Part shown: in pieces, positions 1 to 64,000 of the stretch
Layout of the letters: every line of letters begins with the position of its first letter
How positions within the stretch are numbered: the stretch's first letter is position 1
Assembly (NCBI RefSeq): GCF_008868125.1
Contig: NZ_WAAQ01000002.1
Coordinates: 186,001 to 250,000, forward strand
Reading direction: 5' to 3'
From: Microbacterium maritypicum
GTDB taxonomy: Bacteria; Actinomycetota; Actinomycetes; Actinomycetales; Microbacteriaceae
Length of the DNA stretch: 64,000 nucleotides
Notes under the pieces: model-generated
Database searches by the model: none
The model's input: the letters and a program-made list of their open reading frames with translations, nothing else
What the model was told of the DNA's origin: nothing
Position numbers and translations under genes: made by a program

Positions 1-2
1 AG

Positions 3-1127
3 GAGCGGCAGAAGGCCTTCGACTTCAGCGAGCCGTACTTCACCAGTGGTGTCCAGCTCGGCGTGCTCGAAGCCAGCGACATCCAGTCGCTCGACGACCT
101 GGACGGCAAGACCGTCGCCGTCAAGACCGGTACGCAGGGGCAGACCTTCGCCGACGAGAACAAGGACGAGTACGGCTTCCGGGTCACTCCGTACCAGGAC
201 ACGACCGACATGGTCGATGCGGTCAAGGCCGGTCAGGCCGTCGGCTACTTCGAGGACTTCCCCGTGCTGGCCTACGGCATCCAGCAGGGGTCCGGCTTCC
301 GCCTCATCGGTCAGCCGGAACTGGGCGGCGAGTACGGCTTCGCGGTCAACAAGGGCCAACACCCCGAGCTGATCGAGAAGTTCAACGCGGGACTCTCGAA
401 CCTGAAGGCGTCCGGCGAGTACGACAAGATCGTCGACACGTATCTCTCCGGCGGCGAGAAGTCCACGCAGCCCACCGATATCATCTCGGTCGCGGTGCAG
501 TACTGGCCCGCACTCATGGAGGGCCTCTGGCTCACGATCCTCGCGACGATCGTCGCCATCGTGGCCGCGTTCATCCTGGGGCTCGTCTTCGGCTTCGGTC
601 GAGTCTCGAAGTTCGCGCCGTTCCGGTGGATCGCCACCGCCTACGTCTACGTCTTCCGCGGCACCCCGATCCTCATCCAGGCGTTCTTCGTGTTCTTCGC
701 GATCCCGCAGCTGTTCCCCGGTCTCACGTTCAACCCGTTCGTCGCCGGTGCCATCACGCTCTCGCTCAACACGGGTGCGTACATGACGGAGATCATCCGC
801 GGTGGCATCCAGGCCGTCGATCCCGGACAGAACGAGGCCTCGCGCTCGCTGGGTCTCGGACACTGGAAGACGATGCAGAAGGTCGTGCTCCCGCAGGCGT
901 TCCGCATCATGATCCCCTCGTTCGTCAACCAGGGCATCATCACCCTCAAGGACACGTCGCTGATCAGCGTGATCGGCCTCGCGGAGCTGACGTTCGTCTC
1001 CCGTCAGATCATCGCCTCGACGTACCTGTCGGCCCAGGTGCTGACGATCGTCGCCATCATCTACTTCGTCGTGATCACGCTGCTGACGCTGCTCGCGAAC
1101 CGCCTGGAGAGGACGTTCAACGCATGA
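3..1127 (+). CDS. Amino-acid ABC transporter, solute-binding/permease fusion (5' truncated)
   Basis: Polar amino-acid uptake protein whose beginning lies before the window. The reading frame is open from base 3. The first part (to about base 460) resembles the second lobe of a family-3 solute-binding protein, including a YFEDFPV stretch and the closing DKIVDTYL. It runs directly into a His/Glu/Gln-type permease domain with several hydrophobic helices and the cytoplasmic EAA loop ([20 protein letters not shown]). Such one-chain binding/permease fusions are known in Gram-positive bacteria. The stop TGA overlaps the ATG of the ATPase gene, so the two are translationally coupled. The substrate cannot be told from sequence; glutamine, glutamate or another polar amino acid is plausible. 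Confidence 0.9.
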
Positions 1128-1852
1128 GCAAGATCCTGGTGCAGGACCTGCACAAATCGTTCGGTGACAACGAGGTGCTCAAGGGCATCAACCTGGCTGT
1201 GGAGGACGGCGAGGTCGTGGCGGTCATCGGGCCTTCGGGCTCGGGCAAGTCCACCCTGCTGCGCTGCCTCAACAAGCTCGAGGAGCCCACGTCAGGGCAC
1301 GTCGTCATCGACGGCGTCGACCTGACCGACAAGAGCGTGAAGCTCGACGAGGTGCGTCAGCGCATCGGCATGGTGTTCCAGCACTTCAACCTGTTCCCGC
1401 ACATGACCGTGCTCGAGAACATCACGCTCGCGCCGGTCGAGTGCGGGAAGATGACGAAGGCCGAGGCGCGTGAGCGGGCGCTGTCGCTCCTGGAGCGGGT
1501 CGGTCTCTCGGAGAAGGCGGATGCGAAGCCGGCGTCCCTTTCCGGCGGGCAGAAGCAGCGCGTGGCTATCGCCCGTGCACTTGCGATGGACCCCGAGATC
1601 ATGCTGTTCGACGAGGCCACGAGCGCGCTCGACCCGGAGATGGTCGGCGAGGTGCTGCAGGTCATCCGCGACCTGGCCTCCGGCGGCATGACCATGGTGC
1701 TGGTGACGCACGAGATGGGCTTCGCCCGCGAGGTCTCCGGCCGCACGGTCTTCATGGACGGCGGCGTCGTCGTCGAGGAGGCCCCGCCCGCAGAGCTCTT
1801 CGGCTCGCCGAAGAACGAGCGCCTGAAGGACTTCCTCTCGAAGGTCCTCTGA
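1124..1852 (+). CDS. Amino-acid ABC transporter ATP-binding protein (GlnQ type)
   Basis: 242-residue ATPase that powers the preceding binding/permease protein. Walker A is GPSGSGKST, the Q-loop is in [10 protein letters not shown], the signature is LSGGQKQR, Walker B is [12 protein letters not shown], and the switch His is in VTHEMGF. The [15 protein letters not shown] stretch is typical of the polar amino-acid (GlnQ/HisP) branch. The ATG was chosen because it gives the classic ATGA overlap with the upstream stop and starts the protein at [14 protein letters not shown]. Length is normal for the family. A strong hairpin follows 34 bases after the stop, so this is the last gene of its operon. 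Confidence 0.95.
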
Positions 1853-1886
1853 GGGGCGTCCGCTCCGCGCTCCACGCATTCGCATC

Positions 1887-1921
1887 GACTTCCCGTGCAC
1901 TCGCCGAGTGCACGGGAAGTC
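1887..1921 (+). terminator. Intrinsic terminator-like hairpin after the amino-acid ABC operon
   Basis: Perfect 17-bp inverted repeat (gacttcccgtgcactcg and its complement) around a single central base. It lies between the ATPase stop and the convergent purD stop, so it can end transcription from both sides. No clear U-tract follows, as is common in high-GC actinobacteria. Confidence 0.75.
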
Positions 1922-1950
1922 TGCGTAGGGAGGTCGTGCGCTCGCGGAGG

Positions 1951-3228
1951 CTATTCGGCGACGCGGGCGGCGATGTCGGTGCGGTAGTGCGATCCGTCGA
2001 GGCGGATGTGGGCGATCGCTTCGTAGGCCCGGTCGCGCGCAGTGCGGAAGTCGGAGGCGACGGCCACCACGTTCAGCACACGGCCACCCGTGGCGATGAG
2101 CGATCCACCGGGCGCATCCGGGCTCGCGGTCGCGGCGTGCACGAGGCGGACGCCTTCGACGGCGGCGGCGTCTGCGAGGCCCTCGATGGGCCGCCCGGTC
2201 TGCGGCGCCTCGGGGTAGCCCTCGCTGGCCAGCACGACCGTGATCGCCACCTCGTCGCTGAACACGGGCTCGGGCTGGTCCTCGAGGGTTCCGGATGCCG
2301 CGGCGAATAGCAGCTCCGACAGCGGGGTGACCAGCCGCGGCAGCACGATCTGCGTCTCGGGGTCGCCGAAACGCGCGTTGAACTCGATGACGCGCACACC
2401 CGCCGGGGTCAGGATCAGCCCCGCGTACAGCAGACCGATGAACGGCGTGCCCTCGGCGTCGAGCTGACGGACCACGGGGAGCGCCACGTCGCGCGTGACC
2501 TCCTCGACGAAGGCCTGCTCGCTGCCGAACTGCTCGGCGAGCCAGGGCAGCGGCGAATAGGCGCCCATGCCACCCGTGTTGGGTCCGGCGTCGCCGTCGA
2601 GCGCACGCTTGAAGTCCTGCGCGGGGCTGAGCGCACGCACGGTGTCGCCATCGCTCAGGAAGAAGAGGGAGACCTCGGGGCCGGAGAGGAACTCCTCGAT
2701 CAGCACCGGGCCGGCGGGAAGATACTGTTCGGCGTGCGCGAGGGCCTCGGCGCGGTCGGACGTGACGATGACGCCCTTGCCCGCAGCCAGACCGTCGGCC
2801 TTGACCACGTACGGGGCACCGAGTTCGTCGAATGCGCTCTCGACCTCGGCGGTGGTGGCGGCGCGGACGGCGCGACCGGTGGGCACACCGGCGGCGTCCA
2901 TGACCCGCTTCGCGAACGACTTCGAGCCCTCCAGCTGTGCGGCCGCCTTGCCCGGTCCGAACACGGGGATGCCCCGCACCCGCAGGGCATCGGCGACGCC
3001 GGCGACGAGGGGAGCCTCCGGGCCCACCACGACCAGGTCGATCGCGTGCTCGTGCGCGAATGCGGTGACCGCCCCGCCGTCGAGGGGATCGACCGAGACA
3101 GGGGTCGCATCCTGGGCGATGCCGGCGTTGCCGGGAGCGACGAAGATCTCGTGCTCCGTCTGCTCGGCCCGCAGGGCGAGGATGATCGCGTGCTCACGGG
3201 CACCGGAACCGAGGACGAGAATCTTCAC
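1951..3228 (-). CDS. purD: Phosphoribosylamine-glycine ligase (GAR synthetase)
   Basis: 425-residue PurD of de novo purine synthesis. It joins glycine to 5-phosphoribosylamine using ATP in the cytoplasm. The protein begins MKILVLGSGAREHAI, the signature N-terminal loop. It contains the ATP-grasp core (VKADGLAAGKGV), the FKRALDGDAGPNTGGMGAYSP motif, and EFNARFGDPETQ for metal and ATP binding. It is full length. It lies 43 bases behind a Nudix hydrolase gene on the same strand and probably shares its transcript. The other purine genes in this window, purM and purF, are 13 kb away on the opposite strand. Confidence 0.97.
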   Translation of the reverse strand: MKILVLGSGAREHAIILALRAEQTEHEIFVAPGNAGIAQDATPVSVDPLDGGAVTAFAHEHAIDLVVVGPEAPLVAGVADALRVRGIPVFGPGKAAAQLEGSKSFAKRVMDAAGVPTGRAVRAATTAEVESAFDELGAPYVVKADGLAAGKGVIVTSDRAEALAHAEQYLPAGPVLIEEFLSGPEVSLFFLSDGDTVRALSPAQDFKRALDGDAGPNTGGMGAYSPLPWLAEQFGSEQAFVEEVTRDVALPVVRQLDAEGTPFIGLLYAGLILTPAGVRVIEFNARFGDPETQIVLPRLVTPLSELLFAAASGTLEDQPEPVFSDEVAITVVLASEGYPEAPQTGRPIEGLADAAAVEGVRLVHAATASPDAPGGSLIATGGRVLNVVAVASDFRTARDRAYEAIAHIRLDGSHYRTDIAARVAE

Positions 3229-3271
3229 CCGTCCAGACTACCGAGGGTGGCGCTCCGGATTTCGGTCCGGC

Positions 3272-3946
3272 TCAGAGGTCGACGGTCCGCTCCACGGTGG
3301 CGTCCCACGGCACGGTCCAACCGGCCGCGTCGAAGAGCGCGTCGAGCACCATCGCGGTGAAGCCCCAGACGATCGTGCCGTCGACGTCGAACGCCGGGCC
3401 GCGGAACGTGTGCCCCATCCGTGTGATGGTCGATGTGAACCGGGTCTCCGGGTCGAGCAGCTGCGCGACGGGCACGCGGAACACCTCGACCGTCTCGGCA
3501 TGGTCGACCGCCACGACCCGCGAGGGCGACCTCCACCACGCCAGCACCGGCGTGACGAGATGGTTGCTCGCGGCGAGTGGGATCACGGGCAGCGTGGCCA
3601 GGATCTCGACGCCGGTCGGATCGAGCCCGGTCTCCTCCTCGGCCTCGCGCAGGGCCGTCGCGACGACATCGGCATCGCCCGGGTCCACGCGGCCGCCGGG
3701 GAAGGAGACCTGTCCGGGATGTGAGGAGAGCGTGGGCGCGCGCCGCTGCAGCAGCACGTCGAGGTCACGCGCGACGGCGGGGCCGGTGGTGGACGCGGGG
3801 ATGCGATCGAGCACGCCGAACAAGATGAGCACGGCCGCATCGTGGGCACTCTGCGGGTCGGCGAGTGGGGGGATGCGCACTCCCCACGAGTGGTCGGCGA
3901 CGGCCGTGAGCAGCTCGGCGCGGGCGCCCTGGGGATGCATACTCAT
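3272..3946 (-). CDS. Nudix hydrolase, CoA-pyrophosphatase type
   Basis: 224-residue Nudix protein. The motif HPGQVSFPGGRVDPGD followed by TALREAEEETGL combines the extra CoA-pyrophosphatase (NudL/YeaB, UPF0035) signature with the Nudix helix REAEEETGL. Members cleave CoA and its derivatives, or other nucleoside diphosphates, using Mg2+. The ATG giving MSMHPQGARAEL was chosen; a longer in-frame extension would run into the divergent neighbouring gene and is not needed. It probably shares a transcript with purD, and its 5' end is 49 bases from the divergent sterol-carrier gene. Substrate is inferred from the family motif only. Confidence 0.88.
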   Translation of the reverse strand: MSMHPQGARAELLTAVADHSWGVRIPPLADPQSAHDAAVLILFGVLDRIPASTTGPAVARDLDVLLQRRAPTLSSHPGQVSFPGGRVDPGDADVVATALREAEEETGLDPTGVEILATLPVIPLAASNHLVTPVLAWWRSPSRVVAVDHAETVEVFRVPVAQLLDPETRFTSTITRMGHTFRGPAFDVDGTIVWGFTAMVLDALFDAAGWTVPWDATVERTVDL

Positions 3947-3995
3947 GCGTCCGAGCTTAGAACTCGTCTCGCACGGTCGGTCGTAGTCTGGACTG

Positions 3996-4364
3996 ATGGC
4001 CAGGAAGATCGACATCGCGGACGGGCGCACGGCTCTCGATGCCGTCCGCGCCGCGGAGGCCGCGGGTGCGAAGCCGCAGCGCACCGACCTCGCCACCGCC
4101 GTGCGCTACCTGCTGCAGCTGCTCGACGAGAAGGCACCGGGCAACAGCGTCGAGGTGCGGGTGCCGCCGTTCGGTGCGGTGCAGGTCATCCAGGGTCCTC
4201 GACACACCCGTGGTACGCCGCCCAACGTCGTCGAGATGGATGCCGCGACCTGGATCGCCGTCTCCACCGGCGCGGAGCGATGGGCGGATGCCGCGTCCGG
4301 CGGACGCATCCACGCGTCCGGCACGCGTGCCGACCTGAGCGACGTCCTTCCCGTGCGTCCGTAG
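3996..4364 (+). CDS. Sterol carrier family protein
   Basis: 122-residue soluble protein beginning MARKIDIADGRTALDAV. It resembles the small actinobacterial 'sterol carrier family' proteins (bacterial SCP-type fold) that often sit near purine genes. It contains the conserved-looking VEVRVPPFGAVQVIQGPRHTRG segment and a WIAVSTGAERWADA segment. No membrane helix or signal peptide is seen. The biochemical role of this family is not established. Transcription is divergent from the Nudix-purD pair. Confidence 0.7.
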   Translation: MARKIDIADGRTALDAVRAAEAAGAKPQRTDLATAVRYLLQLLDEKAPGNSVEVRVPPFGAVQVIQGPRHTRGTPPNVVEMDAATWIAVSTGAERWADAASGGRIHASGTRADLSDVLPVRP

Positions 4365-4442
4365 CGCGACCGTGCGGACAGGGTCGGCGGAGAGGGCGTC
4401 GGCCTTCTGACGCACTCGGGCGCGGTCGATCGACGGTGCGGA

Positions 4443-4895
4443 TCAGGCCCGCTTGGCGCGCGCGATCTCGTCGGTGACCTGCTGCACGTCGGCGGGGTCG
4501 GCATCCCGCGCGAGGGCGACGTAGTGGTCCATGACGGCCGGTCGGTATCGCACGTGCATGGTCTGCCCCGGTGCGAGCCGGGTGAGCGCGGTGATCGTGA
4601 GATCCTCGTCGGCGATACCGCGGAACGACGTGCCCTCGACCGTCTCCACATCGAGCATCAGCACGACGCGCGGGTTGCCGTCGCTGCTGACCTCGCGCCA
4701 ATCGACGAGAACACCGAGCGCGAGCACCCCGTCGCGCAGTTCCGCCTTGCGCCTGCGTGCCTTCGCGCTCAGCAGCGGGTTCGGGGTGACCCCGGGGAAG
4801 GCGGGCCCGACGCCGAGCGATTCCCGACTCAGATCGGGCCTGAGCTGGTCCATCAGATCGCTGAGGCTCTGCCTCTTCTTCTTCGAACCGAACAT
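4443..4895 (-). CDS. Hypothetical protein, conserved-looking
   Basis: 150-residue soluble protein of unknown function. It opens with a basic stretch (MFGSKKKRQSLSDLMDQLRPDL), then has an Arg/Lys-rich ARRRKAELRDG segment and a beta-rich domain (VVLMLDVETVEGTSFRGIADEDLTI). I chose the ATG at MFGSKKK because a purine-rich GAGGGAGGGCGAGG lies just before it; an upstream in-frame extension is Arg-rich low-complexity sequence. A TACAAT hexamer on the minus strand at 4954-4959 could be its -10 box. I do not recognise the family. Confidence 0.6.
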   Translation of the reverse strand: MFGSKKKRQSLSDLMDQLRPDLSRESLGVGPAFPGVTPNPLLSAKARRRKAELRDGVLALGVLVDWREVSSDGNPRVVLMLDVETVEGTSFRGIADEDLTITALTRLAPGQTMHVRYRPAVMDHYVALARDADPADVQQVTDEIARAKRA

Positions 4896-5093
4896 CCTCG
4901 CCCTCCCTCGCATCGGCGCCGGATTCTCGGCCTGGCGCGTCGCCGTCATCGTGATTGTATGTCGCCGACCGACACGGCTTCGCGCGATGGCTCGTCGTCG
5001 GGGTGATGCGCGAAGGGGCGGGGATCGCGCGCTCCGCACGTCTGCCGATCTCGGTGACCGACAGCCCCCTGCGGGCGGAGCGTGGACGGTGGG

Positions 5094-5462
5094 TCAGGCG
5101 CGATCGTGGAGGGTGATCCGGTACCCGTCGGGGTCGGCGAAGGTGAAGGTCCGTCCGAAGGGTCCGTCGATCGGGTCCGCGACGATGGTGTGGCCATCGG
5201 CGAGGAGCGCGTCGTGGATGGCCTGCACGTCGGTGGCGTGGAGCCAGATCGCAGCGCCGATGCCGGGTTGGGCTACATCGGTGAAATCGGTGTCCGGTGC
5301 GACGTCACGGAGGGCGAACGCGATGGGTCTCGTCTCGAAGACGACGGCGTGAGGGGGACCGGCCGGAGAGCGGACGAGGCCGAGATAGTGCTCGTAGAAC
5401 GCCTGCGAGGCGGCGAGATCGCGTGCCTGCAGGGAGATGAAATCGGGGCCGGTGACGGGCAT
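5094..5462 (-). CDS. VOC-family (glyoxalase/bleomycin-resistance fold) protein
   Basis: 122-residue single-domain vicinal-oxygen-chelate protein. It has the family's paired beta-alpha-beta-beta-beta halves: FISLQARDLAASQAFYEHYLGL early and a closing GRTFTFADPDGYRITLHD. The late Asp-Pro-Asp-Gly turn is typical. Members act as lyases, dioxygenases or drug-binding proteins, and the substrate is not evident. The ATG (MPVTGPDF) was chosen over a longer frame that would run back through the divergent MarR gene. The promoter region contains two copies of the MarR operator, so this gene is probably the regulator's target. Confidence 0.85.
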   Translation of the reverse strand: MPVTGPDFISLQARDLAASQAFYEHYLGLVRSPAGPPHAVVFETRPIAFALRDVAPDTDFTDVAQPGIGAAIWLHATDVQAIHDALLADGHTIVADPIDGPFGRTFTFADPDGYRITLHDRA

Positions 5463-5482
5463 GAGGGGAGTCCTTCGTTTCG

Positions 5483-5498
5483 TGTCAGTTTTCTGACA
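5483..5498. promoter_or_regulatory. MarR operator copy 1
   Basis: 16-bp inverted repeat tgtcagttttctgaca in the gap between the VOC and marR genes. It shares its six-base arms with the second copy 28 bases downstream, which places both on nearly the same face of the helix. Confidence 0.75.
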
Positions 5499-5510
5499 TG
5501 GGTCAGCGTA

Positions 5511-5526
5511 TGTCAGAATACTGACA
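5511..5526. promoter_or_regulatory. MarR operator copy 2, overlapping the marR start codon
   Basis: 16-bp inverted repeat tgtcagaatactgaca with arms identical to copy 1. Its last base is the A of the marR ATG. There is no room for a ribosome binding site between the operator and a start at 5526, which suggests a leaderless transcript. Confidence 0.75.
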
Positions 5527-5975
5527 TGAGTCAAGACCGCGCCGGCATCGACCTCGACACCTCGTTGGGCTACCTGCTCAAGGAGGCGTCCAGTGCCCTG
5601 CGCGCGGCGATGGAAGAGGTCCTGCGCCCGCTCGGGATGACCATCACCCACTACTCCTGCCTCGAACTGCTCGCGCAACGGCCCGGCCTGTCGAATTCTG
5701 AGCTCGCACGCGGCGCCTTCGTCACGCGGCAGTCCATGAACGTGCTGCTCCAGGCGCTGGAACGGGACGGGTTCGTGACCAGACCGACGGAGGCTCCGGT
5801 CGGCAAAGCCCTCCCCGCCCGCCTCACCGATCGCGGTCGGGAGAGCCTCGCGACCGCGACTGCTGCCGTCCGCTCGGTCGAGGTCCGGATGCTGTCCGGC
5901 ATGAGCGAGGGCGAGCAGGCCGGAGCGTTGAAGATCCTCCGGAGCATGATCCGCTCGCTGCGCGAGGAGTCCTAG
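5526..5975 (+). CDS. MarR-family transcriptional regulator
   Basis: 149-residue winged-helix regulator. The DNA-binding core is HYSCLELLAQRPGLSNSELARGAFVTRQSMNVLLQALERDGFV followed by the wing TRPTEAPVGKALPARLTDRG. The C-terminal helix (LSGMSEGEQAGALKILRSMIRSL) is the usual dimerisation element. The start is the ATG inside operator copy 2; the frame has no better start with a Shine-Dalgarno sequence. It is divergent from the VOC-family gene and very likely represses both genes through the twin tgtcag-n4-ctgaca sites. The ligand is unknown. Confidence 0.9.
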   Translation: MSQDRAGIDLDTSLGYLLKEASSALRAAMEEVLRPLGMTITHYSCLELLAQRPGLSNSELARGAFVTRQSMNVLLQALERDGFVTRPTEAPVGKALPARLTDRGRESLATATAAVRSVEVRMLSGMSEGEQAGALKILRSMIRSLREES

Positions 5976-5986
5976 CCCGGCTCGGA

Positions 5987-6760
5987 TCAGCGCCGCGCGA
6001 CCACCAGGGGGACCCCCGTCACGGGGTGCGGGAACACGTCGACCGCTTGGCCGTAGACCTGCTCGATCCGGCCCGCCGTCAGCACTTCCGCGGCGGTGCC
6101 CGTCGCTGCCACCCGGCCGTCGGCGAGGAGCGTGACGCGGTCGGCGTGCGCGAGCGCGGCATTGAGGTCGTGCAGCACGATGGCCACCGCGATCCCGGCA
6201 TCCGCACGCCCACGGATCAGCCGCATGACGTCTTCGTGGTGCTTCAGGTCGAGGGCGGCGGTCGGTTCGTCGAGCAGCAGGATGCCGGTGCTCTGGGCGA
6301 TAACGCGGGCGAGGGCGACCCTGGCGCGCTCGCCGCCGGAGAGGGAGGGCACCGCGCGGGCACTGAGCGCCGTCACCTCGGTCTGCGCCATCGCCGTGGA
6401 CACCCGCTCGTCGTCATCGTCAGCCGCGGGCGTGCGCGCCCAGGGCGTCCGCCCCATGCGCACGACCTGCTCTGCGCTGAAGGGGAAGGTGACGGTGTTC
6501 TCCTGCAGAAGCACGGCACGCTGCTGGGCGAGCATGCGCGGCTTGACGCGGTCGATCGGCTGGCCGTCGAGCTCGACCGAACCGGCCTGTGCCATGACGT
6601 CTCCCGCGAGCACCCCGAACAGAGTGGACTTGCCCGCCCCGTTCGGCCCGACGAGGGCGTGGATCTCTCCGGAATGAATCTCGATGGACGCGTCGTCGAG
6701 GATCGTCCGCCCCTCGCCGACACGGACCGTGAGTCCCGCTCCGCGCAGCCGCACGGTCAT
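5987..6760 (-). CDS. hmuV: Haem/iron-chelate ABC transporter ATP-binding protein
   Basis: 257-residue ATPase of the FecE/HmuV class, which drives uptake of haem or siderophore. Walker A is GPNGAGKST, the signature LSGGERARVALARV, Walker B ILLLDEPTAALD, and the switch region IVLHDLNAALAHADR. The start ATG overlaps the stop of the permease gene (ATGA), which sets the start at MTVRLRGAGLTV. It is the third gene of a minus-strand operon (binding protein, permease, ATPase). The nearby HtaA-domain protein and the DtxR-type boxes favour haem as substrate. A siderophore remains possible. Confidence 0.9.
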   Translation of the reverse strand: MTVRLRGAGLTVRVGEGRTILDDASIEIHSGEIHALVGPNGAGKSTLFGVLAGDVMAQAGSVELDGQPIDRVKPRMLAQQRAVLLQENTVTFPFSAEQVVRMGRTPWARTPAADDDDERVSTAMAQTEVTALSARAVPSLSGGERARVALARVIAQSTGILLLDEPTAALDLKHHEDVMRLIRGRADAGIAVAIVLHDLNAALAHADRVTLLADGRVAATGTAAEVLTAGRIEQVYGQAVDVFPHPVTGVPLVVARR

Positions 6761-7830
6761 GCCCATCCTCCCGAGCGACGCCGCGTGCGCACGAGGAGCC
6801 ACAGGAAGAAGGGGCCGCCCACGAGCGAGGTGATCATGCCGATCGGCAGGTCGGCGAGCGGCACGGCGGTGCGTGCGACCAGGTCGGCGACCGCGATGAG
6901 CAGTGCGCCGCCGAGAGCCGAGGCGATCACGAGCGGCAGGTGGGCGGGGCCGATCAGCATGCGCATGAGATGCGGCACGACGAGCCCGGCGAAGCCGATG
7001 ATGCCGGCGAACGCCACCGCCGCGCACACCAGGAGGGCCACGGTGACGATGACCACGATCCGCAACAGCTCGACGTTGACGCCGAGGTGCCGGGCGGTGC
7101 GCTCGCCGAGGGCGAAGAGGTCGAGACTCGGGGCGACGATCAGCGCGACCACCACGCCGATCAGCACGAGCGGAGCCACCAGCTGGATGTTCGACCACAG
7201 GGCCCCGTTGAGTGAGCCGAGCTGCCAGAACACGATCTGCTCGCGAGTGGATGTGGTGCCGAGAAAGGTGAGGAAGGCCATCCCGGCGCCCGCGATCGCA
7301 TTGATCGCGATGCCCGTGAGCAGGAGGGTCACGACCTCGGTGCGGCCGCCGGAGCGACTGATGAAGTACACCGAGAACACCGCGATCAGGCCGCCGAGGA
7401 ACGCGAAGGCGGGTGTGGTCCACATCCCGAAGGTCGCCAGCCCGAACGTGATGCTCGCCGCAGCGCCCAGCGCGGCACCCGAGGAGACGCCGACGACCCC
7501 CGCATCCGCGAGCGGGTTGCCGAAGATCGCCTGCATGAGAACGCCCGAGACGGCGAGGGCGGCGCCGACGAGGAGGCCCAGCACGATGCGCGGCATCCGC
7601 AGATTGAAGATCACGCCGTAGTCGGTGGAAGCTGTCGGCGCCCACGCGGTGTCGATCCCGACCCCGCGCAGCAGCACGCCGATCAGGGAGGTGGGGGAGA
7701 GGTCGTACTGCCCGCTCGTGATCGACACGATCCCGGTGATCGCGAGAGCGACCATCAGGCCGACCGTCACCAGGGCGAACCGCAGGCCCCGGTACCTCGT
7801 CGGAGTCGGGGTGGCGACCTCCCCGGTCAC
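6757..7830 (-). CDS. hmuU: FecCD-type haem/iron ABC transporter permease
   Basis: 357-residue polytopic membrane protein of the BtuC/FecCD family, with about ten hydrophobic helices. Family hallmarks are NLRMPRIVLGLLVGAALAVSGVLMQAIFGNPLADAGVVG near the first third and FAGIIGFAGLVVPHLMR in the last third, the coupling region for the ATPase. The GTG start overlaps the stop of the upstream binding-protein gene (GTGA), and its own stop overlaps the ATPase start. All three genes are therefore translationally coupled. It probably forms a homodimeric channel. Confidence 0.93.
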   Translation of the reverse strand: MTGEVATPTPTRYRGLRFALVTVGLMVALAITGIVSITSGQYDLSPTSLIGVLLRGVGIDTAWAPTASTDYGVIFNLRMPRIVLGLLVGAALAVSGVLMQAIFGNPLADAGVVGVSSGAALGAAASITFGLATFGMWTTPAFAFLGGLIAVFSVYFISRSGGRTEVVTLLLTGIAINAIAGAGMAFLTFLGTTSTREQIVFWQLGSLNGALWSNIQLVAPLVLIGVVVALIVAPSLDLFALGERTARHLGVNVELLRIVVIVTVALLVCAAVAFAGIIGFAGLVVPHLMRMLIGPAHLPLVIASALGGALLIAVADLVARTAVPLADLPIGMITSLVGGPFFLWLLVRTRRRSGGWA

Positions 7831-8933
7831 GTCGCGGGCTCGGGGGCGTACAGGGCGCGGGCCAGGGCGCCGATCACGTCGGCGGTGCGCGGGCCGAAGC
7901 TGAGGATCTCGCTGTCGGCCATGTCGATCACGCGACGGTTCACGCCGGCAGGGGTCTGAGCCACGGCGGGGATCCGCTCGATGAGTCCGTCGATGCCTCC
8001 CACCGATTCGAGGCCGTCCGTCATCATCACCAGCACGTCCGGCTGTGCGGCGACAAGGGCTTCGGCGGTCATCGGCTTCATGCCCTCCCAGCCGATCTCG
8101 GCCGCCACATCGACGCCGCCGACCGCGTCGATCAGGGAGTCCGCTCCGGAGTCCTCACCGAAGATGTAGTACACGTTGGCGCTGCCGCGCACGTAGAGGA
8201 AGAGCATCCGGGCGCGGTCGGCCTCGTCGGTGGGCACGACGGCGGCGATCTCTGCGAGCGTCTCGTCGACGGAGGTGTCGAGCCGTGCGATGAGGGTCTC
8301 ACCCCGGCGCGGCACCCCGAGCGCAGCGGCGATCTCGGTCACCAGCTCGTCGGTGGTGTCGAGACGGCGATCGCTGGAGATCACGACGACGGCGATGCCC
8401 GCGTCGCGCAGCTGCTGACGGACCTCCTTCGGACCGATCGTGGTGTCGGTGAGGACCACGGTCGGCGCCAGCTCGAGAATCGCCTCGGCGTTGAGCGTGT
8501 GGCCGGTCTTGGTCACGACCGGGAGCTCTTCGGTGCCGGCGAAGACGGTGGAGGCGTCGCGGCCGACGACCTGGTCGCCGAGTCCGAGCGCGAACACGGT
8601 CGACGCGATCGTGCCCGAGATGTCGATCGGGAGGATGCGGTCGATGTCGGCGATCTCGACCTCGTGGCCTTCGCTGTCGGTCACCGTCACAGGCAGCTTC
8701 GGAGCGCTGTCGTCGTCGACGGGCTCGATCGCATGGGTCGAGAGGCAGGCGGTGGAGGGGCCGGTGTGGCCGCGCACGTCGTCGATCAGGTCGAGCGCAT
8801 CGAGCGGGACGGATGCCTGAGGGCAGTCGTCATCCGCGGCGGTAGCCGGTGCGGCCGTGGCCCCCGGCTCTGCGCACGCCGTGAGCCCGACGGTGAGAGC
8901 GGCGACGAGGATAAGGGCGGAGACGCGACGCAT
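7827..8933 (-). CDS. hmuT: Haem-binding lipoprotein (HmuT type)
   Basis: 368-residue substrate-binding lipoprotein. The N-terminus is a lipoprotein signal ending in LTAC with Cys20 as the lipidation site. A class-III (PBP2) fold follows, with typical IDRILPIDISGTIASTVFALGLGDQVVGRD and LELAPTVVLTD segments. Family members bind haem or a siderophore between two rigid lobes. Axial ligands in C. diphtheriae HmuT are a His and a Tyr; candidate residues exist here (for example YVRGSANVYYIFG) but I cannot assign them. It is the first gene of the operon, and a DtxR-type box overlaps its start codon. Confidence 0.88.
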   Translation of the reverse strand: MRRVSALILVAALTVGLTACAEPGATAAPATAADDDCPQASVPLDALDLIDDVRGHTGPSTACLSTHAIEPVDDDSAPKLPVTVTDSEGHEVEIADIDRILPIDISGTIASTVFALGLGDQVVGRDASTVFAGTEELPVVTKTGHTLNAEAILELAPTVVLTDTTIGPKEVRQQLRDAGIAVVVISSDRRLDTTDELVTEIAAALGVPRRGETLIARLDTSVDETLAEIAAVVPTDEADRARMLFLYVRGSANVYYIFGEDSGADSLIDAVGGVDVAAEIGWEGMKPMTAEALVAAQPDVLVMMTDGLESVGGIDGLIERIPAVAQTPAGVNRRVIDMADSEILSFGPRTADVIGALARALYAPEPAT

Positions 8934-8951
8934 TAGGCAAGGCTATCCTAA
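8933..8951 (-). promoter_or_regulatory. DtxR/IdeR-type iron box overlapping the hmuT start
   Basis: 19-bp sequence ttaggcaaggctatcctaa matches 16 of 19 positions of the DtxR consensus as I recall it (TTAGGTTAGSCTAACCTAA). It begins at the hmuT initiation codon. Iron-loaded DtxR would block transcription or initiation, giving expression under iron starvation. Confidence 0.75.
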
Positions 8952-9001
8952 AACTTGACGCGCGATGATGCGCACCTCTACGCTCGGGGTCGACGGCTTA
9001 C

Positions 9002-9020
9002 TTAGCTAAGCCTAACCAAA
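9002..9020 (+). promoter_or_regulatory. DtxR/IdeR-type iron box upstream of the HtaA-domain gene
   Basis: 19-bp sequence ttagctaagcctaaccaaa matches 16 of 19 positions of the DtxR consensus. It lies 77 bases before the GTG of the HtaA-domain gene, in the divergent intergenic region. With the hmuT box it would place both directions under iron control. Confidence 0.75.
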
Positions 9021-9096
9021 ATCCAACCTTCGCCCGACTGCATTGCGGCACCGCCGGCGTGCGTGTTCTTCTGCGCGCCCGGAGCCGTGGAGAACC

Positions 9097-12000
9097 GTGA
9101 ACGCCTCAGCCACAGCATCCTCAGGGAGCGCCCGCATACGCGTGCTGCTCGCCGCTTTCGTCTCCTTCCTCCTCGTCGCCGCCGGTGCGGTGATCGTCCC
9201 GCCCGCGCACGCCGCCGGCGCGGCGGTCACAGCCGCGGTCGCCTCCGCGGGAACCTCGGGGGTGAGCGTGCAGGTGCAGGTCAGCGGTCTGCCCGAGGTC
9301 GAAGGCGCCTACGCGGCCCTCATCGTGAAGGGCACGGAGTCCGGGCTCAGCGGCGGGGGCGGGTACGCCGCGTTCGTCATGCCGACGGTCGCGGGAGGGG
9401 AGAGCACGTTCACGCTCGACGCGCCGGCCGGCTCGCTGGACCGCACGAAGGCGTACGAAGTGCTCGTCTGGCAGAAGCACTCGAATCCGAACGAGACCAC
9501 GATCTACGGCCGGGGCGATGTCGCCGTCTCGGCCGGGCAGTGGGACGCGGTGTTCGGCACCGTTCCCACCGACCCGGGAACCGACCCGGGAACCGACCCG
9601 GGAACTGACCCCGGTACGGATCCGGGTACCGACCCCGGAACTGACCCCGGTACGGATCCGGGTACCGACCCCGGTACGGATCCGGGTGAGACCCCGAAGT
9701 CGGCGGCGATCGAGGTTTTCCTCGCCGACGGCACGACTCCGGCCGCAGGCGTGGCGCTCAAGGCGGGCGACAAGGTGGTCGTGAAGGGTTCCGGCTACGA
9801 CCCGGCCGCGAACCTCGGGACCGAGGGCCGTGGTGTGCCGATCCCGAAGCACCTCCCGCAGGGGACCTACGTCGTGTTCGGCAACTTCGCCTCGGCATGG
9901 CAGCCCTCCGCCGGGGCCGCGTCATCGGCCCGCTCGGTGGGTACGCAGGTCTGGGCTCTGGCCGAGGGCGTGCTGAACCAGGTCCCTGCGCAGTACCAGG
10001 GTGCGATCCGCGCGCAGTGGGTCGACATCGCGGCCGACGGCACGTTCCAGGCGACTCTGACACTGAAGGATGCCGCGACGGCGCCGGGGTCTTACGGCGT
10101 CTACACCTACGCGGCCGGTGGCGTGATCAATGCCGACCAGGAGCGCAGCGTCGCCCTGAACTACAGCGAGAACCCCACGGTCTCCGCGGTCGTGAAGACG
10201 GCCACCGCGAAGGACGGCCTGACCGTCACGGCATCCGCGTCGAAGCTCGGTGCGATCACCGGCGCGTACGTCGCACTGATCGAGAAGGGCACCGAGGCGA
10301 ACGTCACGGGCAGCAGCGGGTTCCTCGCGATGCAGTACGTGCGTCCGATCTCGGGCGGCGTCTTCACGGTCGACCTGACCGCCGCCGCCGACACGCTCGA
10401 CCGCACGAAGTCCTACGAGGTCATCGTCTGGAAGCAGCACTCGAACCCTGACGCGAGCACCATCTACGCCCGCTCGAGCATCACCGTCACCGACGCGCAG
10501 TGGGAGAGCCTGCAGCCCGCCCCGGTCTCCGCAGCGATCGAGGTGTTCCTCGCCGACGGCACCACCCCGGCGGCCGGAGTGCCGCTCAAGGCCGGTGACG
10601 AGGTCGTGGTGAAGGGTGTGGGCTACGACCCGGCCGCGAACATCGGCGGACGCGGGGTGCCGATCCCGAAGCACCTTCCGCAGGGCACCTACGTCGTCTT
10701 CGGCAACTTCGCCTCGACATGGCAGCCGTCCACGGGTGCCGCATCGTCGACACGTTCGGTCGGCTCGCAGGCCTGGGCTCTGGCCGAGGGCGTGCTGAAC
10801 GAGGTCCCTGCGCAGTATCAGGGCGCGATCCGTGCGCAGTGGGTCGACATCGCGGCCGACGGAACGTTCCAGGCGGCCTTGACGCTGAAGGACGCGGCCA
10901 CGACGCCCGGTTCTTACGGCGTCTACACCTACGCGGCCGGTGGAGTGATCAATGCCGACCAGGAGCGCAGCGTCGCCCTGGACTACGGCGTCACCCCGGC
11001 CGTGACGCCCACGGCGAAGTCTGTGACCGCGAAGGACGGCCTGACCGTCACGGCATCCGCGTCGAAGCTCGGTGCGGTCACCGGCGCGTACGTCGCCGTC
11101 ATCGAGAAGGGCACCGAGGCGGACGTCACCAGCAGCAGCGGATTCCTCGCGATGCAGTACGTGCGCAACATCACCGGAGGCGCGTTCACCGTCGACCTGA
11201 CCGCGGCCGCCGACACGCTCGACCGTACGAAGTCGTACGAGGTCATCGTCTGGAAGCAGCACTCGATGCCCGATGCGAGCACGATCTACGCGCGGGGCGC
11301 CGTCACGGTGACCGACGCGCAGTGGGACACCCTCTTCCCGGCAGGGCCGACCGTCGTCACGACGGTGAAGACGGCGACGGCGAAGGACGGTCTGACCGTC
11401 GCGGCCGCAGCCACGAATCTGGGCGAGATCCCCGGCGCATACGTCGCACTGGTCGAAGCCGGAACCGAGGCAGACGTGAGCGCCGATGGCGGGTTCCTCG
11501 CGATGCAGTGGGCGCAGAAGGTCACGTTCGGCGCCTTCTCGATCGACCTCACGACCGCGGCGAAGAACCTCGACCGCACGAAGTCGTATGAGGTCATCGT
11601 GTGGAAGCAGCACTCGAATCCCGATGCGAGCACGATCTACGCCCGATCGGGCGTGACCATCACGTCCGCACAGTGGGACGCACTGTTCGACGTGGAGGTG
11701 CCGGAGGTGCCCGAGACACCGGTCACGCCGACGACCCCGGCGGCGAACGTTCCCGGCGGCTCCCTCCGCTGGGCGATCTCCTCGTCGTTCACGAACTACA
11801 TCACGAGCGATATCGCCAAGGGCTCGATCGCGGTCTCCGACGGGGCGACCCGTTCGGGCGGCCAGTTCCAGTTCGGCCAGACGGTCGGCGGCGACTTCGA
11901 CATCGCCACCGGTCTCGGCAGCGTCGTGTACCGCGGTTCCGTGCGTTTCACCGGACACCAGGGCGTGCTCGATGTGACCGTGTCGAACCCGCAGATCCGC

Positions 12001-13293
12001 ATCACGTCCGCGAACCTTGCGACGCTGTACGTCACGAGCGGCGGTGCGCAGGTGCCGTTCGCGACCCTCGACCTCTCGAATGCGGCGCGCATCGCGGCCA
12101 ACGGTGCGGTGACGTACACGGCAGCCCCCGCGGCGCTGACCGCCGAGGGACGCGACCGCGTGCTGTCGGGCTACGGCACCACGCTGAACCCCGTGACGTT
12201 CACGATCGGCTCCGTCTCCGCGGCGCCGGCAGGGTCGAGCGGCACGGTCGCAGCGGCGGCCGTCACGTCGAAGACCACGCTCCCGGCGACCCCGCCGGCG
12301 ACCGAGGGCATCGACGCCGACGAGGCCAACCTGTCGGCGCTCGCCTCAGGGCGGCCGGCGACGGTGTCGGCATCCGGATTCCGCGCGAACGAGCAGGGAA
12401 TCAAGGTCGTCGTCTACTCCACCCCGGTTCTGCTCGACACCGTGACGGCCGACGCGAACGGCGTCGCCACCTGGTCGGGTGCACTCCCGGCAAGTCTCGA
12501 GGACGGCGCGCACACGCTCACGTTCCAGGGCTCGGTGAACCGCGGTCTCGCGTTCACGCTGAACAGGGCCACGACCGCGATCGGCGTCTGCACGGTCGAG
12601 GGCGCCACGCTCGAGTGGGGCTACAAGGAGTCGTTCCGCACCTACATCGAGGGCATCGCGAAGGGCGGCTGGACGCTGACCGACGTCGCCTACCGGTACC
12701 CCGACTACGTGTGGGAGAACGGCACCGGTTCGTTCGACGACAAGACCCTCGCCGGCCTGGTCTCGTACGGCGGGAGCATCACGTTCACCGGTCACGAGGG
12801 AGCGCTGAACACGACGCTCGCGAACGCCGGTGTCGAGCTCGCCGGAGAGAAGGGCTATCTCGTCTTCGACGTGACCGGCACCACGCAGGGCGGAGAGCGC
12901 ATCGACCAGAAGGGCGTGCGTCTCGCAGAGTTCCCCCTCGGCGATGCGGCCGCGGCCGACGGTGTGTTGACGCTCGACGCGATCCCGACCACGCTGACAG
13001 AGGCCGGCGCATCCGCGTTCGGCACCTACGCCGCGGGTGAGGAGCTCGACCCGGTCACCGCCGTGATCCCGGTCGGCGCCGACTGCGGCGTCGCCGAGGA
13101 GAAGCCCGACTCCGACTCCGCGGCGACCGCAGTGGTGACCACCGCGAACGAGCCTGCGGACGCCGAAGGCGCCCCGGTGTGGCCGTGGATCGTCGGCGGC
13201 CTGCTCGTCATCCTGCTCGCGGCGACCGGCGGTGTGCTGATCGTCCGCCGCAACCGCGAGGCCGAGACCGCCGACACGGCGACCGAGCTCTAG
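9097..13293 (+). CDS. htaA: Giant modular HtaA-domain haem-binding surface protein
   Basis: 1,398-residue membrane-anchored surface protein. A signal peptide (about 1-40, ending PPAHAA) is followed by repeat type A (about 45-155) and a (DPGT)n linker (about 157-198). Next come repeat type B (203-358), A (359-475), B (479-630), A (632-748) and A (752-865), a Pro-rich linker, HtaA domain 1 (about 888-1043), an Ig-like domain, HtaA domain 2 (about 1169-1330), and one membrane helix (about 1362-1383) with a basic tail. Both HtaA domains keep the Tyr (SFTNYI, SFRTYI) and His (FTGHQG, FTGHEG) that correspond to haem ligands in corynebacterial HtaA. The GTG was chosen because a GGAG lies before it and a signal peptide follows. 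It faces hmuTUV and probably captures haem and passes it to HmuT. The A/B repeats make it much larger than typical HtaA. Confidence 0.88.
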   Translation: MNASATASSGSARIRVLLAAFVSFLLVAAGAVIVPPAHAAGAAVTAAVASAGTSGVSVQVQVSGLPEVEGAYAALIVKGTESGLSGGGGYAAFVMPTVAGGESTFTLDAPAGSLDRTKAYEVLVWQKHSNPNETTIYGRGDVAVSAGQWDAVFGTVPTDPGTDPGTDPGTDPGTDPGTDPGTDPGTDPGTDPGTDPGETPKSAAIEVFLADGTTPAAGVALKAGDKVVVKGSGYDPAANLGTEGRGVPIPKHLPQGTYVVFGNFASAWQPSAGAASSARSVGTQVWALAEGVLNQVPAQYQGAIRAQWVDIAADGTFQATLTLKDAATAPGSYGVYTYAAGGVINADQERSVALNYSENPTVSAVVKTATAKDGLTVTASASKLGAITGAYVALIEKGTEANVTGSSGFLAMQYVRPISGGVFTVDLTAAADTLDRTKSYEVIVWKQHSNPDASTIYARSSITVTDAQWESLQPAPVSAAIEVFLADGTTPAAGVPLKAGDEVVVKGVGYDPAANIGGRGVPIPKHLPQGTYVVFGNFASTWQPSTGAASSTRSVGSQAWALAEGVLNEVPAQYQGAIRAQWVDIAADGTFQAALTLKDAATTPGSYGVYTYAAGGVINADQERSVALDYGVTPAVTPTAKSVTAKDGLTVTASASKLGAVTGAYVAVIEKGTEADVTSSSGFLAMQYVRNITGGAFTVDLTAAADTLDRTKSYEVIVWKQHSMPDASTIYARGAVTVTDAQWDTLFPAGPTVVTTVKTATAKDGLTVAAAATNLGEIPGAYVALVEAGTEADVSADGGFLAMQWAQKVTFGAFSIDLTTAAKNLDRTKSYEVIVWKQHSNPDASTIYARSGVTITSAQWDALFDVEVPEVPETPVTPTTPAANVPGGSLRWAISSSFTNYITSDIAKGSIAVSDGATRSGGQFQFGQTVGGDFDIATGLGSVVYRGSVRFTGHQGVLDVTVSNPQIRITSANLATLYVTSGGAQVPFATLDLSNAARIAANGAVTYTAAPAALTAEGRDRVLSGYGTTLNPVTFTIGSVSAAPAGSSGTVAAAAVTSKTTLPATPPATEGIDADEANLSALASGRPATVSASGFRANEQGIKVVVYSTPVLLDTVTADANGVATWSGALPASLEDGAHTLTFQGSVNRGLAFTLNRATTAIGVCTVEGATLEWGYKESFRTYIEGIAKGGWTLTDVAYRYPDYVWENGTGSFDDKTLAGLVSYGGSITFTGHEGALNTTLANAGVELAGEKGYLVFDVTGTTQGGERIDQKGVRLAEFPLGDAAAADGVLTLDAIPTTLTEAGASAFGTYAAGEELDPVTAVIPVGADCGVAEEKPDSDSAATAVVTTANEPADAEGAPVWPWIVGGLLVILLAATGGVLIVRRNREAETADTATEL
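9567..9690 (+). repeat. (Asp-Pro-Gly-Thr)n coding repeat
   Basis: About ten tandem 12-base units encoding Asp-Pro-Gly-Thr form a flexible linker in the HtaA-domain protein. The unit varies between gacccgggaact- and gatccgggtacc-like forms, and some six-base palindromes (ggtacc, ggatcc) arise from it. Slippage could change linker length between strains. Confidence 0.85.
9703..11340 (+). repeat. 828-base duplicated module inside the HtaA-domain gene
   Basis: The segment starting at 9703 (B repeat plus A repeat) is repeated starting at 10531 with very similar sequence. Examples are the shared peptides AAIEVFLADGTTPAAGV, PKHLPQGTYVVFGNFAS and GAIRAQWVDIAADGTFQA. The offset measured at identical codons is 828 bases (276 codons). 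A further A repeat follows at about 11350. The high similarity suggests recent internal duplication. Confidence 0.85.
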
Positions 13294-13308
13294 CCGACGC
13301 GCACCACG

Positions 13309-13347
13309 GAACGGCCCTCCCCGCGGCGGACGCGGGGAGGGCCGTTC
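13309..13347 (+). terminator. Intrinsic terminator-like hairpin after the HtaA-domain gene
   Basis: Perfect 17-bp stem (gaacggccctccccgcg with its complement) and a 5-base loop, 16 bases after the stop codon. Confidence 0.85.
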
Positions 13348-13395
13348 TCTCGTCACCCGGTGCGCGGTATCCGTCGGTGGTGGGACAATGGATGC

Positions 13396-13710
13396 ATGGC
13401 CCCCACCGACTCCCACCAGACCGTCGAAGCGACCGTGCGCCGCGTGCCGCGGTACGGCGTGCTCATGGGCATCGGCGTCGTGGTCGGCGTGATCGCGGCC
13501 GGCATCCTCACCTGGACCGGCAGCTTCGACGAGTCGCAGGCCCTCGACGTCGTCTACCCGCCCGGTCAAGTGTTCGGTTTCCTGCTGCTGTGGACCGTTC
13601 CGATCGGCATTGCGCTCGGCGGCATCGCCGGCCTGATCATGGAGCGCCTCGCCCGTCGTCACGACCGGGTCGTGCGGGTCGACCGCGAGACCGTCGTCGA
13701 AGAGGACTGA
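13396..13710 (+). CDS. Small two-helix membrane protein
   Basis: 104-residue hypothetical protein with two clear membrane segments: YGVLMGIGVVVGVIAAGILTW near residues 20-40 and VFGFLLLWTVPIGIALGGIAGLIM near residues 58-81. The charged C-terminus (ERLARRHDRVVRVDRETVVEED) is probably cytoplasmic. I do not recognise a functional motif. The ATG at MAPTDSHQ was chosen over an upstream frame that enters the preceding terminator. It stands alone between a terminator and a convergent hypothetical gene. Confidence 0.7.
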   Translation: MAPTDSHQTVEATVRRVPRYGVLMGIGVVVGVIAAGILTWTGSFDESQALDVVYPPGQVFGFLLLWTVPIGIALGGIAGLIMERLARRHDRVVRVDRETVVEED

Positions 13711-13713
13711 CCT

Positions 13714-14319
13714 CTACGCGAGTTCGGCGATCACCGGGCGGATCGCGGCGTCGAACGCCACGACGTCCCGACGCAGGCCATCGGTCACCGCCACTGTGAG
13801 CGCTCCGATCCACCAGATCCCCCGCTGCGACAGCGGGAGCACCTGCACGTTCAGCTCGAAGGAGTGCGCACGCCGCCCGACCTCGCGCTCGAACTCCGCG
13901 ATCGCGCTGGCATATGCCCGGTAGGAGTCGCTGCCTGTGTGGCTCTTCATCGACGACACGTAGCGGTCGTGCGCCCTGCGGGCGTATTCCAGGACGGGTG
14001 TCGCGAATGGTGTGATCGCCGAGGTCAGCTCTGCGGCCCCGGAGGCCGGCAGGGCCACCAGGGTGTCGAAGCCGTCGACGAGTTCGAGAGGGACGCCAGA
14101 GTGATGCGCGCGCGGCTCGACCGTCATGTCCCAGTACTCGCGCCACTGCGCTTCGACCGCGGGAGAGGCCGTGGCGGCATCCGGAGTTCTGACCGGCAGA
14201 TCGCGCAGGCCCGGCAGATCGTCCGTGGCTCGGATGCCGAGTCCTTGGCGCAGCGCTAGCGCCACGAGAACCGGTACGCTCGCGTCTTCGCGGATCAGCC
14301 ACTGCGGCTTGTCGGACAT
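13714..14319 (-). CDS. Hypothetical protein
   Basis: 201-residue soluble protein of unknown function, starting MSDKPQWLIREDASVPVLVALALRQGLGI. It is alpha-helical in appearance, with a Trp-rich ending (QRGIWWIGALTVAVTDGLRRDVVAFDAAIRPVIAELA). No signal peptide, membrane helix or known catalytic motif was seen. Its start codon lies inside a long perfect inverted repeat. Its stop is 3 bases from the convergent small membrane-protein gene. Confidence 0.65.
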   Translation of the reverse strand: MSDKPQWLIREDASVPVLVALALRQGLGIRATDDLPGLRDLPVRTPDAATASPAVEAQWREYWDMTVEPRAHHSGVPLELVDGFDTLVALPASGAAELTSAITPFATPVLEYARRAHDRYVSSMKSHTGSDSYRAYASAIAEFEREVGRRAHSFELNVQVLPLSQRGIWWIGALTVAVTDGLRRDVVAFDAAIRPVIAELA

Positions 14320-14348
14320 GGCCCCATCGTAGGTGCGATGGGGCCATG
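14317..14348 (-). other. Perfect inverted repeat covering the start codon of the upstream-reading gene
   Basis: 13-bp arms (catggccccatcg and complement) separated by six bases. The outermost bases are the ATG of the gene at 13714-14319 read on the minus strand. In RNA this hairpin would hide the start codon. It could instead be the terminator of the adhesin gene ending at 14421. Confidence 0.7.
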
Positions 14349-14420
14349 TGCGGCAATGAGCGTCGCGACCTTCGCGCCTCTTGAACGGAAAGTGTGCTGC
14401 GCGCCGGATCGGAATACGAC

Positions 14421-16076
14421 CTAGGTGAGCGAACGCGAGCGCCGCCGTGCGCCTCGCGCGGACATCAGTGCGGCGCCGACGAGGAGGAGCAAACCGCTCA
14501 GCGCGAGCGCGGGCGACTGGTCGACACCGCCGGTGTTGGCGAGGGTGCCATTGCCGGTGTTGGCGACGGTGCCATCGCCGGATCCACCGCCCGTCGTCGG
14601 CACGTCCGCTCGCACGTTGGCGACGGCCAGGTCGATGCCTGCTGTTGTGGTTCCTTCGGTCACGGAGAACTCGATCGGCGACGCGAGGAGGACGTAGCCG
14701 GTTGGGGCGGTGATCTCCTTGAGCCAGTAGGACTGGTATCCGGTGTCGCCGGGTGCCACGGGCGCTCCGTTGGCCCAGTCCGAGCGCCTGATCTCCGACA
14801 GCGTGAGCGTTCCGTCAGCGCCCACCGGGAAGACGGAGAGGCCGTCGAGGGTCACGGGGTTGACGCCCGCGGTCGCATCCGCCTGGCTCAGGAAGATGGA
14901 GAAGGATGCTCCGCTGAGCGGTGCGCCCGAGACGTCGGTCTTGGCGATCGTGATGCCTCCGAACAGGTCCGCCGGGGCGACGAAGTCGGTCGTCGCGGAC
15001 GCCGACAGGCTCTCTCCCGTCGGCGTGAGGAAGTCGACGAAGACCTGGCAAGTCGGATCGCCGTTCCACACGTAGGACAGGTCGATCGCGGTGGGCATTC
15101 CGGTCGCTGCCGCCGTCAGAGTGACCGCCCCTGCGGTGTCGGTCGTCGTGCACAGAGCCACGTTCGAGGACTGGGGAGCTGTGAGGATGCCGTCCGTCAA
15201 CGTGACACCAGCTGCCGCACCCGGGCAGAGCGTCACGGGCCCGGTGCCGGTGGAGGTGATCGTGATCGGCCAGTCGAAGTTAGCGGCAACAGTGAACTGG
15301 GCGGTCTGAGCGACAGTCGTCGAGGGCTGAGCCGGTCCGGTGACCGCGAGCGTCGGCGTCGCGGGGATGACCGGATGCTGCGCGCACGTCGCCTCCGCGT
15401 CGGAGATCACGGCGGTCTCCGGGTTGGCCGGGTCGGAGCCGTCGAACTGGTACTGGTTGAAGTAGTTCCGCGCCTCAGTGTTCACCGTGTCGGCCGCGTG
15501 GCCCTCGCTGAGACACCACACCTGCAGCTGCGCCAGTGCCCGCGACCGCTTCGTACTGACATCAGCCGTGCTCAGAACGTAGGCGATCTGGTGCGCCGAC
15601 TCCTCGCTGATCTTCGGGTTGCCCTCGACCTCCCCAGGAGGGCGGCCTGCGCATCCGCCGGCGTGGAAGTCGGTGCAGAAGCGCCACCCCAGATCGACGT
15701 TGCCCGCGCCATCCAGCTTGCCGCCGCAGTACGGCAGCCCGCCGGCGAAGCTCGACAGCGCTCCGGTCGCGTCATCCATCACACGCGTCCCCTCGTTTCC
15801 GTACTGGAAAACGACTCTGCTGGCGAGAAGTTCGGTTTGCGCCTCCCCGATCAGGGTGAACGAGGTGGGCGTGTTGTCAGATCCGTCGGCCGTGGACGTG
15901 GTGCCCTCGCACGCCGGCACAACGGGCGGATCCGTCAGGGGTACAGATACGACACTGCGCACCGGAGATACAGAGGGCCCGGCCGCTGACGCTGGTTGCA
16001 CGCCAGCGAGTACGGCGATCACTGCGGCAACGACACCGATCATCCAGGGGCGACCCACGCGAACTCGAATTCTCAT
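14421..16076 (-). CDS. Thioester-domain / SpaA-domain surface adhesin with class-E sortase signal
   Basis: 551-residue secreted wall-linked protein. A signal peptide (WMIGVVAAVIAVLAGVQPASAAG) precedes a region with RFCTDF and a helical stretch ending ALAQLQVWCLSEG. This resembles the Cys...Gln pair of thioester (TQXA) adhesin domains. After a beta-rich region comes a SpaA/Cna-B prealbumin-like domain (GGITIAKTDVSGAPLSGASF ... YWLKEITAPTGYVL). The C-terminus is the LANTG class-E sortase motif, a hydrophobic helix and a basic tail (RRRSRS). The ATG was chosen for the GGAGAG upstream. A covalent host- or surface-binding adhesin is the inferred role. No sortase gene is in the window. Confidence 0.82.
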   Translation of the reverse strand: MRIRVRVGRPWMIGVVAAVIAVLAGVQPASAAGPSVSPVRSVVSVPLTDPPVVPACEGTTSTADGSDNTPTSFTLIGEAQTELLASRVVFQYGNEGTRVMDDATGALSSFAGGLPYCGGKLDGAGNVDLGWRFCTDFHAGGCAGRPPGEVEGNPKISEESAHQIAYVLSTADVSTKRSRALAQLQVWCLSEGHAADTVNTEARNYFNQYQFDGSDPANPETAVISDAEATCAQHPVIPATPTLAVTGPAQPSTTVAQTAQFTVAANFDWPITITSTGTGPVTLCPGAAAGVTLTDGILTAPQSSNVALCTTTDTAGAVTLTAAATGMPTAIDLSYVWNGDPTCQVFVDFLTPTGESLSASATTDFVAPADLFGGITIAKTDVSGAPLSGASFSIFLSQADATAGVNPVTLDGLSVFPVGADGTLTLSEIRRSDWANGAPVAPGDTGYQSYWLKEITAPTGYVLLASPIEFSVTEGTTTAGIDLAVANVRADVPTTGGGSGDGTVANTGNGTLANTGGVDQSPALALSGLLLLVGAALMSARGARRRSRSLT

Positions 16077-16334
16077 GCTTCTCTCCCAGTTAGAGGCGTT
16101 CGACGCGCAAGACGGGTCGAACAGGCCCAGAGCCCCCAGCGAAGCCCCGATACTCATGAGACGCAAGACGTCGCCGTTCATTACGGTCGCACGTGAAGTT
16201 CGGTGAGTCAACGTCTTGCTGGCGGTGCCCGATCGGACCTCGAGTGCTGACGGGCAATCGGTCGCGGTTCGAGTGCGTCATCCGTGCCTCTCGATCCGGA
16301 GATCGCGGCCCTCGGCTGACGGTAGGATCGAGGT

Positions 16335-17444
16335 GTGGCTGCCTCCCCCACCAATCCCTATTCCGAAGCCGGCGTCGATACCGCTGCAGGCGATCTCGCC
16401 GTCGAGCTGATGAAGTCCTCCGTGCGCGCGACGCACGGACCCGAAGTGCTCGGCGGTGTCGGCGGATTCGCCGGCCTGTTCGACGCCAGCGCGCTGCTCG
16501 GCTATCGTCGGCCGCTACTGGCCAGCAGCACAGACGGCGTCGGCACCAAGGTCGCGATCGCCCAGGCGATCGACAAGCACGACACGATCGGGCAGGACCT
16601 GGTCGGGATGGTCGTCGACGACATCGTCGTGGTGGGTGCCAGGCCGCTCTTCATGACCGACTACATCGCGTGCGGCAAGGTCGTGCCTCAGCGCATCGCC
16701 GACATCGTGCGCGGCATCGCCGAGGCCTGCTCCGCCACGGGCACCGCACTTGTCGGCGGCGAGACGGCAGAGCACCCTGGTCTCCTCGGGCCGCGCGACT
16801 ACGATGTCGCCGGTGCCGCCACCGGCGTGGTCGAGGCCGACGCCATCCTCGGCGCCGAGCGCGTGCAGGACGGCGACGTCGTGCTCGCCGTGCAGTCCAG
16901 CGGTCTGCATTCCAACGGCTACTCCCTCGTTCGCCATATCGTCACCGGCGCGGGCATCAGCTACGCAGACACCGCGGCCGACTTCGGTACCACCTGGGGT
17001 GAGGCCCTCCTCGAGCCGACCCGCCTCTACACGCTCCCGCTGCTGCGCCTCATCGATGCGCTCGGCGGCGGCGTTCACGCGCTCAGCCACGTCACCGGCG
17101 GCGGAATCGCGGCGAACCTCGCCCGCGTGCTCCCGCAGGGGACCTGGGCGGAGGTCGATCGCGGCACGTGGTCGCCCAGCCCGGTCTTCCGCGTGCTCAG
17201 CGACATCGCAGGTTCCTCGCTCGAGTCGGCGGAGGGCACCTGGAACCTCGGCATCGGCTTCCTCGCGGTGATCGCGCAGGACAAGAAAGATGCCGCCATC
17301 GCTGCGCTCGCCGCAGAGGGCATGCCCGCCTGGCAGGTCGCGACCGTGGGCTTCGGCGCGCGTCCGGCCGGCGAGTTCGAACAGGGCGCCAAGGGCGTCG
17401 ACGGCGGAGCGGTGCGCCTCGTGGGCGCCTACTCCTCCCACTGA
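16335..17444 (+). CDS. purM: Phosphoribosylformylglycinamidine cyclo-ligase (AIR synthetase)
   Basis: 369-residue PurM, which closes the imidazole ring to AIR using ATP in purine synthesis. It starts at a GTG giving (V)AASPTNPYSEAGVD, the conserved N-terminus of this enzyme. Hallmarks are LLASSTDGVGTKVAIA (ATP/substrate binding), GQDLVGMVVDDIVVVGARPLFMTDYIA, ALVGGETAEHPG, SSGLHSNGYSL and HVTGGGIAANLARVLP. Length is normal. purF follows 24 bases downstream, so the two are cotranscribed. Confidence 0.97.
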   Translation: MAASPTNPYSEAGVDTAAGDLAVELMKSSVRATHGPEVLGGVGGFAGLFDASALLGYRRPLLASSTDGVGTKVAIAQAIDKHDTIGQDLVGMVVDDIVVVGARPLFMTDYIACGKVVPQRIADIVRGIAEACSATGTALVGGETAEHPGLLGPRDYDVAGAATGVVEADAILGAERVQDGDVVLAVQSSGLHSNGYSLVRHIVTGAGISYADTAADFGTTWGEALLEPTRLYTLPLLRLIDALGGGVHALSHVTGGGIAANLARVLPQGTWAEVDRGTWSPSPVFRVLSDIAGSSLESAEGTWNLGIGFLAVIAQDKKDAAIAALAAEGMPAWQVATVGFGARPAGEFEQGAKGVDGGAVRLVGAYSSH

Positions 17445-17468
17445 AGAAACGGATGAAGTAACCACCCC

Positions 17469-18941
17469 ATGTGCGGCATCGTCGGAATGGTGGGCTCTGC
17501 CCCGGTCAATCAGGACATCTACGACGCACTCTTGCTGCTGCAGCACCGCGGCCAGGATGCGACGGGCATCGCCACCGCCGAGGCAAATGGCGTGATGCAC
17601 AACGCCAAGGCGCAGGGCATGGTCCGCGAAGCGTTCCGCACCCGCGACATGCGCGCGCTGCTCGGCAACGTCGGGCTCGGTCACGTGCGCTACGCCACCA
17701 AGGGCACGGCCTCGAACGAAGAGGAGATGCAGCCGTTCTACGTGAACGCGCCGTACGGCATCATCCTCATCCACAACGGCAACCTCACCAACACGCGTGA
17801 GCTCACGGCCGACATGGCCCAGCGCGACCGCCGTCACCTCAACTCCTCGAGCGACACCGAGTTGCTGCTCAACGTGCTCGCCGGCGAGCTGCAGAACACG
17901 ACCTCGACCGTCGACCTCGACCCCGAGCGTGTGTTCGAGGCCGTCGCCCGCACGCACGAGCGCATCGAGGGCGCCTATGCGGTGATCGCCGTGATCGCCG
18001 GCTACGGCCTGCTCGCATTCCGCGACCCCTTCGGCATCCGCCCGCTGATCCTGGGTCGTCGTCCCTCGACGGTCGACGGTGCGCACGGCAAGGACGAGTG
18101 GGTCGTCGCCAGCGAATCGCTCGTGCTCGAGAACGGCGACTACGAGGTCGTGCGCGAGGTCGAGCCCGGCGAAGCCGTCTTCATCACCAACGACGGCGAG
18201 CTGTTCTCCAAGCAGTGCGCGACGGCCGCGACTCTCGCGCCGTGCGCCTTCGAGTACGTCTACCTCGCCCGCCCCGACTCCGTCATGAACGGCATCTCGG
18301 TGTACGAGTCGCGGCTGCGCATGGGCGATCGTCTCGCCGACACGATCGCCAAGCACGTGCCGATGGACAAGATCGACGTGGTCATGCCCATCCCCGACTC
18401 CTCGCGCCCCGCCGCGATGGAGGTCGCCCGCAAGCTCGGCATCGAGTACCGCGAGGGCTTCTACAAGAACCGCTATGTCGGTCGCACCTTCATCATGCCG
18501 GGGCAGGCGGTGCGCAAGAAGAGCGTCCGTCAGAAGCTGAACGCGATGTCGACCGAGTTCCAGGGCAAGAACGTGCTCCTCATCGACGACTCGATCGTGC
18601 GCGGGACCACTTCGAAGGAGATCATCCAGATGGCGCGGGATGCCGGGGCCGCCTCGGTGACCTTCGCCTCTGCAGCTCCTCCCGTGCGGCACCCGCACGT
18701 GTACGGCATCAACATGCCCTCGCGGCACGAGCTCATCGCCCACGGGCGGACGATTCCCGAGATCGCCGAGGAGCTCGGCTGCGACCACCTCGTCTATCAG
18801 GAGGTCGAAGACCTCAAGGCGGCGATCATCGAGGGATCGGTGCTCACCGACCTCGACATGAGCTGCTTCGACGGCCGCTATGTGACCGGCACCGTCTCGG
18901 ATGAGTATCTGGCCTGGGTGGAGGGGTCGCAGACCTCATGA
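17469..18941 (+). CDS. purF: Amidophosphoribosyltransferase
   Basis: 490-residue first enzyme of purine synthesis. It makes 5-phosphoribosylamine from PRPP and glutamine. Met1 is followed by the N-terminal nucleophile Cys2 (MCGIVGMVG), so there is no propeptide. The glutamine-amidotransferase half shows LGHVRYATKG and the phosphoribosyltransferase half shows VLLIDDSIVRGTTSKEI, the PRPP loop. It lies directly after purM. Its stop overlaps the ATG of an MFS carrier gene by four bases. Confidence 0.97.
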   Translation: MCGIVGMVGSAPVNQDIYDALLLLQHRGQDATGIATAEANGVMHNAKAQGMVREAFRTRDMRALLGNVGLGHVRYATKGTASNEEEMQPFYVNAPYGIILIHNGNLTNTRELTADMAQRDRRHLNSSSDTELLLNVLAGELQNTTSTVDLDPERVFEAVARTHERIEGAYAVIAVIAGYGLLAFRDPFGIRPLILGRRPSTVDGAHGKDEWVVASESLVLENGDYEVVREVEPGEAVFITNDGELFSKQCATAATLAPCAFEYVYLARPDSVMNGISVYESRLRMGDRLADTIAKHVPMDKIDVVMPIPDSSRPAAMEVARKLGIEYREGFYKNRYVGRTFIMPGQAVRKKSVRQKLNAMSTEFQGKNVLLIDDSIVRGTTSKEIIQMARDAGAASVTFASAAPPVRHPHVYGINMPSRHELIAHGRTIPEIAEELGCDHLVYQEVEDLKAAIIEGSVLTDLDMSCFDGRYVTGTVSDEYLAWVEGSQTS

Positions 18942-20251
18942 CGATGCCGAGCGCACGACCGCTGTGGCAGGGTCGGGCACTCGCACTCGTGGGGATCGTC
19001 CTGGTGGCGTTCTCGCTGCGCTCGGCGGTCGCCTCGCTATCCCCGGTGATCGATCATGTCGCCGCGGATTTCCCGGTCTCGCCGGTCGTCATCGGCCTGA
19101 TCGGCGCCGCGCCGCCGGTGTGCTTCGCGATCTTCGGTCTGCTCACGCCGCTGTTCGAGCGCCGATTCGGTCTGGAGCGGATGGCCGTCGCCGCGATCAC
19201 GCTGATGGCTCTGGGGTTGCTCCTGCGCGGCTTCGCCGTGGATTCGACGACCCTGCTCGCGGCGACGGCCGTGGTGTTCGCGGGGGTCGGCTCGGGCAAC
19301 GTGCTGCTGCCGCCACTGGTCAAGAAGTACTTCCCCGATCGACTCGGGGTCATGATGACCATCTACTCGACCACCATGGCGGTGTCGACCTTCCTGCCTC
19401 CGCTGGTCGCGGTGCCGGTGGCCGACTCGCTGGGCTGGCGGGTGTCTCTGGGCATGTGGGGCCTCGTCGCGGGCATCGCGCTGGTGCCCTGGGTGGCGCT
19501 TCTGCTGAAGAACGGCCCGCGAGCGGGTGAGCCGGTGAAGACGGAACTGCTCGTCCCCGATCCCACCGACGGTGTCGACGACGTGCAGGATGCGGTGGCC
19601 GTCGCGACCGGTCCGATCTCGACCGCTCCGGCGAACCGTCGGCACTTCGCCCGCCTGTGGAGACTGCCCCTCGCCTGGGCGCTGGCGGTCGTCTTCGGAG
19701 CGTCGTCGACCATGGCCTACGTCTCGTTCGCCTGGATGCCGACCATGCTCGTCGACATCGGCGGTGTGACTCCGGCGACCGCAGGTTTCCTGCTCTCACT
19801 GTTCGCGCTGATCGGTCTGCCGTGCTCGCTGCTGGTGCCGATCCTCGTCGTCCGGTTCCAGGCGACGCGTCCGCTCTTCTTCGTGGCCGTCGGCGGCGGG
19901 CTGGTCGGGCTCGCCGGTCTCCTGTTCGTCCCGACCGTCGCGCTGCCGCTGTGGGTGAGCATCTTCGGCCTCACCGCCATCATGTTCCCTCTCAGCCTCG
20001 TGCTGCTCAGCATCCGCGCCCGCACACCGGAGAGCGCCGTCGCGCTGAGCGGTTTCGTGCAGAGCATCGGCTACGCGATCGCGGCGACCTTCCCGCTGCT
20101 GGTCGGGCTGCTGCACGAGACGACCGCGGGCTGGCAGATCCCGCTGCTCGTGATCGCGGGCGTGCTCATCGTCGCGATCCCCGCCGGCATCGTTGCGGGT
20201 CGTCGTCGCACGGTCGAGGACGAGTGGGAGCGCCGGCACGGTCGCTGGTGA
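18938..20251 (+). CDS. MFS transporter, CynX/NimT-like
   Basis: 437-residue carrier with about twelve membrane helices. The N-terminal half (FSLRSAVASLSPVIDHVAADF ... GVGSGNVLLPPLVKKYFPDRLG) fits the cyanate-permease/CynX branch, whose members move small organic anions or drugs. The substrate is unknown here. The ATG overlaps the purF stop (ATGA), so it is translationally coupled to purF. A purine-related role is possible but is only inference. The C-terminal tail is charged and cytoplasmic. Confidence 0.85.
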   Translation: MTMPSARPLWQGRALALVGIVLVAFSLRSAVASLSPVIDHVAADFPVSPVVIGLIGAAPPVCFAIFGLLTPLFERRFGLERMAVAAITLMALGLLLRGFAVDSTTLLAATAVVFAGVGSGNVLLPPLVKKYFPDRLGVMMTIYSTTMAVSTFLPPLVAVPVADSLGWRVSLGMWGLVAGIALVPWVALLLKNGPRAGEPVKTELLVPDPTDGVDDVQDAVAVATGPISTAPANRRHFARLWRLPLAWALAVVFGASSTMAYVSFAWMPTMLVDIGGVTPATAGFLLSLFALIGLPCSLLVPILVVRFQATRPLFFVAVGGGLVGLAGLLFVPTVALPLWVSIFGLTAIMFPLSLVLLSIRARTPESAVALSGFVQSIGYAIAATFPLLVGLLHETTAGWQIPLLVIAGVLIVAIPAGIVAGRRRTVEDEWERRHGRW

Positions 20252-20278
20252 ACCCCGAAGAATCCGACCCGCAGACCG

Positions 20279-20295
20279 AGCCGCGCGGCGCGGCT
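20279..20295. terminator. Weak hairpin between convergent MFS and lacI genes
   Basis: Seven-base arms (agccgcg and complement) with a three-base loop in the 49-base gap. It is a possible bidirectional terminator, but short. Confidence 0.35.
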
Positions 20296-20300
20296 GAGGG

Positions 20301-21335
20301 CTATCGGGCGGATCGCGGCGGCGCGGTCGATGAGCGCACGATGAGCTGAGGATCGGTGGAGGGCATGTCGCCGACCGCATCGTGCCCCTCGATCTGGGCG
20401 ATGACCCGGAGAGCTGCGGCACGGCCCATCGCCTCGAAGGGCTGACGGACGGTCGTCAGGGCGGGGGAGGCGTACGCGGCGAGGGCGATGTCGTCGACGC
20501 TGACCACGGACACATCATCGGGCACGCTGCGGCCGGCCTCGTGCAGGGCGCGGATCAGACCGAAGGCCATCTCGTCGCTGCTGACGAACACGGCCGTGGC
20601 CTCGGGGATCGCCGCGATCGTGCGACCCGCGCGGTAGCCGGATTCGGGCGTCCAGTCGGCGGGGATCAGCGGCGGCGGCACGATTCCGCGATCGCGGAGC
20701 GTCTGCTCCCAGGCTTCGCTGCGCTGCTGCGTCTCGGTCCAGTAGTCGTCGCCCGAGACGTGCCAGACGGTCTTGTGCCCGAGGTCGAGCAGATGCTCGA
20801 CGGCGAGGCGGGCGATCGCCCTCTGGTCGACGGCGAGCGGGGCGTCCTCATCGAGAGAGGTGCGCTCGCTCCGGGTCGCGGGTGTGCGCTCGGTCCGCGC
20901 CCGCATCGCCGGGCTCTCGAGCTCGACCGGCACGCCGAGGATGATGCCCTCGGCTCCTTGCCGCTCCAGTCGGTCGAAGGCCTCCAGGAACGCCTCGGCC
21001 GACGCATGGTCGGCGACAGCGGCCGTCGACACGGTGTACCCGTTCGCTGCAGCGGCCTGCTGGATGCCGACGCCGAGCGCCGCCGACGAGTACCGGTCGG
21101 TCGAGACGACGATCACTCCCAGCACGCGGGTGCGACCGGAGGCGAGGGAGGCGGCGGCGGCGTGCACGCGGTAGCCGAGCTCCTCGACCGCCGCCATCAC
21201 ACGCCTGGCGGTGTCGGGGCGCACGTTGTCCTGCCCCGACATGACGCGGGAGACGGTCTGCGTGGAGACACCGGCAAGCTGGGCGACATCGACCTGGCTG
21301 GGGGCGCGGTCGTCTCTCGGGCGACGAGGTGACAT
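20301..21335 (-). CDS. LacI-family repressor of the O-glycan locus
   Basis: 344-residue regulator. The helix-turn-helix is VDVAQLAGVSTQTVSRVMSGQDNVRPDTARRV, followed by the hinge helix region ELGYRVHAAAASLASGRTR. The sugar-binding domain ends with VSVVSVDDIALAAYASPALTTVRQPFEAMG, as in GalR/LacI proteins. The ATG at MSPRRPRDD was chosen; the longer frame runs into the divergent gene. The GH35 gene is divergent, 94 bases away. The same 14-bp motif occurs before the GH35, GH101 and ABC-transporter units, so this protein is the likely common repressor. The inducer is probably galactose- or GalNAc-containing (inference). Confidence 0.9.
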   Translation of the reverse strand: MSPRRPRDDRAPSQVDVAQLAGVSTQTVSRVMSGQDNVRPDTARRVMAAVEELGYRVHAAAASLASGRTRVLGVIVVSTDRYSSAALGVGIQQAAAANGYTVSTAAVADHASAEAFLEAFDRLERQGAEGIILGVPVELESPAMRARTERTPATRSERTSLDEDAPLAVDQRAIARLAVEHLLDLGHKTVWHVSGDDYWTETQQRSEAWEQTLRDRGIVPPPLIPADWTPESGYRAGRTIAAIPEATAVFVSSDEMAFGLIRALHEAGRSVPDDVSVVSVDDIALAAYASPALTTVRQPFEAMGRAAALRVIAQIEGHDAVGDMPSTDPQLIVRSSTAPPRSAR

Positions 21336-21398
21336 GTGCTCAATGGTAGCGATCAATCGGCGTAAATCCAGGAGGCGGCGAGTCGTGTGATGCGATAA

Positions 21399-21412
21399 TG
21401 TGAACGCAAACA
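21399..21412 (+). promoter_or_regulatory. LacI-type operator at the GH35 promoter
   Basis: tgtgaacgcaaaca, a CG-centred imperfect palindrome of LacI type. It directly follows a GATAAT -10-like hexamer (21394-21399) and lies 18 bases before the ATG. The reverse complement is tgtttgcgttcaca, the motif found at the other units of the locus. Confidence 0.75.
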
Positions 21413-21429
21413 CTCGTGCTTGGAGCGCT

Positions 21430-23256
21430 ATGCCTGACCTTCTCGCCTCGGCTTTCGACGGCTCTTCCGTTGCCGTCGATGCCCCGGCCGCCGCGTCGCC
21501 GATCGGCGCGCCCACCCTGACCTGGCGCGACGGGGAGATCCTCCGCGACGGCGTCGCCCACCGTATCCTCGCGGGCTCGATCCACTACTTCCGGGTGCAT
21601 CCCGACCAGTGGGAGGACCGCCTGCGCCGACTCGCCGCGATGGGCGCGAACACTGTCGACACGTATGTCGCCTGGAACTTCCACGAGCGCGTCGAGGGCG
21701 ACGTGCGCTTCGACGGGTGGCGTGACATCGAGCGCTTCATCCGCCTCGCCGGGGACATCGGCCTGGACGTGTTCCTCCGGCCCAGTCCCTACATCTGCGC
21801 CGAGTGGTCCAACGGCGGAATCCCGTCCTGGCTCTCGGGGCGCGTCGCGGCGCTGCGCACCAGCGATGCCGGCTTCCTCGCCGCGGTCGACGCCTGGTAC
21901 GACGAGCTGATCCCCCGGCTCGTCCCGCTCCAGGCCTCGCACGGCGGTCCGATCGTCGCGATCCAGATCGAGAACGAGTACGGTTCGTTCGGCAGCGATG
22001 CCGCCTACCTGGCGCACCTGCGCGAGGGGCTCCGCTGTCGCGGGATGGTCGAGATGCTCACGACCGCCGACGGAATCACGGGCGACATGATCGAGCACGG
22101 CAGCGTTCCCGGTGCCATGGCGACGTTCACGTTCGGCACCGGCGTGGCCCGGGCCGTGGAGCTGCGTCGTGAGGGGGATGCGCTCATGTGCAGCGAGCTG
22201 TGGGGCGGCTGGTTCGACCACTGGGGCGAGCGGCACCATGTGCGCTCCGCCGCGAGCACCGGAGGGACGATCGAGGAACTGCTCGCCGCAGGCGGATCCG
22301 TGAGCCTGTACATGGCGCACGGTGGAACGAACTTCGGCCTCTGGAACGGGGCGAATCACGACCGGGTGCTTCAGCCCACCGTCACCAGCTACGACTCGGA
22401 TGCCCCCATCGGCGAAGACGGAACGCTCAACGAGAAGTTCCACGCGCTGCGGGCGATGTTCGCGCCGTTCCACGCATCCGAGCTCCCTCCGGTTCCGGCA
22501 GGCCCGCGGCGACAGGCTGCAGCGTCCGCACCGCTCGAGCAGCGAAGCTCCTTACTGCAGCTGGTCGCCACTCTTCCCGTGACCGGAGAGGTCTCGCCGC
22601 GCCCGCGCACGTTCGAGGAGCTCGGTGCCGAAGACGGCCTGGTCGTCTACGAGGCGGATGTCTCCTTCCCCGCCGATGCGACGCTCACGATCGACGGACT
22701 GCACGATCGTGCCGTGGTGTTCCTCGACGCCCAGGCGCTCGGGGTGCTCGAACGTGACGGCGAGACCTCCCTCGCTCTGCCCGTCGATGGCGGAGCGGGA
22801 CGGCTCACGCTCGTCGTCGAGAGTCTCGGACGCATCAACTACGGCCCCTATACCGGGGAGGGCAAGGGCATCATGCGTGGCGTGATGATCGGTCGTCGGC
22901 TGGTCAACGGCTGGACGCATCGCCTGGTTCTCCAGGAAGCGCCGACCGCGGCGCCGGGCCTCGACCGATCAGCGGAGGCGTCAGACGGTGTCGCCGTCGC
23001 GTCCTTCGACATCGCCGAGCCGCTGGACGCCTGGCTCGCCTTCCCCGGGGGGTCGAAGGGGATGGTCTGGTTGAACGGCTTCCTGCTGGGGCGCTACTGG
23101 AAGGTCGGTCCGCAGGAGACGCTCTATGCGCCGGCGCCGCTCTGGAAGGTCGGACGCAACGAGCTCGTGGTGCTCGACACCGACGGCCTCGGCGCGACGG
23201 TCGAGATCCGCGACGAACCGTCGTTCGGGGAGACCGAGGAGTTCATCGGCTCCTGA
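21430..23256 (+). CDS. GH35 beta-galactosidase
   Basis: 608-residue family-35 glycoside hydrolase that removes terminal beta-galactose with retention. The TIM-barrel start is ILAGSIHYFRVHPDQWEDRL, and IQIENEYGSFG holds the acid/base Glu183. CSELWGGWFDHWG holds the nucleophile Glu256, and SLYMAHGGTNFGLW follows. The C-terminal part has the beta-sandwich domains usual for GH35 (WLNGFLLGRYWKVGPQETLYAP). No signal peptide is visible, so it probably acts in the cytoplasm on imported disaccharide. The ATG at MPDLLASAF was chosen; an in-frame GTG at 21400 lies inside the operator and is unlikely. In context it may split Gal-beta-1,3-GalNAc (inference). Confidence 0.92.
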   Translation: MPDLLASAFDGSSVAVDAPAAASPIGAPTLTWRDGEILRDGVAHRILAGSIHYFRVHPDQWEDRLRRLAAMGANTVDTYVAWNFHERVEGDVRFDGWRDIERFIRLAGDIGLDVFLRPSPYICAEWSNGGIPSWLSGRVAALRTSDAGFLAAVDAWYDELIPRLVPLQASHGGPIVAIQIENEYGSFGSDAAYLAHLREGLRCRGMVEMLTTADGITGDMIEHGSVPGAMATFTFGTGVARAVELRREGDALMCSELWGGWFDHWGERHHVRSAASTGGTIEELLAAGGSVSLYMAHGGTNFGLWNGANHDRVLQPTVTSYDSDAPIGEDGTLNEKFHALRAMFAPFHASELPPVPAGPRRQAAASAPLEQRSSLLQLVATLPVTGEVSPRPRTFEELGAEDGLVVYEADVSFPADATLTIDGLHDRAVVFLDAQALGVLERDGETSLALPVDGGAGRLTLVVESLGRINYGPYTGEGKGIMRGVMIGRRLVNGWTHRLVLQEAPTAAPGLDRSAEASDGVAVASFDIAEPLDAWLAFPGGSKGMVWLNGFLLGRYWKVGPQETLYAPAPLWKVGRNELVVLDTDGLGATVEIRDEPSFGETEEFIGS

Positions 23257-23272
23257 TCCGCCCTGTCGCATT

Positions 23273-23333
23273 CCGAGGCCCATCCTCCGCGCCGAGACCC
23301 ATCGTCACCGGCGGCTGTGAGGGTGGGCCTCGG
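23273..23333 (+). terminator. Hairpin after the GH35 gene
   Basis: Ten-base arms ccgaggccca / tgggcctcgg, extended by cctc/gagg pairs, with a long inner loop, 16 bases after the stop. Probable terminator. Confidence 0.55.
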
Positions 23334-23371
23334 TGCTGAGTGTGGGCTTCGCCGCTGTAACGGTTCGAAGA

Positions 23372-23385
23372 TGTTTGCGCTCGCT
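23372..23385 (+). promoter_or_regulatory. LacI-type operator upstream of the GH101 promoter
   Basis: tgtttgcgctcgct shares the tgtttgcgct core with the other operators of the locus. It lies upstream of the predicted -35 box and 55 bases before the second operator. Confidence 0.6.
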
Positions 23386-23397
23386 CAGTGAAAAGCC

Positions 23398-23427
23398 TTG
23401 ATCTTAAGGCCATCGTGCGCATATTGT
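23398..23427 (+). promoter_or_regulatory. Probable promoter of the GH101 gene
   Basis: TTGATC (23398-23403), an 18-base spacer, and TATTGT (23422-23427). The downstream operator begins at the last base of the -10 box, so a bound repressor would block the start site. Confidence 0.5.
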
Positions 23428-23440
23428 GATAGCGCAAACA
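23427..23440 (+). promoter_or_regulatory. LacI-type operator at the GH101 start site
   Basis: tgatagcgcaaaca, reverse complement tgtttgcgctatca, matches the core of the other operators. It covers the predicted transcription start. Confidence 0.75.
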
Positions 23441-23520
23441 TCGATGAGGGTTGTCGATGATCATCTGCGACGCACCGGAGCGTCTGTGCTCCCGGCGTCA
23501 CCCCGACCGAGAGGCAAGAC

Positions 23521-26500
23521 GTGTCGAAACCTTCCCGACCGCCCCGCACCGCCGTCGCCCTCAGCTCCCTGCTGGCGACGGCGCTCGCATTCGGTGGCGT
23601 GCTCACTCAGGCGCCAGCCGCGCAGGCTGCCGACCTGATCCCGGTCCCCAAGGCCGACTACCGCCTGCACGCGGTGTCGAGCGAGTCGGACCCCTATCCG
23701 GCTCCGCCGTCCCTCGACGGCACGGCGCTGGGCGCGTTCGACGGAGATTTCGCGACGCAGTGGACATCGCGGTACTCCGCCAACGCCCCGTTCCCGCACT
23801 GGATCGTCGTCGATCTGCAACGGTCGCTTTCGGTGAAGGCCCTCGACTACTCGGTCAAGAGGGGGCAGGGCGTCGCCGCGAAGACGGTCGAGGTCTACGT
23901 GAGCGATGATCCCGATGTCGCGCGCAACTCGCCTGCGGAGGGCGGGTGGGGCGCAGCCTCGGGAACGGCGACGCTTCATGCGCCGACCGCGAACGACGAG
24001 AAGCAGCGCATCACGCTCGACACCGCGAAGGATGGCCGATACGTGGCCCTGCTCGTGATCGACGCGCAGGGGACCACGGGGGGTGGGGCCGGCGAGATCG
24101 AGATCCTCTCCGACGAGCAGCTGCCGCCGATCGTCACCGAGCCCGAGATCCCCGACACCGATGAGACGGTCGAGATCGCCGACGGCGGCACGACCGCTGT
24201 CGTCTCGACGGAGTTCCCCCGCATCACCGGGTACCGAGTGGGCAGTGAGAGCATCGCCGGCCAGCGCTCCTCGGCGAAGACCTGGTCGGTCAACGGCACC
24301 GCCTACGCGTCGCAGACCACTTCGACGCCGTCGGCCACCGGAATCGACTACGTGTCGACGCTGACGGGCATCGACGTCACCGTGCGCAGCAGCATCCGCG
24401 TCGCGAAGGACGGCACCGTCGGGTTCGAGGTCACCGCGGTCGAGGGCACGGCGACCGTGACCACGCTCGGTCTCCCCGACAACGCCTTCCTCTCCGCGAG
24501 TGCCGCGGATGCCGGGTCGGTGCTCGATCGCACGGTGATCAGCCCCGACAGCACGAAGAACGCCGATGAGCACATCGCGGTGAACGCATCGACGGCGACC
24601 GGGCAGAAGGGTGCGGCCTTCGCATTCCTCGGCAACGGGGCTCTCGTGGGCAGCGTGATCACCAACGCGACCACCCAGGCCTCCGGCGGCACCCCATCGT
24701 GGAACACCCGCCTGACCACCCGTGTGACCGAGGCCGCAGGACGCACGGCCGAGATCGGCTCCAGCGCCTGGCTGATCCATCCGACCACCGCCGTCGACAG
24801 CCGGGTGACGACGTACGCCCTGCCCAAGGTGACCGTCCTCCTCGCCGCCGACCGCAACGCCGACGCGAGGGTCGACTGGCAGGATGCCGCGATCCGCTAC
24901 CGCGAGGTCGACACCCCGCGTCTCGGAGCCGACCGGGTCGCCGAGCGCGTGGTCAGCCGCATTCCCTTCAACTTCGCCTCCAGCGCGACGAACTACTTCG
25001 ACCTGGTGCTCGACAACACCAAGCGCATCGCGAACCAGACGGACGGTCTCGGCCAGTGGGTGCTCAACAAGGGTTACGGCAGTGAAGGCCACGACTCGGC
25101 GAACACCGACTACGGCGGGAACTACAACGAGCGCGCGGGCGGCCTCTCCGACCTGAACAACCTCGTCGACGAGGGCGCGAAGCTCAACGCCGACATGAGC
25201 GTGCACGTCAACGCCACCGAGATGTATCCGCAGGCGAACGCCTTCGACTCCGCGATCCTCGACGGCACGCCCCCGTACAAGCCGGGCTGGAACTGGCTCG
25301 ACCAGTCGTACTACATCAACCAGCAGACCGACCTCGGAACCGGACGGGTGCTCGACCGCTTCCAGCAGCTGCGCGACGAGGTCCCCGGCCTCAGCGGCGT
25401 CTACATCGACGTGTACTACTCCAACGGGTGGGTCGCCGAAGAGCTCGCGGACGAGCTGAACGGCATGGACCTCGAGGTCGCGACCGAGTGGGGCGACAAG
25501 TTCGTCGACAGCACGGTCTGGTCGCACTGGCCGAACGACCTGGCCTACGGAGGCAAGGACAACAAGGGCATCAACTCCACCATGGTGCGCTTCATCCAGA
25601 ACGGGCAGACCGACGTCTGGAACGACGACGCCCTGCTCGGCCAGCAGCGACTGATCGACGCCGAGGGCTGGGTCGGAAACCGCAACTGGGACGGCTTCGT
25701 CGACAACATCTGGAAGCAGAGCCTGCCGACCAAGTTCCTGCAGCACTTCGACCTGCTCACCTACGAGGCGGGCGCCGCGGCGACCCTGACGGACGACGTG
25801 GCGGTGCGCATGGACGGCAGCACCAGGGTCATCACGATGGACGGTGCCACGGTGCTGCGCGGCGACTCGTACCTGCTGCCGTGGCAGTCGCTGGAGTCCA
25901 ACGAGGACTCCGGTTCGCCCGTCGACGCCGACAAGATGTACTTCTACTCGGCCTCCGGGGGAGACAAGACGTTCGGCCTCACCGAGGCCTTCCTCGGCAA
26001 CACCGCCTTCGACGTGTTCGAGCTCGGCGACCAGGGGCGCGTCAAGATCGGCACGGTCAACGCGGCAGGCGGTGAGCTGACGCTCAGCGCAGAAAAGGGA
26101 ACGGCCTACGTGGTGGTGCCCCAGGGTGGTGCGCAGCGTGCGGCCGTCGAGTACCGCGACGCCGGCCTCGACGACCCCGGGTTCAACTCCGGCTCGCTCG
26201 ATGTCTGGAACCCGCAGGGGGATGTGACGATCGAGCGCACCGACCTGGGCAGCGCGAAGAACGACTCCCGGGGCGACAACATCGCCGTTCTCGGTGCATC
26301 CGCGTCGTCGATCTCGCAGACGGTGACCGGACTCACTCCCGGGCAGCGGTACGCGTTCTCCGCGCAGGTGCAGATCGACCCCACCGCCACCCGTGACGTG
26401 AGCGTCTCGGTCGACACCGGCTCCGGCGCGGTGACGCGCACCTGGAACCTCTCGCCGACGTACAACTACATGCGCGCCGACTCCAAGGCGGGCCAGTACT

Positions 26501-28698
26501 ACCAGCGCGGCTCGACGTCGTTCCTGGCTCCGGCATCCGGTGAGGTCACCGTCTCCATCGGTGCCGTCGCGGGTGACGCGAAGGTCCGCATCGACAATGC
26601 CCGCGTCTCGGCCGACACCACGGCGCCGTTCGCGGCCGGCACGGTGTACTCGAACGATTTCGAGGGCAACGAGGCCGGCTGGGGGCCGTTCGTGAAGGGC
26701 GACGCCAACGGCATCGACGACCCGCGCACGAGCATCTCGCGCCGGCACGACCCGTATGCGAGCAGCGACTGGCGCAACACCGCCAAGCCGTTCGATGCCG
26801 GCCCCCTCGCGGGGCTCGCGGTGGACACGACGCTCAACGGCGATCACTCGCTCATGTCGCACTCCGAGAACAACGGAGTCGTCTACCGCACCGACCCGAC
26901 GCTCGTTCCGCTGCAGGAGGGACACTCCTACCGCATCGGGTTCGACTACCAGGTCGGAGCGAGCGGTGCGTACCGCTGGCTGACCGGAACCGACGCGGTG
27001 TCTGGCGGCACGGTCACCTCGACCACGCTCAGCCGCACCGGGATCACGCAGGCGCTGGAGACGACGGAGTTCACGCAGGACGTGATCGTCGGATGCGGCG
27101 ACTACACCTGGGTGGGACTCGAGCGCGTCGGGGGACCGGACGTGGACTTCGTGTTGGACGACTTCACGGTCACCGACCTCGGCCCCACGACCGGCGGCAC
27201 TCCCTGCGCGACGGTGTCCGGCGAAGCGGGTGTGCTGAGCCCCGGTGCGCAGACCGCGTTCACGACCACCTTCACCAACAGCGAGTCCATCGCCGTCGAG
27301 AACATCGGCGTGCAGCTCGAGGTGCCGGAGGGCTACGCGGTCGAGGTCGCCGACGGCTCGTCGAACCTGTTCGGCGAGGTCGCGGCCGGCGACAGTGTGG
27401 AGACCACCTGGCTGGTCACCGCACCGGCCGCGGCAGCGGGAACGACCGTCGGCATCGGGATCGCCGCGACGTACCTCGCGGACTGCGATGTGCGCTCGGT
27501 CACCACCACCCAGGAGGTGTCGGTGTCCTCGCGAGCCCGCATCCCCAACTCGCAGATCTCCGTGACGGCGAGCTCCGAGGAGACGTCGGGTGAAGACGGT
27601 GCGGCCGCGAACATGCTCGACGGCAACGCCGGCACGTTCTGGCACAGTCGGTGGAGTTCGGCGGCGACGTCGTACCCGCACGTTGTGACGTTCGACCTCG
27701 GCGCCGCCGAGCAGGTCGACGGCATCTCGTACCTGCGCCGCGGTGCCAACCAGAACGGTCCGATCAAGGGCTACGAGGTCGCGGTGTCGACCGACGGACA
27801 GACGTACACCCCCGTCGCCTCGGGAGAGTGGAAGAACGCCGCCGAGTGGCAGGACGTGGACTTCGCGGAGACCACGGCCCGCTACATCCGGGTGACCGCC
27901 ACCTCGTCGATCTCGGGGACGCAGTTCGCGGCCGTCGCGGAGATGGCCGTGTACGGTTCGTCGGCCCCTCAGGACGGTCACGCACCCGAGACGCGTCCCG
28001 ACGACGACCTGAGCGACTGCAACCCGGTGATCGATCCGAAGCTCGGACTCGACGCCGACGCGGTGCGTGCCGGGGAGACGGTGGGCATGGCGCTCACGGG
28101 CTTCGGCCCGGGAACGACGGTGTCGGTCTGGCTCGACGATGTGAAGCTGACGGATGCCGCGGTCGACGCCAAGGGCGCGTTGACGACGCGTCTGCTGATC
28201 CCGGCGAACACGCAGCTCGGAGAGCACCGAGTGATCGTGCAGGATGCGGCGGGTGCGGAGCTGGCCAGCGCTTCGGTGAAGGTCGAGAAGGCGAAGCCGG
28301 GGAAAAAGGCGACCGTCACCCCCTCCATCGGATCTGTGGCGGCCGGGGCGACCCTGACCGTGCAGCTGAGCGGCTTCGAGCCCGACGCTCTGGTGCAGCT
28401 CTGGCTGCACTCCGAGCCGGTGCGCATCGGGGAGCTGACCATGTCTGCCGACGGTGAGGCCGTGGCGACCGTCACGATCCCCGCGGCGACACCCGCCGGT
28501 GCACACGCGCTCGTCGCGACCGACGCGCAGGGTGTCGAGCTGGCGCGCGGCGACCTCGCGGTCACTGCGGCGGCGGGAAGCGGCAACCTGGCGACCACCG
28601 GCGCGGAGGGGGCGATCTGGGCTGGTGCGGCTCTCGCGGCCCTGCTCGCGATGGGTCTCGGTCTGGGCCTCTGGCTGCGGAGGCGCCGCCACAGCTGA
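23521..28698 (+). CDS. GH101 endo-alpha-N-acetylgalactosaminidase, multidomain, sortase-anchored
   Basis: 1,725-residue surface enzyme that should release the core-1 disaccharide Gal-beta-1,3-GalNAc from Ser/Thr of mucin-type glycoproteins. A signal peptide (1-37) precedes an F5/8-type C domain (about 44-197), then a beta-sandwich and the GH101 catalytic barrel. GVYIDVYYSNGW supplies Asp630 as likely nucleophile, and EVATEWGD supplies Glu656 as likely acid/base, by analogy with the streptococcal enzyme. C-terminal parts are carbohydrate-binding-like and NEW3-like (about 1236-1330), a second F5/8 domain (about 1344-1480) and two Ig-like repeats. The end is LATTG (1690-1694), a membrane helix and RRRRHS, a class-E sortase signal. 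The GTG is preceded by GAGAGG. It is controlled by two LacI-type operators. Confidence 0.92.
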   Translation: MSKPSRPPRTAVALSSLLATALAFGGVLTQAPAAQAADLIPVPKADYRLHAVSSESDPYPAPPSLDGTALGAFDGDFATQWTSRYSANAPFPHWIVVDLQRSLSVKALDYSVKRGQGVAAKTVEVYVSDDPDVARNSPAEGGWGAASGTATLHAPTANDEKQRITLDTAKDGRYVALLVIDAQGTTGGGAGEIEILSDEQLPPIVTEPEIPDTDETVEIADGGTTAVVSTEFPRITGYRVGSESIAGQRSSAKTWSVNGTAYASQTTSTPSATGIDYVSTLTGIDVTVRSSIRVAKDGTVGFEVTAVEGTATVTTLGLPDNAFLSASAADAGSVLDRTVISPDSTKNADEHIAVNASTATGQKGAAFAFLGNGALVGSVITNATTQASGGTPSWNTRLTTRVTEAAGRTAEIGSSAWLIHPTTAVDSRVTTYALPKVTVLLAADRNADARVDWQDAAIRYREVDTPRLGADRVAERVVSRIPFNFASSATNYFDLVLDNTKRIANQTDGLGQWVLNKGYGSEGHDSANTDYGGNYNERAGGLSDLNNLVDEGAKLNADMSVHVNATEMYPQANAFDSAILDGTPPYKPGWNWLDQSYYINQQTDLGTGRVLDRFQQLRDEVPGLSGVYIDVYYSNGWVAEELADELNGMDLEVATEWGDKFVDSTVWSHWPNDLAYGGKDNKGINSTMVRFIQNGQTDVWNDDALLGQQRLIDAEGWVGNRNWDGFVDNIWKQSLPTKFLQHFDLLTYEAGAAATLTDDVAVRMDGSTRVITMDGATVLRGDSYLLPWQSLESNEDSGSPVDADKMYFYSASGGDKTFGLTEAFLGNTAFDVFELGDQGRVKIGTVNAAGGELTLSAEKGTAYVVVPQGGAQRAAVEYRDAGLDDPGFNSGSLDVWNPQGDVTIERTDLGSAKNDSRGDNIAVLGASASSISQTVTGLTPGQRYAFSAQVQIDPTATRDVSVSVDTGSGAVTRTWNLSPTYNYMRADSKAGQYYQRGSTSFLAPASGEVTVSIGAVAGDAKVRIDNARVSADTTAPFAAGTVYSNDFEGNEAGWGPFVKGDANGIDDPRTSISRRHDPYASSDWRNTAKPFDAGPLAGLAVDTTLNGDHSLMSHSENNGVVYRTDPTLVPLQEGHSYRIGFDYQVGASGAYRWLTGTDAVSGGTVTSTTLSRTGITQALETTEFTQDVIVGCGDYTWVGLERVGGPDVDFVLDDFTVTDLGPTTGGTPCATVSGEAGVLSPGAQTAFTTTFTNSESIAVENIGVQLEVPEGYAVEVADGSSNLFGEVAAGDSVETTWLVTAPAAAAGTTVGIGIAATYLADCDVRSVTTTQEVSVSSRARIPNSQISVTASSEETSGEDGAAANMLDGNAGTFWHSRWSSAATSYPHVVTFDLGAAEQVDGISYLRRGANQNGPIKGYEVAVSTDGQTYTPVASGEWKNAAEWQDVDFAETTARYIRVTATSSISGTQFAAVAEMAVYGSSAPQDGHAPETRPDDDLSDCNPVIDPKLGLDADAVRAGETVGMALTGFGPGTTVSVWLDDVKLTDAAVDAKGALTTRLLIPANTQLGEHRVIVQDAAGAELASASVKVEKAKPGKKATVTPSIGSVAAGATLTVQLSGFEPDALVQLWLHSEPVRIGELTMSADGEAVATVTIPAATPAGAHALVATDAQGVELARGDLAVTAAAGSGNLATTGAEGAIWAGAALAALLAMGLGLGLWLRRRRHS

Positions 28699-28707
28699 TC
28701 CGCTGAT

Positions 28708-28746
28708 GCAGAACGGCCCGGAGGGGAATCCTCCGGGCCGTTCTGC
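28708..28746 (+). terminator. Strong intrinsic terminator after the GH101 gene
   Basis: Perfect 17-bp stem (gcagaacggcccggagg and complement) with a five-base loop, 9 bases after the stop. Confidence 0.9.
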
Positions 28747-28884
28747 TGCACGCGCGGACGCGGCTTCCTGCACGACAGGGCCCGGTATCGGGTTCTCCCG
28801 ATTCTCCGGTGCGCCACCCCCGTGCCGTGCGGCGAGAACACGCGAGGAATCAAGATGGTCCCCATAGCCGAACGAGAGGAACGC

Positions 28885-29133
28885 ATGCATACTGAAAGCA
28901 TGCCCAACGTGCTGATCCGTGACCTCGATCCGACGATCCACTCGGTCCTCGCGGCACGCGCGGAAGCACGGGGGCAGTCGCTGCAGCAGTACCTGACATC
29001 TGAGCTGGCGCTCCTCGCGTCCCGCCCCACCGTTCCTGAACTCTTGGGCGCTCTCGCGGAGAGACCTGCTGCACCGGTCATCTCGCCGGAGGCGATCGTC
29101 GCGGCGATCAGAGAGGGGCGAGACGACCGATGA
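28885..29133 (+). CDS. vapB: VapB/FitA-type antitoxin
   Basis: 82-residue antitoxin with an N-terminal ribbon-helix-helix (PNVLIRDLDPTIHSVLAARAEARGQSLQQYLTSELALLA), the FitA-like form. A C-terminal tail (ISPEAIVAAIREGRDDR) would plug the toxin active site. The ATG at 28885 was chosen because AGAGGA sits four bases upstream; a second ATG at 28900 would give MPNVLIRD. It overlaps the toxin start by four bases (ATGA). An imperfect repeat of gcatgc around 28883-28903 may be part of the autoregulatory operator. Confidence 0.88.
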   Translation: MHTESMPNVLIRDLDPTIHSVLAARAEARGQSLQQYLTSELALLASRPTVPELLGALAERPAAPVISPEAIVAAIREGRDDR

Positions 29134-29528
29134 TCGTCGTCGACGCCTCCGTCGTGGTCGACGCGCTCTGCAACGTCGGTTCGAGCTCTTCACTTCACCG
29201 GCGACTGGCCGATGAGGTGCTGCTCGCTCCCGATCTGCTTCCCGTCGAGGTGGCATCCGCGTTGCGCGGCTTGAACCGTGGAGGCGAGCTGACCGATGAC
29301 GCGCTCGAGACCGCCGCCGTCGACCTCTCGCGGCTGCAGGTCGAGCTGTACCCCACGCTGCCCCTCATCCCGCGCATTCTGGCGCTCCGCCAGAACGTGA
29401 CGGCCTACGACGCGGCCTATGTCGCGCTCGCAAGCGTGTTCGGTTGCCCGTTGGTCACGCACGACCGAAGGCTCGCGCGCGCGGCCTCCGGTCATTGCGT
29501 TGTCGAGGTGCCAGGGGACTCCGGTTGA
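29130..29528 (+). CDS. vapC: VapC-type PIN-domain ribonuclease toxin
   Basis: 132-residue PIN-domain RNase, usually cleaving tRNA or rRNA when its antitoxin is lost. All four acidic metal ligands are present: Asp5 (VVDAS), Glu40 (LPVEVASAL), Asp94 (TAYDAAYVALA) and Asp112 (VTHDRRLA). The gene therefore looks active. It is translationally coupled to vapB. It ends five bases from the convergent stop of the sugar-permease gene, so the pair is wedged tightly inside the glycan locus. Confidence 0.92.
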   Translation: MIVVDASVVVDALCNVGSSSSLHRRLADEVLLAPDLLPVEVASALRGLNRGGELTDDALETAAVDLSRLQVELYPTLPLIPRILALRQNVTAYDAAYVALASVFGCPLVTHDRRLARAASGHCVVEVPGDSG

Positions 29529-29532
29529 AGGG

Positions 29533-30453
29533 TCAGCCCTTCACTGCGCCGGCGGCGAGGCCGGAGCGCCAGTACTTCTGCAGGGCGAAGAACAGCAGCA
29601 CGAGCGGGATCACTCCGAGCAGCGCGCCCAGCATGACCGCGCCCTTGTCGGGGGCGAAGTAGCTCACCATGCCGTAGAGGCCGAGGGTCACGGGCTTCAG
29701 ATCCTGACTCGAGATCATCATGAGCGGCAGCAGGAAGTTGTTCCACGTGGCCACGAAGATGAACAGGAAGATCGTCACCATCGCCGGACCCAGCAGGCGC
29801 ATCACGATCGTGAAGAAGATGCGCGCCTCGCCGGCGCCGTCGATGCGGGCGGCCTCGAGCAGTTCGGTCGGCACCGATGATTGCGCGTAGACCATGCCGA
29901 GGAAGACGCCGAACGGCGATACCGCCGACGGGATGATGATCGCCCAGACGGTGTTGGTCAGTCCGAGGGCCTGGAACTCGATGTACAGCGGGACGGTCAG
30001 CAGCGCCACGGGGAGCAGCAGCCCCGCCATGATCACGCCCACGGCGATGCGCTTGCCGGGGAACGCGAACTTCGCGATCGCGTAGCCGGCCATCACGGCG
30101 AACAGGGTGCCGATGACGCCTGCGCTCACGGAGTACAGCATCGAGTTGCCCACCCAGCGCCAGAACAGTCCCTGCGTCCAGCTCATCAGGCTGTCGTAGT
30201 TGGTGTCGAGGTTCCAGCCGGCGAACCAGAAGCCGAAGGTCGAGGTGAGGTCGGTGTTGTTCTTCGTCGAGGCGACGATGAGCCAGTACACCGGCACCAG
30301 GAAGTACAGCGTGGCGATGACGAGCGCGATGATGCCGAACGCACGCGCGAGCGGGGTGGGCGCGATCGAGGGCGGTGGGGCATCCACATCGCGCGGACGG
30401 CGAGGGCGTCGACGTGTGGATGCTTCGGTGGTGATGAGGCGCGTGGTGGTCAT
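29533..30453 (-). CDS. Sugar ABC transporter permease (MalG type)
   Basis: 306-residue inner-membrane permease with about six helices. The coupling loop EAARIDGAGEARIFFTIVMRLLGPAMVT is the EAA motif of carbohydrate uptake permeases. The N-terminus is Arg/Pro-rich and cytoplasmic (STRRRPRRPRDVDAPPPS). The ATG overlaps the stop of the partner permease (ATGA). It is the third gene of a minus-strand operon with a binding lipoprotein and a MalF-type partner. No ATPase is encoded here, so a shared MsiK-like ATPase elsewhere is expected. Confidence 0.93.
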   Translation of the reverse strand: MTTTRLITTEASTRRRPRRPRDVDAPPPSIAPTPLARAFGIIALVIATLYFLVPVYWLIVASTKNNTDLTSTFGFWFAGWNLDTNYDSLMSWTQGLFWRWVGNSMLYSVSAGVIGTLFAVMAGYAIAKFAFPGKRIAVGVIMAGLLLPVALLTVPLYIEFQALGLTNTVWAIIIPSAVSPFGVFLGMVYAQSSVPTELLEAARIDGAGEARIFFTIVMRLLGPAMVTIFLFIFVATWNNFLLPLMMISSQDLKPVTLGLYGMVSYFAPDKGAVMLGALLGVIPLVLLFFALQKYWRSGLAAGAVKG

Positions 30454-31427
30454 GCGTCGCCCTTCCGGCGCTGCAGCAGCGCGTACACGATCGCGAGCAC
30501 ACCCGCGATCAGAGCCATGAGCAGCGAGTAGGCCGATGCCGGACCGCTGCCGGACGGTGAGATCTCGCCCATCATCGTGTTGTAGGTGAGCATCATGGGG
30601 GTGAAGTCCTTGCCCATCCACGAGTTCGCGGCTTGCAGCACCACCGGCTCGTTGAACAGCTGGATGGTGCCGATGATCGACAGCAGCACCGCCAGGAGTG
30701 CGGCTCCCCGCACCAGCGGCACCTTGATGCGCATCGAGATCTGGAAGCCGGAGGCGCCGTCGAGGCGGGCTGCTTCATACAGATCGCGCGGAACGGCCTG
30801 CAACGCCGACAGGAAGATGAGCATGTTGTAGCCCGTGTACGTCCAGGTCGTCATATTCGCCATCGAGAACAGGATCGTGCCCGGCGCCATGAAGTCGGTG
30901 CCTTCGGGGAGGAACGGCAGGAAGGGCGACACCTCCGGTGTGTACAGATAGAGCCACATCATCGCCGCGATGATGCCGGGAACCGCGTACGGGAGGAAGA
31001 AGGAGAGGCGGAACAGCGTCGGGCGACGCACGATGAACGAGTCCAGCAGCAACGCGAGTCCGAGGGCGACGAGGATCATCACGGGGATCTGCAGCGCCGC
31101 GTAGAGGACCACGCGCCCCATGCCGGTCCAGAAGGCTCCGTTGGTCGCGGCGGTGACGAAGTTCTCGAGCCCGACGAACGTGTCGACGAGCTCGCCGCCG
31201 CCGTAGAGTCCATCCCCTGCCGGCACCTGCGCGAAGAACGACGAGCGGATCGAGACGATGATCGGCACCAGGAAGACCAGCACGAACAGCACGGCGAACG
31301 GCGTCATGAACAGCCATCCCGTGAGGCCTTCGCGTCGGGTCCCGAACCGGCGCCGGCGGGTGGGGCCCGCGGGTATGCGCGCTGTCGGCGCCGGTGCCGC
31401 ACCTCGCGTTTCGGTCACTGTGACCAT
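30450..31427 (-). CDS. Sugar ABC transporter permease (MalF type)
   Basis: 325-residue permease partner. The first helix is GWLFMTPFAVLFVLVFLVPIIVSI, and the EAA loop is YEAARLDGASGFQISMRIKVPLVRGAALL. The ATG giving MVTVTETRG was chosen; the longer frame starts in the intercistronic hairpin. It lies 90 bases after the binding-protein gene, separated by a hairpin that may reduce permease output relative to the binding protein. The cargo is probably the disaccharide released by the GH101 enzyme (inference from shared operator). Confidence 0.93.
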   Translation of the reverse strand: MVTVTETRGAAPAPTARIPAGPTRRRRFGTRREGLTGWLFMTPFAVLFVLVFLVPIIVSIRSSFFAQVPAGDGLYGGGELVDTFVGLENFVTAATNGAFWTGMGRVVLYAALQIPVMILVALGLALLLDSFIVRRPTLFRLSFFLPYAVPGIIAAMMWLYLYTPEVSPFLPFLPEGTDFMAPGTILFSMANMTTWTYTGYNMLIFLSALQAVPRDLYEAARLDGASGFQISMRIKVPLVRGAALLAVLLSIIGTIQLFNEPVVLQAANSWMGKDFTPMMLTYNTMMGEISPSGSGPASAYSLLMALIAGVLAIVYALLQRRKGDA

Positions 31428-31450
31428 GGTGTCGCCTCTCGATGTCAAGA

Positions 31451-31490
31451 CGACGGCGGAGTGCACGATTGCGCGTGCACTCCGCCGTCG
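31451..31490 (-). terminator. Intercistronic hairpin between binding-protein and permease genes
   Basis: 16-bp perfect arms (cgacggcggagtgcac and complement) with an eight-base loop. In binding-protein ABC operons such hairpins usually stabilise the first message or partly terminate, giving excess binding protein. Confidence 0.75.
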
Positions 31491-31517
31491 ATCATCCGAT
31501 GATGCCTTCTCGTCGAC

Positions 31518-32831
31518 TCACTCCGCGACCGGGAGGCCGAGGTCCTTCAGCGAGGACACCGCGGTGTCCTGAGCCGTGGTGAAGATGTCGGCGACCGATG
31601 CGGTGCCGGCGACGGCTGCCGCGGCGGTCTCGTTCATCTTCGACAGCGTCGAGAAGCCCGGTGCATACGGGAAGTCGGGGTTCAGATCTCCGGTCGCGGT
31701 GGCGAGCTCGGCGAGCACATCCTGGCCGCCGAACTGACGCAGCATCTTCTCGGGGGTCTCCACTTCGCCCTTGGCGGCGACGACGAGGCCCTGCGACGCG
31801 AGGTCGTCGACCTGCGTGTTGAACCAGTCGTTGAACTCCATGGCCTCGGCGGGGTGCTCGCACCCCTTCATCACCGAGACGCCGGAGCCCCCGTCGGGGC
31901 CGCTCATGGCGCCTGCGCCGAAGTCGGGGAGCTGGGCGACGCGCCACTGCCCCTCGGCCGGCGTGCCGTCGAGCGAGTCGAGGAGGAACCCGGCTTCCCA
32001 CGCGGCCCCGATGTGGCCGATGAGGCTGCCGTCGTTGAGCGCGGCGGTGAAGCCCTCGCCCCACCGCTCGGTCGCGAGGGTCTGCTTGCCGTCGAGGACG
32101 CCTTGCCAGAACGCGGCGACGCGCTCGGAGCCTGCTCCCTCGGCGTCGACCTTCCACTCGTCGCCGGCGGTGGTGAACCAGGTGTCGCCCGCCGCGGCCG
32201 ACTGGGCGGAGAGCCAGTTCTGCGCCTCGTCGGGCGTGAAGGCCGTGACGTACTTGCCGGCGGCTGCGGCCGTGGCGGAGTCAGCCGTCAGGTCGTCGAG
32301 CGTCTTCGGTGCGTCGAGGCCCAGCGCCTGGAACTCGGCTTCATTGTAGAAGTAGACGAGGGGGCCGGTGTCCTGCGGGAGGCCCACGATGGCGTCGCCG
32401 ACCTTCATGCCGCTGAAGGCTCCGGCGGAGTAGTTGTCCTCGTACTTCTTGGCCTCATCGGCGACGTCCTGCAGCAGTCCCTTCACGAACAGCTGCGGCA
32501 CCTCCGAGTAGCCGGTCTGTGCGAGGCAGGGCCCGTTGCCGGCCTTCACGTCGGTCTCGAGCTTGAGGATCATGTCGCTCGACTTGCCGTCGAACTTCGT
32601 CGCCTTCACCTGGATGTCGGGGTGCTCGGCGTTCCAGCGGTCGACGATCTCGGACGCCGGCGTCATGCCCTCGCCGTCGGGGAGACGGTGCAGGTACTCG
32701 ATCGTGATGGGTTCGCCGCTGGCGCCGCTGTCACCGGAATCGCCGGATGAGCAGGCGGCGAGGCCGAAGGCCGACACCGCGCCGACCGCGACGATCGCGG
32801 CAGTGCGGGTGAAGCGAGGGGTGATTGCCAT
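31518..32831 (-). CDS. Sugar-binding lipoprotein of the O-glycan locus ABC transporter
   Basis: 437-residue extracellular binding lipoprotein. The signal ends in a lipobox (FGLAAC) followed by a Ser/Gly/Asp spacer. The fold is family-1 (MalE-like), with PITIEYLHRLPDGEGMTPASEIVDRWNAEHPDIQV and NGPCLAQTGYSEVPQLFVKGLLQDV. A good AAGAGGAGAA ribosome site precedes the ATG. It is the first gene of the operon, with a LacI-type operator about 100 bases upstream. The sequence alone does not fix the ligand; galacto-N-biose or another mucin-derived sugar is inferred from neighbours. Confidence 0.93.
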   Translation of the reverse strand: MAITPRFTRTAAIVAVGAVSAFGLAACSSGDSGDSGASGEPITIEYLHRLPDGEGMTPASEIVDRWNAEHPDIQVKATKFDGKSSDMILKLETDVKAGNGPCLAQTGYSEVPQLFVKGLLQDVADEAKKYEDNYSAGAFSGMKVGDAIVGLPQDTGPLVYFYNEAEFQALGLDAPKTLDDLTADSATAAAAGKYVTAFTPDEAQNWLSAQSAAAGDTWFTTAGDEWKVDAEGAGSERVAAFWQGVLDGKQTLATERWGEGFTAALNDGSLIGHIGAAWEAGFLLDSLDGTPAEGQWRVAQLPDFGAGAMSGPDGGSGVSVMKGCEHPAEAMEFNDWFNTQVDDLASQGLVVAAKGEVETPEKMLRQFGGQDVLAELATATGDLNPDFPYAPGFSTLSKMNETAAAAVAGTASVADIFTTAQDTAVSSLKDLGLPVAE

Positions 32832-32927
32832 GCTGTTCTCCTCTTTGAGGTCATGTTCCTGCGGATCGCCCTGGGCGGGGGAGTGACGCCGAGGCGCCGT
32901 CGATCACATGCACATCAAATCAGAAAA

Positions 32928-32941
32928 TGTTTGCGCTCACA
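32928..32941 (-). promoter_or_regulatory. LacI-type operator upstream of the ABC operon
   Basis: tgtttgcgctcaca on the plus strand, reverse complement tgtgagcgcaaaca. It matches the operators of the GH35 and GH101 genes and overlaps a possible minus-strand -35 hexamer TTGTGA (32937-32942). Confidence 0.75.
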
Positions 32942-33020
32942 ACCCCGGGATGATCACAACACAGCCGCACTCGTGCCGCTGAAAGGGAGCGCTGACATAC
33001 CTCGTCGAGGCACTCGAGGA

Positions 33021-33848
33021 TCACGCCAGGTGCGCGCGGACCTCGTCACCGACGTGGATCACTCCGCCGCCGGGGGTCGAGCCGTCATCCGACGGCGTCC
33101 AGCCGGGCAGCAGCAGGCGTCCGAGGGTCGGTTCCTGCTGCGCGAGCGCTCCCGTGAGAGTGGTGAGCACCTTCGCGTCGCGCACGCCGGTGTCGGGATT
33201 CGCATGGGTCGCGAGGCAGCGCACGATGGGACCGGCGGTCTGGAAGGTGAGATCGCCGATGCACACCTCGCCGGTCCACGCGAGCTCCTGCCACGCAGCG
33301 GCGTCGTCGATCACGATGTTCGAGCGGAAGCGCCGGTCGTCGATGCCCATCCCGAGCGCTTCTCCCAGTGCGCGGACGCTGCCTCGGCCATGCACCGAGA
33401 CGTAGCCGCGCGCGCGGTCGTGGAAGCGAGGCGTCTGCCCGTCGCCGACGAGCACCAGCGGGAGCCGGCCTGGCCGACGAAGGCGGCGCCCCTCCGGGGT
33501 CGCGAGGACGAACTCGGAGAGAGCATCCGCGAGATCGCGCCGTCCCTGTGCGTCGAGGTCGGCCTCCACGAGAGTCGCGCCGGCGTGCTCGATGCGGATG
33601 CGCCGCGTCTCGTCGTCATAGCGGGTGTGCAGCGCGGCGAGACCGGGGAAGTCCTGCAGGGCGAGTCCCTTGGCCTTGGGCCAGTGATCGACGCCGTCGC
33701 GGTGCTCCGGCTCAGCGGCATCCGCGAATCGGAACGCCAGCACGCGGTCGCCGGCGACTCTGCCGTCGGGGTGCACGGTCAGGGAGTCGCGGTGCTCGGG
33801 AGTGAGCCCCTTGATCGGGTGGCGATAGAGGGAGACGACGCGTGCCAT
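33021..33848 (-). CDS. MOSC-domain protein
   Basis: 275-residue protein with the MOSC N-terminal beta-barrel (MARVVSLYRHPIKGLTPEHRDSLTV) and the MOSC core. The conserved Cys is in GPIVRCLATHANPDTG. The family carries or transfers sulfur in molybdenum-cofactor chemistry or reduces N-hydroxylated compounds, as in YcbX/mARC. No partner is seen nearby. It lies downstream of DUF3073 on the same strand, with a hairpin between them, so it probably has its own promoter. Confidence 0.88.
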   Translation of the reverse strand: MARVVSLYRHPIKGLTPEHRDSLTVHPDGRVAGDRVLAFRFADAAEPEHRDGVDHWPKAKGLALQDFPGLAALHTRYDDETRRIRIEHAGATLVEADLDAQGRRDLADALSEFVLATPEGRRLRRPGRLPLVLVGDGQTPRFHDRARGYVSVHGRGSVRALGEALGMGIDDRRFRSNIVIDDAAAWQELAWTGEVCIGDLTFQTAGPIVRCLATHANPDTGVRDAKVLTTLTGALAQQEPTLGRLLLPGWTPSDDGSTPGGGVIHVGDEVRAHLA

Positions 33849-33896
33849 GAGGAGATCCTCTCAGCTGCCGAACCCCGCGCACGACGAATGAAGCAC

Positions 33897-33959
33897 TGGT
33901 GCCGAGATTGTCTCCTCGGCACCAGGCCACGACGAAACACCCGCACCACGTGCGGGTGT
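33897..33959 (-). terminator. Two adjacent hairpins after the DUF3073 gene
   Basis: The first, as the DUF3073 transcript would meet it, has acacccgca/tgcgggtgt arms (33937-33959). The second has tggtgccgag/ctcggcacca arms (33897-33924) with an eight-base loop. Together they should end the DUF3073 transcript before the MOSC gene. Confidence 0.6.
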
Positions 33960-33976
33960 GACGAACAGAGGGGCGG

Positions 33977-34162
33977 TCAGGCCTTCTCTAGTTCGTCCTC
34001 GTCTTCGTCGGCATAGTCATCGGCCCACTTGTCGACATATGCGTCTTCGTCGGTCGGGTGAGCCAACTCGCGCTCGAGAGCGGAGTAGTTCACCGACGGA
34101 CTGTACGCCTTGAGTTCGCGGGCGATCTTGGTGTGTTTCGCCTTCTGACGGCCACGGCCCAT
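33977..34162 (-). CDS. DUF3073 protein
   Basis: 61-residue small protein, MGRGRQKAKHTKIARELKAYSPSVNY then an acidic tail (DDYADEDEDELEKA). This is the DUF3073 family, widespread in actinobacteria and of unknown function. The basic N-terminus and acidic C-terminus suggest a nucleic-acid or ribosome-associated role (inference). The ATG at MGRGRQ was chosen because the conserved family sequence starts there. From memory, relatives often lie beside purM; here the distance is about 15 kb. Confidence 0.9.
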   Translation of the reverse strand: MGRGRQKAKHTKIARELKAYSPSVNYSALERELAHPTDEDAYVDKWADDYADEDEDELEKA

Positions 34163-34312
34163 GCGCGAGACCCCCTCACGAGTTAAGCGGCGGGTTTGAA
34201 GGCCCGCGGCATTTTTCACGACACCGGTCTAAAGCCGGTAAGAGTAGCATTCAGAATAGCACGCGGGTAAGACCCTCTGGCCGACGCCAGGCAGGTGAAG
34301 GGAACGATCTCC

Positions 34313-34858
34313 ATGACCGACAACACCTCTACTCCCTCCGACGAGGCCGCACAGAACGCGGCGCTGCAGAAAGCCGTCATCGTCGGCATGCAGGTCGACC
34401 AGGATCGGCACGTGATCGACGAGGCTGTCCGCTACGCGCGATTGCTGAGCGCGCCGCTGGTCGTCGCGCACGTCGACGTCACGCGCTTCGTGACGTACGA
34501 GGACCCGGACGGCTACGTCCATTCGGCTCCGATCGACATCAACTTCGACGCCGGCGCCGCGGAGTTCGAGGCGGTCGAGGCCACGGCCGCCCGACTTCTG
34601 GCGGGGACCGACATCACCTGGACGGCTCGGCAGCTGGTCGGTGACCCGGCCCTGGCCATCAAGCAGCTCGCCAACAAGCTCGACGCCCAGCTGATCGTCG
34701 TCGGCACGCGCAAACGCGGCATCGGCGAGTCGATCAGGGAGTTCTTCACCGGATCGGTCGCCGCACGTCTTGCGCACCGACAGCATCGTTCGATCCTGGT
34801 CGTGCCGCTCGGCGAGTCGGTGCCGGACGAGCAGAAAGAGATCTGGCCCGAGCAGTAG
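34313..34858 (+). CDS. Universal stress protein (UspA family)
   Basis: 181-residue single-domain Usp protein. It shows the beta-alpha core start KAVIVGMQVDQDRHVIDEAVRYARLL and the nucleotide-binding end LIVVGTRKRGIGESIREFFTGSVAARLAHRQHRSILVVPLG. The G-x2-G-x9-G-(S/T) pattern common to ATP-binding members is approximated by GTRKRGIGESIREFFTGSV. The ATG was chosen for the GAAGGGA nine bases upstream. It is monocistronic and followed by a strong terminator. A stress or dormancy role is general family knowledge. Confidence 0.85.
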   Translation: MTDNTSTPSDEAAQNAALQKAVIVGMQVDQDRHVIDEAVRYARLLSAPLVVAHVDVTRFVTYEDPDGYVHSAPIDINFDAGAAEFEAVEATAARLLAGTDITWTARQLVGDPALAIKQLANKLDAQLIVVGTRKRGIGESIREFFTGSVAARLAHRQHRSILVVPLGESVPDEQKEIWPEQ

Positions 34859-34871
34859 CGGGCGGTTCCGA

Positions 34872-34920
34872 ACACAGAAGAGGCCCCGCAGGCGTATCGC
34901 CTGCGGGGCCTCTTCTGTGT
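34872..34920. terminator. Strong bidirectional terminator after the Usp gene
   Basis: Perfect 23-bp stem with a three-base loop (tat) at 34895-34897. The inner part is gaggccccgcaggcg and its complement. It sits before the convergent padR gene. Confidence 0.92.
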
Positions 34921-35081
34921 ATGTCACCCCCTGTGGATGACGATGCCGTGACGTCGTGCCGACGGTGCGGGGTGCAAGACCGGCGCGGCGCCGAGCGACG
35001 GCTGCGTCATCGGAGAGGAAGGCTCTGTCCGGGGTGGGGTCTCTTCCGGCCGCGGAGACGCTGCGGCGCGGGTCGACCCGC

Positions 35082-35708
35082 TCACGACCGGGAAGCGCTC
35101 AGGGCGACCGTCACGCCGCGTGCCGCAGTGTCCAGTGCCGTCTCGAGCTCGGTCACGACCGACGGCGACAGCGTGCCGCCCTTGGCGATATGGGTGCGCA
35201 GGTCGGTGCGCACCCTGGCTCGGAAGGCGTTGATCACGGCGTCGGCACGGTGCATCTCCTCGCGGCTGACGAGACGGGAATCGTCGGTCGCCGTACGAGG
35301 CCGGTTCTTCGCCGCCGCGCGCTCGCCCTTCTCTGCCGCGGCCAGGTCGGCGCGCAGACTCTTCATCGCGTCTTGCACGCTCTGTCGCACCTCGCTCGCG
35401 ATCAGGCGTACCGAGTCGGTGAGCCCGGCCTCGATGCCGGCGAGGTCGCCCTCGCGAGAGGCGAGCTCTGCCCTGCCGGCATCGGTGATGGAGTAGATCG
35501 TGGTGCGACCGTCGACGGTCTTGGTGACCAGGCCCTCCTCCTCGAGCTTCGCGAGTCGCGGGTAGATGGTGCCGGCGCTGGGCGTGTAGGTGCCGCCGGT
35601 GCGATCGGTGAGCGACTGGATGATGCCGTACCCGTGCTGCGGCGCCTCGGCGAGGAGCGAGAGCAGGTACAGGCGCAGGTCGCCGTGGGAGAAGACGGCG
35701 GGGCTCAT
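35082..35708 (-). CDS. PadR-family transcriptional regulator
   Basis: 208-residue regulator. The winged helix is DLRLYLLSLLAEAPQHGYGIIQSLTDRTGGTYTPSAGTIYPRLAKLEEEGLV, followed by the wing TKTVDGRTTIYSITDAGRAEL. A long helical C-terminal part follows (ADLAAAEKGERAAAKNRPR). The ATG overlaps the stop of the DUF4097 gene (ATGA). It most likely represses its own operon through the two cacgatatat palindromes upstream of the first gene. From context the inducer would be cell-envelope stress or a small molecule, which is inference. Confidence 0.92.
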   Translation of the reverse strand: MSPAVFSHGDLRLYLLSLLAEAPQHGYGIIQSLTDRTGGTYTPSAGTIYPRLAKLEEEGLVTKTVDGRTTIYSITDAGRAELASREGDLAGIEAGLTDSVRLIASEVRQSVQDAMKSLRADLAAAEKGERAAAKNRPRTATDDSRLVSREEMHRADAVINAFRARVRTDLRTHIAKGGTLSPSVVTELETALDTAARGVTVALSASRS

Positions 35709-36544
35709 GCTTCCCACTCCTCGTCTTCCGTGATCGATGCCGGGGTGCGACGGAGCACGGTAACCCCGCCCGAGACGGAGTTCGCGCGCAGGTCGACGAA
35801 TCGTCCGGCGAGCTCTCCGGTCGTGCCGGTGTAGTTGCTGGGGCCCGAGGTGCTGCGCTCGACGCCGTCGATCAGCAGGCGTCCGCTCAGGGACCGGATG
35901 ACGTAGTTCGCGGCCAGTGACTCGTCGAGGCGCACGGTGGTGCCGCCGGAGACCGAGTTGACGTTGATGGTGTTCACGTCGCCCGCGGCATCGACCAGAG
36001 TGGAGCCGGACACGATGTCGACGGTCGCACGGCGCACGGTGCCTGTGACGGCCACGTCGCCTGAGACGCTGTTCGCGGTGATCGAGCCGGTGAGGCCGCG
36101 CACCTGCACGTCGCCGGAGACGGAGTTGACCGTGAGGTCGCCGATCAGGGTGTCGACGATGATGTCGCCGGACACGGTGTTGAGCCTGGCGTCGTTGCGG
36201 AGTCCGGAGACCAGCGCGCCGGCGCTGACGACGCCGAGGTTCAGGGCGATCGCGCGGGGGACCGCCACGCTCACCTCGGCGCGGGGGCCGCCGGAGCCGA
36301 AGTTGCGGAACACCTCGAGGAAGTTGTCCCAACCCAGCTGCGGGTGGTCGATCTCGACCTCGCCGTCGTGCGCCTCGACGCGCAGGTCTTTGGTGGTGAC
36401 GCCGTGCACCTCGATGCGGATGCCCGGTTCGTCGTGGGCGATGATGTCGACCTGTCCGCCGACGAGGCCCACCTTGAGGCGGGTGACGGATTCGATGTCG
36501 ATGACGCGTTCCTCGCCGGGGGCGATGAGCCACTTCTCGGTCAT
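35705..36544 (-). CDS. DUF4097-family beta-helix adhesin-like protein
   Basis: 279-residue protein with repeated NSVSGDV/NTVSGDI units (for example LTVNSVSGDVQVRGLTGSITANSVSGDVAV). These build a right-handed beta-helix typical of DUF4097. No signal peptide or anchor is seen, so it is probably cytoplasmic. Pairing with a PadR regulator is common in actinobacteria, and the function is unknown. The ATG at MTEKWLIAPGEER was chosen for GGAGAAG just upstream. Confidence 0.88.
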   Translation of the reverse strand: MTEKWLIAPGEERVIDIESVTRLKVGLVGGQVDIIAHDEPGIRIEVHGVTTKDLRVEAHDGEVEIDHPQLGWDNFLEVFRNFGSGGPRAEVSVAVPRAIALNLGVVSAGALVSGLRNDARLNTVSGDIIVDTLIGDLTVNSVSGDVQVRGLTGSITANSVSGDVAVTGTVRRATVDIVSGSTLVDAAGDVNTINVNSVSGGTTVRLDESLAANYVIRSLSGRLLIDGVERSTSGPSNYTGTTGELAGRFVDLRANSVSGGVTVLRRTPASITEDEEWEA

Positions 36545-36568
36545 GTCTGCTTCTCCTGGGTTGAGGGT

Positions 36569-36582
36569 CACGATATATCGTG
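36569..36582. promoter_or_regulatory. PadR operator copy 1
   Basis: Perfect palindrome cacgatatatcgtg, 25 bases before the DUF4097 start codon. Confidence 0.7.
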
Positions 36583-36596
36583 TGTTGCCACAATAA

Positions 36597-36610
36597 CACG
36601 ATATATCTCG
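36597..36610. promoter_or_regulatory. PadR operator copy 2
   Basis: cacgatatatctcg, nearly the same as copy 1 and 28 bases away, so probably on the same helix face. Together they form an AT-rich island in high-GC DNA. Confidence 0.65.
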
Positions 36611-36669
36611 ATCCTGTCAAGGGTGTCTGGGAGATAGTGCTCCGCGGCGACGAACCCTGGTGCCCGACG

Positions 36670-37566
36670 TCACGAGCGGGAGAGGTACCACGCGGCAGAC
36701 GAGGGCGCGAGTGAGAACGGCGAGGTGAGGCTCCCCGTGTACACCTGGGCGAGCTTGTCGACATTCAAGTGTCGATCGGCGGCAAGGAAGCGATAGGCGG
36801 GATGCGTCGCGATATCCGTCATGATTGCAGCGTCACTCCGTGGCCCTGGCGCCGGGACGCCGAGCAGATCGATCAACGCGGACACCGTGATGGGTTCGGC
36901 GTTCCCGGCGTGAAAGACCTCCGCTGGCCACCGCCGCGGGCTGACAGCGAGCTCGGCGAGTACGCGTCCCAGAAGCGTGACCTCGATCGCGGTGTGGCGC
37001 GCCGAACCCGCGTCTCCCAGCGAGCCGAATCTGGTCAGGAGATCGCGGATTCCGTCAGCAACCCAACGGTCTCCGTGGCCGAGCACCAGATGCGGTCGTA
37101 CGACCGTTCCGCCTGCGTCGAGAACGATGAGTTCTGCTTCGCGACGTGATTGACTGCGGACCGTTCGCGGCGCGGGCTCTCGAGCGCCTTCGACCAGATC
37201 GTGAAATCGGTGATCGCCGTATACCGCAGCGGTGCTGACGTAGACCAGTGGCCCGTGGGCGTTCTCCTGCCATTCTCGAACGACGTTGCGCGTGCCGTCG
37301 ATGTTGATCGATCTGCACAGGCTCGAGTCGCTCCCGATATAGGAGGCTGAGTGCACGACTGCCGTGGCGCCCGTCAAAGCCAGCCGGAGTTCGCGAGCGT
37401 CTCGAATGTCGACGGGGCGGCCCGCCGGTCCGATCTCACGCCGCGAGAGCGTCCGGACGGTGACGCCCTGTTCGGCCAGGGCGGCCTTGGTGTGACTGCC
37501 GATGAATCCGCTGCTCCCGATCAGTGCCACTTCTGCCGTCGACGGAAGCGAACCGGTGCCGCTCAT
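36670..37566 (-). CDS. NAD-dependent epimerase/dehydratase-like protein of the butyrolactone cluster
   Basis: 298-residue extended-SDR protein. The Rossmann loop VALIGSSGFIGSHTKAAL binds NAD(P). VHSASYIG and LVYVSTAAVYGDH match the family core. The usual Tyr-x3-Lys pair seems to be replaced (RSQSR before REAELIV), so normal epimerase chemistry is doubtful. It is divergent from the butyrolactone-receptor-like TetR gene, with 65 bases between. Related oxidoreductase genes accompany afsA/scbA homologues in Streptomyces, so a role in making or finishing the signal is inferred. Confidence 0.75.
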   Translation of the reverse strand: MSGTGSLPSTAEVALIGSSGFIGSHTKAALAEQGVTVRTLSRREIGPAGRPVDIRDARELRLALTGATAVVHSASYIGSDSSLCRSINIDGTRNVVREWQENAHGPLVYVSTAAVYGDHRFHDLVEGAREPAPRTVRSQSRREAELIVLDAGGTVVRPHLVLGHGDRWVADGIRDLLTRFGSLGDAGSARHTAIEVTLLGRVLAELAVSPRRWPAEVFHAGNAEPITVSALIDLLGVPAPGPRSDAAIMTDIATHPAYRFLAADRHLNVDKLAQVYTGSLTSPFSLAPSSAAWYLSRS

Positions 37567-37631
37567 CGGCGGGCACGGGCGGCACCGGCGGACGGTAGAG
37601 TACTGACGACCCCTGAACACCTGGAGACCTG

Positions 37632-38267
37632 ATGCAGGAACGGGCGCGCACGACTCGACGGAGAATACTCGAAGGCGCCGCGGTGGCGATCCGTCGGTCG
37701 GGATACGCCAACGCTACGCTCGGGGAAATCACGGACGCCGCCGGAGTGACTGCGGGCGCGCTCTATTTTCATTTTCGCTCCAAGGAAGATGTCGCTCGAG
37801 CTCTGGTCGACGAACAGCACCGTATCGTGCGTGAGGCCGCCGCCGAGATCCTCTCGGTGGAGCGCCCGGCCATCACGCAGATGATGCTGCTCTGCGAGGA
37901 CCTCGCGCGACGATTGACGGACGAAGAGATTGTGCGTGCCGGGGTTCGGCTCACCACGGACTCTTCCATCTTCAGCCGACCCGTCACGGATCCCTACCTC
38001 GACTGGCTCGAGCTCTTCACTGAGCTCGCGCGTGCAGCCGATGCGAACAAGGAGACGAACGGCGAGATTCCCCCAGAGGTCCTTTCCCGTTTCATCATTC
38101 CCAGTTTCACCGGGATTCAGTTGGTGTCCGAGACGCTCACGGGGCGGGCTGATCTCAGGGGACGCGTCGGCGAGATGTGGCATGTCCTGGTGAAGGCCGT
38201 GTCACACACCGACCGCAGAGTCGAGTTCATCGATGAGGCGGACCGGATCTTCGGAGATACTGGTTGA
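37632..38267 (+). CDS. Gamma-butyrolactone-receptor-like TetR regulator (ScbR/ArpA family)
   Basis: 211-residue TetR-fold protein. The DNA-binding half reads RTTRRRILEGAAVAIRRSGYANATLGEITDAAGVTAGALYFHFRSKEDVARALVDEQH. The VTAGALYFHF(R/S)SKE motif and the following AEQH-like turn are characteristic of butyrolactone receptors. The ligand half carries TDPYLDWLELFTELARAA. An upstream GGAG and a TAGAGT -10-like box at 37596-37601 support the start. It is divergent from the epimerase-like gene and convergent with the AfsA-like gene, whose 3' end it overlaps by 66 bases. It probably represses the cluster until the hormone binds. Confidence 0.87.
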   Translation: MQERARTTRRRILEGAAVAIRRSGYANATLGEITDAAGVTAGALYFHFRSKEDVARALVDEQHRIVREAAAEILSVERPAITQMMLLCEDLARRLTDEEIVRAGVRLTTDSSIFSRPVTDPYLDWLELFTELARAADANKETNGEIPPEVLSRFIIPSFTGIQLVSETLTGRADLRGRVGEMWHVLVKAVSHTDRRVEFIDEADRIFGDTG

Positions 38268-39131
38268 GGGACTCGTCTGCAGCTTCGCGGAGGCGCAGAC
38301 AGCATGCCTTCCGTCCTGGACGATGATGAACTCGACATCCCGTGTGCCGGGACGAGGGCGAACGTCGAGGAGGGCTTCCGTGCCGAACTCGACGGTGCTT
38401 GAGTAGACGGCGTCGAACGTCTCGAATTCGGCGGTGGGGCAGCGTGTGAGCGCAGCGACCGACTGTCGGAATGCCTCTATCACGGCAACCCCCGGGACGT
38501 GGTCGAGTGGATGATCGAAGTAGAACGGGTGGTGCCCGTCGACATCGAGTGTGGTCTCGTCGTCTACTTGCCGGATGACCACGTCGATCTCGGAGTGTCT
38601 TCCTATCTGGCTCGCACGGATGTTGCTCGCCGGACGTCCGGACGACGGCTGCGCATCTGCGTGCGCACCCCGGAAGCGTCGATAGGTGGAGCTGTCGACG
38701 ATGCGCGCATCGCCGTACCCTGACGCGAGGCTTCCCTGTTCATCGTTGAACTCGAAGCGGATCCGCGTGGACCGGAGCTGCCCATCCGCGGCGAACCTCG
38801 GCGACTCCGCCCATGCTCGCGCCTTCAGTCGGGTGCTCAGCCGCTGCGGGCTCGTCATCTCGAAGCCGAGCCCCAGCATGATGAACTGCTGGGTAGGCGC
38901 AACGCCATACCCGAGGTGACAGATCATGATAGTCGACTGTCGGATCATCTCAGCGAGAAACAGTGAATCGAAGCGGTCGCCCGCGAAGACTTGATCAGGG
39001 GGTCTTCTCAACGTGATCGCGAAGTCCGCACCGTTGTCGATGAACCCCGTGGGCAGCACGGAGTCAGATGACGATCGGTGCACCGTCGACCTGTCGATGG
39101 CGCCATCCTCGGTCGTGATCGTCGGTGCCAC
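38202..39131 (-). CDS. AfsA/ScbA-family gamma-butyrolactone biosynthesis protein
   Basis: 309-residue protein with two AfsA-type hotdog halves. The first has VHRSSSDSVLP and DSLFLAEMIRQSTIMICHLGYGVAPTQQF. The second has HHPFYFDHPLDHVPGVAVIEAFRQ, the family's most recognisable motif. AfsA joins a beta-ketoacyl chain from ACP to dihydroxyacetone phosphate, the first step to A-factor-like butyrolactones. Length matches AfsA/ScbA. The GTG was chosen because it shares its first base with the TAG stop of the permease gene (TAGTG), so this gene is translationally coupled to the ABC operon. Its 3' end overlaps the receptor gene. Confidence 0.88.
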   Translation of the reverse strand: MAPTITTEDGAIDRSTVHRSSSDSVLPTGFIDNGADFAITLRRPPDQVFAGDRFDSLFLAEMIRQSTIMICHLGYGVAPTQQFIMLGLGFEMTSPQRLSTRLKARAWAESPRFAADGQLRSTRIRFEFNDEQGSLASGYGDARIVDSSTYRRFRGAHADAQPSSGRPASNIRASQIGRHSEIDVVIRQVDDETTLDVDGHHPFYFDHPLDHVPGVAVIEAFRQSVAALTRCPTAEFETFDAVYSSTVEFGTEALLDVRPRPGTRDVEFIIVQDGRHAVCASAKLQTSPSTSISEDPVRLIDELDSAVGV

Positions 39132-40336
39132 TATCTGCTCCTCGACATGACGGTGATGAACGGATCGGTCTTCAAGGCCCGCCGTGAGGCGACGACGGAG
39201 ACGACGAGGCAGAAGAGGGCCACGACCAGTGCCAGGACAGGCACCGCGAGCGCGCCGGTGAGAACCAATGGCGGAGCGACACCGGGCACGAGCGCGACGA
39301 CGAGCAACGCGCCGATCGACACGCCCGCCAGCGCACCGCCGAACGCACCGGCGAGGCTGCCGGCCGCGACGTCGAGAGCGATGAGGTGCTTGACGTCGCG
39401 GGATGTCCACCCGTGGATCCGGAGGAGTGCGAACTCCGGGGCTCTGCGTTCCAGGGAACCGCGCACAGCACGAGAGAGCTGGAGCAGAAGGAGGACGGCG
39501 CTCCCGCATGCGGCGACCAGGAGGATCTGCGGGAAGATCGCAAAGATCCCCGGCAGAGTTCCGAGTCGGTCGCCCACCGGCACGGCGGTGAATCCCAGAT
39601 CCCGGAGCTCGGCAGTGACCTGCGGTACCTCGTCGGACGATGCGGAGGTCACGGTGACCGCCGTCAATCCGACAGTCGCAAGATAATCGTCGGCAGGCAA
39701 GCCTCCCCGCGCCGCCAGGAGCTCGAGCACCAGATCTTCGGATGCGAGGGCGACTCCGGGACCATAGCCCTGCCAGGTCGATTCATAGGACGCGACGAAA
39801 TGCACCTCGCGTTCGCTCAACTCGCCGGTGCTGTCGCCCGTCATCCGCGTGTACGCGACGGGAACCGCTTCGCCGACGAGAGCAGACAGGTCCGATCCGT
39901 CGGCTTTGTCCGGAACCACGATCCCGTCGCCGACGACCTCGCCTGCTGCAGCTTCAGGCAGGTCCGGTGGGAGATTGGCCGGGTTCAGCACATGAAGGGT
40001 GAGGGCCCACGTGCTGCCGTCGGCGGCGTAGATCCCCACTGACGCATTCGGAAGAACGTCCACGACTCCAGAGATCGCCGCCATCCGCTCTATGTCTTTC
40101 GATGTGATGCCGCCGATCTGGTCCTCCGCGCCTGCGGCCGGCGTCACGTCAACTTGTGTCAGTGCTGTGCTCGAGACCTCCTGCGCCCTCACGAATCCCG
40201 AGAGCACGGCCACCGGGGTCAAGATGGCGCTCAGGACGAGCGTCGCGAAAGCGACGGGGAGAACCAAGTCTCGGGCGGTCGAGAATCGCCGGCGCACGGA
40301 GAGGGCGAACCACTGGCTGGGGCGGGGAAAACTCAC
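39131..40336 (-). CDS. FtsX/MacB-type ABC transporter permease
   Basis: 401-residue permease with the FtsX layout. A first helix (LVLPVAFATLVLSAILTPVAVLSGF, about 24-48) is followed by a large extracellular domain (about 50-270) and three C-terminal helices (ILLVAACGSAVLLLL, AGAFGGALAGVSIGALLVVALVPG, LAVPVLALVVALFCLVVSVVAS). The intracellular loop FALLRIHGWTSRDVKHL is typical. Such transporters export peptides or lipoproteins, or sense envelope signals. The GTG overlaps the ATPase stop (GTGA). It is the fourth gene of the secreted-protein/AfsA operon. Confidence 0.85.
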   Translation of the reverse strand: MSFPRPSQWFALSVRRRFSTARDLVLPVAFATLVLSAILTPVAVLSGFVRAQEVSSTALTQVDVTPAAGAEDQIGGITSKDIERMAAISGVVDVLPNASVGIYAADGSTWALTLHVLNPANLPPDLPEAAAGEVVGDGIVVPDKADGSDLSALVGEAVPVAYTRMTGDSTGELSEREVHFVASYESTWQGYGPGVALASEDLVLELLAARGGLPADDYLATVGLTAVTVTSASSDEVPQVTAELRDLGFTAVPVGDRLGTLPGIFAIFPQILLVAACGSAVLLLLQLSRAVRGSLERRAPEFALLRIHGWTSRDVKHLIALDVAAGSLAGAFGGALAGVSIGALLVVALVPGVAPPLVLTGALAVPVLALVVALFCLVVSVVASRRALKTDPFITVMSRSR

Positions 40337-40947
40337 AGCTCTCCACCCTCGGATTCGAGCGTCACGACGGCGTCGACGAGCTTCATCACCTGAGGGTCGT
40401 GGGTGGCGATCAGAACCGCGCTTCCTCGGTCGGCGATGGTTCTCAGCGCAGCCATCACCCGCCGACCGTTCGCCTCATCCAGGCTTCCGGTGGGCTCATC
40501 TGCGAGGATCACGTCCGCGTCCTGGGCAATGGCCGCGGCGATGGCCGCTCGTTGGCGCTGGCCGAGAGACAGCGCGGAGGGAGCTGAGTCCGCCAGCTCG
40601 TGCATTCCGAGACCTTCGAGAACCGCGACGGCGCGCCGTTTCGAGGCGCGTCGAGGTGGGCCGAACGCCAGAGCCACGTTCTCCCACAGAGACAGGTCTT
40701 CGAAGAGTGAGCTGTTCTGCGTGATCAACGCACGCGATCCGGCGGCGGAGGTGTCGGTTCCGTTCCACGTGACGCGGCCCGAATCAGGCCGAAGCACGGA
40801 GGCCAGGCAGGCGAGGATCGTGGACTTCCCGGAGCCGGATGGTCCGACCAGCGCTGTGACTCTGCCGGCGTGCGCTTGCAGATTGACATGGGAGATGCCG
40901 CGCGCACTCCCGGGGTATCGGTAGCTCACATCTTCAGCTTGAAGCAT
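40333..40947 (-). CDS. ABC transporter ATP-binding protein (MacB/LolD type)
   Basis: 204-residue ATPase: Walker [11 protein letters not shown]-loop LITQNSSLFEDLSLWENV, signature LSLGQRQR, Walker B VILADEPTGSLD, switch IATHDPQV. The signature is LSLGQ rather than LSGGQ, a mild variant. DEPTGSLD marks the MacB/LolD/FtsE clade that pairs with FtsX-type permeases. The ATG lies three bases after the stop of the lipoprotein gene. Small ATPases of this clade also accompany lactococcin-972-type bacteriocins, a possible parallel only. Confidence 0.9.
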   Translation of the reverse strand: MLQAEDVSYRYPGSARGISHVNLQAHAGRVTALVGPSGSGKSTILACLASVLRPDSGRVTWNGTDTSAAGSRALITQNSSLFEDLSLWENVALAFGPPRRASKRRAVAVLEGLGMHELADSAPSALSLGQRQRAAIAAAIAQDADVILADEPTGSLDEANGRRVMAALRTIADRGSAVLIATHDPQVMKLVDAVVTLESEGGEL

Positions 40948-40950
40948 CGA

Positions 40951-42573
40951 TCACTCGGTCCAATTCTCAATTCGTGCACGGAGCAACTCCAGTGGCAGTG
41001 GGCGCGCCTTGGTGACATACCCGGTCCCCTCTGATTCATCGATCAACGCGATAAGGCCGTCGAGGCTCGCCGACACAGCGTCGCGCATCTCGCTGTCGCC
41101 GCTGCCATCGGTGCCTAGCGCGTGGAGGATCACGTAGCCGGCCGCCGACTGGAAATCCGTCGTCTGCATGGCAGCGGACGCGTCGTCGATATAGTCCTGC
41201 TTGGAGAAGGACAAAGTCTCCCAGCACTCCTTCTGAGACATGGCGAGCATCGCGAGCGACAACGGAGCGTCCTGGGCCCATTGGTCCACCGTCTCGGGCG
41301 TGCAGCCCGGAAGTTCGAGTTCGGCAACGGCAGCCGCTTCGAGGATCCGCGCCGTCGACAGGTCATCGCCGGGTGTCGGAATGCCCAGATCTTCGATGCT
41401 TGCCATCACGGTGCTGCGGACCTCTTCGATCACGCTCGCGGGGCATGCACTGGCCAGGGACTCGCACAGATACAGGATGTCGCTGGCCGAGCCCGCGTCG
41501 GACCATGCCAGGGGGTCGCCCTCCAAGGCCGTTGCGAGACCCTCCGCGATCCAATCCGGAGGCGTATCGATCCCCCGCGTCTTCAGGAGGGTAACCGCGT
41601 CGCGAGTCGCCGCGACGGTCCCCAGTCCTGTCGGCTCGTCGGCCGCCGTGCTGAACACCGCGTCGACGCGGCTCCAGTCGGACACTGCAGCGGCGTTGTG
41701 CTCGAGAATGCCGGACAGCACGGCGGGCGGCATATGAGCGGAAACGAAGTAGTACAGCACCGTCGGGTCGTTCAACTCCGTCGTCGTGCTCTCCGCGCAT
41801 TGCATGATCGTGTCGGGAAGCGTCGCTGCTCGTGACGCGGCGGTGGCCCACGCCTGTCGCCACTGCGTGCATCCTTCCGACGCGATTTCTGACTGAAGCT
41901 GCTCTATGTCCTCGGGGGCCACCGTCGGCGAGGAGGACTCCGCGAGGAGCCCCTGATGCTGCAATGAAACGAACGGCAACGGAAAGCTCTCGACGGATTG
42001 CTGCAGTCTGTCACGGATGTCGTGTGGCACAGCGGCCGCGGCCACTCCGTCGCGACAGGCCATTGCGCTCAACACGTCGGCTGCCAACACGGCCGCGTCC
42101 TCGTCATCGATAGACGGTAGGTCCTTCGCAGAGAGCGCGTCGAGGGCGGCGGCGGCGTCAGGCGAGAGAGCGCTGCGGGCCTTCCGGGAATCTCCGGATG
42201 AGATCTCGCACAGTTGGGAGAAGATCGCCGGAGCATCCTCTGGCGAGCGGTCGGCGAGCCGCCTCAGTTCGACGTCATCCATCGGCTCGGGCTCAGCCCC
42301 AACGTACCGTTGGCTCATGGAGATGGCTGCGACCCCGGCGAGCGTCGCAGTTGCAGGTAGCTCGAGCGAAGCGTGCGCCAGGTCATTGACGCCTCTCAAG
42401 CGGTCGACGTACTCATATGTATCGGCCTGCGTGGCACTCCGCTCGTCCTCCGCAGATGTGCAGCCGGTCAAGCCGATCAGTGTCGCCGTGAGAGCAACGA
42501 TCGCGGGGACGGCCCCCGCGCGTCGTGGCCTCGGGTCTTGACCCGAGGCCACCGTACGCGTGAGGTCTACCAC
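40951..42573 (-). CDS. Large lipoprotein of unknown function in the butyrolactone operon
   Basis: 540-residue predicted lipoprotein. The signal region AGAVPAIVALTATLIGLTGC gives a lipobox Cys followed by TSAEDERSATQ. The rest is helical and acidic with scattered Cys residues (QLCEISSG, SAMACRDG, EGCTQW, TIMQCAES, YLCESLASACPA, LPGCTPE, QKECWE). It looks repeat-like and could form extracellular disulfides. I recognise no family. The GTG at 42573 was chosen; it overlaps the end of the secreted-protein gene by seven bases, so translation is coupled. Its place between the secreted protein and the transporter suggests an immunity, chaperone or receptor role (inference). Confidence 0.72.
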   Translation of the reverse strand: MVDLTRTVASGQDPRPRRAGAVPAIVALTATLIGLTGCTSAEDERSATQADTYEYVDRLRGVNDLAHASLELPATATLAGVAAISMSQRYVGAEPEPMDDVELRRLADRSPEDAPAIFSQLCEISSGDSRKARSALSPDAAAALDALSAKDLPSIDDEDAAVLAADVLSAMACRDGVAAAAVPHDIRDRLQQSVESFPLPFVSLQHQGLLAESSSPTVAPEDIEQLQSEIASEGCTQWRQAWATAASRAATLPDTIMQCAESTTTELNDPTVLYYFVSAHMPPAVLSGILEHNAAAVSDWSRVDAVFSTAADEPTGLGTVAATRDAVTLLKTRGIDTPPDWIAEGLATALEGDPLAWSDAGSASDILYLCESLASACPASVIEEVRSTVMASIEDLGIPTPGDDLSTARILEAAAVAELELPGCTPETVDQWAQDAPLSLAMLAMSQKECWETLSFSKQDYIDDASAAMQTTDFQSAAGYVILHALGTDGSGDSEMRDAVSASLDGLIALIDESEGTGYVTKARPLPLELLRARIENWTE

Positions 42574-43040
42574 GACCAAACGTCGACGTAGTTCTTCACG
42601 CCCTGATGGACCGCGAAAGCTGCGCTGTTCGCGTGCACCGAGACTGTCAGCCCGGAGTACGAAGCCGTGCCGCCGAGGTCGGAGATCCAGGCGTTGTTGT
42701 TCGTCCAGCTCAGAGACTTCGCGGACGCCGACCCCCCGACGCTCACTCCCCCCGGCACCGAGATCGATGCATTGACGCCTCGCGCCTCGATCGTCGCGGT
42801 GTTCTTGATGGTGGCAACCGACTTGGCGCTTCCGTTGACGGTCGCCTTCGATGACGTGGCGAAGTCGGCTCGACCCCCGCTCAACACGCTCTGGCTCCAG
42901 GCGTTCGCCTGAAGATTGATGTTCGTACCCGGCAGGGTGACGCTGCGGCTGCCGCTGAAAGCCTGTGCACTGGTGGCGCCGGCCACGATGAGCCCCACTG
43001 CCAGTACGGCCCCCGTGAGGGCCTTGGATCGATTCTTCAT
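42567..43040 (-). CDS. Small secreted protein of unknown family, first gene of the butyrolactone operon
   Basis: 157-residue preprotein. The signal peptide KALTGAVLAVGLIVAGATSAQA predicts cleavage after AQA and a mature chain of about 128 residues. The mature part is rich in Ser, Ala, Asn, Thr and Gly, has no Cys, and shows alternating polar/hydrophobic residues as in beta-strands. It ends with the aromatic tail NYVDVWSW. A strong AAGGAA ribosome site precedes the ATG. Its size and neighbours (lipoprotein, exporter) recall bacteriocin cassettes, but I see no lactococcin-972 signature. Candidate roles are a toxin, a matrix protein or a signalling protein. Confidence 0.75.
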   Translation of the reverse strand: MKNRSKALTGAVLAVGLIVAGATSAQAFSGSRSVTLPGTNINLQANAWSQSVLSGGRADFATSSKATVNGSAKSVATIKNTATIEARGVNASISVPGGVSVGGSASAKSLSWTNNNAWISDLGGTASYSGLTVSVHANSAAFAVHQGVKNYVDVWSW

Positions 43041-43081
43041 TGAATTCCTTCCGGTCGAGGCGTCGTGTGACGCCTGATCAG

Positions 43082-43103
43082 AAACATACAGAATGACCTG
43101 TTT
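43082..43103 (-). promoter_or_regulatory. Possible butyrolactone-receptor (ARE-like) site
   Basis: 22-base imperfect inverted repeat with perfect outer arms AAACA and TGTTT on the minus strand. It lies between the -35 and -10 boxes of the operon promoter, where butyrolactone receptors commonly bind. The centre is not symmetrical, so this is tentative. Confidence 0.35.
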
Positions 43104-43111
43104 ATTTTCAA
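43083..43111 (-). promoter_or_regulatory. Promoter of the secreted-protein/AfsA operon
   Basis: On the minus strand TTGAAA (43111-43106), a 17-base spacer, and TATGTT (43088-43083). This predicts a start near 43076 and a leader of about 36 bases. The surrounding DNA is unusually AT-rich for the window. Confidence 0.6.
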
Positions 43112-43139
43112 TCAATTTGACATGAATCCGGCGATCGTC

Positions 43140-43170
43140 TTGACCTTGACGCTACGTCAACTTCTAGAGT
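43140..43170 (+). promoter_or_regulatory. MerR-type promoter of the TipAL-like gene
   Basis: TTGACC (43140-43145) and TAGAGT (43165-43170) are separated by 19 bases, the stretched spacing of MerR-controlled promoters. The spacer contains the inverted repeat ttgacg-cta-cgtcaa (43146-43160). Autoactivation is likely. Confidence 0.65.
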
Positions 43171-43210
43171 TCAAGACAACACCACGCAGAGCACGAAGGA
43201 AGGAGGAGCG

Positions 43211-44008
43211 ATGGAGAAGGAGGACTGGTCGATCCAGGAGATCGCCCGCCTCGCCGGCACCACCAGCCGCACGCTGCGGCACTACGACGACATCGGTCTG
43301 CTGCCGCCGTCGCGCATCGCCCACAACGGCTACCGGCACTACGACGGGCAGGCGCTCGTGCGTCTGCAGCGCATCCTGCTGCTGCGCGAGCTCGGACTCG
43401 GACTGCCGCAGATCGCGGAGGTGCTCGGCGCGGCATCGGTCGGCGAGGGCGCCGGCAGCGAGGCGACGGCACTCGAGACCCATCTCGCGCTGTTGCGCGA
43501 AGAGCAGACCCGGCTGGCGCGGCAGATCGCGTCGGTCGAATCCACCATCACGGCATTGAGAGGAGGTGAGAACCTCATGGCAGAGAACATGTTCGACGGC
43601 TTCGATCACACCCGCTACAAGCAGGAGGTCGAGGAGCGCTGGGGCGAGAAGGCGTACGCCGACGGCGACAGCTGGTGGCGGGGGATGACCGACGCCGAGC
43701 GCACCGACTGGCAGCGGCGCGTGTCCGACCTCGGGCGCGACTGGATCGCCGCGGCGGAGAGCGGCATCGATCCGGCGTCCCCCGCGGCCCAGGAGGTCGC
43801 TCGGCGTCACGTCGAGTGGCTCACGGGCATCCCGGGTACACCTGCCGCCGCCTCCGGCGGTGACGTCAAGGCGTACGTGATCGGGCTCGGCGAGATGTAC
43901 GTCGCGGACCCGAGCTTCGGTGCGAACTACGCGACATCATCCGGAGGCACGCACGGCGCCGAGTTCGTCCGCGACGCGCTTCGGGTCTACGCGGACGGCA
44001 ACCTGTAG
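43211..44008 (+). CDS. MerR-family regulator with TipAS drug-binding domain
   Basis: 265-residue regulator. The MerR winged helix is SIQEIARLAGTTSRTLRHYDDIGLLPPSRIAHNGYRHYDGQALVRLQRI, then a coiled helix. The C-terminal half is a TipAS-like antibiotic-recognition domain (RYKQEVEERWGEKAYADGDSWWRGMTDAERTDWQ ... EMYVADPSFGANYA). In Streptomyces TipAL this domain traps thiopeptides and activates the promoter. An internal start at MAENMFDG, with AGGAGG upstream at about 43561, could give a separate short ligand-binding protein as in TipAS. Confidence 0.9.
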   Translation: MEKEDWSIQEIARLAGTTSRTLRHYDDIGLLPPSRIAHNGYRHYDGQALVRLQRILLLRELGLGLPQIAEVLGAASVGEGAGSEATALETHLALLREEQTRLARQIASVESTITALRGGENLMAENMFDGFDHTRYKQEVEERWGEKAYADGDSWWRGMTDAERTDWQRRVSDLGRDWIAAAESGIDPASPAAQEVARRHVEWLTGIPGTPAAASGGDVKAYVIGLGEMYVADPSFGANYATSSGGTHGAEFVRDALRVYADGNL

Positions 44009-44024
44009 CTCCGGGCTCGACGGC

Positions 44025-44066
44025 AGAAGCCCCCTCGTGTGCGATCTCGCGCACGAGGGGGCTTCT
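44025..44066 (+). terminator. Intrinsic terminator-like hairpin after the MerR gene
   Basis: 15-bp perfect arms (agaagccccctcgtg and complement), 16 bases after the stop. Confidence 0.85.
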
Positions 44067-44150
44067 CCGTCCGGGCACAGCGCGTACCGGACCGCCTCAC
44101 TCGGGTGCAAGGGGGAGGTCGTCGCCCGGGTCCGGGCGTAGGGTCATGCC

Positions 44151-44522
44151 ATGAGACGGCGCGACGACCCAGGATCGACGGGACTGTTCATCGCTGCGGC
44201 CACGGCCTACGCCGTGAACGTCGCGCTCGGAGCATCCGTCGCCCTGCGCTTGATCGACACCCGTCGCTTCCGCTGGCTGCACCACGCGCTGTACATCGCG
44301 ACGTGCGCGACCTCTGTGTCCGCCCTCGTGGCGGGCTGGTCGCGGGGTCCCCGCACCGCCGGGCGCCGTGCCGCTCTCGCGTTGCTGCCCGCGGCCGTGC
44401 CCCTCGCGGCGATCCCCTACCTCGGCACTCACACCCGACGGCACCCGCTGGTCGCGCTCGCCGCTGCTCCCTTCATCGTCGCGGGGCTGGTGCTCTCGCG
44501 ATCCGCCGCCGACCGGAAGTGA
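44151..44522 (+). CDS. Small membrane protein, hypothetical
   Basis: 123-residue protein with about four hydrophobic segments: [63 protein letters not shown] and [17 protein letters not shown]. Basic residues between them fit positive-inside loops. No known motif. It ends five bases before the nitroreductase gene, so the two are probably cotranscribed, but no functional link is evident. Confidence 0.7.
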
Positions 44523-44527
44523 AACGT

Positions 44528-45367
44528 ATGGAACTGCTCGATGCCATCCGACGCCGCAAGACCACGAACGGCGCTTTCCTGCCCGACCCCGTCTCCGAGG
44601 ATCACCAGCGCATCCTCCTGGAGGCCGCAGGGCGTGCCCCCTCGCAGCTGAACAGTCAGCCCTGGCGGTTCGTCGTGATCGAGAGTCGCGACACGATCGA
44701 GCAGATCGCCCGCATCTCGGGGGAGAGCATGACCGAGGCGATGTCGAACGGCACGTTCTTCGAGCGCTACAAGCCCTACTTCCGCTTCAGCCAGGCTGAG
44801 ATGGAGGAGAAGCGCAGCGGCATGCTGTTCGACAAGCTGCCCGCCGCTCTTCGGCCGTTCACGAGTCAGGTGTTCACCAAGCGCGGGCAGACGCTGATGA
44901 ACACCTTCGGGGTGCCGAAGACCCTCGGCGCCGAGAACCGGAAGCTCGTCGCGGGATCACCGCTGCTGCTGGGCGTGATGCTCGACCGCAGCGAGTACCG
45001 GCCGGGACAGCTCTCCTCGTTCTACTCGATGTTCAGCATGGGCGCGGCGATGGAGAACGTCTGGCTCACCACGGTCGAGCTCGGCATGGGCATCCAGTTC
45101 ATCTCGTTCCCGATGGAGGTTCCGGGGCGCTGGGAGGAGATCGTCCAGCTGCTGCGGGTGCCGGACGACCTCGAGCTCATGGCCGTCTATCGGCTGGGCT
45201 ACCTGCCGCCGGAGCAGCGTCGACCCGCCATCGACTGGTCGAGCAGTCAGCGCAAGCTCGTGTCGCAGTACGTGTTCCGAGAGAACGGCGACACGCCGCA
45301 GCAGGGGTGGGACGGTGCCCCTCCCGCCGGCGACATCACTCCGGGTCCGTCGGCGACAGCGGGGTGA
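44528..45367 (+). CDS. Nitroreductase-family protein
   Basis: 279-residue FMN-dependent oxidoreductase of the nitroreductase fold. It shows [51 protein letters not shown], the FMN-binding Arg-Arg and Asn-Ser-Gln-Pro-Trp region. It also shows [25 protein letters not shown], the late FMN contact. The ATG starts the conserved domain. Members reduce nitro groups, quinones or flavins; the substrate is unknown. Its 3' end overlaps the convergent Rieske oxidoreductase gene by 32 bases. Confidence 0.9.
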
Positions 45368-46862
45368 GGTCCCGCAGCGCCGGACCCTCCAGACGCGTGC
45401 CGTCCGGATCGAAGCGGGAGGCGTGCAGCGGGCAGTCCCAGGAGCACTCCGCGTCGTTCCAGGCGAGCACCCCGCCCAGGTGCGGGCACACGCCGCTGAC
45501 GGCGCGGGTCACACCGTCCACGGTGGAGACGGCGACCGGGCGCCCGGCCCGATTCGCCACCACACCCTCACCCTCGGCGGGCTGGGGGACGGGGGTGCGG
45601 CGACTTTCGGCATCCGCCCAACCGGAGACGAGTGCCGTGGCGACCTTGCCGCCCTCCACGGCCCCACGACGGATGTCGGCGGGGACCGTCAGGCGCGTGC
45701 CGATCGTCGTGATCCAGCTCGGGCGGTCGCGTCGGGGCGTGCCGAGGATCTCGGAGGTCAGTCGTTGCGCGGCGGCGGGAGCGTTCGAGAGCCCCCACTT
45801 GGCGTAGCCCGTCGCGAAGCGGATGCGACCGAGGCCGCGGGGCATCGCCCCCACGAACGGGATGAGGTCGTGCGACTCGTAGTCCTGCGCCGACCACCGA
45901 TGGGTCTCCTCGGCGCCGGGGAAGTGCAGCTGCGTCCAGGCGATGAGATCCTCCACGGCTGCCGCCTCGCCGTCCGAGCGACCGACCGGGTGGCCGTTGC
46001 CGCCCACGACGAGCCGCGCGTCGCCGCCGGGGCCGTCCGCTGCGGTGACCGGGCGGATGGAGCGCGTCGGTCCGTCGACGGAGAGGAACATCCCCTCGGG
46101 GAGGTCGTCCGGCACCCGGAAGGACACGCAATAGGACCGGAGCCCCCGCGTCTTGGCGAAGTACAGCCCGCGATCGGTGATCGGGGTGCCCGTCGCGAGC
46201 ACGATGTGGTCGGCGAAGAGCGGGCCCTGCGTGGTGTCGACACGTCCGGTCAGCGCCCTGGTCCTCGTCGCTCTGACGCCGGTGTGGAGCGTGCCGCCCG
46301 CGGCGAGCAGCTCCTGGGCGAGGGCCACCGACACGGCCACGGGGTCGATCGCGACCTGATCGTCGAGCGCCACGGCGGCGGCCACGGGGAACGGCGTCGC
46401 GGGGAGCGCGGTGGACGGCAGCAGCCTCGCCGGCACGCCCGCCTCGCGTGCGGCGGAATGCTGCTCGTCGACGGTGTCCTTCCCGGCGGGACCCTGGGCG
46501 TACGAGTGATCGGTGTGGCGCGTGAAGGGGACTCCCGCGAGTTCCGCGAACGCGAGCAGCCACTCCATCCCCGAGCGGTTGGCGTCGACGTACGCGCGGA
46601 CGAGCGCTGCCGGGTGGTGCCGTCGGATGGTCGCGAGCTGTGCGCCCTGCAAGAGGGAGAGCTTTCCCGTGTTCGCGCCCGTCGCGAGCTGGGCGATGCC
46701 GCCCGCGTCGATCACCGCGACATCGAGGCCGGCCCTGGTGAGCATCACCGCCGTCGAGAGGCCGGTGATCCCGGCGCCCACGATCACGACGTCGTGCAGG
46801 GCTCCGGGCTCGAAGGGCGATCCGGCGGGCAGTGTCCGGTCGAGCTTCCACAGGGGATTCAT
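45336..46862 (-). CDS. FAD-dependent oxidoreductase with C-terminal Rieske domain
   Basis: 508-residue DAO-type flavoprotein. The FAD loop is [28 protein letters not shown] near residue 25. The last 50 or so residues form a Rieske [2Fe-2S] domain with SGVCPHLGG and [16 protein letters not shown], giving the two Cys-x-His pairs. This fusion is a known family that oxidises amine- or glycine-betaine-like compounds, with the substrate unassigned. The ATG at MNPLWKLD was chosen; an in-frame TTG lies four codons earlier. It is divergent from the crcB pair. Confidence 0.9.
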
Positions 46863-46940
46863 GTCGTCAGTCAACGCTGTTCGCGATCCGGTATCCACCG
46901 CCTTGACATCCGAACGGCGCACTGCCAGTCGGGGACTACA

Positions 46941-47324
46941 GTGGCGGACGTGAACTTCCGCCGCATCCTCCTCGTCGCCGCCGGCGGCACGATGGGTACG
47001 GCGGCGCGGCTCGGCCTGGGGCTCGTGCTCCCGGACACCGGGGGATTCCCCGTCGCGGTGCTCATCGCGAACGTGGTCGGTGCGCTGCTGATCGGCGTGC
47101 TGGCCGCACGTCTTCCGGCATCGGCCGACCTGCGGCTGATGCTCGGAACCGGCGTGCTCGGAGGCTTCACGACGTACAGCGCCTTCATGACGGGCACGCT
47201 CGACCTGTGGACGCGCGCGCCGATCCTCGCCATCGTCTACGCGGTGGGCACCCTCGTGCTCGGCCTCGGTGCGGCGGCACTGGGGCTGCATCTCGGTCGC
47301 CCCCGCACCGGGAGAGCATCGTGA
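46941..47324 (+). CDS. crcB: Fluoride channel CrcB/Fluc, first subunit
   Basis: 127-residue four-helix membrane protein. It has AAGGTMGTAARLGLG near the start (the G-x-x-x-R family motif) and GVLGGFTTYSAFMTG (the GGxTTFSTF-like pore motif, here TTYSAF). Fluc channels let toxic fluoride leave the cell and act as dual-topology dimers. A GTG with GGGGA five bases upstream was chosen; another GTG follows three codons later. The next gene is a second CrcB overlapping by four bases, so a heterodimer is likely. Confidence 0.92.
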   Translation: MADVNFRRILLVAAGGTMGTAARLGLGLVLPDTGGFPVAVLIANVVGALLIGVLAARLPASADLRLMLGTGVLGGFTTYSAFMTGTLDLWTRAPILAIVYAVGTLVLGLGAAALGLHLGRPRTGRAS

Positions 47325-47680
47325 GTCCGCTGCTGTTCCTCGGTGCCGCGCTCGCCGGAGGGATCGGCGCGGTGCTGCGCTATCTCGTCGACCTCGGGGT
47401 CGCTCGTCTGGCCGGACGCCGCTTCCCCTGGGGCATCCTGCTGGTGAACATCTCGGGATCGTTCGCGCTCGGGCTCGTCACCGCCGCGCTGCCGGATGCC
47501 GCCTTCCTCCTCGGGGCGGGGCTGCTCGGCGGCTACACGACGTTCAGCACGGCGATGCTCGACACGGTCGCTCTGTGGCGTGACGGCGAACGCCGGGCAT
47601 CCGCGTTCAATGCGATCGGGATGCTGCTGCTCGGCGTGCTCGCGGCCGGCCTCGGCCTGGCTCTCGGCTCCCTCTTCTGA
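47321..47680 (+). CDS. crcB: Fluoride channel CrcB/Fluc, second subunit
   Basis: 119-residue partner with four helices. GAVLRYLVDLGVARLAGRRFPWGILLVNISGSFALG and GGYTTFSTAMLDTV contain the conserved Arg, the Asn of the pore and the TTFST phenylalanine-box motif. The GTG overlaps the upstream stop (GTGA). Tandem crcB genes in Gram-positive bacteria encode opposite-facing subunits of one channel. No fluoride riboswitch was recognised upstream of the pair. Confidence 0.94.
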   Translation: MSPLLFLGAALAGGIGAVLRYLVDLGVARLAGRRFPWGILLVNISGSFALGLVTAALPDAAFLLGAGLLGGYTTFSTAMLDTVALWRDGERRASAFNAIGMLLLGVLAAGLGLALGSLF

Positions 47681-47689
47681 TCCGGGGTT

Positions 47690-47709
47690 GCGACGGGCGG
47701 TTCCGTCGC
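47690..47709 (+). terminator. Short hairpin after the crcB pair
   Basis: Seven-base arms gcgacgg/ccgtcgc with a six-base loop, followed by a T-containing stretch, 9 bases after the stop. Confidence 0.5.
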
Positions 47710-47721
47710 GTTATCCTCCTT

Positions 47722-47749
47722 GCTAATCGATTAACGCTAAACGATTAAC
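47722..47749 (+). promoter_or_regulatory. Tandem LacI-type operators before the second sugar ABC operon
   Basis: Two adjacent 14-base direct repeats, gctaatcgattaac and gctaaacgattaac, differ at one base. Each has a CG-centred near-palindrome (taatcgatta and taaacgatta). They lie 38 bases before the binding-protein start and are unlike the operators of the O-glycan locus. The LacI gene in this operon is the likely binder. Confidence 0.75.
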
Positions 47750-47786
47750 ACCCCCCGCACTCGTGCACCTGTCGAAGGAGACACCG

Positions 47787-49052
47787 ATGCCCCGTACGAC
47801 CAGCCGCGCTCTCGGCGCACTCGCCGCATCAGCGGTCGCCGTCCTCGCCCTGAGCTCCTGCTCCGCCTCGACGGGCGGCGGCTCCGACGGCGACGTGACC
47901 CTCAGCTACGCCATCTGGGACGAGAACCAGAAGCCGGCGATGGAGGACATCGCCGCGGCGTTCACGAAGGAGAACCCGAACGTCACGGTCGACGTCCAGG
48001 TCACGCCGTACAAGGAGTACTTCACCAAGCTGCAGACGGCCGCGACCGGCGGCTCGGCGGCGGACGTCTTCTGGATGAACGGCCCGAACTTCCCGCTCTA
48101 CGCCTCGAACGGTCAGCTCGCCCCGCTCGATGACGGGGGGATCGACGCCGCCGACTACCCGCAGGGCCTGATCGACCTCTACACCTACGACGGCAAGCTC
48201 TACGGCGCCCCGAGGGACTTCGACACCGTCGCCCTCTGGTACAACAAGGCGCTGTTCGACGCCGCCGGCGTCGAGTACCCGTCGGCGGACTGGACGTGGG
48301 ACGACTTCACCGCCGCTGCCGCGAAGCTCACCGATCCCGCGAAGGGCCAGTTCGGAGTGGCGGCCAGCCAGTACGGCCAGGAGAACTTCTACAACTCCAT
48401 CGCGCAGGCCGGTGGTGAGGTGATCTCGGCCGACGGCACGAAGAGCGGATACGCCTCGCCGGAGGCGCTCGCGGGCATCGAGCTGTGGACCGATCTGATC
48501 GCCGCCGGGTCCTCGCCCACGGCGGAGCAGATGACCGATACCAACCCCGAGGACTTCTTCCTCTCCGGCAAGGTCGCCATGTTCCAGAACGGGTCGTGGG
48601 CGGCGATCGCCTACGCCGACAACGCCGACATCGGCGACATCGTCGACGTCGCCCCGCTCCCGGCGGGCGTCGAGGGGAACCAGAGCGTGATCCACGGCGT
48701 CGGCAACGTCGCGAATGCGAAGAGCGCGCACCTGGCCGAGGCCAAGGCGTTCGCGGAGTTCGCCTCCGGAGAGCAGGCCGCGAAGATCCAGGCCGAGACC
48801 GGCACCGTGATCCCCGCATTCACGGGAATGCAGCAGGCATGGGTCGACGCCCTGCCGCAGTACGACCTGCAGGTCTACATCGACGCCCTCGACAACGCCG
48901 TGCCGTACCCGGTGTCGAAGAACACCTCCGCCTGGACGAGCATCGAGAGCGAGGTGCTCTCGCAGGTGTGGTCGGGAGCGGTGACCCCGAAGGAGGGCCT
49001 CCAGGACCTCGCCGACCAGATGCAGGCGGCACTGGACGCCGAGCAGGAGTGA
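47787..49052 (+). CDS. Sugar-binding lipoprotein (second sugar ABC operon)
   Basis: 421-residue family-1 binding lipoprotein. The signal ends LSSC with a Ser/Gly spacer. The core reads VTLSYAIWDENQKPAMEDIAAAFTKENPNVTVDVQVTPYKEYFTKLQTAATGGSAADVFWMNGPNFPLYA. AAGGAG lies six bases before the ATG. It is the first gene of a five-gene operon of binding protein, two permeases, LacI regulator and dehydrogenase. The sugar is unknown. The dehydrogenase suggests an inositol-like, uronic or rare hexose substrate (inference). Confidence 0.93.
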   Translation: MPRTTSRALGALAASAVAVLALSSCSASTGGGSDGDVTLSYAIWDENQKPAMEDIAAAFTKENPNVTVDVQVTPYKEYFTKLQTAATGGSAADVFWMNGPNFPLYASNGQLAPLDDGGIDAADYPQGLIDLYTYDGKLYGAPRDFDTVALWYNKALFDAAGVEYPSADWTWDDFTAAAAKLTDPAKGQFGVAASQYGQENFYNSIAQAGGEVISADGTKSGYASPEALAGIELWTDLIAAGSSPTAEQMTDTNPEDFFLSGKVAMFQNGSWAAIAYADNADIGDIVDVAPLPAGVEGNQSVIHGVGNVANAKSAHLAEAKAFAEFASGEQAAKIQAETGTVIPAFTGMQQAWVDALPQYDLQVYIDALDNAVPYPVSKNTSAWTSIESEVLSQVWSGAVTPKEGLQDLADQMQAALDAEQE

Positions 49053-49056
49053 CCGC

Positions 49057-50016
49057 ATGACCGTCATCGCACCTCGTGCGGTCGAGACGGCGCAGCGGAT
49101 GCCGCAGCCGCAGGGCTCCGGCATCCGCCGCCGCCGGCGGAGCCCGGGAGCCTCGCCCTGGTGGGCGCTGGTCTTCCTCGGGCCGACCGCACTGGGCATC
49201 ACCGTGTTCTATCTCTGGCCGACCGTCCGCACGCTCATCATCTCGTTCACGAAGTCGGGCCCGTTCGGCGGATCCGAGTGGGTGGGCATCGAGAACTACA
49301 CGCGCCTGTTCCAGGACCCCGAGCTCATCGGAGCCCTTCGCAACACCGCGATCTACACGATCATCGCCCTCATCGGCATCCCGCTCGCGGTCGGGATCGC
49401 CGCTCTGCTGAACACGGCGGGGCTCAAGGGTCGCAGTGCCTACCGCACGCTGTACTTCATCCCCGTCGTCACCATGCCGGCTGCCATCGCGCTGGTCTGG
49501 CGCATGATCTACAACGGCGACTACGGGGTGCTCAACGCCGCGCTCGGTGCGATCGGCATCGAGGGGCGCAGCTGGCTCACCGACCCGAACACCGCGTTGG
49601 TCGCGATCGCTGTCGTCGGCATCTGGGCGGGACTCGGGACCAACATCGTCATCTTCCTCGCCGGTCTCCAGGGCATCCCCGACACGATCATGGAGGCCGC
49701 CGACCTCGACGGCGCAGGCCCCGTGCGCAAGTTCTTCTCCATCACGATCCCGCTGCTGTCGCCGTCGATCTTCTTCGTCAGCGTGATCAGCGTGATCGGG
49801 GCGCTGCAGGTGTTCGACCTCATCTACATGATGCTCGGACGCAGCAACCCCGCGATGCCGAACACCCGCACGGTCGTCTATCTCTTCTACGAGGCGGGCT
49901 TCCTCGACAACGACCGCGGCTATGCGGCCGCCGTGGCCTTCCTGCTGCTCGTGATCATCCTGATCCTCACGATCGTGCAGTTCCGTCTGCAGAAGAAGTG
50001 GGTGCACTATGAGTGA
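49057..50016 (+). CDS. Sugar ABC transporter permease (MalF type)
   Basis: 319-residue permease with six predicted helices. The start is basic (GIRRRRRSPGASP), then WWALVFLGPTALGITVFYLWPTVRTLIISF. The EAA loop is MEAADLDGAGPVRKFFSITIPLLSPSIFF. It starts four bases after the lipoprotein stop and overlaps the next permease by eight bases. Usual size for the family. Confidence 0.94.
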   Translation: MTVIAPRAVETAQRMPQPQGSGIRRRRRSPGASPWWALVFLGPTALGITVFYLWPTVRTLIISFTKSGPFGGSEWVGIENYTRLFQDPELIGALRNTAIYTIIALIGIPLAVGIAALLNTAGLKGRSAYRTLYFIPVVTMPAAIALVWRMIYNGDYGVLNAALGAIGIEGRSWLTDPNTALVAIAVVGIWAGLGTNIVIFLAGLQGIPDTIMEAADLDGAGPVRKFFSITIPLLSPSIFFVSVISVIGALQVFDLIYMMLGRSNPAMPNTRTVVYLFYEAGFLDNDRGYAAAVAFLLLVIILILTIVQFRLQKKWVHYE

Positions 50017-50890
50017 CGTCTCGCTCGATACGCGCGCCGTGGTCGGCGCCTCCGCCGGCCGCTCCGGGACGCCGAAGAACCGCGGCATCTGGATCGTGCA
50101 CCTCGTGCTCATCCTCGGTGCGGTGCTGATGGTCTTCCCCTTCGTCTGGCAGCTGCTGACCTCGTTCAAGACGCTGTCCGACTCGGTGCAGGTGCCGCCG
50201 TCGTTCGTGCCGCGCGAATGGGTGTTCACCAACTTCGCCGAGGTGTTCGACTCGATGCCGTTCGGACAGATGTTCCTGAACTCGGTGTGGCTCACCGTGG
50301 GGCGCACGGTCGGCCAGGTGGTGCTGTGCACCATGGCGGGCTACGCGTTCGCGCGCATCCCCTTCCCGGGACGCAACGCGCTGTTCGTGGTGTTCCTTTC
50401 GGTGCTCATGGTGCCCTCGCAGCTCTACCTGCTGCCGCAGTACGAGATCATCCAGGCACTCGGCTGGCTCAACACCCTGCAGGCGCTCATCGTGCCCGGC
50501 ATCTTCAGTGCTTTCGGCACCTTCCTGATGCGGCAGTTCTTCCTGTCGATGCCCGCCGAGCTCGAGGAGGCCGCCCGCATCGACGGAGCCAATCCGTGGC
50601 AGACCTTCTGGCGGATCATGGTTCCGCTGGCGAAGCCTGGCATCATCGCACTTGTGGTGTTCACCGTGCTGTGGTCCTGGAACGATCTGCTCTGGCCGTT
50701 GATCGTGACGACCGACCCCGCGAAGATGCCGCTGTCGGTCGGGCTCTCGCAGCTGGTCGGCATCCACGGCACCGACTACCCGGTGCTGATGGCGGGCGCG
50801 CTGCTGGCGACCCTGCCGATGCTCGTGACCTTCATGGTCCTGCAGCGGCAGTTCATCCAGGGCATCGCCTTCAGCGGATCGAAGGGCTGA
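50009..50890 (+). CDS. Sugar ABC transporter permease (MalG type)
   Basis: 293-residue permease partner. Helices include IVHLVLILGAVLMVFPFVWQLLTSF. The EAA loop is EEAARIDGANPWQTFWRIMVPLAKPGIIAL. As in the O-glycan operon, no ATPase gene is present, so a common multi-sugar ATPase encoded elsewhere probably serves both systems. It is three bases before the LacI gene. Confidence 0.94.
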   Translation: MSDVSLDTRAVVGASAGRSGTPKNRGIWIVHLVLILGAVLMVFPFVWQLLTSFKTLSDSVQVPPSFVPREWVFTNFAEVFDSMPFGQMFLNSVWLTVGRTVGQVVLCTMAGYAFARIPFPGRNALFVVFLSVLMVPSQLYLLPQYEIIQALGWLNTLQALIVPGIFSAFGTFLMRQFFLSMPAELEEAARIDGANPWQTFWRIMVPLAKPGIIALVVFTVLWSWNDLLWPLIVTTDPAKMPLSVGLSQLVGIHGTDYPVLMAGALLATLPMLVTFMVLQRQFIQGIAFSGSKG

Positions 50891-50893
50891 GAC

Positions 50894-51952
50894 ATGGCGA
50901 AGAGCGAGCACCAGGCGCCCCGGCGCCCGACCCTGCGCATGGTCGCCGAACGGGCCGGCGTGTCGACAGCGACCGTGTCGTACGTGTTCTCCGGACGGGC
51001 GGGGGCCGCATCCGGCGCCGGTGTGGCCGAGGCCACCGCCGCACGTGTGCTGGCGGCCGCCGACGAGCTGAACTACCGGCCGAACAGCGCGGCGCGGGCG
51101 ATCCGCACCGGACGCAGCGGCATGGTGCAGCTGTCGCTGCACATGCTCAGCGACCCGTGGTCGCTGGCCGTGGCCGACGCGGTGAACGCCGAGGCCAACA
51201 GGCACGGGCTCACCACGCTGATCCTCGCCGACGGCGATTGGCACGCCGCTCTCGACCGGGTCGAGAGCGACGTGGCCTACCTCGACGGCGTGGGACTCGA
51301 CGACCAGGCACGGCAGAACCTCGCCGACCTCGTGCGTCGCGGACAGCGCCTCGTGGTGTTCTCGGAGCATCTCGAGCCGGACGGCTTCGACGTGATCCGC
51401 TCCGACGCGATCCCTGGGTGCGAGATCGCGATGGATCACCTGCTGGAGAGGCACACCGCGATCGGATGCATCGCCGCGGAGGGAGCGGTGCGCCTCGCCG
51501 GTGAGCAGGTCACCCGCTACACGCCGTACCTCCAGAAGCTGGCCGCTGCCGGCATCGAGCCTGACCCTGCCTGGACGGTGACGTACGCCGACACCCAGGC
51601 GAGCGCCTTCACCGCCGCGGTCGAGCTGCTGTCGGGCGAGAACCGGCCGCACGCGGTCTACGCCACGACCGACTTCGCCGCGATCGCCGCGATCAACGCC
51701 GCGCACATGCTCGGGCTCCGGGTACCGCACGACGTCGCAGTGGTGGGTGTCGGCAACACCCCCGACGCCCGCCTGATCGCGCCCACGCTCACGACCGTCG
51801 GTCCGACCGACTTCTACGAGAGGCAGGCGCGCATCATCGTCGACCGTGCCCTCGAGAGCGACTCCGCACCCGGGCGCCTGCACGACTTCGCGTGGACGCT
51901 CTTCCCCGGCGGATCGACCGACCTCGACGCCCCCGCACCGCGGGCCCGTTGA
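50894..51952 (+). CDS. LacI-family regulator of the second sugar operon
   Basis: 352-residue regulator. The helix-turn-helix is TLRMVAERAGVSTATVSYVFSGRAGAASGAGVAEATAARV, and the hinge is LNYRPNSAARAIRTGRSG. The ligand domain ends VAVVGVGNTPDARLIAPTLTTVGPTDFYERQ. It lies inside the operon it probably controls, through the tandem operators at 47722-47749, giving autoregulation. An unusual Gly/Ala-rich insertion follows the recognition helix (GRAGAASGAG). Confidence 0.93.
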   Translation: MAKSEHQAPRRPTLRMVAERAGVSTATVSYVFSGRAGAASGAGVAEATAARVLAAADELNYRPNSAARAIRTGRSGMVQLSLHMLSDPWSLAVADAVNAEANRHGLTTLILADGDWHAALDRVESDVAYLDGVGLDDQARQNLADLVRRGQRLVVFSEHLEPDGFDVIRSDAIPGCEIAMDHLLERHTAIGCIAAEGAVRLAGEQVTRYTPYLQKLAAAGIEPDPAWTVTYADTQASAFTAAVELLSGENRPHAVYATTDFAAIAAINAAHMLGLRVPHDVAVVGVGNTPDARLIAPTLTTVGPTDFYERQARIIVDRALESDSAPGRLHDFAWTLFPGGSTDLDAPAPRAR

Positions 51953-51992
51953 CCTCGGCATCCGCACAGACTCATCACACAGAAGGACCATC

Positions 51993-53174
51993 GTGGATCT
52001 CCAGATCGGCATCATCGGCTTCGGCGCGCGCTCGACCCTCCAGGAAGAGGTGCATCGTCCGGGGCAGGGGTCACGCATCAGCGCCGTATGCGACCTCGCC
52101 CCGCGCGCTCGCGAGGACGCTCGCGCCCTCGTGCCGGACGCCCTCATCACCGACTCGCTCGACGAGCTGCTGGCCTCGGGCGTCGACGCCGTCATGGTGC
52201 TCACACCCGACGACACGCACGCAGCCCTCAGCATCCGTGCCCTCGAAGCCGGAGTGCCGGTGTTCTGCGAGAAGCCCCTCGCGATCGACCTCGCCGACGC
52301 CGATGCGATGCTCGAGACCGCACGCCGCACCGGCACTGGTCTCTACATCGGCCACAACATGCGGCACATGCCCGTCATCACCCTCATGCGCGGGCTGATC
52401 CAGAGCGGCCGCATCGGCCAGGTCAAGGCCGTGTGGGTGCGGCACTTCGTCGGCCACGGCGGCGACTTCTACTTCAAGGACTGGCACGCCGACCGCCGCC
52501 GCACCACCGGACTGCTGTTGCAGAAGGGTGCGCACGACATCGACATCATCCACTGGCTCGCCGGCGCCTACAGCGAGCGGGTCTCCGCGATGGGGGCGCT
52601 GAGCGTCTACGGTGACATCACCGACCGCCGCGACAGGGCGGGGGAGCGGATGCCGGACTGGTTCAGCATGGACAACTGGCCGCCCACCGCGCTCACGGGG
52701 CTCCACCCCGTGGTCGACGTCGAAGACATCTCGATGGTGAACATGCAGCTGGAGGGCGGCATCTTCGCGTCGTACCAGCAGTGCCACTTCACCCCCGACT
52801 ACTGGCGCAACTACACCGTGATCGGCACCGAGGGGCGCATCGAGAACTTCGGCGATGTGGCCGGCAGCGAGGTCGGGCTGTGGAATCGGCGGCATGCCGG
52901 CGCGGCCGACGCCGACGAGACCTTCATCGTCCCCGAGGTGCCGGATGCGGGTCACGACGGCGCCGACGCGCTGCTCGTCGCCGAGTTCCTGCGGTTCGTC
53001 CGCCACGGGGGGCTGACCGAGACCTCTCCCGTCGCGGCGCGCGAGGCGGTGGCCGCGGGCATCCTCGCCACCGCGTCGTTGCGAGGTGACGGCTCGGCGA
53101 TCGAGATCCCGCCGCTGGATCCCGAGCTCGTCGCCTACTTCGAGCGGGGGCAGGTCGAGGCCGCTCTGGTCTGA
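51993..53174 (+). CDS. Gfo/Idh/MocA-family oxidoreductase
   Basis: 393-residue NAD(P)-dependent sugar dehydrogenase. The Rossmann start is LQIGIIGFGARSTLQEEV. VLTPDDTHAALSIRALEAGVPVFCEKPLAIDLADADAM contains the EKP signature with the catalytic Lys, and GAHDIDIIHWLAG is the late active-site motif. The GTG at 51993 was chosen, with GAAGGA upstream and 40 bases from the lacI stop. As last gene of the operon it probably starts breakdown of the imported sugar. The exact substrate is unknown. Confidence 0.92.
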   Translation: MDLQIGIIGFGARSTLQEEVHRPGQGSRISAVCDLAPRAREDARALVPDALITDSLDELLASGVDAVMVLTPDDTHAALSIRALEAGVPVFCEKPLAIDLADADAMLETARRTGTGLYIGHNMRHMPVITLMRGLIQSGRIGQVKAVWVRHFVGHGGDFYFKDWHADRRRTTGLLLQKGAHDIDIIHWLAGAYSERVSAMGALSVYGDITDRRDRAGERMPDWFSMDNWPPTALTGLHPVVDVEDISMVNMQLEGGIFASYQQCHFTPDYWRNYTVIGTEGRIENFGDVAGSEVGLWNRRHAGAADADETFIVPEVPDAGHDGADALLVAEFLRFVRHGGLTETSPVAAREAVAAGILATASLRGDGSAIEIPPLDPELVAYFERGQVEAALV

Positions 53175-53183
53175 GGCAACTGT

Positions 53184-53244
53184 CTTCGAATCGCGCGACC
53201 GGCTGCACCAGCGGCCCGGATGGAACCCATCGCGCGATTCGAAG
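53184..53244. terminator. Long-arm inverted repeat between the dehydrogenase and tetR genes
   Basis: 15-bp perfect arms (cttcgaatcgcgcga and complement) flank a 31-base spacer. It is a probable terminator, though the large loop is unusual. Confidence 0.55.
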
Positions 53245-53275
53245 GGACCGCTCCCAGCATCCTCACAATCCGAAA

Positions 53276-53296
53276 ATGTACAAACGTACATGTACG
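53276..53296 (+). promoter_or_regulatory. TetR operator cluster
   Basis: Overlapping palindromes atgtac-aaac-gtacat (53276-53291) and cgtacatgtacg (53285-53296), 19 bases before the tetR ATG. This is the expected place for autorepression of the tetR-RND pair. Confidence 0.65.
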
Positions 53297-53314
53297 GATG
53301 TCCAAGGGGGCGGG

Positions 53315-53902
53315 ATGAAGCATGGTGCGCGTCGTCGACGTGACCCTGAAGCGCGCCGTCTCGAGATCGTCACCGCTGCCGCAGAGCTCATCGTCGAGGT
53401 GGGCGCAGAGGCCGTAACGCACCGCATGGTCGCCGCGCGCGCCGGGGTGCCCCTCGGGGCGACGACCCAGTACTTCGACACCCTCGACGACCTCAGGGCC
53501 GCAGCCTTCCGTGCGCTCGCCGAAGAGGTCGACGCGCGTCTCGACGGTGTCCGGCAGACCCTCGCCGAGCGCGGCGACAGCCCCGAGGTGATCGCCGCTC
53601 TCGTTTTCGAGAGCATGGACGACCACCACGCCGTCCAGGCCGACCGCGCCGTGGTCACGGCAGCCGTGCACGACCCTCGCCTTCGTGAACTCGCGCGACA
53701 CCTGTCGAACCGCCTCGTCGAACTGCTCGCGCCGACCTACGGCGAAGAACGCGCCAGAGCGGCGATGATCTTCATCGACGGCGTCATGTGGAGCATGCAG
53801 ATCCGCGACGATCGCCTCGCCCAGTCCTTCATCGAGTCCGCACTGGCGCGGATCCTCGGAGACGCCGTCTCCACCCCTTCCGCAGCGACAGCCACCCCCT
53901 GA
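53315..53902 (+). CDS. TetR-family regulator of the RND efflux gene
   Basis: 195-residue TetR protein. The DNA-binding part reads LEIVTAAAELIVEVGAEAVTHRMVAARAGVPLGATTQYFDTLDDLRAAAF. The ATG at MKHGARRRRD was chosen; an upstream in-frame ATG lies in the operator. The RND-permease gene begins 16 bases after its stop, so the two form an operon controlled by this protein. The inducer is unknown. Confidence 0.9.
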   Translation: MKHGARRRRDPEARRLEIVTAAAELIVEVGAEAVTHRMVAARAGVPLGATTQYFDTLDDLRAAAFRALAEEVDARLDGVRQTLAERGDSPEVIAALVFESMDDHHAVQADRAVVTAAVHDPRLRELARHLSNRLVELLAPTYGEERARAAMIFIDGVMWSMQIRDDRLAQSFIESALARILGDAVSTPSAATATP

Positions 53903-53918
53903 CACCGAGGAAACCGCC

Positions 53919-56900
53919 TTGTCGAAACTCGCCATCCTGAGCCTGAAGAACCGCGCGCTCATCGCCCTCATCACCATCGTCGCGGCGGTGTTCGGCGGGC
54001 TCGCGCTCACGAACCTCAAGCAGGAGCTCATCCCCTCGCTTGAGCTGCCGGCGCTCGTGGTCATGACGACCTACCCCGGCGCATCGCCCGAGGTGGTGGA
54101 GAACGACGTGTCCACGCCGGTCGAAGCGGCGATCCAGGGCGTGCCCGGTCTGGAATCGACCACGGCGACCAGCACCACCAACGCGTCGATCGTGCAGGCG
54201 ATGTTCGCCTACGGCACGAACCTCGCCACGGCCGAGCAGAAGATCCAGCAGGCGATCAACCGCATCTCCTCGCAGCTGCCGGAGGACGTGAGCCCCCAGG
54301 TGCTCTCGGTCTCGATCGACGACTTCCCGGTGATCCAGGTCGCCGTCACGGGTTTCGAGGATGCCGAGAACGCCCAGGCCGAGCTCGAGTCCGTCGCGAT
54401 CCCCGAACTCGAAGACGTCGACGGCGTCAACGCCGCCGAGATCGTCGGCGGGGTCGGGCAGCGCATCAGCATCACCCCCGACGTCGCGCAGCTCGCCGCC
54501 GTCGGCACGAGCACCACGGCGATCAGCGATGCCCTGAAGCAGAACGGCACGCTCTTCCCCGGCGGTGACATCACCGAGAACGGGCAGACGCTCACCGTCC
54601 AGACCGGGGCGAAGATCACCTCGGTCGAGGAGATCGCCGCGCTTCCGCTGGTCGGCACAGATGCCACCATCGGCGATGTGGCGTCGGTCGTGCAGGAGTC
54701 CGACCCCGTCACCTCCATCTCGCGCGTGGACGGCAAGGACGCGCTCTCGATCTCGATCACCAAACTCCCCGCGGCGAACACGGTCGAGGTGTCCAACGGC
54801 GTGATCGCCGCGCTCGACACGATCGGCGAGGCCTTCCCCGACGCCCAGTTCACGGTGATCTTCGACCAGGCGCCGTTCATCGTGCAGTCGATCGAGACGC
54901 TCGCCACCGAGGGTCTTCTCGGCCTGGTCTTCGCTGTGCTCGTGATCCTCGTGTTCCTGCTGTCGGTCCGGTCGACGCTCGTCACCGCGATCTCGATCCC
55001 GACCAGCGTGCTCATCACGTTCATCGGGTTGCAGGCGTTCGGCTACTCGCTGAACGTGCTCACGCTCGGCGCGCTCACGATCGCGATCGGTCGAGTGGTC
55101 GACGACTCCATCGTCGTGATCGAGAACATCAAACGCCACTACGTCGGCGATGCCGACAAGGGCGATGCGATCCGTCTCGCGGTGCGCGAGGTCGCCATGG
55201 CGATCACCGCATCCACCATCACGACGGTCGCGGTGTTCCTGCCGATCGTCTTCGTCGGCGACATGGTCGGCGAGCTGTTCCGTCCGTTCGCGATGACCGT
55301 GACGATCGCGATGGTCGCGTCGCTCCTGGTCGCACTCACGATCGTGCCGGTCCTCGCATACTGGTTCCTCAAGCCCGGCAAGCCGCTGCTCGACGAGCAC
55401 GGCGACGCGATCGACCCCGAGCACCCCGACGCCCCGCCGACCTGGCTGCAGCGGCAGTACCGCCCGATCCTGGGTTGGACGCTGAAGCACTCCGGCATCA
55501 CCGTGATCCTCGCGGTCGTCGTGCTCGGCGCCACCCTGGCCGCTGCGCCGCTGATGAAGGTCAACTTCCTCGGCGACTCCGGTCAGAACACCATGACCAT
55601 CACGCAGGACCTCGGCCCGTCGGCGAGCCTGCAGGCGAAGTCGGATGCCGCGGTCGCGGTCGAGGATGCCCTCCTCGACATCGACGGCATCGAGCATGTG
55701 CAGGCCTCGATCGGCACCAGCGGCTCGGCGCTCAGCGATGCCTTCTCCGGCGGTGCGGGCGTCACCTACTCGGTGCTGACCGACTCGGATGCCGACCAGG
55801 AGAAGCTCCGCGCCGACGTGCAGGATGCGATCGACGGACTCGGCGACGACGTGGGCGACGTGGCCGTCTCGGCATCGGCCGGCTTCGGATCGAGCGACAT
55901 CGAGATCACGGTCAGCGCCTCGAACTCCGACGACCTCCAGACCGCGACGACCACGCTGGTCGAAGAGCTCGACGGGCGCGACGGCGTCGGCCAGGTGAGC
56001 GACAACCTCGCCGCGTCGCTGCCGTACATCGCCGTGGTGGTCAACCGGGAGGCCGCCGCACAGCGCGGACTCTCCGAGGTCGCCGTCGGAGGCATCGTGT
56101 CGGGCACCATGCGCCCGCAGCAGGCGGGATCCGTCGAGATCGACGACACCGCCCTCACGGTCTACATCGTCACCCCGAACCCGCCGACCACGGTCGAGGC
56201 GCTCAGGACGCTCACGATCCCGACCCCCGCCGGCATCGTGCAGCTGCAGGACATCGCCACCGTCGAGCAGCAGAACGGACCCACCTCGATCACCACCGAG
56301 CAGGGCCGTCGGACGGCGACGATCACCGTGCCCCCGGCATCCGACAACCTCGCCACCGCCACGCAGTCGGTGAACGAGGCGCTCGCGGCGGTCGACCTGC
56401 CCGACGGAGCCTCCGCCGAGGTCGGCGGTGTCGCCTCGCAGCAGGCCGACTCGTTCTCGCAGCTGGGCCTCGCCATGCTCGCGGCGATCCTGATCGTCTA
56501 CGTGGTCATGGTCGCGACGTTCAAGTCGTTGCGTCAGCCGCTGCTGCTGCTCGTGTCGGTGCCGTTCGCGGCGACGGGTGCGATCCTGCTGCAGATCCTC
56601 ACGGGCGTACCGCTCGGCGTCGCGTCGCTGATCGGTGTGCTGATGCTCATCGGCATCGTGGTGACGAACGCGATCGTGCTCGTCGACCTCGTGAACCAGT
56701 ATCGGGAGAAGGGTCTGTCGACCATCGAGGCGGTCAAGGCCGGAGGCGAGAAGCGTCTGCGGCCGATCCTGATGACCGCGCTCGCGACGATCCTCGCCCT
56801 GACCCCGATGGCTCTGGGCATCACGGGGCACGGCGGGTTCATCTCGCAGCCGCTCGCGATCGTCGTGATCGGCGGTCTGATCTCGTCGACCGTGCTGACG

Positions 56901-57131
56901 CTGATCGTGCTGCCGACGCTCTACAACCTCGTCGAGGGCGCCAAGGAGCGGCGTGCGGCTCGCAAGGCCGGTGGAGCGGGTGCCGGCGGGACCCCGACGC
57001 CGGATGCTCCGGTCGGGCCTGATGCGTCCGGTGCCGCTGCGGCGTCGGGGCAGCCGGTGCTGATCGACGCCTCCGGCCTGCCTCACGCATCGCAGCTCAC
57101 CCGCCGCGAACTGCGCGAGCGCGGGGAGTAG
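53919..57131 (+). CDS. RND efflux transporter (AcrB/HAE1-like)
   Basis: 1,070-residue pump with the RND layout. Helix 1 (ALIALITIVAAVFGGLAL) is followed by a large external domain, helices 2-6, a second external domain and helices 8-12. FLLSVRSTLVTAISIPTSVLITFIGLQAFGYSLNVLTLGALTIAIGRVVDDSIVVIENIKRH is the classic helix-4 region with the Asp-Asp proton-relay pair. No periplasmic adaptor or TolC partner is encoded nearby, as expected in a monoderm. A TTG start at 53919 with GAGG upstream was chosen. The C-terminal tail is Ala/Gly/Pro-rich. It is regulated by the preceding TetR. Confidence 0.93.
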   Translation: MSKLAILSLKNRALIALITIVAAVFGGLALTNLKQELIPSLELPALVVMTTYPGASPEVVENDVSTPVEAAIQGVPGLESTTATSTTNASIVQAMFAYGTNLATAEQKIQQAINRISSQLPEDVSPQVLSVSIDDFPVIQVAVTGFEDAENAQAELESVAIPELEDVDGVNAAEIVGGVGQRISITPDVAQLAAVGTSTTAISDALKQNGTLFPGGDITENGQTLTVQTGAKITSVEEIAALPLVGTDATIGDVASVVQESDPVTSISRVDGKDALSISITKLPAANTVEVSNGVIAALDTIGEAFPDAQFTVIFDQAPFIVQSIETLATEGLLGLVFAVLVILVFLLSVRSTLVTAISIPTSVLITFIGLQAFGYSLNVLTLGALTIAIGRVVDDSIVVIENIKRHYVGDADKGDAIRLAVREVAMAITASTITTVAVFLPIVFVGDMVGELFRPFAMTVTIAMVASLLVALTIVPVLAYWFLKPGKPLLDEHGDAIDPEHPDAPPTWLQRQYRPILGWTLKHSGITVILAVVVLGATLAAAPLMKVNFLGDSGQNTMTITQDLGPSASLQAKSDAAVAVEDALLDIDGIEHVQASIGTSGSALSDAFSGGAGVTYSVLTDSDADQEKLRADVQDAIDGLGDDVGDVAVSASAGFGSSDIEITVSASNSDDLQTATTTLVEELDGRDGVGQVSDNLAASLPYIAVVVNREAAAQRGLSEVAVGGIVSGTMRPQQAGSVEIDDTALTVYIVTPNPPTTVEALRTLTIPTPAGIVQLQDIATVEQQNGPTSITTEQGRRTATITVPPASDNLATATQSVNEALAAVDLPDGASAEVGGVASQQADSFSQLGLAMLAAILIVYVVMVATFKSLRQPLLLLVSVPFAATGAILLQILTGVPLGVASLIGVLMLIGIVVTNAIVLVDLVNQYREKGLSTIEAVKAGGEKRLRPILMTALATILALTPMALGITGHGGFISQPLAIVVIGGLISSTVLTLIVLPTLYNLVEGAKERRAARKAGGAGAGGTPTPDAPVGPDASGAAAASGQPVLIDASGLPHASQLTRRELRERGE

Positions 57132-57158
57132 CCGCGCTCGGGTGGTGATCACCTCCGC

Positions 57159-57205
57159 AGAAAGGCCCCGGATCCGCATCCAGATGCGTGATTCGGGGCC
57201 TTTCT
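57159..57205. terminator. Hairpin after the RND gene
   Basis: 12-bp arms agaaaggccccg/cggggcctttct with an inner partial stem (cgcatc/gatgcg). It sits between convergent genes and could serve both. Confidence 0.8.
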
Positions 57206-57275
57206 CCGTGATCGTCGAGGAGGTGCTCACTGCTGCGGCCCCGCAACGAGCCGCCCACAGCGCAAGCGGCCGGGC

Positions 57276-58172
57276 TCAGGACAGCGCGATGCCCCAGTGC
57301 AGGGTCCAGGTCTCGTCGGGGGAGAGGCGACGGATGCCGAGGCCGCTGTTGAACGCATCGGCGGGCGCGGTCATCGGCTCGATCGCGACCGCGAGGCTCT
57401 GCCCGGGATAGGCGGGCGTCGTGTACACCTGCACGTAGTCGAAGCCCTCGTCCTGCCAGAGCGTGACGCGACGACCGTCCGGCGCGGTGAGCGAGTGGCG
57501 CACGCGCCCGTCGGGGTCGCGTGCGAGATCGGTGAATCCGGTGTCGAGGGTGACATCCCCCAGGCGCACACCTTCGCGCAGCTCGGGTCCGACCGGTCGG
57601 GTGCCGGTGGGGAGCATCCGCTCGTCGGTCTCGAACGCCGTCTCCGCGGGCACCCGCAGCACGAGGTCGTGCGGATCGACGTCGCCGATCGTCACGAACG
57701 GATGCGTGCCGAGGGCGACCGGCGCCGGCGTGCTCGAGCGGTTGGTGAGCGTGTGCGTCACCTCGATGCCGTCGGCGGTGAGGGTGTACGTCACTGTCGT
57801 CTCGATCAGGTACGGGTACCCGGTCTGGGGGACGATGTTCGCCCGCAGCACGGCTTCGCTGTCGGTGTGCGCCACCTCGTAGGCCGTGAATCGCAGCAGG
57901 CCGTGGCTCGCGTTGCGCAGCTTCGGCTCCGTGATCGCGAGCCTTCGCGTGGTGCCCTCGTCGTCCCACTCCCCGTCTCGCACCCGGTTCGGCCAGGGGG
58001 TGAGGACCACGCCGGAGCAGGCCGGGGTGGGCAGGTCGTGCGGGTACGGCGGCACGAGGTCGACACCGCCGATGCGCAGCGAACGCAGGGATGCGCCGAC
58101 CTGAGCGATCTGCGCGTCCACCTCGCCGAGTCGGAGGGTGATCTGGGCGCCGGTGGGGGAAGCGGTACTCAC
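57276..58172 (-). CDS. Aldose 1-epimerase (mutarotase)
   Basis: 298-residue galactose-mutarotase-fold enzyme that interconverts sugar anomers. It shows VVLTPWPNRVRDGEWD (substrate Arg), NASHGLLRFTAYEV (catalytic His) and an acidic residue in the IEPMTAPADAFNSG segment, the likely catalytic base. The start is uncertain. The GTG at 58172 begins just before the conserved domain, while a GTG at 58250 would add a low-similarity extension. It is divergent from the DEAD-box helicase gene. Confidence 0.85.
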   Translation of the reverse strand: MSTASPTGAQITLRLGEVDAQIAQVGASLRSLRIGGVDLVPPYPHDLPTPACSGVVLTPWPNRVRDGEWDDEGTTRRLAITEPKLRNASHGLLRFTAYEVAHTDSEAVLRANIVPQTGYPYLIETTVTYTLTADGIEVTHTLTNRSSTPAPVALGTHPFVTIGDVDPHDLVLRVPAETAFETDERMLPTGTRPVGPELREGVRLGDVTLDTGFTDLARDPDGRVRHSLTAPDGRRVTLWQDEGFDYVQVYTTPAYPGQSLAVAIEPMTAPADAFNSGLGIRRLSPDETWTLHWGIALS

Positions 58173-58221
58173 CTCGTCATCGTACGGCCACCATCGGGTC
58201 GGCAGTCTCTCAGGCGCGTCG

Positions 58222-58227
58222 GCTACA
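58222..58227 (+). promoter_or_regulatory. Possible -10 box of the DEAD-box helicase gene
   Basis: TACACT in ggctacactt. A start about seven bases on would give a leader of about 220 bases. No convincing -35 box is visible. Confidence 0.35.
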
Positions 58228-58250
58228 CTTGACCGGTCGGCTTCGGACAC

Positions 58251-58439
58251 CCGCGCGTTGGCGCGGACGTTTTATGTGTGTGAAGTGTGAGTCCAGGGGC
58301 CGATGGTGAGCGTCGCTCGACGCTAATCAACCATCACATGAATGGCCCCGGCCGCTGACAGTCCGGAACCCCGCTGGTCGAGTTCGACCAGGCGCAGGGT
58401 GCTCGCGCGTGCGCGCGGCGCTGTTCTCGTGCGAGAACA
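58251..58439 (+). ncRNA. Structured 5' leader of the DEAD-box helicase gene
   Basis: Several hairpins stack in the untranslated leader. One is ccgcgc-gttg-gcgcgg (58251-58266) followed by acgttttat. A multi-part stem (58296-58349) has ggggcc/ggcccc, gatggt/accatc and agcgtcg/cgacgct arms. Three short perfect hairpins with two-base centres follow at 58374-58391, 58404-58417 and 58422-58439. The last ends 15 bases before the start codon. The layout suggests cis-regulation, for example by cold or by the helicase itself (inference). I do not recognise a known riboswitch class. Confidence 0.5.
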
Positions 58440-58453
58440 CAGAAAGACACGCA

Positions 58454-60730
58454 ATGCCGAAGAACAAGAAGCCCCGCGGCGGACGCCCGTCCGCGAACTT
58501 CGAGCCGCGCTACGGCGCGAAGAAGACCTCCTTCCACGATCGTCACAACGGCGGCCCCGCCCGTGACGGTGCGCGCGATGAGCGCGGTGGACGAGCGGAT
58601 GCTGGCGATCGCCGCACCGCTCCTGCCGCAGGCGGTTACGACCGTCGCCCCGGCAGCCGCAGCGCCGGCCACCGCGGCTACCGTCCGGCCGAAGCCGAGT
58701 CGGGTGCGCCCAAGCAGCGCTGGGGTGCGTCGGAGCGCGCCGGCCGCGATGAGGCCCGCGGCATCCGCAACCGCGCGGAGTCCGGGCGTCGTGAGGCCCC
58801 GCACCACCGCAACGACGAGCGCTCCGAGCGCCCCCGCTTCAACGACCGGCCCACCGCCGGCGGACGCTTCGCCGACCGCCCGCGTCGGGACGATCGCGGC
58901 GGACAGCGTCCGACCGGACCCGGCACCTACCGCGACGAGCGTGGCGGCGACCGCCCCCGGTTCGACCGCGATGACCGCGCGCGTCGTGACGACCGCGGTG
59001 CCGGCACCCAGCGTCAGGGCTTCCGCGACAACGACCACCGCGATGGTGGGCGTCCGGGTCGCGACGATCGACGTGGCGCCGAGCGTCCCCGGTTCGCCAA
59101 CGACCGTGGTGGAGATCGTCCCCGGTTCGACAACGACCGCGGTGCCGAGCGTCCGCGGTTCGACCGCGACGAGCGTCCGCGTCGCGACGACCGTGCCGGC
59201 GACCGGACCCGGTCGAACGACCGTGGCGCCGCGCGCCCTGAGCGCTCTTTCGACGCCGACCGCGCACGCCGTGCCTTCGACCGCGACCGCACGCAGCGTT
59301 CGTACGAGGGCGGCCGCGACGAGCGTTCGCGTCCGTCGACCGGTGGCGCCTACCGCACCGAGCGCCCGCGCCCGCTGACCTCCGACACCCGGGGGCGTCC
59401 GGCGCGCAACGAGCGTCCGAGCCGCAACGACTGGAACGCCACCAGCCGTCCGGCCTCGACCGGAGCGAAGTTCGCACCGGGCGACGACGTCGTGCACGAG
59501 CGCCTCGAGGCGAAGTCCGTCGCGGCCGTCGAGGTCGATGGTGTGACCTTCGGCGACCTCGGACTCGGATCGAACATCGTCGAGACCCTCGTCGGCATGG
59601 GTGCGGCCACGCCGTTCCCGATCCAGGCCGCCAGCATCCCGGCCGTGCTCGCAGGGCGCGACGTCCTCGCCCGCGGCCGCACCGGCTCCGGCAAGACCAT
59701 CGCCTTCGGTGCTCCGCTCGTCGAGCGCGTGCTGCAGTCGCAGGCCGGCAAGCGTCGTGAGTTCGGACGGTCGCCGCGTGCGATCATCCTCGCTCCGACG
59801 CGTGAGCTCGCGCTGCAGATCGACCGCACGATCCAGCCGATCGCCCGCAGCGTCGGCCTGTTCACCACGCAGATCTACGGTGGTGTGCCGCAGGGCCGCC
59901 AGGTGGGCGCGCTCAAGAAGGGCGTCGACATCGTGATCGGCACCCCCGGTCGTGTCGAGGACCTCATCAACCAGGGCAAGCTCGACCTCTCGGACTGCCG
60001 CATCGCGGTGCTCGACGAGGCCGACCACATGTGCGAGCTCGGGTTCGTCGAGCCGGTGCAGCGCATTCTGCGTCACACCGCCGACGGCAGCCAGAAGCTG
60101 CTGTTCTCGGCCACGCTCGACCGTGAGGTCGCGGCTCTCGTCGACGAGTTCCTCGTCGACCCGGCCGTGTACGAGGTCGCGGGAGAGGACCAGGACTCCA
60201 GCACGATCGAGCACCGCGTGCTCGTGATCGAGCACCGCGACAAGGCCGACATCCTCACCTCGCTCGTCGACCGCGATGGCAAGACGCTGGTCTTCGCCCG
60301 CACCCGCGCCTACGCAGACATGCTCGCCGAGCAGTTCGACGACGCCGGCATCCCGGCCGTCTCGCTGCACGGCGACCTGAACCAGGCCAAGCGCACGCGC
60401 AACCTGGAGCGTCTGACGTCCGGACGCGTGAACGTGCTCGTCGCCACCGACGTCGCCGCCCGCGGCATCCACGTCGACGACATCGACCTGGTCGTCCAGG
60501 CCGATGCGCCGGACGAGTACAAGACGTACCTGCACCGCTCGGGTCGCACCGGTCGCGCGGGTCGTTCGGGCCGTGTCGTCACGCTGATCACGCGTCAGCG
60601 CCAGCGTCGCATGACCGAGCTGCTCGACCGCGCCGAGATCGACGCGCCGTTCGAGAACGCCCGTCTCGACGACGACGTGATCGAGGAGATCGCCGGTCGC
60701 GTGCCGACCGCGGCCGACCTGACCGCCTGA
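58454..60730 (+). CDS. DEAD-box RNA helicase with long disordered N-terminus
   Basis: 758-residue ATP-dependent RNA helicase. The first 340 or so residues are low-complexity and rich in Arg, Asp and Gly, with repeats such as ERPRFDNDRGGDRPRF, and are probably disordered and RNA-binding. The core follows: FPIQAASIP (Q motif), GRTGSGKT (I), PTREL (Ia), TPGR (Ib), LDEADHM (II), SAT (III), LVFARTRAYAD (IV), ATDVAARGIHVDD (V) and HRSGRTGRAG (VI). All are intact. The ATG at MPKNKKPRGG was chosen. The tail is usually C-terminal in this family, so N-terminal placement is a variant. Likely roles are RNA decay, ribosome assembly or cold adaptation. Confidence 0.93.
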   Translation: MPKNKKPRGGRPSANFEPRYGAKKTSFHDRHNGGPARDGARDERGGRADAGDRRTAPAAGGYDRRPGSRSAGHRGYRPAEAESGAPKQRWGASERAGRDEARGIRNRAESGRREAPHHRNDERSERPRFNDRPTAGGRFADRPRRDDRGGQRPTGPGTYRDERGGDRPRFDRDDRARRDDRGAGTQRQGFRDNDHRDGGRPGRDDRRGAERPRFANDRGGDRPRFDNDRGAERPRFDRDERPRRDDRAGDRTRSNDRGAARPERSFDADRARRAFDRDRTQRSYEGGRDERSRPSTGGAYRTERPRPLTSDTRGRPARNERPSRNDWNATSRPASTGAKFAPGDDVVHERLEAKSVAAVEVDGVTFGDLGLGSNIVETLVGMGAATPFPIQAASIPAVLAGRDVLARGRTGSGKTIAFGAPLVERVLQSQAGKRREFGRSPRAIILAPTRELALQIDRTIQPIARSVGLFTTQIYGGVPQGRQVGALKKGVDIVIGTPGRVEDLINQGKLDLSDCRIAVLDEADHMCELGFVEPVQRILRHTADGSQKLLFSATLDREVAALVDEFLVDPAVYEVAGEDQDSSTIEHRVLVIEHRDKADILTSLVDRDGKTLVFARTRAYADMLAEQFDDAGIPAVSLHGDLNQAKRTRNLERLTSGRVNVLVATDVAARGIHVDDIDLVVQADAPDEYKTYLHRSGRTGRAGRSGRVVTLITRQRQRRMTELLDRAEIDAPFENARLDDDVIEEIAGRVPTAADLTA

Positions 60731-60740
60731 GTCATCTCTC

Positions 60741-60780
60741 CGAAGGCCCTGTCCCGCTTCCGCGGGGCGGGGCCTTTCGC
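60741..60780 (+). terminator. Hairpin after the DEAD-box helicase gene
   Basis: Imperfect GC-rich stem with cgaaggccc / ggggcctttcg arms and a cgc-rich inner part, 10 bases after the stop and before the convergent yaeQ gene. Confidence 0.65.
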
Positions 60781-60790
60781 GTGTACGCGG

Positions 60791-61330
60791 TCAGGAGAGC
60801 TCGTGCACGTGCACGGCGGAGGTGACGTTCGTGCCGTTGAGGTCGAGGTAGATCACGCTCTCGGTCACGGTGAGGGTCATGGTGTTGCGGCGCTCGATCA
60901 GCCCGGCCGCGCTGTCGATGAAGCCGGGGTCGAAGCTGTAGACGCGGATGTCCTCGCGGCGGTGGATGCGCTTGTCCGTCCACGGTGCCATCACCTTGGC
61001 GGGGTCGCGGTGGGTGTAGACCACGGTGCGCTCGGCGAGCCTGCTGCCGTAGTGCAGGCGTTCGGCGTCGGGCGCACCGATCTCGACCCAGGCGGTGATG
61101 AGGCCGGTGAGGTCGCGCACGAGCACAGCCGGTTCCTCGGTCGAGGAGATGCTGCCGCCGAAGGCGATGCCCTCGGCGAACTCGAGCCCGTAGGCCAGCA
61201 CGCGCGTGAGCATGTAGGCATCGGTCTCGGACGGATGCCGCGCCACGCGCAGCGAGTAGTCCTCGTAGACGCCGCGATCGGTGTCAGCGAGCTGCACCTC
61301 GAATGTGTGGACTGTGGAACCGATCGCCAT
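60791..61330 (-). CDS. yaeQ: YaeQ family protein
   Basis: 179-residue protein starting MAIGSTVHTFEVQLADTDRGVYEDYSLRVARHPSETDAYMLTRVLAYGLEFAEGIAFG, which is the YaeQ signature N-terminus. WVEIGAPDAERLHYGSRLAERTVVYTH follows. The fold is related to PD-(D/E)xK nucleases, but the cellular role is unsettled. Normal length. It lies behind the radical SAM gene on the same strand, 46 bases away, so cotranscription is possible. Confidence 0.9.
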   Translation of the reverse strand: MAIGSTVHTFEVQLADTDRGVYEDYSLRVARHPSETDAYMLTRVLAYGLEFAEGIAFGGSISSTEEPAVLVRDLTGLITAWVEIGAPDAERLHYGSRLAERTVVYTHRDPAKVMAPWTDKRIHRREDIRVYSFDPGFIDSAAGLIERRNTMTLTVTESVIYLDLNGTNVTSAVHVHELS

Positions 61331-61376
61331 GATCCCCGAGCCTACGCGGCTGCGGGATGCGCGCTTGACCGTCGGG

Positions 61377-62468
61377 TCAGAAGAGCATCGGCTGCGCGGG
61401 TGACGCCTCGGATCGTGCGCTGGGCGTGAAGCGCACCGTCGCGGCGGTCGACACCGTCGTCTGCACGTGGCCCTGCCCCGGGCGGAACCCGCGGCGGGAG
61501 TAGTCGTCTTCGTGGCGGCCGTCGAGGCCGTGCATGCGGATCAACGGACGGGTGCGCTTGGCGAGCCACTGTCGGTACCCCTTCGGGGCCTCGGCCGACG
61601 CTCCCGGGTACAGCCCGCGGTAAGACGACACCAGGTCGGGCCGCGCCTCGCCGAGCCACTCGAAGAACCACGGCTTCACTCCCGGACGAAGGTGCAGGGC
61701 TCCGTAGATGACGGCGCGCGCCCCGGCCTCCTTGATGCGCACGAGGGCACTGTCGATCGCGGCGAGCGAGTCGGTCATGTGCGGCATGATCGGCATGAGG
61801 AACACGGTCACCGGGAACCCGGCATCCGCCAGCGCCCGCACGGTGTCGAGTCGCGCCTGAGTCGTCGGAGCTCCGGGCTCGATCGCCTTCTGCAGGTCGT
61901 CGTCGTACATCGCGATCGACATCTGCACATCGATCGGCACCCGCTTCGCGGCCTTCACGAGCAGCGGGATGTCCCGGCGGATCAGCGTCCCCTTCGTGAG
62001 GATCGAGATCGGGGTGCCGGACGCGGCGAGGGTCTCGATGATGCCAGGCATGAGCTTGTACCTGCCCTCGGCCCGCTGGTACGGGTCGGTGTTGGTGCCG
62101 AGGGCGACGGTCTCGTGCTCCCAGCTGCCGCGTCGCAGCTCCTTCTCGAGCACCTCCACCACGTTGACCTTGACGACGATCTGCGAGTCGAAGTCGGCCC
62201 CGCCGTCGAGGTCGAGGTACTCGTGGGTTCCGCGGGCGAAGCAATACACGCAGGCATGCGAACACCCCCGATAGGGGTTGATCGTCCAGGCGAAGGGCAT
62301 GCGCGAGGCGCCGGGCACATGATTCAGCGCCGACTTCGACAGCACCTCGTGGAACGTCATCCCGGCGAACTCGGGAGTCGTGACGGAGCGCAGGACGCTC
62401 GATCGGTCTTCGAGGCCGGGCAGCGCCGCCGCATCCGTCTCTCCGAGCTTCTGTCCCTGCCACCTCAT
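61377..62468 (-). CDS. Radical SAM protein, Rv2578c family
   Basis: 363-residue radical SAM enzyme. INPYRGCSHACVYCFARGTHEYLDLD contains the Cys-x3-Cys-x2-Cys motif for the [4Fe-4S] cluster. The barrel continues with ALGTNTDPYQRAEGRYKLMPGIIETL and FPVTVFLMPIMPHMTDS. This matches the mycobacterial Rv2578c family, related to spore-photolyase-like (SplB) proteins, with unknown substrate. The ATG at MRWQGQKLG was chosen. Its 5' region is AT-richer and divergent from the carboxypeptidase gene. Confidence 0.92.
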   Translation of the reverse strand: MRWQGQKLGETDAAALPGLEDRSSVLRSVTTPEFAGMTFHEVLSKSALNHVPGASRMPFAWTINPYRGCSHACVYCFARGTHEYLDLDGGADFDSQIVVKVNVVEVLEKELRRGSWEHETVALGTNTDPYQRAEGRYKLMPGIIETLAASGTPISILTKGTLIRRDIPLLVKAAKRVPIDVQMSIAMYDDDLQKAIEPGAPTTQARLDTVRALADAGFPVTVFLMPIMPHMTDSLAAIDSALVRIKEAGARAVIYGALHLRPGVKPWFFEWLGEARPDLVSSYRGLYPGASAEAPKGYRQWLAKRTRPLIRMHGLDGRHEDDYSRRGFRPGQGHVQTTVSTAATVRFTPSARSEASPAQPMLF

Positions 62469-62542
62469 TCGACAATTCGAACAGAAAGACGATGTTAACG
62501 CAAGCGACTCTGCAACTTATCTTCGAATGAGAGGATGGATCA

Positions 62543-63472
62543 ATGCCCTTCCTGCCGCACCCTCAGCATGCGGCACCGCGGTCCCCGATCCGCGGACCCG
62601 CTTTGCCGATCGGTGTCGCCGTGACCGCGATCGGGGTCCTGTTGTCGATCGGTTCCGGTCCGGTGCCGTCCTCCGGCGCCGACTCGATGCCGGTGCCGGT
62701 CGCGATCATGCAGGTCCCGCCGGTCAAGGTCGCCGCGACCACGGCGGCCGACCCCTGCGCAGACTCCTCGGTGCAGCAGGCGATCGCGAACGGCGATGAC
62801 GCGGCGACGATCGCGGCGTTCGGGGGTGGCGCGGCCTTCCGCGAGGCCGTCGTCGCGGGCAACGCTCCCTGCATCTCGCTCAGTGATCCGGCGCGGCTGT
62901 GGGTCGTGGTGAACAAGTCGTCGCCGCTGAACCCGCCAGAGTACGAGCCGACGGACCTCGCCTCGGTGCCGCTGCAGATGACGACGCCGTCCGGGCGCGT
63001 GCGCACCGACGTGGCCGCTGCCGTCGGCGAGATGGCGGATGCGGCGGTCGCTGCCGGTGTCGGGCGGATCGGCGCGAACAACGGATACCGCTCCTACGGC
63101 CTGCAGGTGACGACCTACGGCTCGCACGTGCGATCGCAGGGCCAGGCCGAGGCGGATGCCGGCTCGGCGCGTCCGGGCCACAGTGAGCACCAGACGGGTC
63201 TCGCGCTCGACGTGGTCGCGTGCGGGACGGGCTGCGGCGGACTCGACGGCTTCGGTGCCACGGCGCAGAGCGACTGGGTCGCGGCGCACGCCTGGGAGTA
63301 CGGATTCATCGTGCGCTACGAGCAGGTCGGCACCCCGGTCACGGGGTATGCGCCGGAGCCGTGGCACCTCCGCTATGTCGGCGTCGACCTCGCCGTCGCC
63401 TATCACGAGGGTGGATTCCACACGCTCGAGGAGTTCTTCGCGCTGCCGGCCGCCCCCGACTACGCGCACTGA
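62543..63472 (+). CDS. D-alanyl-D-alanine carboxypeptidase, VanY/M15 type
   Basis: 309-residue cell-wall peptidase. An N-terminal hydrophobic helix (ALPIGVAVTAIGVLLSIGSGPVP) acts as signal or anchor. The M15B zinc site is present: SARPGHSEHQTGLALDVV (SxHxxGxAxD) and APEPWHLRYVG with the third His. It trims D-Ala from peptidoglycan stem peptides. Four Cys residues (DPCADS, APCISL, ACGTGCGG) may form external disulfides. No vanHAX-like genes are near, so it is probably housekeeping rather than glycopeptide resistance. Confidence 0.9.
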   Translation: MPFLPHPQHAAPRSPIRGPALPIGVAVTAIGVLLSIGSGPVPSSGADSMPVPVAIMQVPPVKVAATTAADPCADSSVQQAIANGDDAATIAAFGGGAAFREAVVAGNAPCISLSDPARLWVVVNKSSPLNPPEYEPTDLASVPLQMTTPSGRVRTDVAAAVGEMADAAVAAGVGRIGANNGYRSYGLQVTTYGSHVRSQGQAEADAGSARPGHSEHQTGLALDVVACGTGCGGLDGFGATAQSDWVAAHAWEYGFIVRYEQVGTPVTGYAPEPWHLRYVGVDLAVAYHEGGFHTLEEFFALPAAPDYAH

Positions 63473-63624
63473 ATCGGCGCGGAACACCACGGTTGCGGCA
63501 TCCGACAACCGCGGTACCCAGTGTCACGTTTTATGGGATGCATTCTCACAACGTCCTGTCCTGGACCGGTTGTGCGACGTAGAATCGCCGGAGCAACGAT
63601 GCATGAGACGTTCAGGAGGACGGC

Positions 63625-64000
63625 ATGGAACGCGACATCTACGACGAGGATCACGAGGCATTCCGGGACCTGGTCAAGGACTTCGTCAAGCGCCACGTGA
63701 CCAACGAGGCGATCGAGCGGTGGGACGCCGCGGGGGAGATCGACCGGGCGACGATGCTGGCCGCCGGAGAGGCGGGTCTGATCGGCCTGTCGGTCCCGGA
63801 GGAGTTCGGTGGCGCCGGCATGCTGCAGGACTACCGCTTCCGCACGATCGTGATGGAGGAGGTCATCGCCTCCGGCGCGGGTTCGCTGGCCGGTGCCTTC
63901 GGCATCCAGGACGACCTGGCCGTGCCCTACCTCGTGCACATGGGAACGCAGGAGCAGAAGGAGAAGTGGCTGCCTCGCATGGCCACGGGTGAGGTGCTCG
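63625..64000 (+). CDS. Acyl-CoA dehydrogenase (3' truncated by the window end)
   Basis: First 125 residues of an acyl-CoA dehydrogenase, which introduces the alpha,beta double bond using FAD. The helical N-terminal domain reads RDLVKDFVKRHVTNEAIERWDAAGEIDRATMLAAGEAGLIGLSVPEEFGGAGMLQDYRF, the family signature. HMGTQEQKEKWLPRMATGEVL begins the middle domain. AGGAGGA eight bases before the ATG fixes the start. The catalytic Glu lies beyond the window. The gene has its own upstream region of about 150 bases. Confidence 0.92.
   Translation, partial: MERDIYDEDHEAFRDLVKDFVKRHVTNEAIERWDAAGEIDRATMLAAGEAGLIGLSVPEEFGGAGMLQDYRFRTIVMEEVIASGAGSLAGAFGIQDDLAVPYLVHMGTQEQKEKWLPRMATGEVL

Follow-up and report, generated by a model that had tools for sequence, protein, structure and literature searches.

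Most of what is known about control by butyrolactones comes from Streptomyces antibiotic clusters, and in S. coelicolor the synthase gene scbA and the receptor gene scbR diverge. In the cited sections of two studies of S. coelicolor, the synthase gene adjoins that of the TetR-family receptor, the binding sites are palindromic, and antisense transcription of scbA and scbR has been modelled as a bistable switch (PMC3134472, PMC4595836). Synthase, receptor and epimerase functions are clustered as gblA-gblR-gblE in Rhodococcus jostii, where a diffusible butyrolactone-like molecule has been demonstrated and deletion of gblA abolishes the hormone; the cited sections describe unconserved flanking genes and no secreted-protein operon (PMC5735094). 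An AfsA cluster of Ruegeria pomeroyi, which carries immunity genes and whose transcription depends on AfsA, is required for both killing and immunity; the killing agent is given as unknown, and no secreted-protein/MacB-type cassette is described in the cited sections (PMC7426152). Streptococcin B and lactococcin 972-type loci encode a quorum-controlled beta-sandwich bacteriocin, thought to be Sec-secreted, together with membrane or transport partners of unproven role, and according to the cited text their signal is a peptide (PMC11796350). As regards Microbacterium, the excerpts cited here report the genus as lacking quorum-sensing evidence, "not even bioinformatic", in a 2016 review (PMC4748050), and antiSMASH butyrolactone clusters among the types found in <10% of 70 genomes (PMC7438953). 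Our search of the AfsA literature found no AfsA/secreted-protein operon; it covered mostly titles and the beginnings of abstracts outside subscription journals and is therefore weak evidence of absence. Within that coverage nothing turned up on AfsA together with gamma-butyrolactone in Micrococcales, or on gamma-butyrolactone together with lactococcin in actinobacteria.

A predicted butyrolactone module joined to a five-gene operon

We identified an afsA gene at the end of an operon in the window, the whole 64,000-nucleotide stretch of Microbacterium maritypicum DNA that was analysed (Table 1). Genes, families, gene order, the surrounding block and the operator-like and promoter-like sites were read from the sequence. 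As stated in the preliminary description, a four-gene cassette and afsA form a five-gene operon: all genes lie on the minus strand, and coordinates and family matches agree. The secreted-protein and lipoprotein genes overlap by 7 bp, 3 bp separate the lipoprotein and ATPase genes, the ATPase and permease genes overlap by 4 bp, and the last start indeed overlaps the permease stop by one base, the G of GTG being that of TAG. The permease gene contains one terminator-like sequence on the same strand as the operon (three found in the scan versus 2.5 expected).

Table 1. Predicted features of the locus; positions are those of the window.
Feature	Position	Strand	Remarks
Lower-G+C block	36624-43135	.	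missing in same-genus relatives, where the flanking genes adjoin
NAD-dependent epimerase/dehydratase gene	36670-37566	-	GblE-like by family and position
ScbR/ArpA-family butyrolactone receptor (GblR-like TetR repressor) gene	37632-38267	+	NF041196
AfsA/ScbA-family butyrolactone synthase (GblA-like) gene	38202-39131	-	GTG start
FtsX-type permease gene	39131-40336	-	FtsX 1.6e-07
ABC ATPase gene, MacB/FtsE/LolD type	40333-40947	-	ABC_tran 1.1e-30
Lipoprotein gene, 540 aa	40951-42573	-	GTG start; LTGC lipobox by eye
Secreted protein gene, 157 aa	42567-43040	-	first in operon; Sec-type signal peptide, AQA/F site by eye
Predicted sigma-70-type promoter TTGAAA-17-TATGTT	43083-43111	-	overlaps operator-like site
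Predicted receptor operator (ARE-like) AAACAGGTCATTCTGTAT	43086-43103	-	45 bp ahead of the operon's first gene

The AfsA protein matches PF03756 (3.9e-22; 79.1 bits versus a cut-off of 24) in two stretches that represent two AfsA domains, and its residues that do not vary across an alignment of six AfsA proteins include E61, R64, Q65, E219 and Q223. Because its score against the NCBIfam ScbA/BarX equivalog NF041195 lies below the cut-off (174.1 versus 200 bits), that name is withheld and the family membership kept. A sequence search of solved structures gave just two matches (E 0.56 and 0.76). No second AfsA-like gene is present in its genome.

The receptor and epimerase genes had been left out of the preliminary description, which treated AfsA as departing from its normal place beside its receptor gene. 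The neighbouring gene encodes a protein above the NF041196 cut-off (181.8 versus 150 bits), with CprB as its closest solved structure (8.1e-29). Since this ScbR-family receptor gene adjoins afsA, the usual placement of AfsA beside its receptor is followed here, not broken. The receptor gene is convergent with afsA, their 3' ends overlapping by 66 bp, and divergent from the epimerase gene, whose GblE-like label reflects family and position. The three adjacent genes resemble the Rhodococcus gblA-gblR-gblE module in functions and grouping, whereas afsA here ends a secreted-protein operon. In contrast to S. coelicolor, the synthase and receptor genes converge and the synthase gene lies within the presumed output operon. 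Convergence of afsA with the receptor gene combined with a divergent epimerase gene was found in 8 of 21 AfsA regions, the window included.

Genomic block and distribution

The genes flanking the locus are neighbours in same-genus relatives, and the seven genes, promoter and operator-like site therefore make up one 6.5-kb block of lower G+C content (0.645 at 36572-43210 versus 0.68-0.69 in the flanks). The seven-gene unit is apparently mobile. Its exact order was met in a single genome when 398 genomes of the family and 247 of the genus, a sample of the species, were searched. The preliminary description held that the system may be undescribed in Microbacteriaceae; AfsA itself is not new to the family: PF03756 matches occur in 21 of the 398 family genomes (25 AfsA places by row count), and the 21 AfsA regions analysed are those found by similarity, leaving out G073:C8, G263:C19, G253 and G365. 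The preliminary description had named a gene order confined to one genome as grounds for rejecting its reading; this is true of the exact order, but AfsA recurs near other secreted-protein/MacB-type cassettes in three further genomes, which belong to two other genera (G182, G371 and, with two copies, G345). A Homoserinibacter genome (G058) has the four-gene cassette but no AfsA and lies outside the 21 PF03756-matching genomes. In the search for relatives of the lipoprotein, the best 7994 candidates were scored; the matches include lipoproteins with 93% (P0021) and 80% (P0022) identity.

An operator-like site over the predicted operon promoter

An unguided scan first drew attention to the operator-like site, which is an 8/10 inverted repeat; inverted repeats from 18 stretches, scanned before published consensuses were applied, showed no obvious common motif. 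Two receptor-operator consensuses were taken from two publications, AAACVGNNBVNNCSGTTT and AWWCCRBBHDDNMSGTWT. The site is the sole place in the 64 kb within two mismatches of the first consensus, and none of the other 400-bp stretches sampled equalled it. For the 400-bp region upstream of the operon alone, the location of the match has p 0.032. Only the location is unusual, and not the number of matches, because whole-window shuffles gave a mean of 5.16 matches to the first consensus versus 2 observed (both strands of one site). With the second consensus the site is one of 7 window matches, 7.4 being expected. Upstream of the receptor gene, no site within two mismatches of the first consensus was found.

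First-consensus sites at the same threshold were found in 10 of the 21 AfsA regions versus 0.75 expected from shuffles (11 had none), and in 12 of 312 control gene-upstream regions. For the window, the region counted is the one that precedes the operon and not the one that precedes afsA. Ahead of afsA, a site is present in 9 of the 20 other Microbacteriaceae regions, two of which (L049 and L050) are near-duplicates; with this near-identical pair counted once, the overall figure of 10 of 21 becomes 9 of 20. Both arms of the L049/L050 site are the same as those in the window (AAACAG....TTCTGTAT). The 12 control matches represent 10 distinct sites; four fall in L033, at positions among which is the front of the L033 HlyD-like gene (the HlyD expectation, about 0.1 of 19, was calculated by hand), and two lie ahead of receptor-like genes (L041, L044). 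Gene starts in these region counts are extrapolations based on the alignment and may be inaccurate, mostly in L041, L043 and L044; those of L038 and L039 were placed by hand. The Homoserinibacter stretch with the cassette and no AfsA (L006) showed no first-consensus match within two mismatches, and its one 2-mismatch match to the second consensus is distant from the cassette promoter. Promoter-like sequence extends across the site in two of ten stretches scanned (the window and L032a).

The preliminary description had proposed a positive loop in which the operon makes its own inducer. The adjoining receptor gene, the operator-like site over the predicted promoter and the single block absent from relatives now lend this loop independent sequence support, and it is plausible. 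We consider it unlikely that the genes are chance neighbours, a butyrolactone module having landed downstream of an unrelated cassette so that afsA is read through and the operon escapes receptor control. The Homoserinibacter cassette, the single occurrence of the exact order and the frequency of chance consensus matches across the window would fit such an origin, but the block is bounded by the gene set, the site over the operon promoter has the arms found ahead of afsA in L049/L050, and MacB-type cassettes near AfsA recur.

Secreted protein, lipoprotein and transporter

The secreted protein is a predicted beta-sandwich and belongs to a small, well conserved family without a Pfam match. Family profile searches gave no match above cut-off and none to a bacteriocin family, in which it differs from the streptococcin B and lactococcin 972-type proteins, and a sequence search of solved structures with the family returned one match (E 0.94). 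The family and fold searches lend no support to an antibacterial role. Membership of the MspA porins was rejected, as there was no PF09203 sequence-profile match and hhalign gave 4%, although MspA was the best fold. A lactococcin 972-type locus was rejected on the missing bacteriocin match and on the ATPase score (133.8 versus a TIGR03608 cut-off of 254.85 bits).

The model of the secreted protein also resembles adhesins at middling Z (FnBPA 8.4, ClfA 7.5, SdrD 7.3). Together with the conservation within the family, this is consistent with a real butyrolactone switch that controls a surface, adhesion or matrix protein, the lipoprotein and FtsX/MacB pair aiding release, assembly or anchoring. 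The quorum system would then time a community trait, not a weapon; we regard this as somewhat unlikely.

No family match was found for the lipoprotein, which is predicted to be all-helical (model pLDDT 73.8, five sequences), and a PDB search with its model gave nothing at E ≤0.001. The permease matches PF02687 with 31.8 bits; no solved structure matched it by sequence up to E 0.1. In MacB/FtsX proteins an outer domain is flanked by a single membrane segment on the N-terminal side and three on the C-terminal side. Hydropathy placed hydrophobic segments of the permease at 24-42, 267-285, 318-336 and 364-382, the first being followed by a large domain, and the ATPase and FtsX permease thus form a MacB/FtsX-type transporter with 1+3 segments. 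Two features make the label "exporter" doubtful: the FtsX/MacB-like nature of the transporter, and the Sec-type signal peptide that the secreted protein itself bears. In view of the signal peptide, carriage of the protein across the membrane by the transporter was rejected as the main reading. Export of the butyrolactone or another small molecule, with the secreted protein as carrier or sensor, is very improbable: the synthase and permease genes are joined start to end, but the cassette is retained in Homoserinibacter outside the PF03756-matching genomes, and butyrolactones are considered freely diffusible. An anti-phage defence function was discarded, since PADLOC matched the ABC ATPase alone among five proteins searched, in 29 families of generic ATPases (best mad3, 2.5e-29).

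A proposed portable switch with a likely antagonistic output

Rated slightly better than even, our main interpretation is a portable self-amplifying butyrolactone switch that drives a likely antagonistic secreted protein, with the transporter and lipoprotein serving self-protection or release. The switch itself appears fairly well supported by the sequence features; we infer the antibacterial role, as well as receptor binding, hormone, feedback and the function of the transporter. The receptor would bind the operator and repress the operon promoter, while basal AfsA activity, aided by the epimerase, would yield butyrolactone. At a threshold the butyrolactone would free the receptor from the operator, the entire operon would be transcribed, and afsA, its last gene, would boost hormone output, giving positive feedback; the overlap between afsA and the receptor gene, being antisense, may make this sharper. 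As its output the switch would have the Sec-secreted beta-sandwich protein, most likely antagonistic (bacteriocin-like), and the lipoprotein and MacB-type transporter would act after secretion, in self-protection or release, not export. With a hormone maker, a sensor and a helper enzyme built onto the operon, cells could therefore turn the secreted protein on jointly. Small and complete, the island lends itself to testing as a switch, since it has a single receptor, a single predicted operator and a single output operon. A new secreted-protein family is also indicated, and the island suggests a mining rule, namely to inspect what AfsA/GblR modules are joined to.

A wider reading, which we hold tentatively and at less than even confidence, is that weapon islands of one class, portable and switched by butyrolactone, occur in Microbacteriaceae. 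Such islands would combine a gblA-gblR-gblE module with exchangeable cargo, either peptide or polyketide clusters or several unrelated small secreted proteins, each accompanied by a lipoprotein and a MacB-type transporter that confer self-protection. In the window, with the synthase absorbed into the cargo operon, the weapon would therefore make its own trigger, and the secreted protein would represent, as its first member, a new Sec-secreted beta-sandwich antibacterial family.

In the receptor tree the window clusters with L032a, L032b and L033 (89/83, branch not starred), all three of which are near secreted-protein/MacB-type cassettes; adding L034 gives a starred branch (95/86).

Apparently broken afsA copies were seen in L032a (two frames), L033 (a stop, with a transposase gene against afsA) and L035 (a stop).

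A butyrolactone module adjoins the secreted-protein operon

Re-reading of the window sequence confirmed all five minus-strand genes, with the junctions between them, as given in the preliminary description: those for a secreted protein, a lipoprotein, an ABC-family ATPase and an FtsX-family permease (both families from profile searches) and, last, afsA. In the same searches the lipoprotein had no family match and the secreted protein none above the cut-off. The AfsA identity held for PF03756, matched above its cut-off, but the ScbA/BarX equivalog NF041195 was missed (174.1 of 200 bits). Profile searches also found two genes beside afsA that were absent from that description, a receptor gene, convergent with afsA with a 66 bp overlap, and an epimerase gene (Table). 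The nearest solved structure to the receptor is CprB (8.1e-29). Synthase, receptor and epimerase are also the described functions of Rhodococcus gblA, gblR and gblE, where a butyrolactone-like molecule requires gblA (PMC5735094).

Table. Features of the window and of related stretches.
Feature	Stretch	Position	Remarks
PadR/DUF4097 pair	window	35.1-36.6 kb	left flank of block
NAD-epimerase gene	window	36670-37566	divergent from receptor gene
ScbR-family receptor gene	window	37632-38267 (+)	NF041196 181.8 bits, cut-off 150
Predicted operator AAACAGGTCATTCTGTAT	window	43086-43103	ahead of operon
Predicted promoter TTGAAA-17-TATGTT	window	43111-43083	overlaps predicted operator
MerR-TipAS gene	window	43.2 kb	right flank of block
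Apparent insertion hot spot	window	36572-43210	
Apparent insertion hot spot	L077	5980-9550	
Apparent insertion hot spot	L078	8661-9534	
Apparent insertion hot spot	L081	10155-10933	
Two afsA/receptor pairs	L032 (G345)	3600-16200	~7.4 kb apart, each divergent from own cassette
afsA region	L033 (G371)	2183-8935	afsA abuts IS481-type transposase gene
Operator-like site	L033 (G371)	2281-2298	ahead of HlyD-like gene
afsA region	L034	225-8951	afsA divergent from type III PKS-like enzyme, enoyl-CoA hydratase and aminotransferase genes
afsA region	L035	8033-11667	afsA adjoins AurF-like and asparagine-synthase genes
Operator-like site	L035	8279-8296	ahead of afsA; perfect match to SfbR operator consensus
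afsA region	L038	9226-12974	AfsA beside APH-like protein, HopA1-domain protein, two 68-aa peptides

A predicted operator lies ahead of the operon

The predicted operator is an inverted repeat found by an unguided scan before published consensuses for receptor binding sites, AAACVGNNBVNNCSGTTT (consensus 1; PMC7480387) and AWWCCRBBHDDNMSGTWT (consensus 2; PMC5744401), were applied. It is the sole place in the 64 kb with at most two mismatches to consensus 1. Since the shuffled whole window gave a mean of 5.16 matches, the whole-window count is uninformative, and the location of the site, not the number of matches, is what counts. No other sampled 400-bp stretch equalled its region for consensus 1, and comparison of the region with its own shuffles gave p 0.032. 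For consensus 2 the site is one of 7 window matches, with 7.4 expected. Consensus 1 sites were present in 10 of 21 AfsA regions (0.75 expected) and in 12 of 312 control regions; the near-duplicate stretches L049 and L050 have AAACAGAGTGTTCTGTAT, with arms identical to those of the window site. None lies ahead of the window's receptor gene.

The predicted promoter is the only promoter-like sequence ahead of the operon. The 6.7 kb scanned contained three promoter-like sites (0.7 expected), another of them within afsA, and three terminator-like sites (2.5 expected), one on the operon strand within the permease gene.

We propose repression, release and amplification because these steps follow from the parts present: the receptor would sit on the predicted operator and repress the operon, the butyrolactone hormone would free it, and induction would raise hormone synthesis, afsA being last in the operon. 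In S. coelicolor, a published model treats convergent transcription of the synthase and receptor genes as a bistable switch (PMC3134472), and an AfsA-dependent cluster in Ruegeria is described as carrying killing and immunity genes (PMC7426152). Predicted from its parts, the butyrolactone switch is likely to be real; that its output is antagonistic is a tentative prediction. For the whole, a self-contained seven-gene unit switched by butyrolactone with an antagonistic secreted protein, we lean slightly in favor.

Cassette and hormone module are separable

PF03756 matches occurred in 21 of 398 family genomes, and the window AfsA as query matched in 6 of 247 same-genus genomes, its own counted. 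The arrangement with afsA convergent with the receptor gene and the epimerase gene divergent from it was found in 8 of the 21 AfsA regions (window counted); L032a, one of two copies in genome G345, has afsA and receptor and no epimerase. The cassette is rare, its secreted protein occurring in 3 of the 398 genomes. The two carriers besides the window genome, both also returned by a genome contig scan, are Homoserinibacter sp. GY 40078 and a MAG whose contig stops just past the permease gene. The lipoprotein matched in four of the 398, the weakest match (G219) being inside an unrelated gene with no cassette adjoining; metagenome proteins 93% and 80% identical to the window lipoprotein are known from protein sequence alone. 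Homoserinibacter has the four cassette genes in the window's order with no AfsA adjoining, and it is not one of the 21 family genomes, of 398, that PF03756 matched. Its TetR matches to the window receptor are weak (best 1.1e-6), and its stretch contains no consensus 1 site and one two-mismatch consensus 2 match, far from the cassette promoter. Because Homoserinibacter has the cassette without AfsA, cassette and hormone module are separable.

AfsA recurs near other cassettes and other cargo

The link between afsA and a secreted-protein/exporter operon put forward earlier stood in part: the seven-gene order was met once, but AfsA lies near other secreted-protein/transporter cassettes in G345, G182 and G371. 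Both G345 copies of afsA, and the G182 gene, diverge from a different type of cassette, which encodes a small secreted protein, a lipoprotein, an HlyD-like protein that carries a peptidoglycan-binding domain, an ATPase and a permease; similar genes lie ~5 kb from afsA in G371. As G345 and G371 are one genus, these are at most three independent cases, window counted. An AfsA gene lay no more than 8 kb from 4 of the 20 HlyD matches in the 21 AfsA genomes (the query being one of the 4), with about 0.1 of the other 19 expected by chance (hand arithmetic). Pfam FtsX alone gave a weaker picture, with only G000, G126, G182 and G371 within 8 kb among the matches listed; the G182 permease matched FtsX, and the G345 permease submitted to Pfam had no match. 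The G371 afsA may be inactive, because it has a stop in frame and a transposase gene alongside; the PF10379 match of the small secreted protein in G371 is weak (E 0.019, below cut-off). The first afsA of L032 is broken over two frames.

The hormone module is constant and the attached cargo varies among AfsA regions. We take the L034 cluster to be perhaps a dihydroxyphenylglycine-type pathway, and L038, with two operator-like sites ahead of afsA, resembles a class V lanthipeptide cluster. The L035 afsA frame contains a stop.

The block occupies a variable site

The PadR/DUF4097 pair adjoins the MerR-TipAS gene in five of six same-genus relatives examined (of nine found), with spacers of about 150, 135, 780, 875 and 3570 bp; in the sixth, the MerR gene was not found. 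The stretches fetched from the six gave no match >60 bits to the window's seven genes. Window similarity to two of them, L078 and L079, ends near 36,620 and restarts near 43,135-43,140. The block (three hormone genes, four cassette genes, predicted promoter and operator) has a G+C of 0.645 vs 0.68-0.69 outside. The relatives could alternatively have lost the block; insertion in the window genome is the simplest reading. The spacer looks like an insertion hot spot. Other material occupies it in relatives; read by eye, this encodes ABC-type proteins along with membrane proteins, or a secreted-type protein of 191 aa, or consists of a repeat array.
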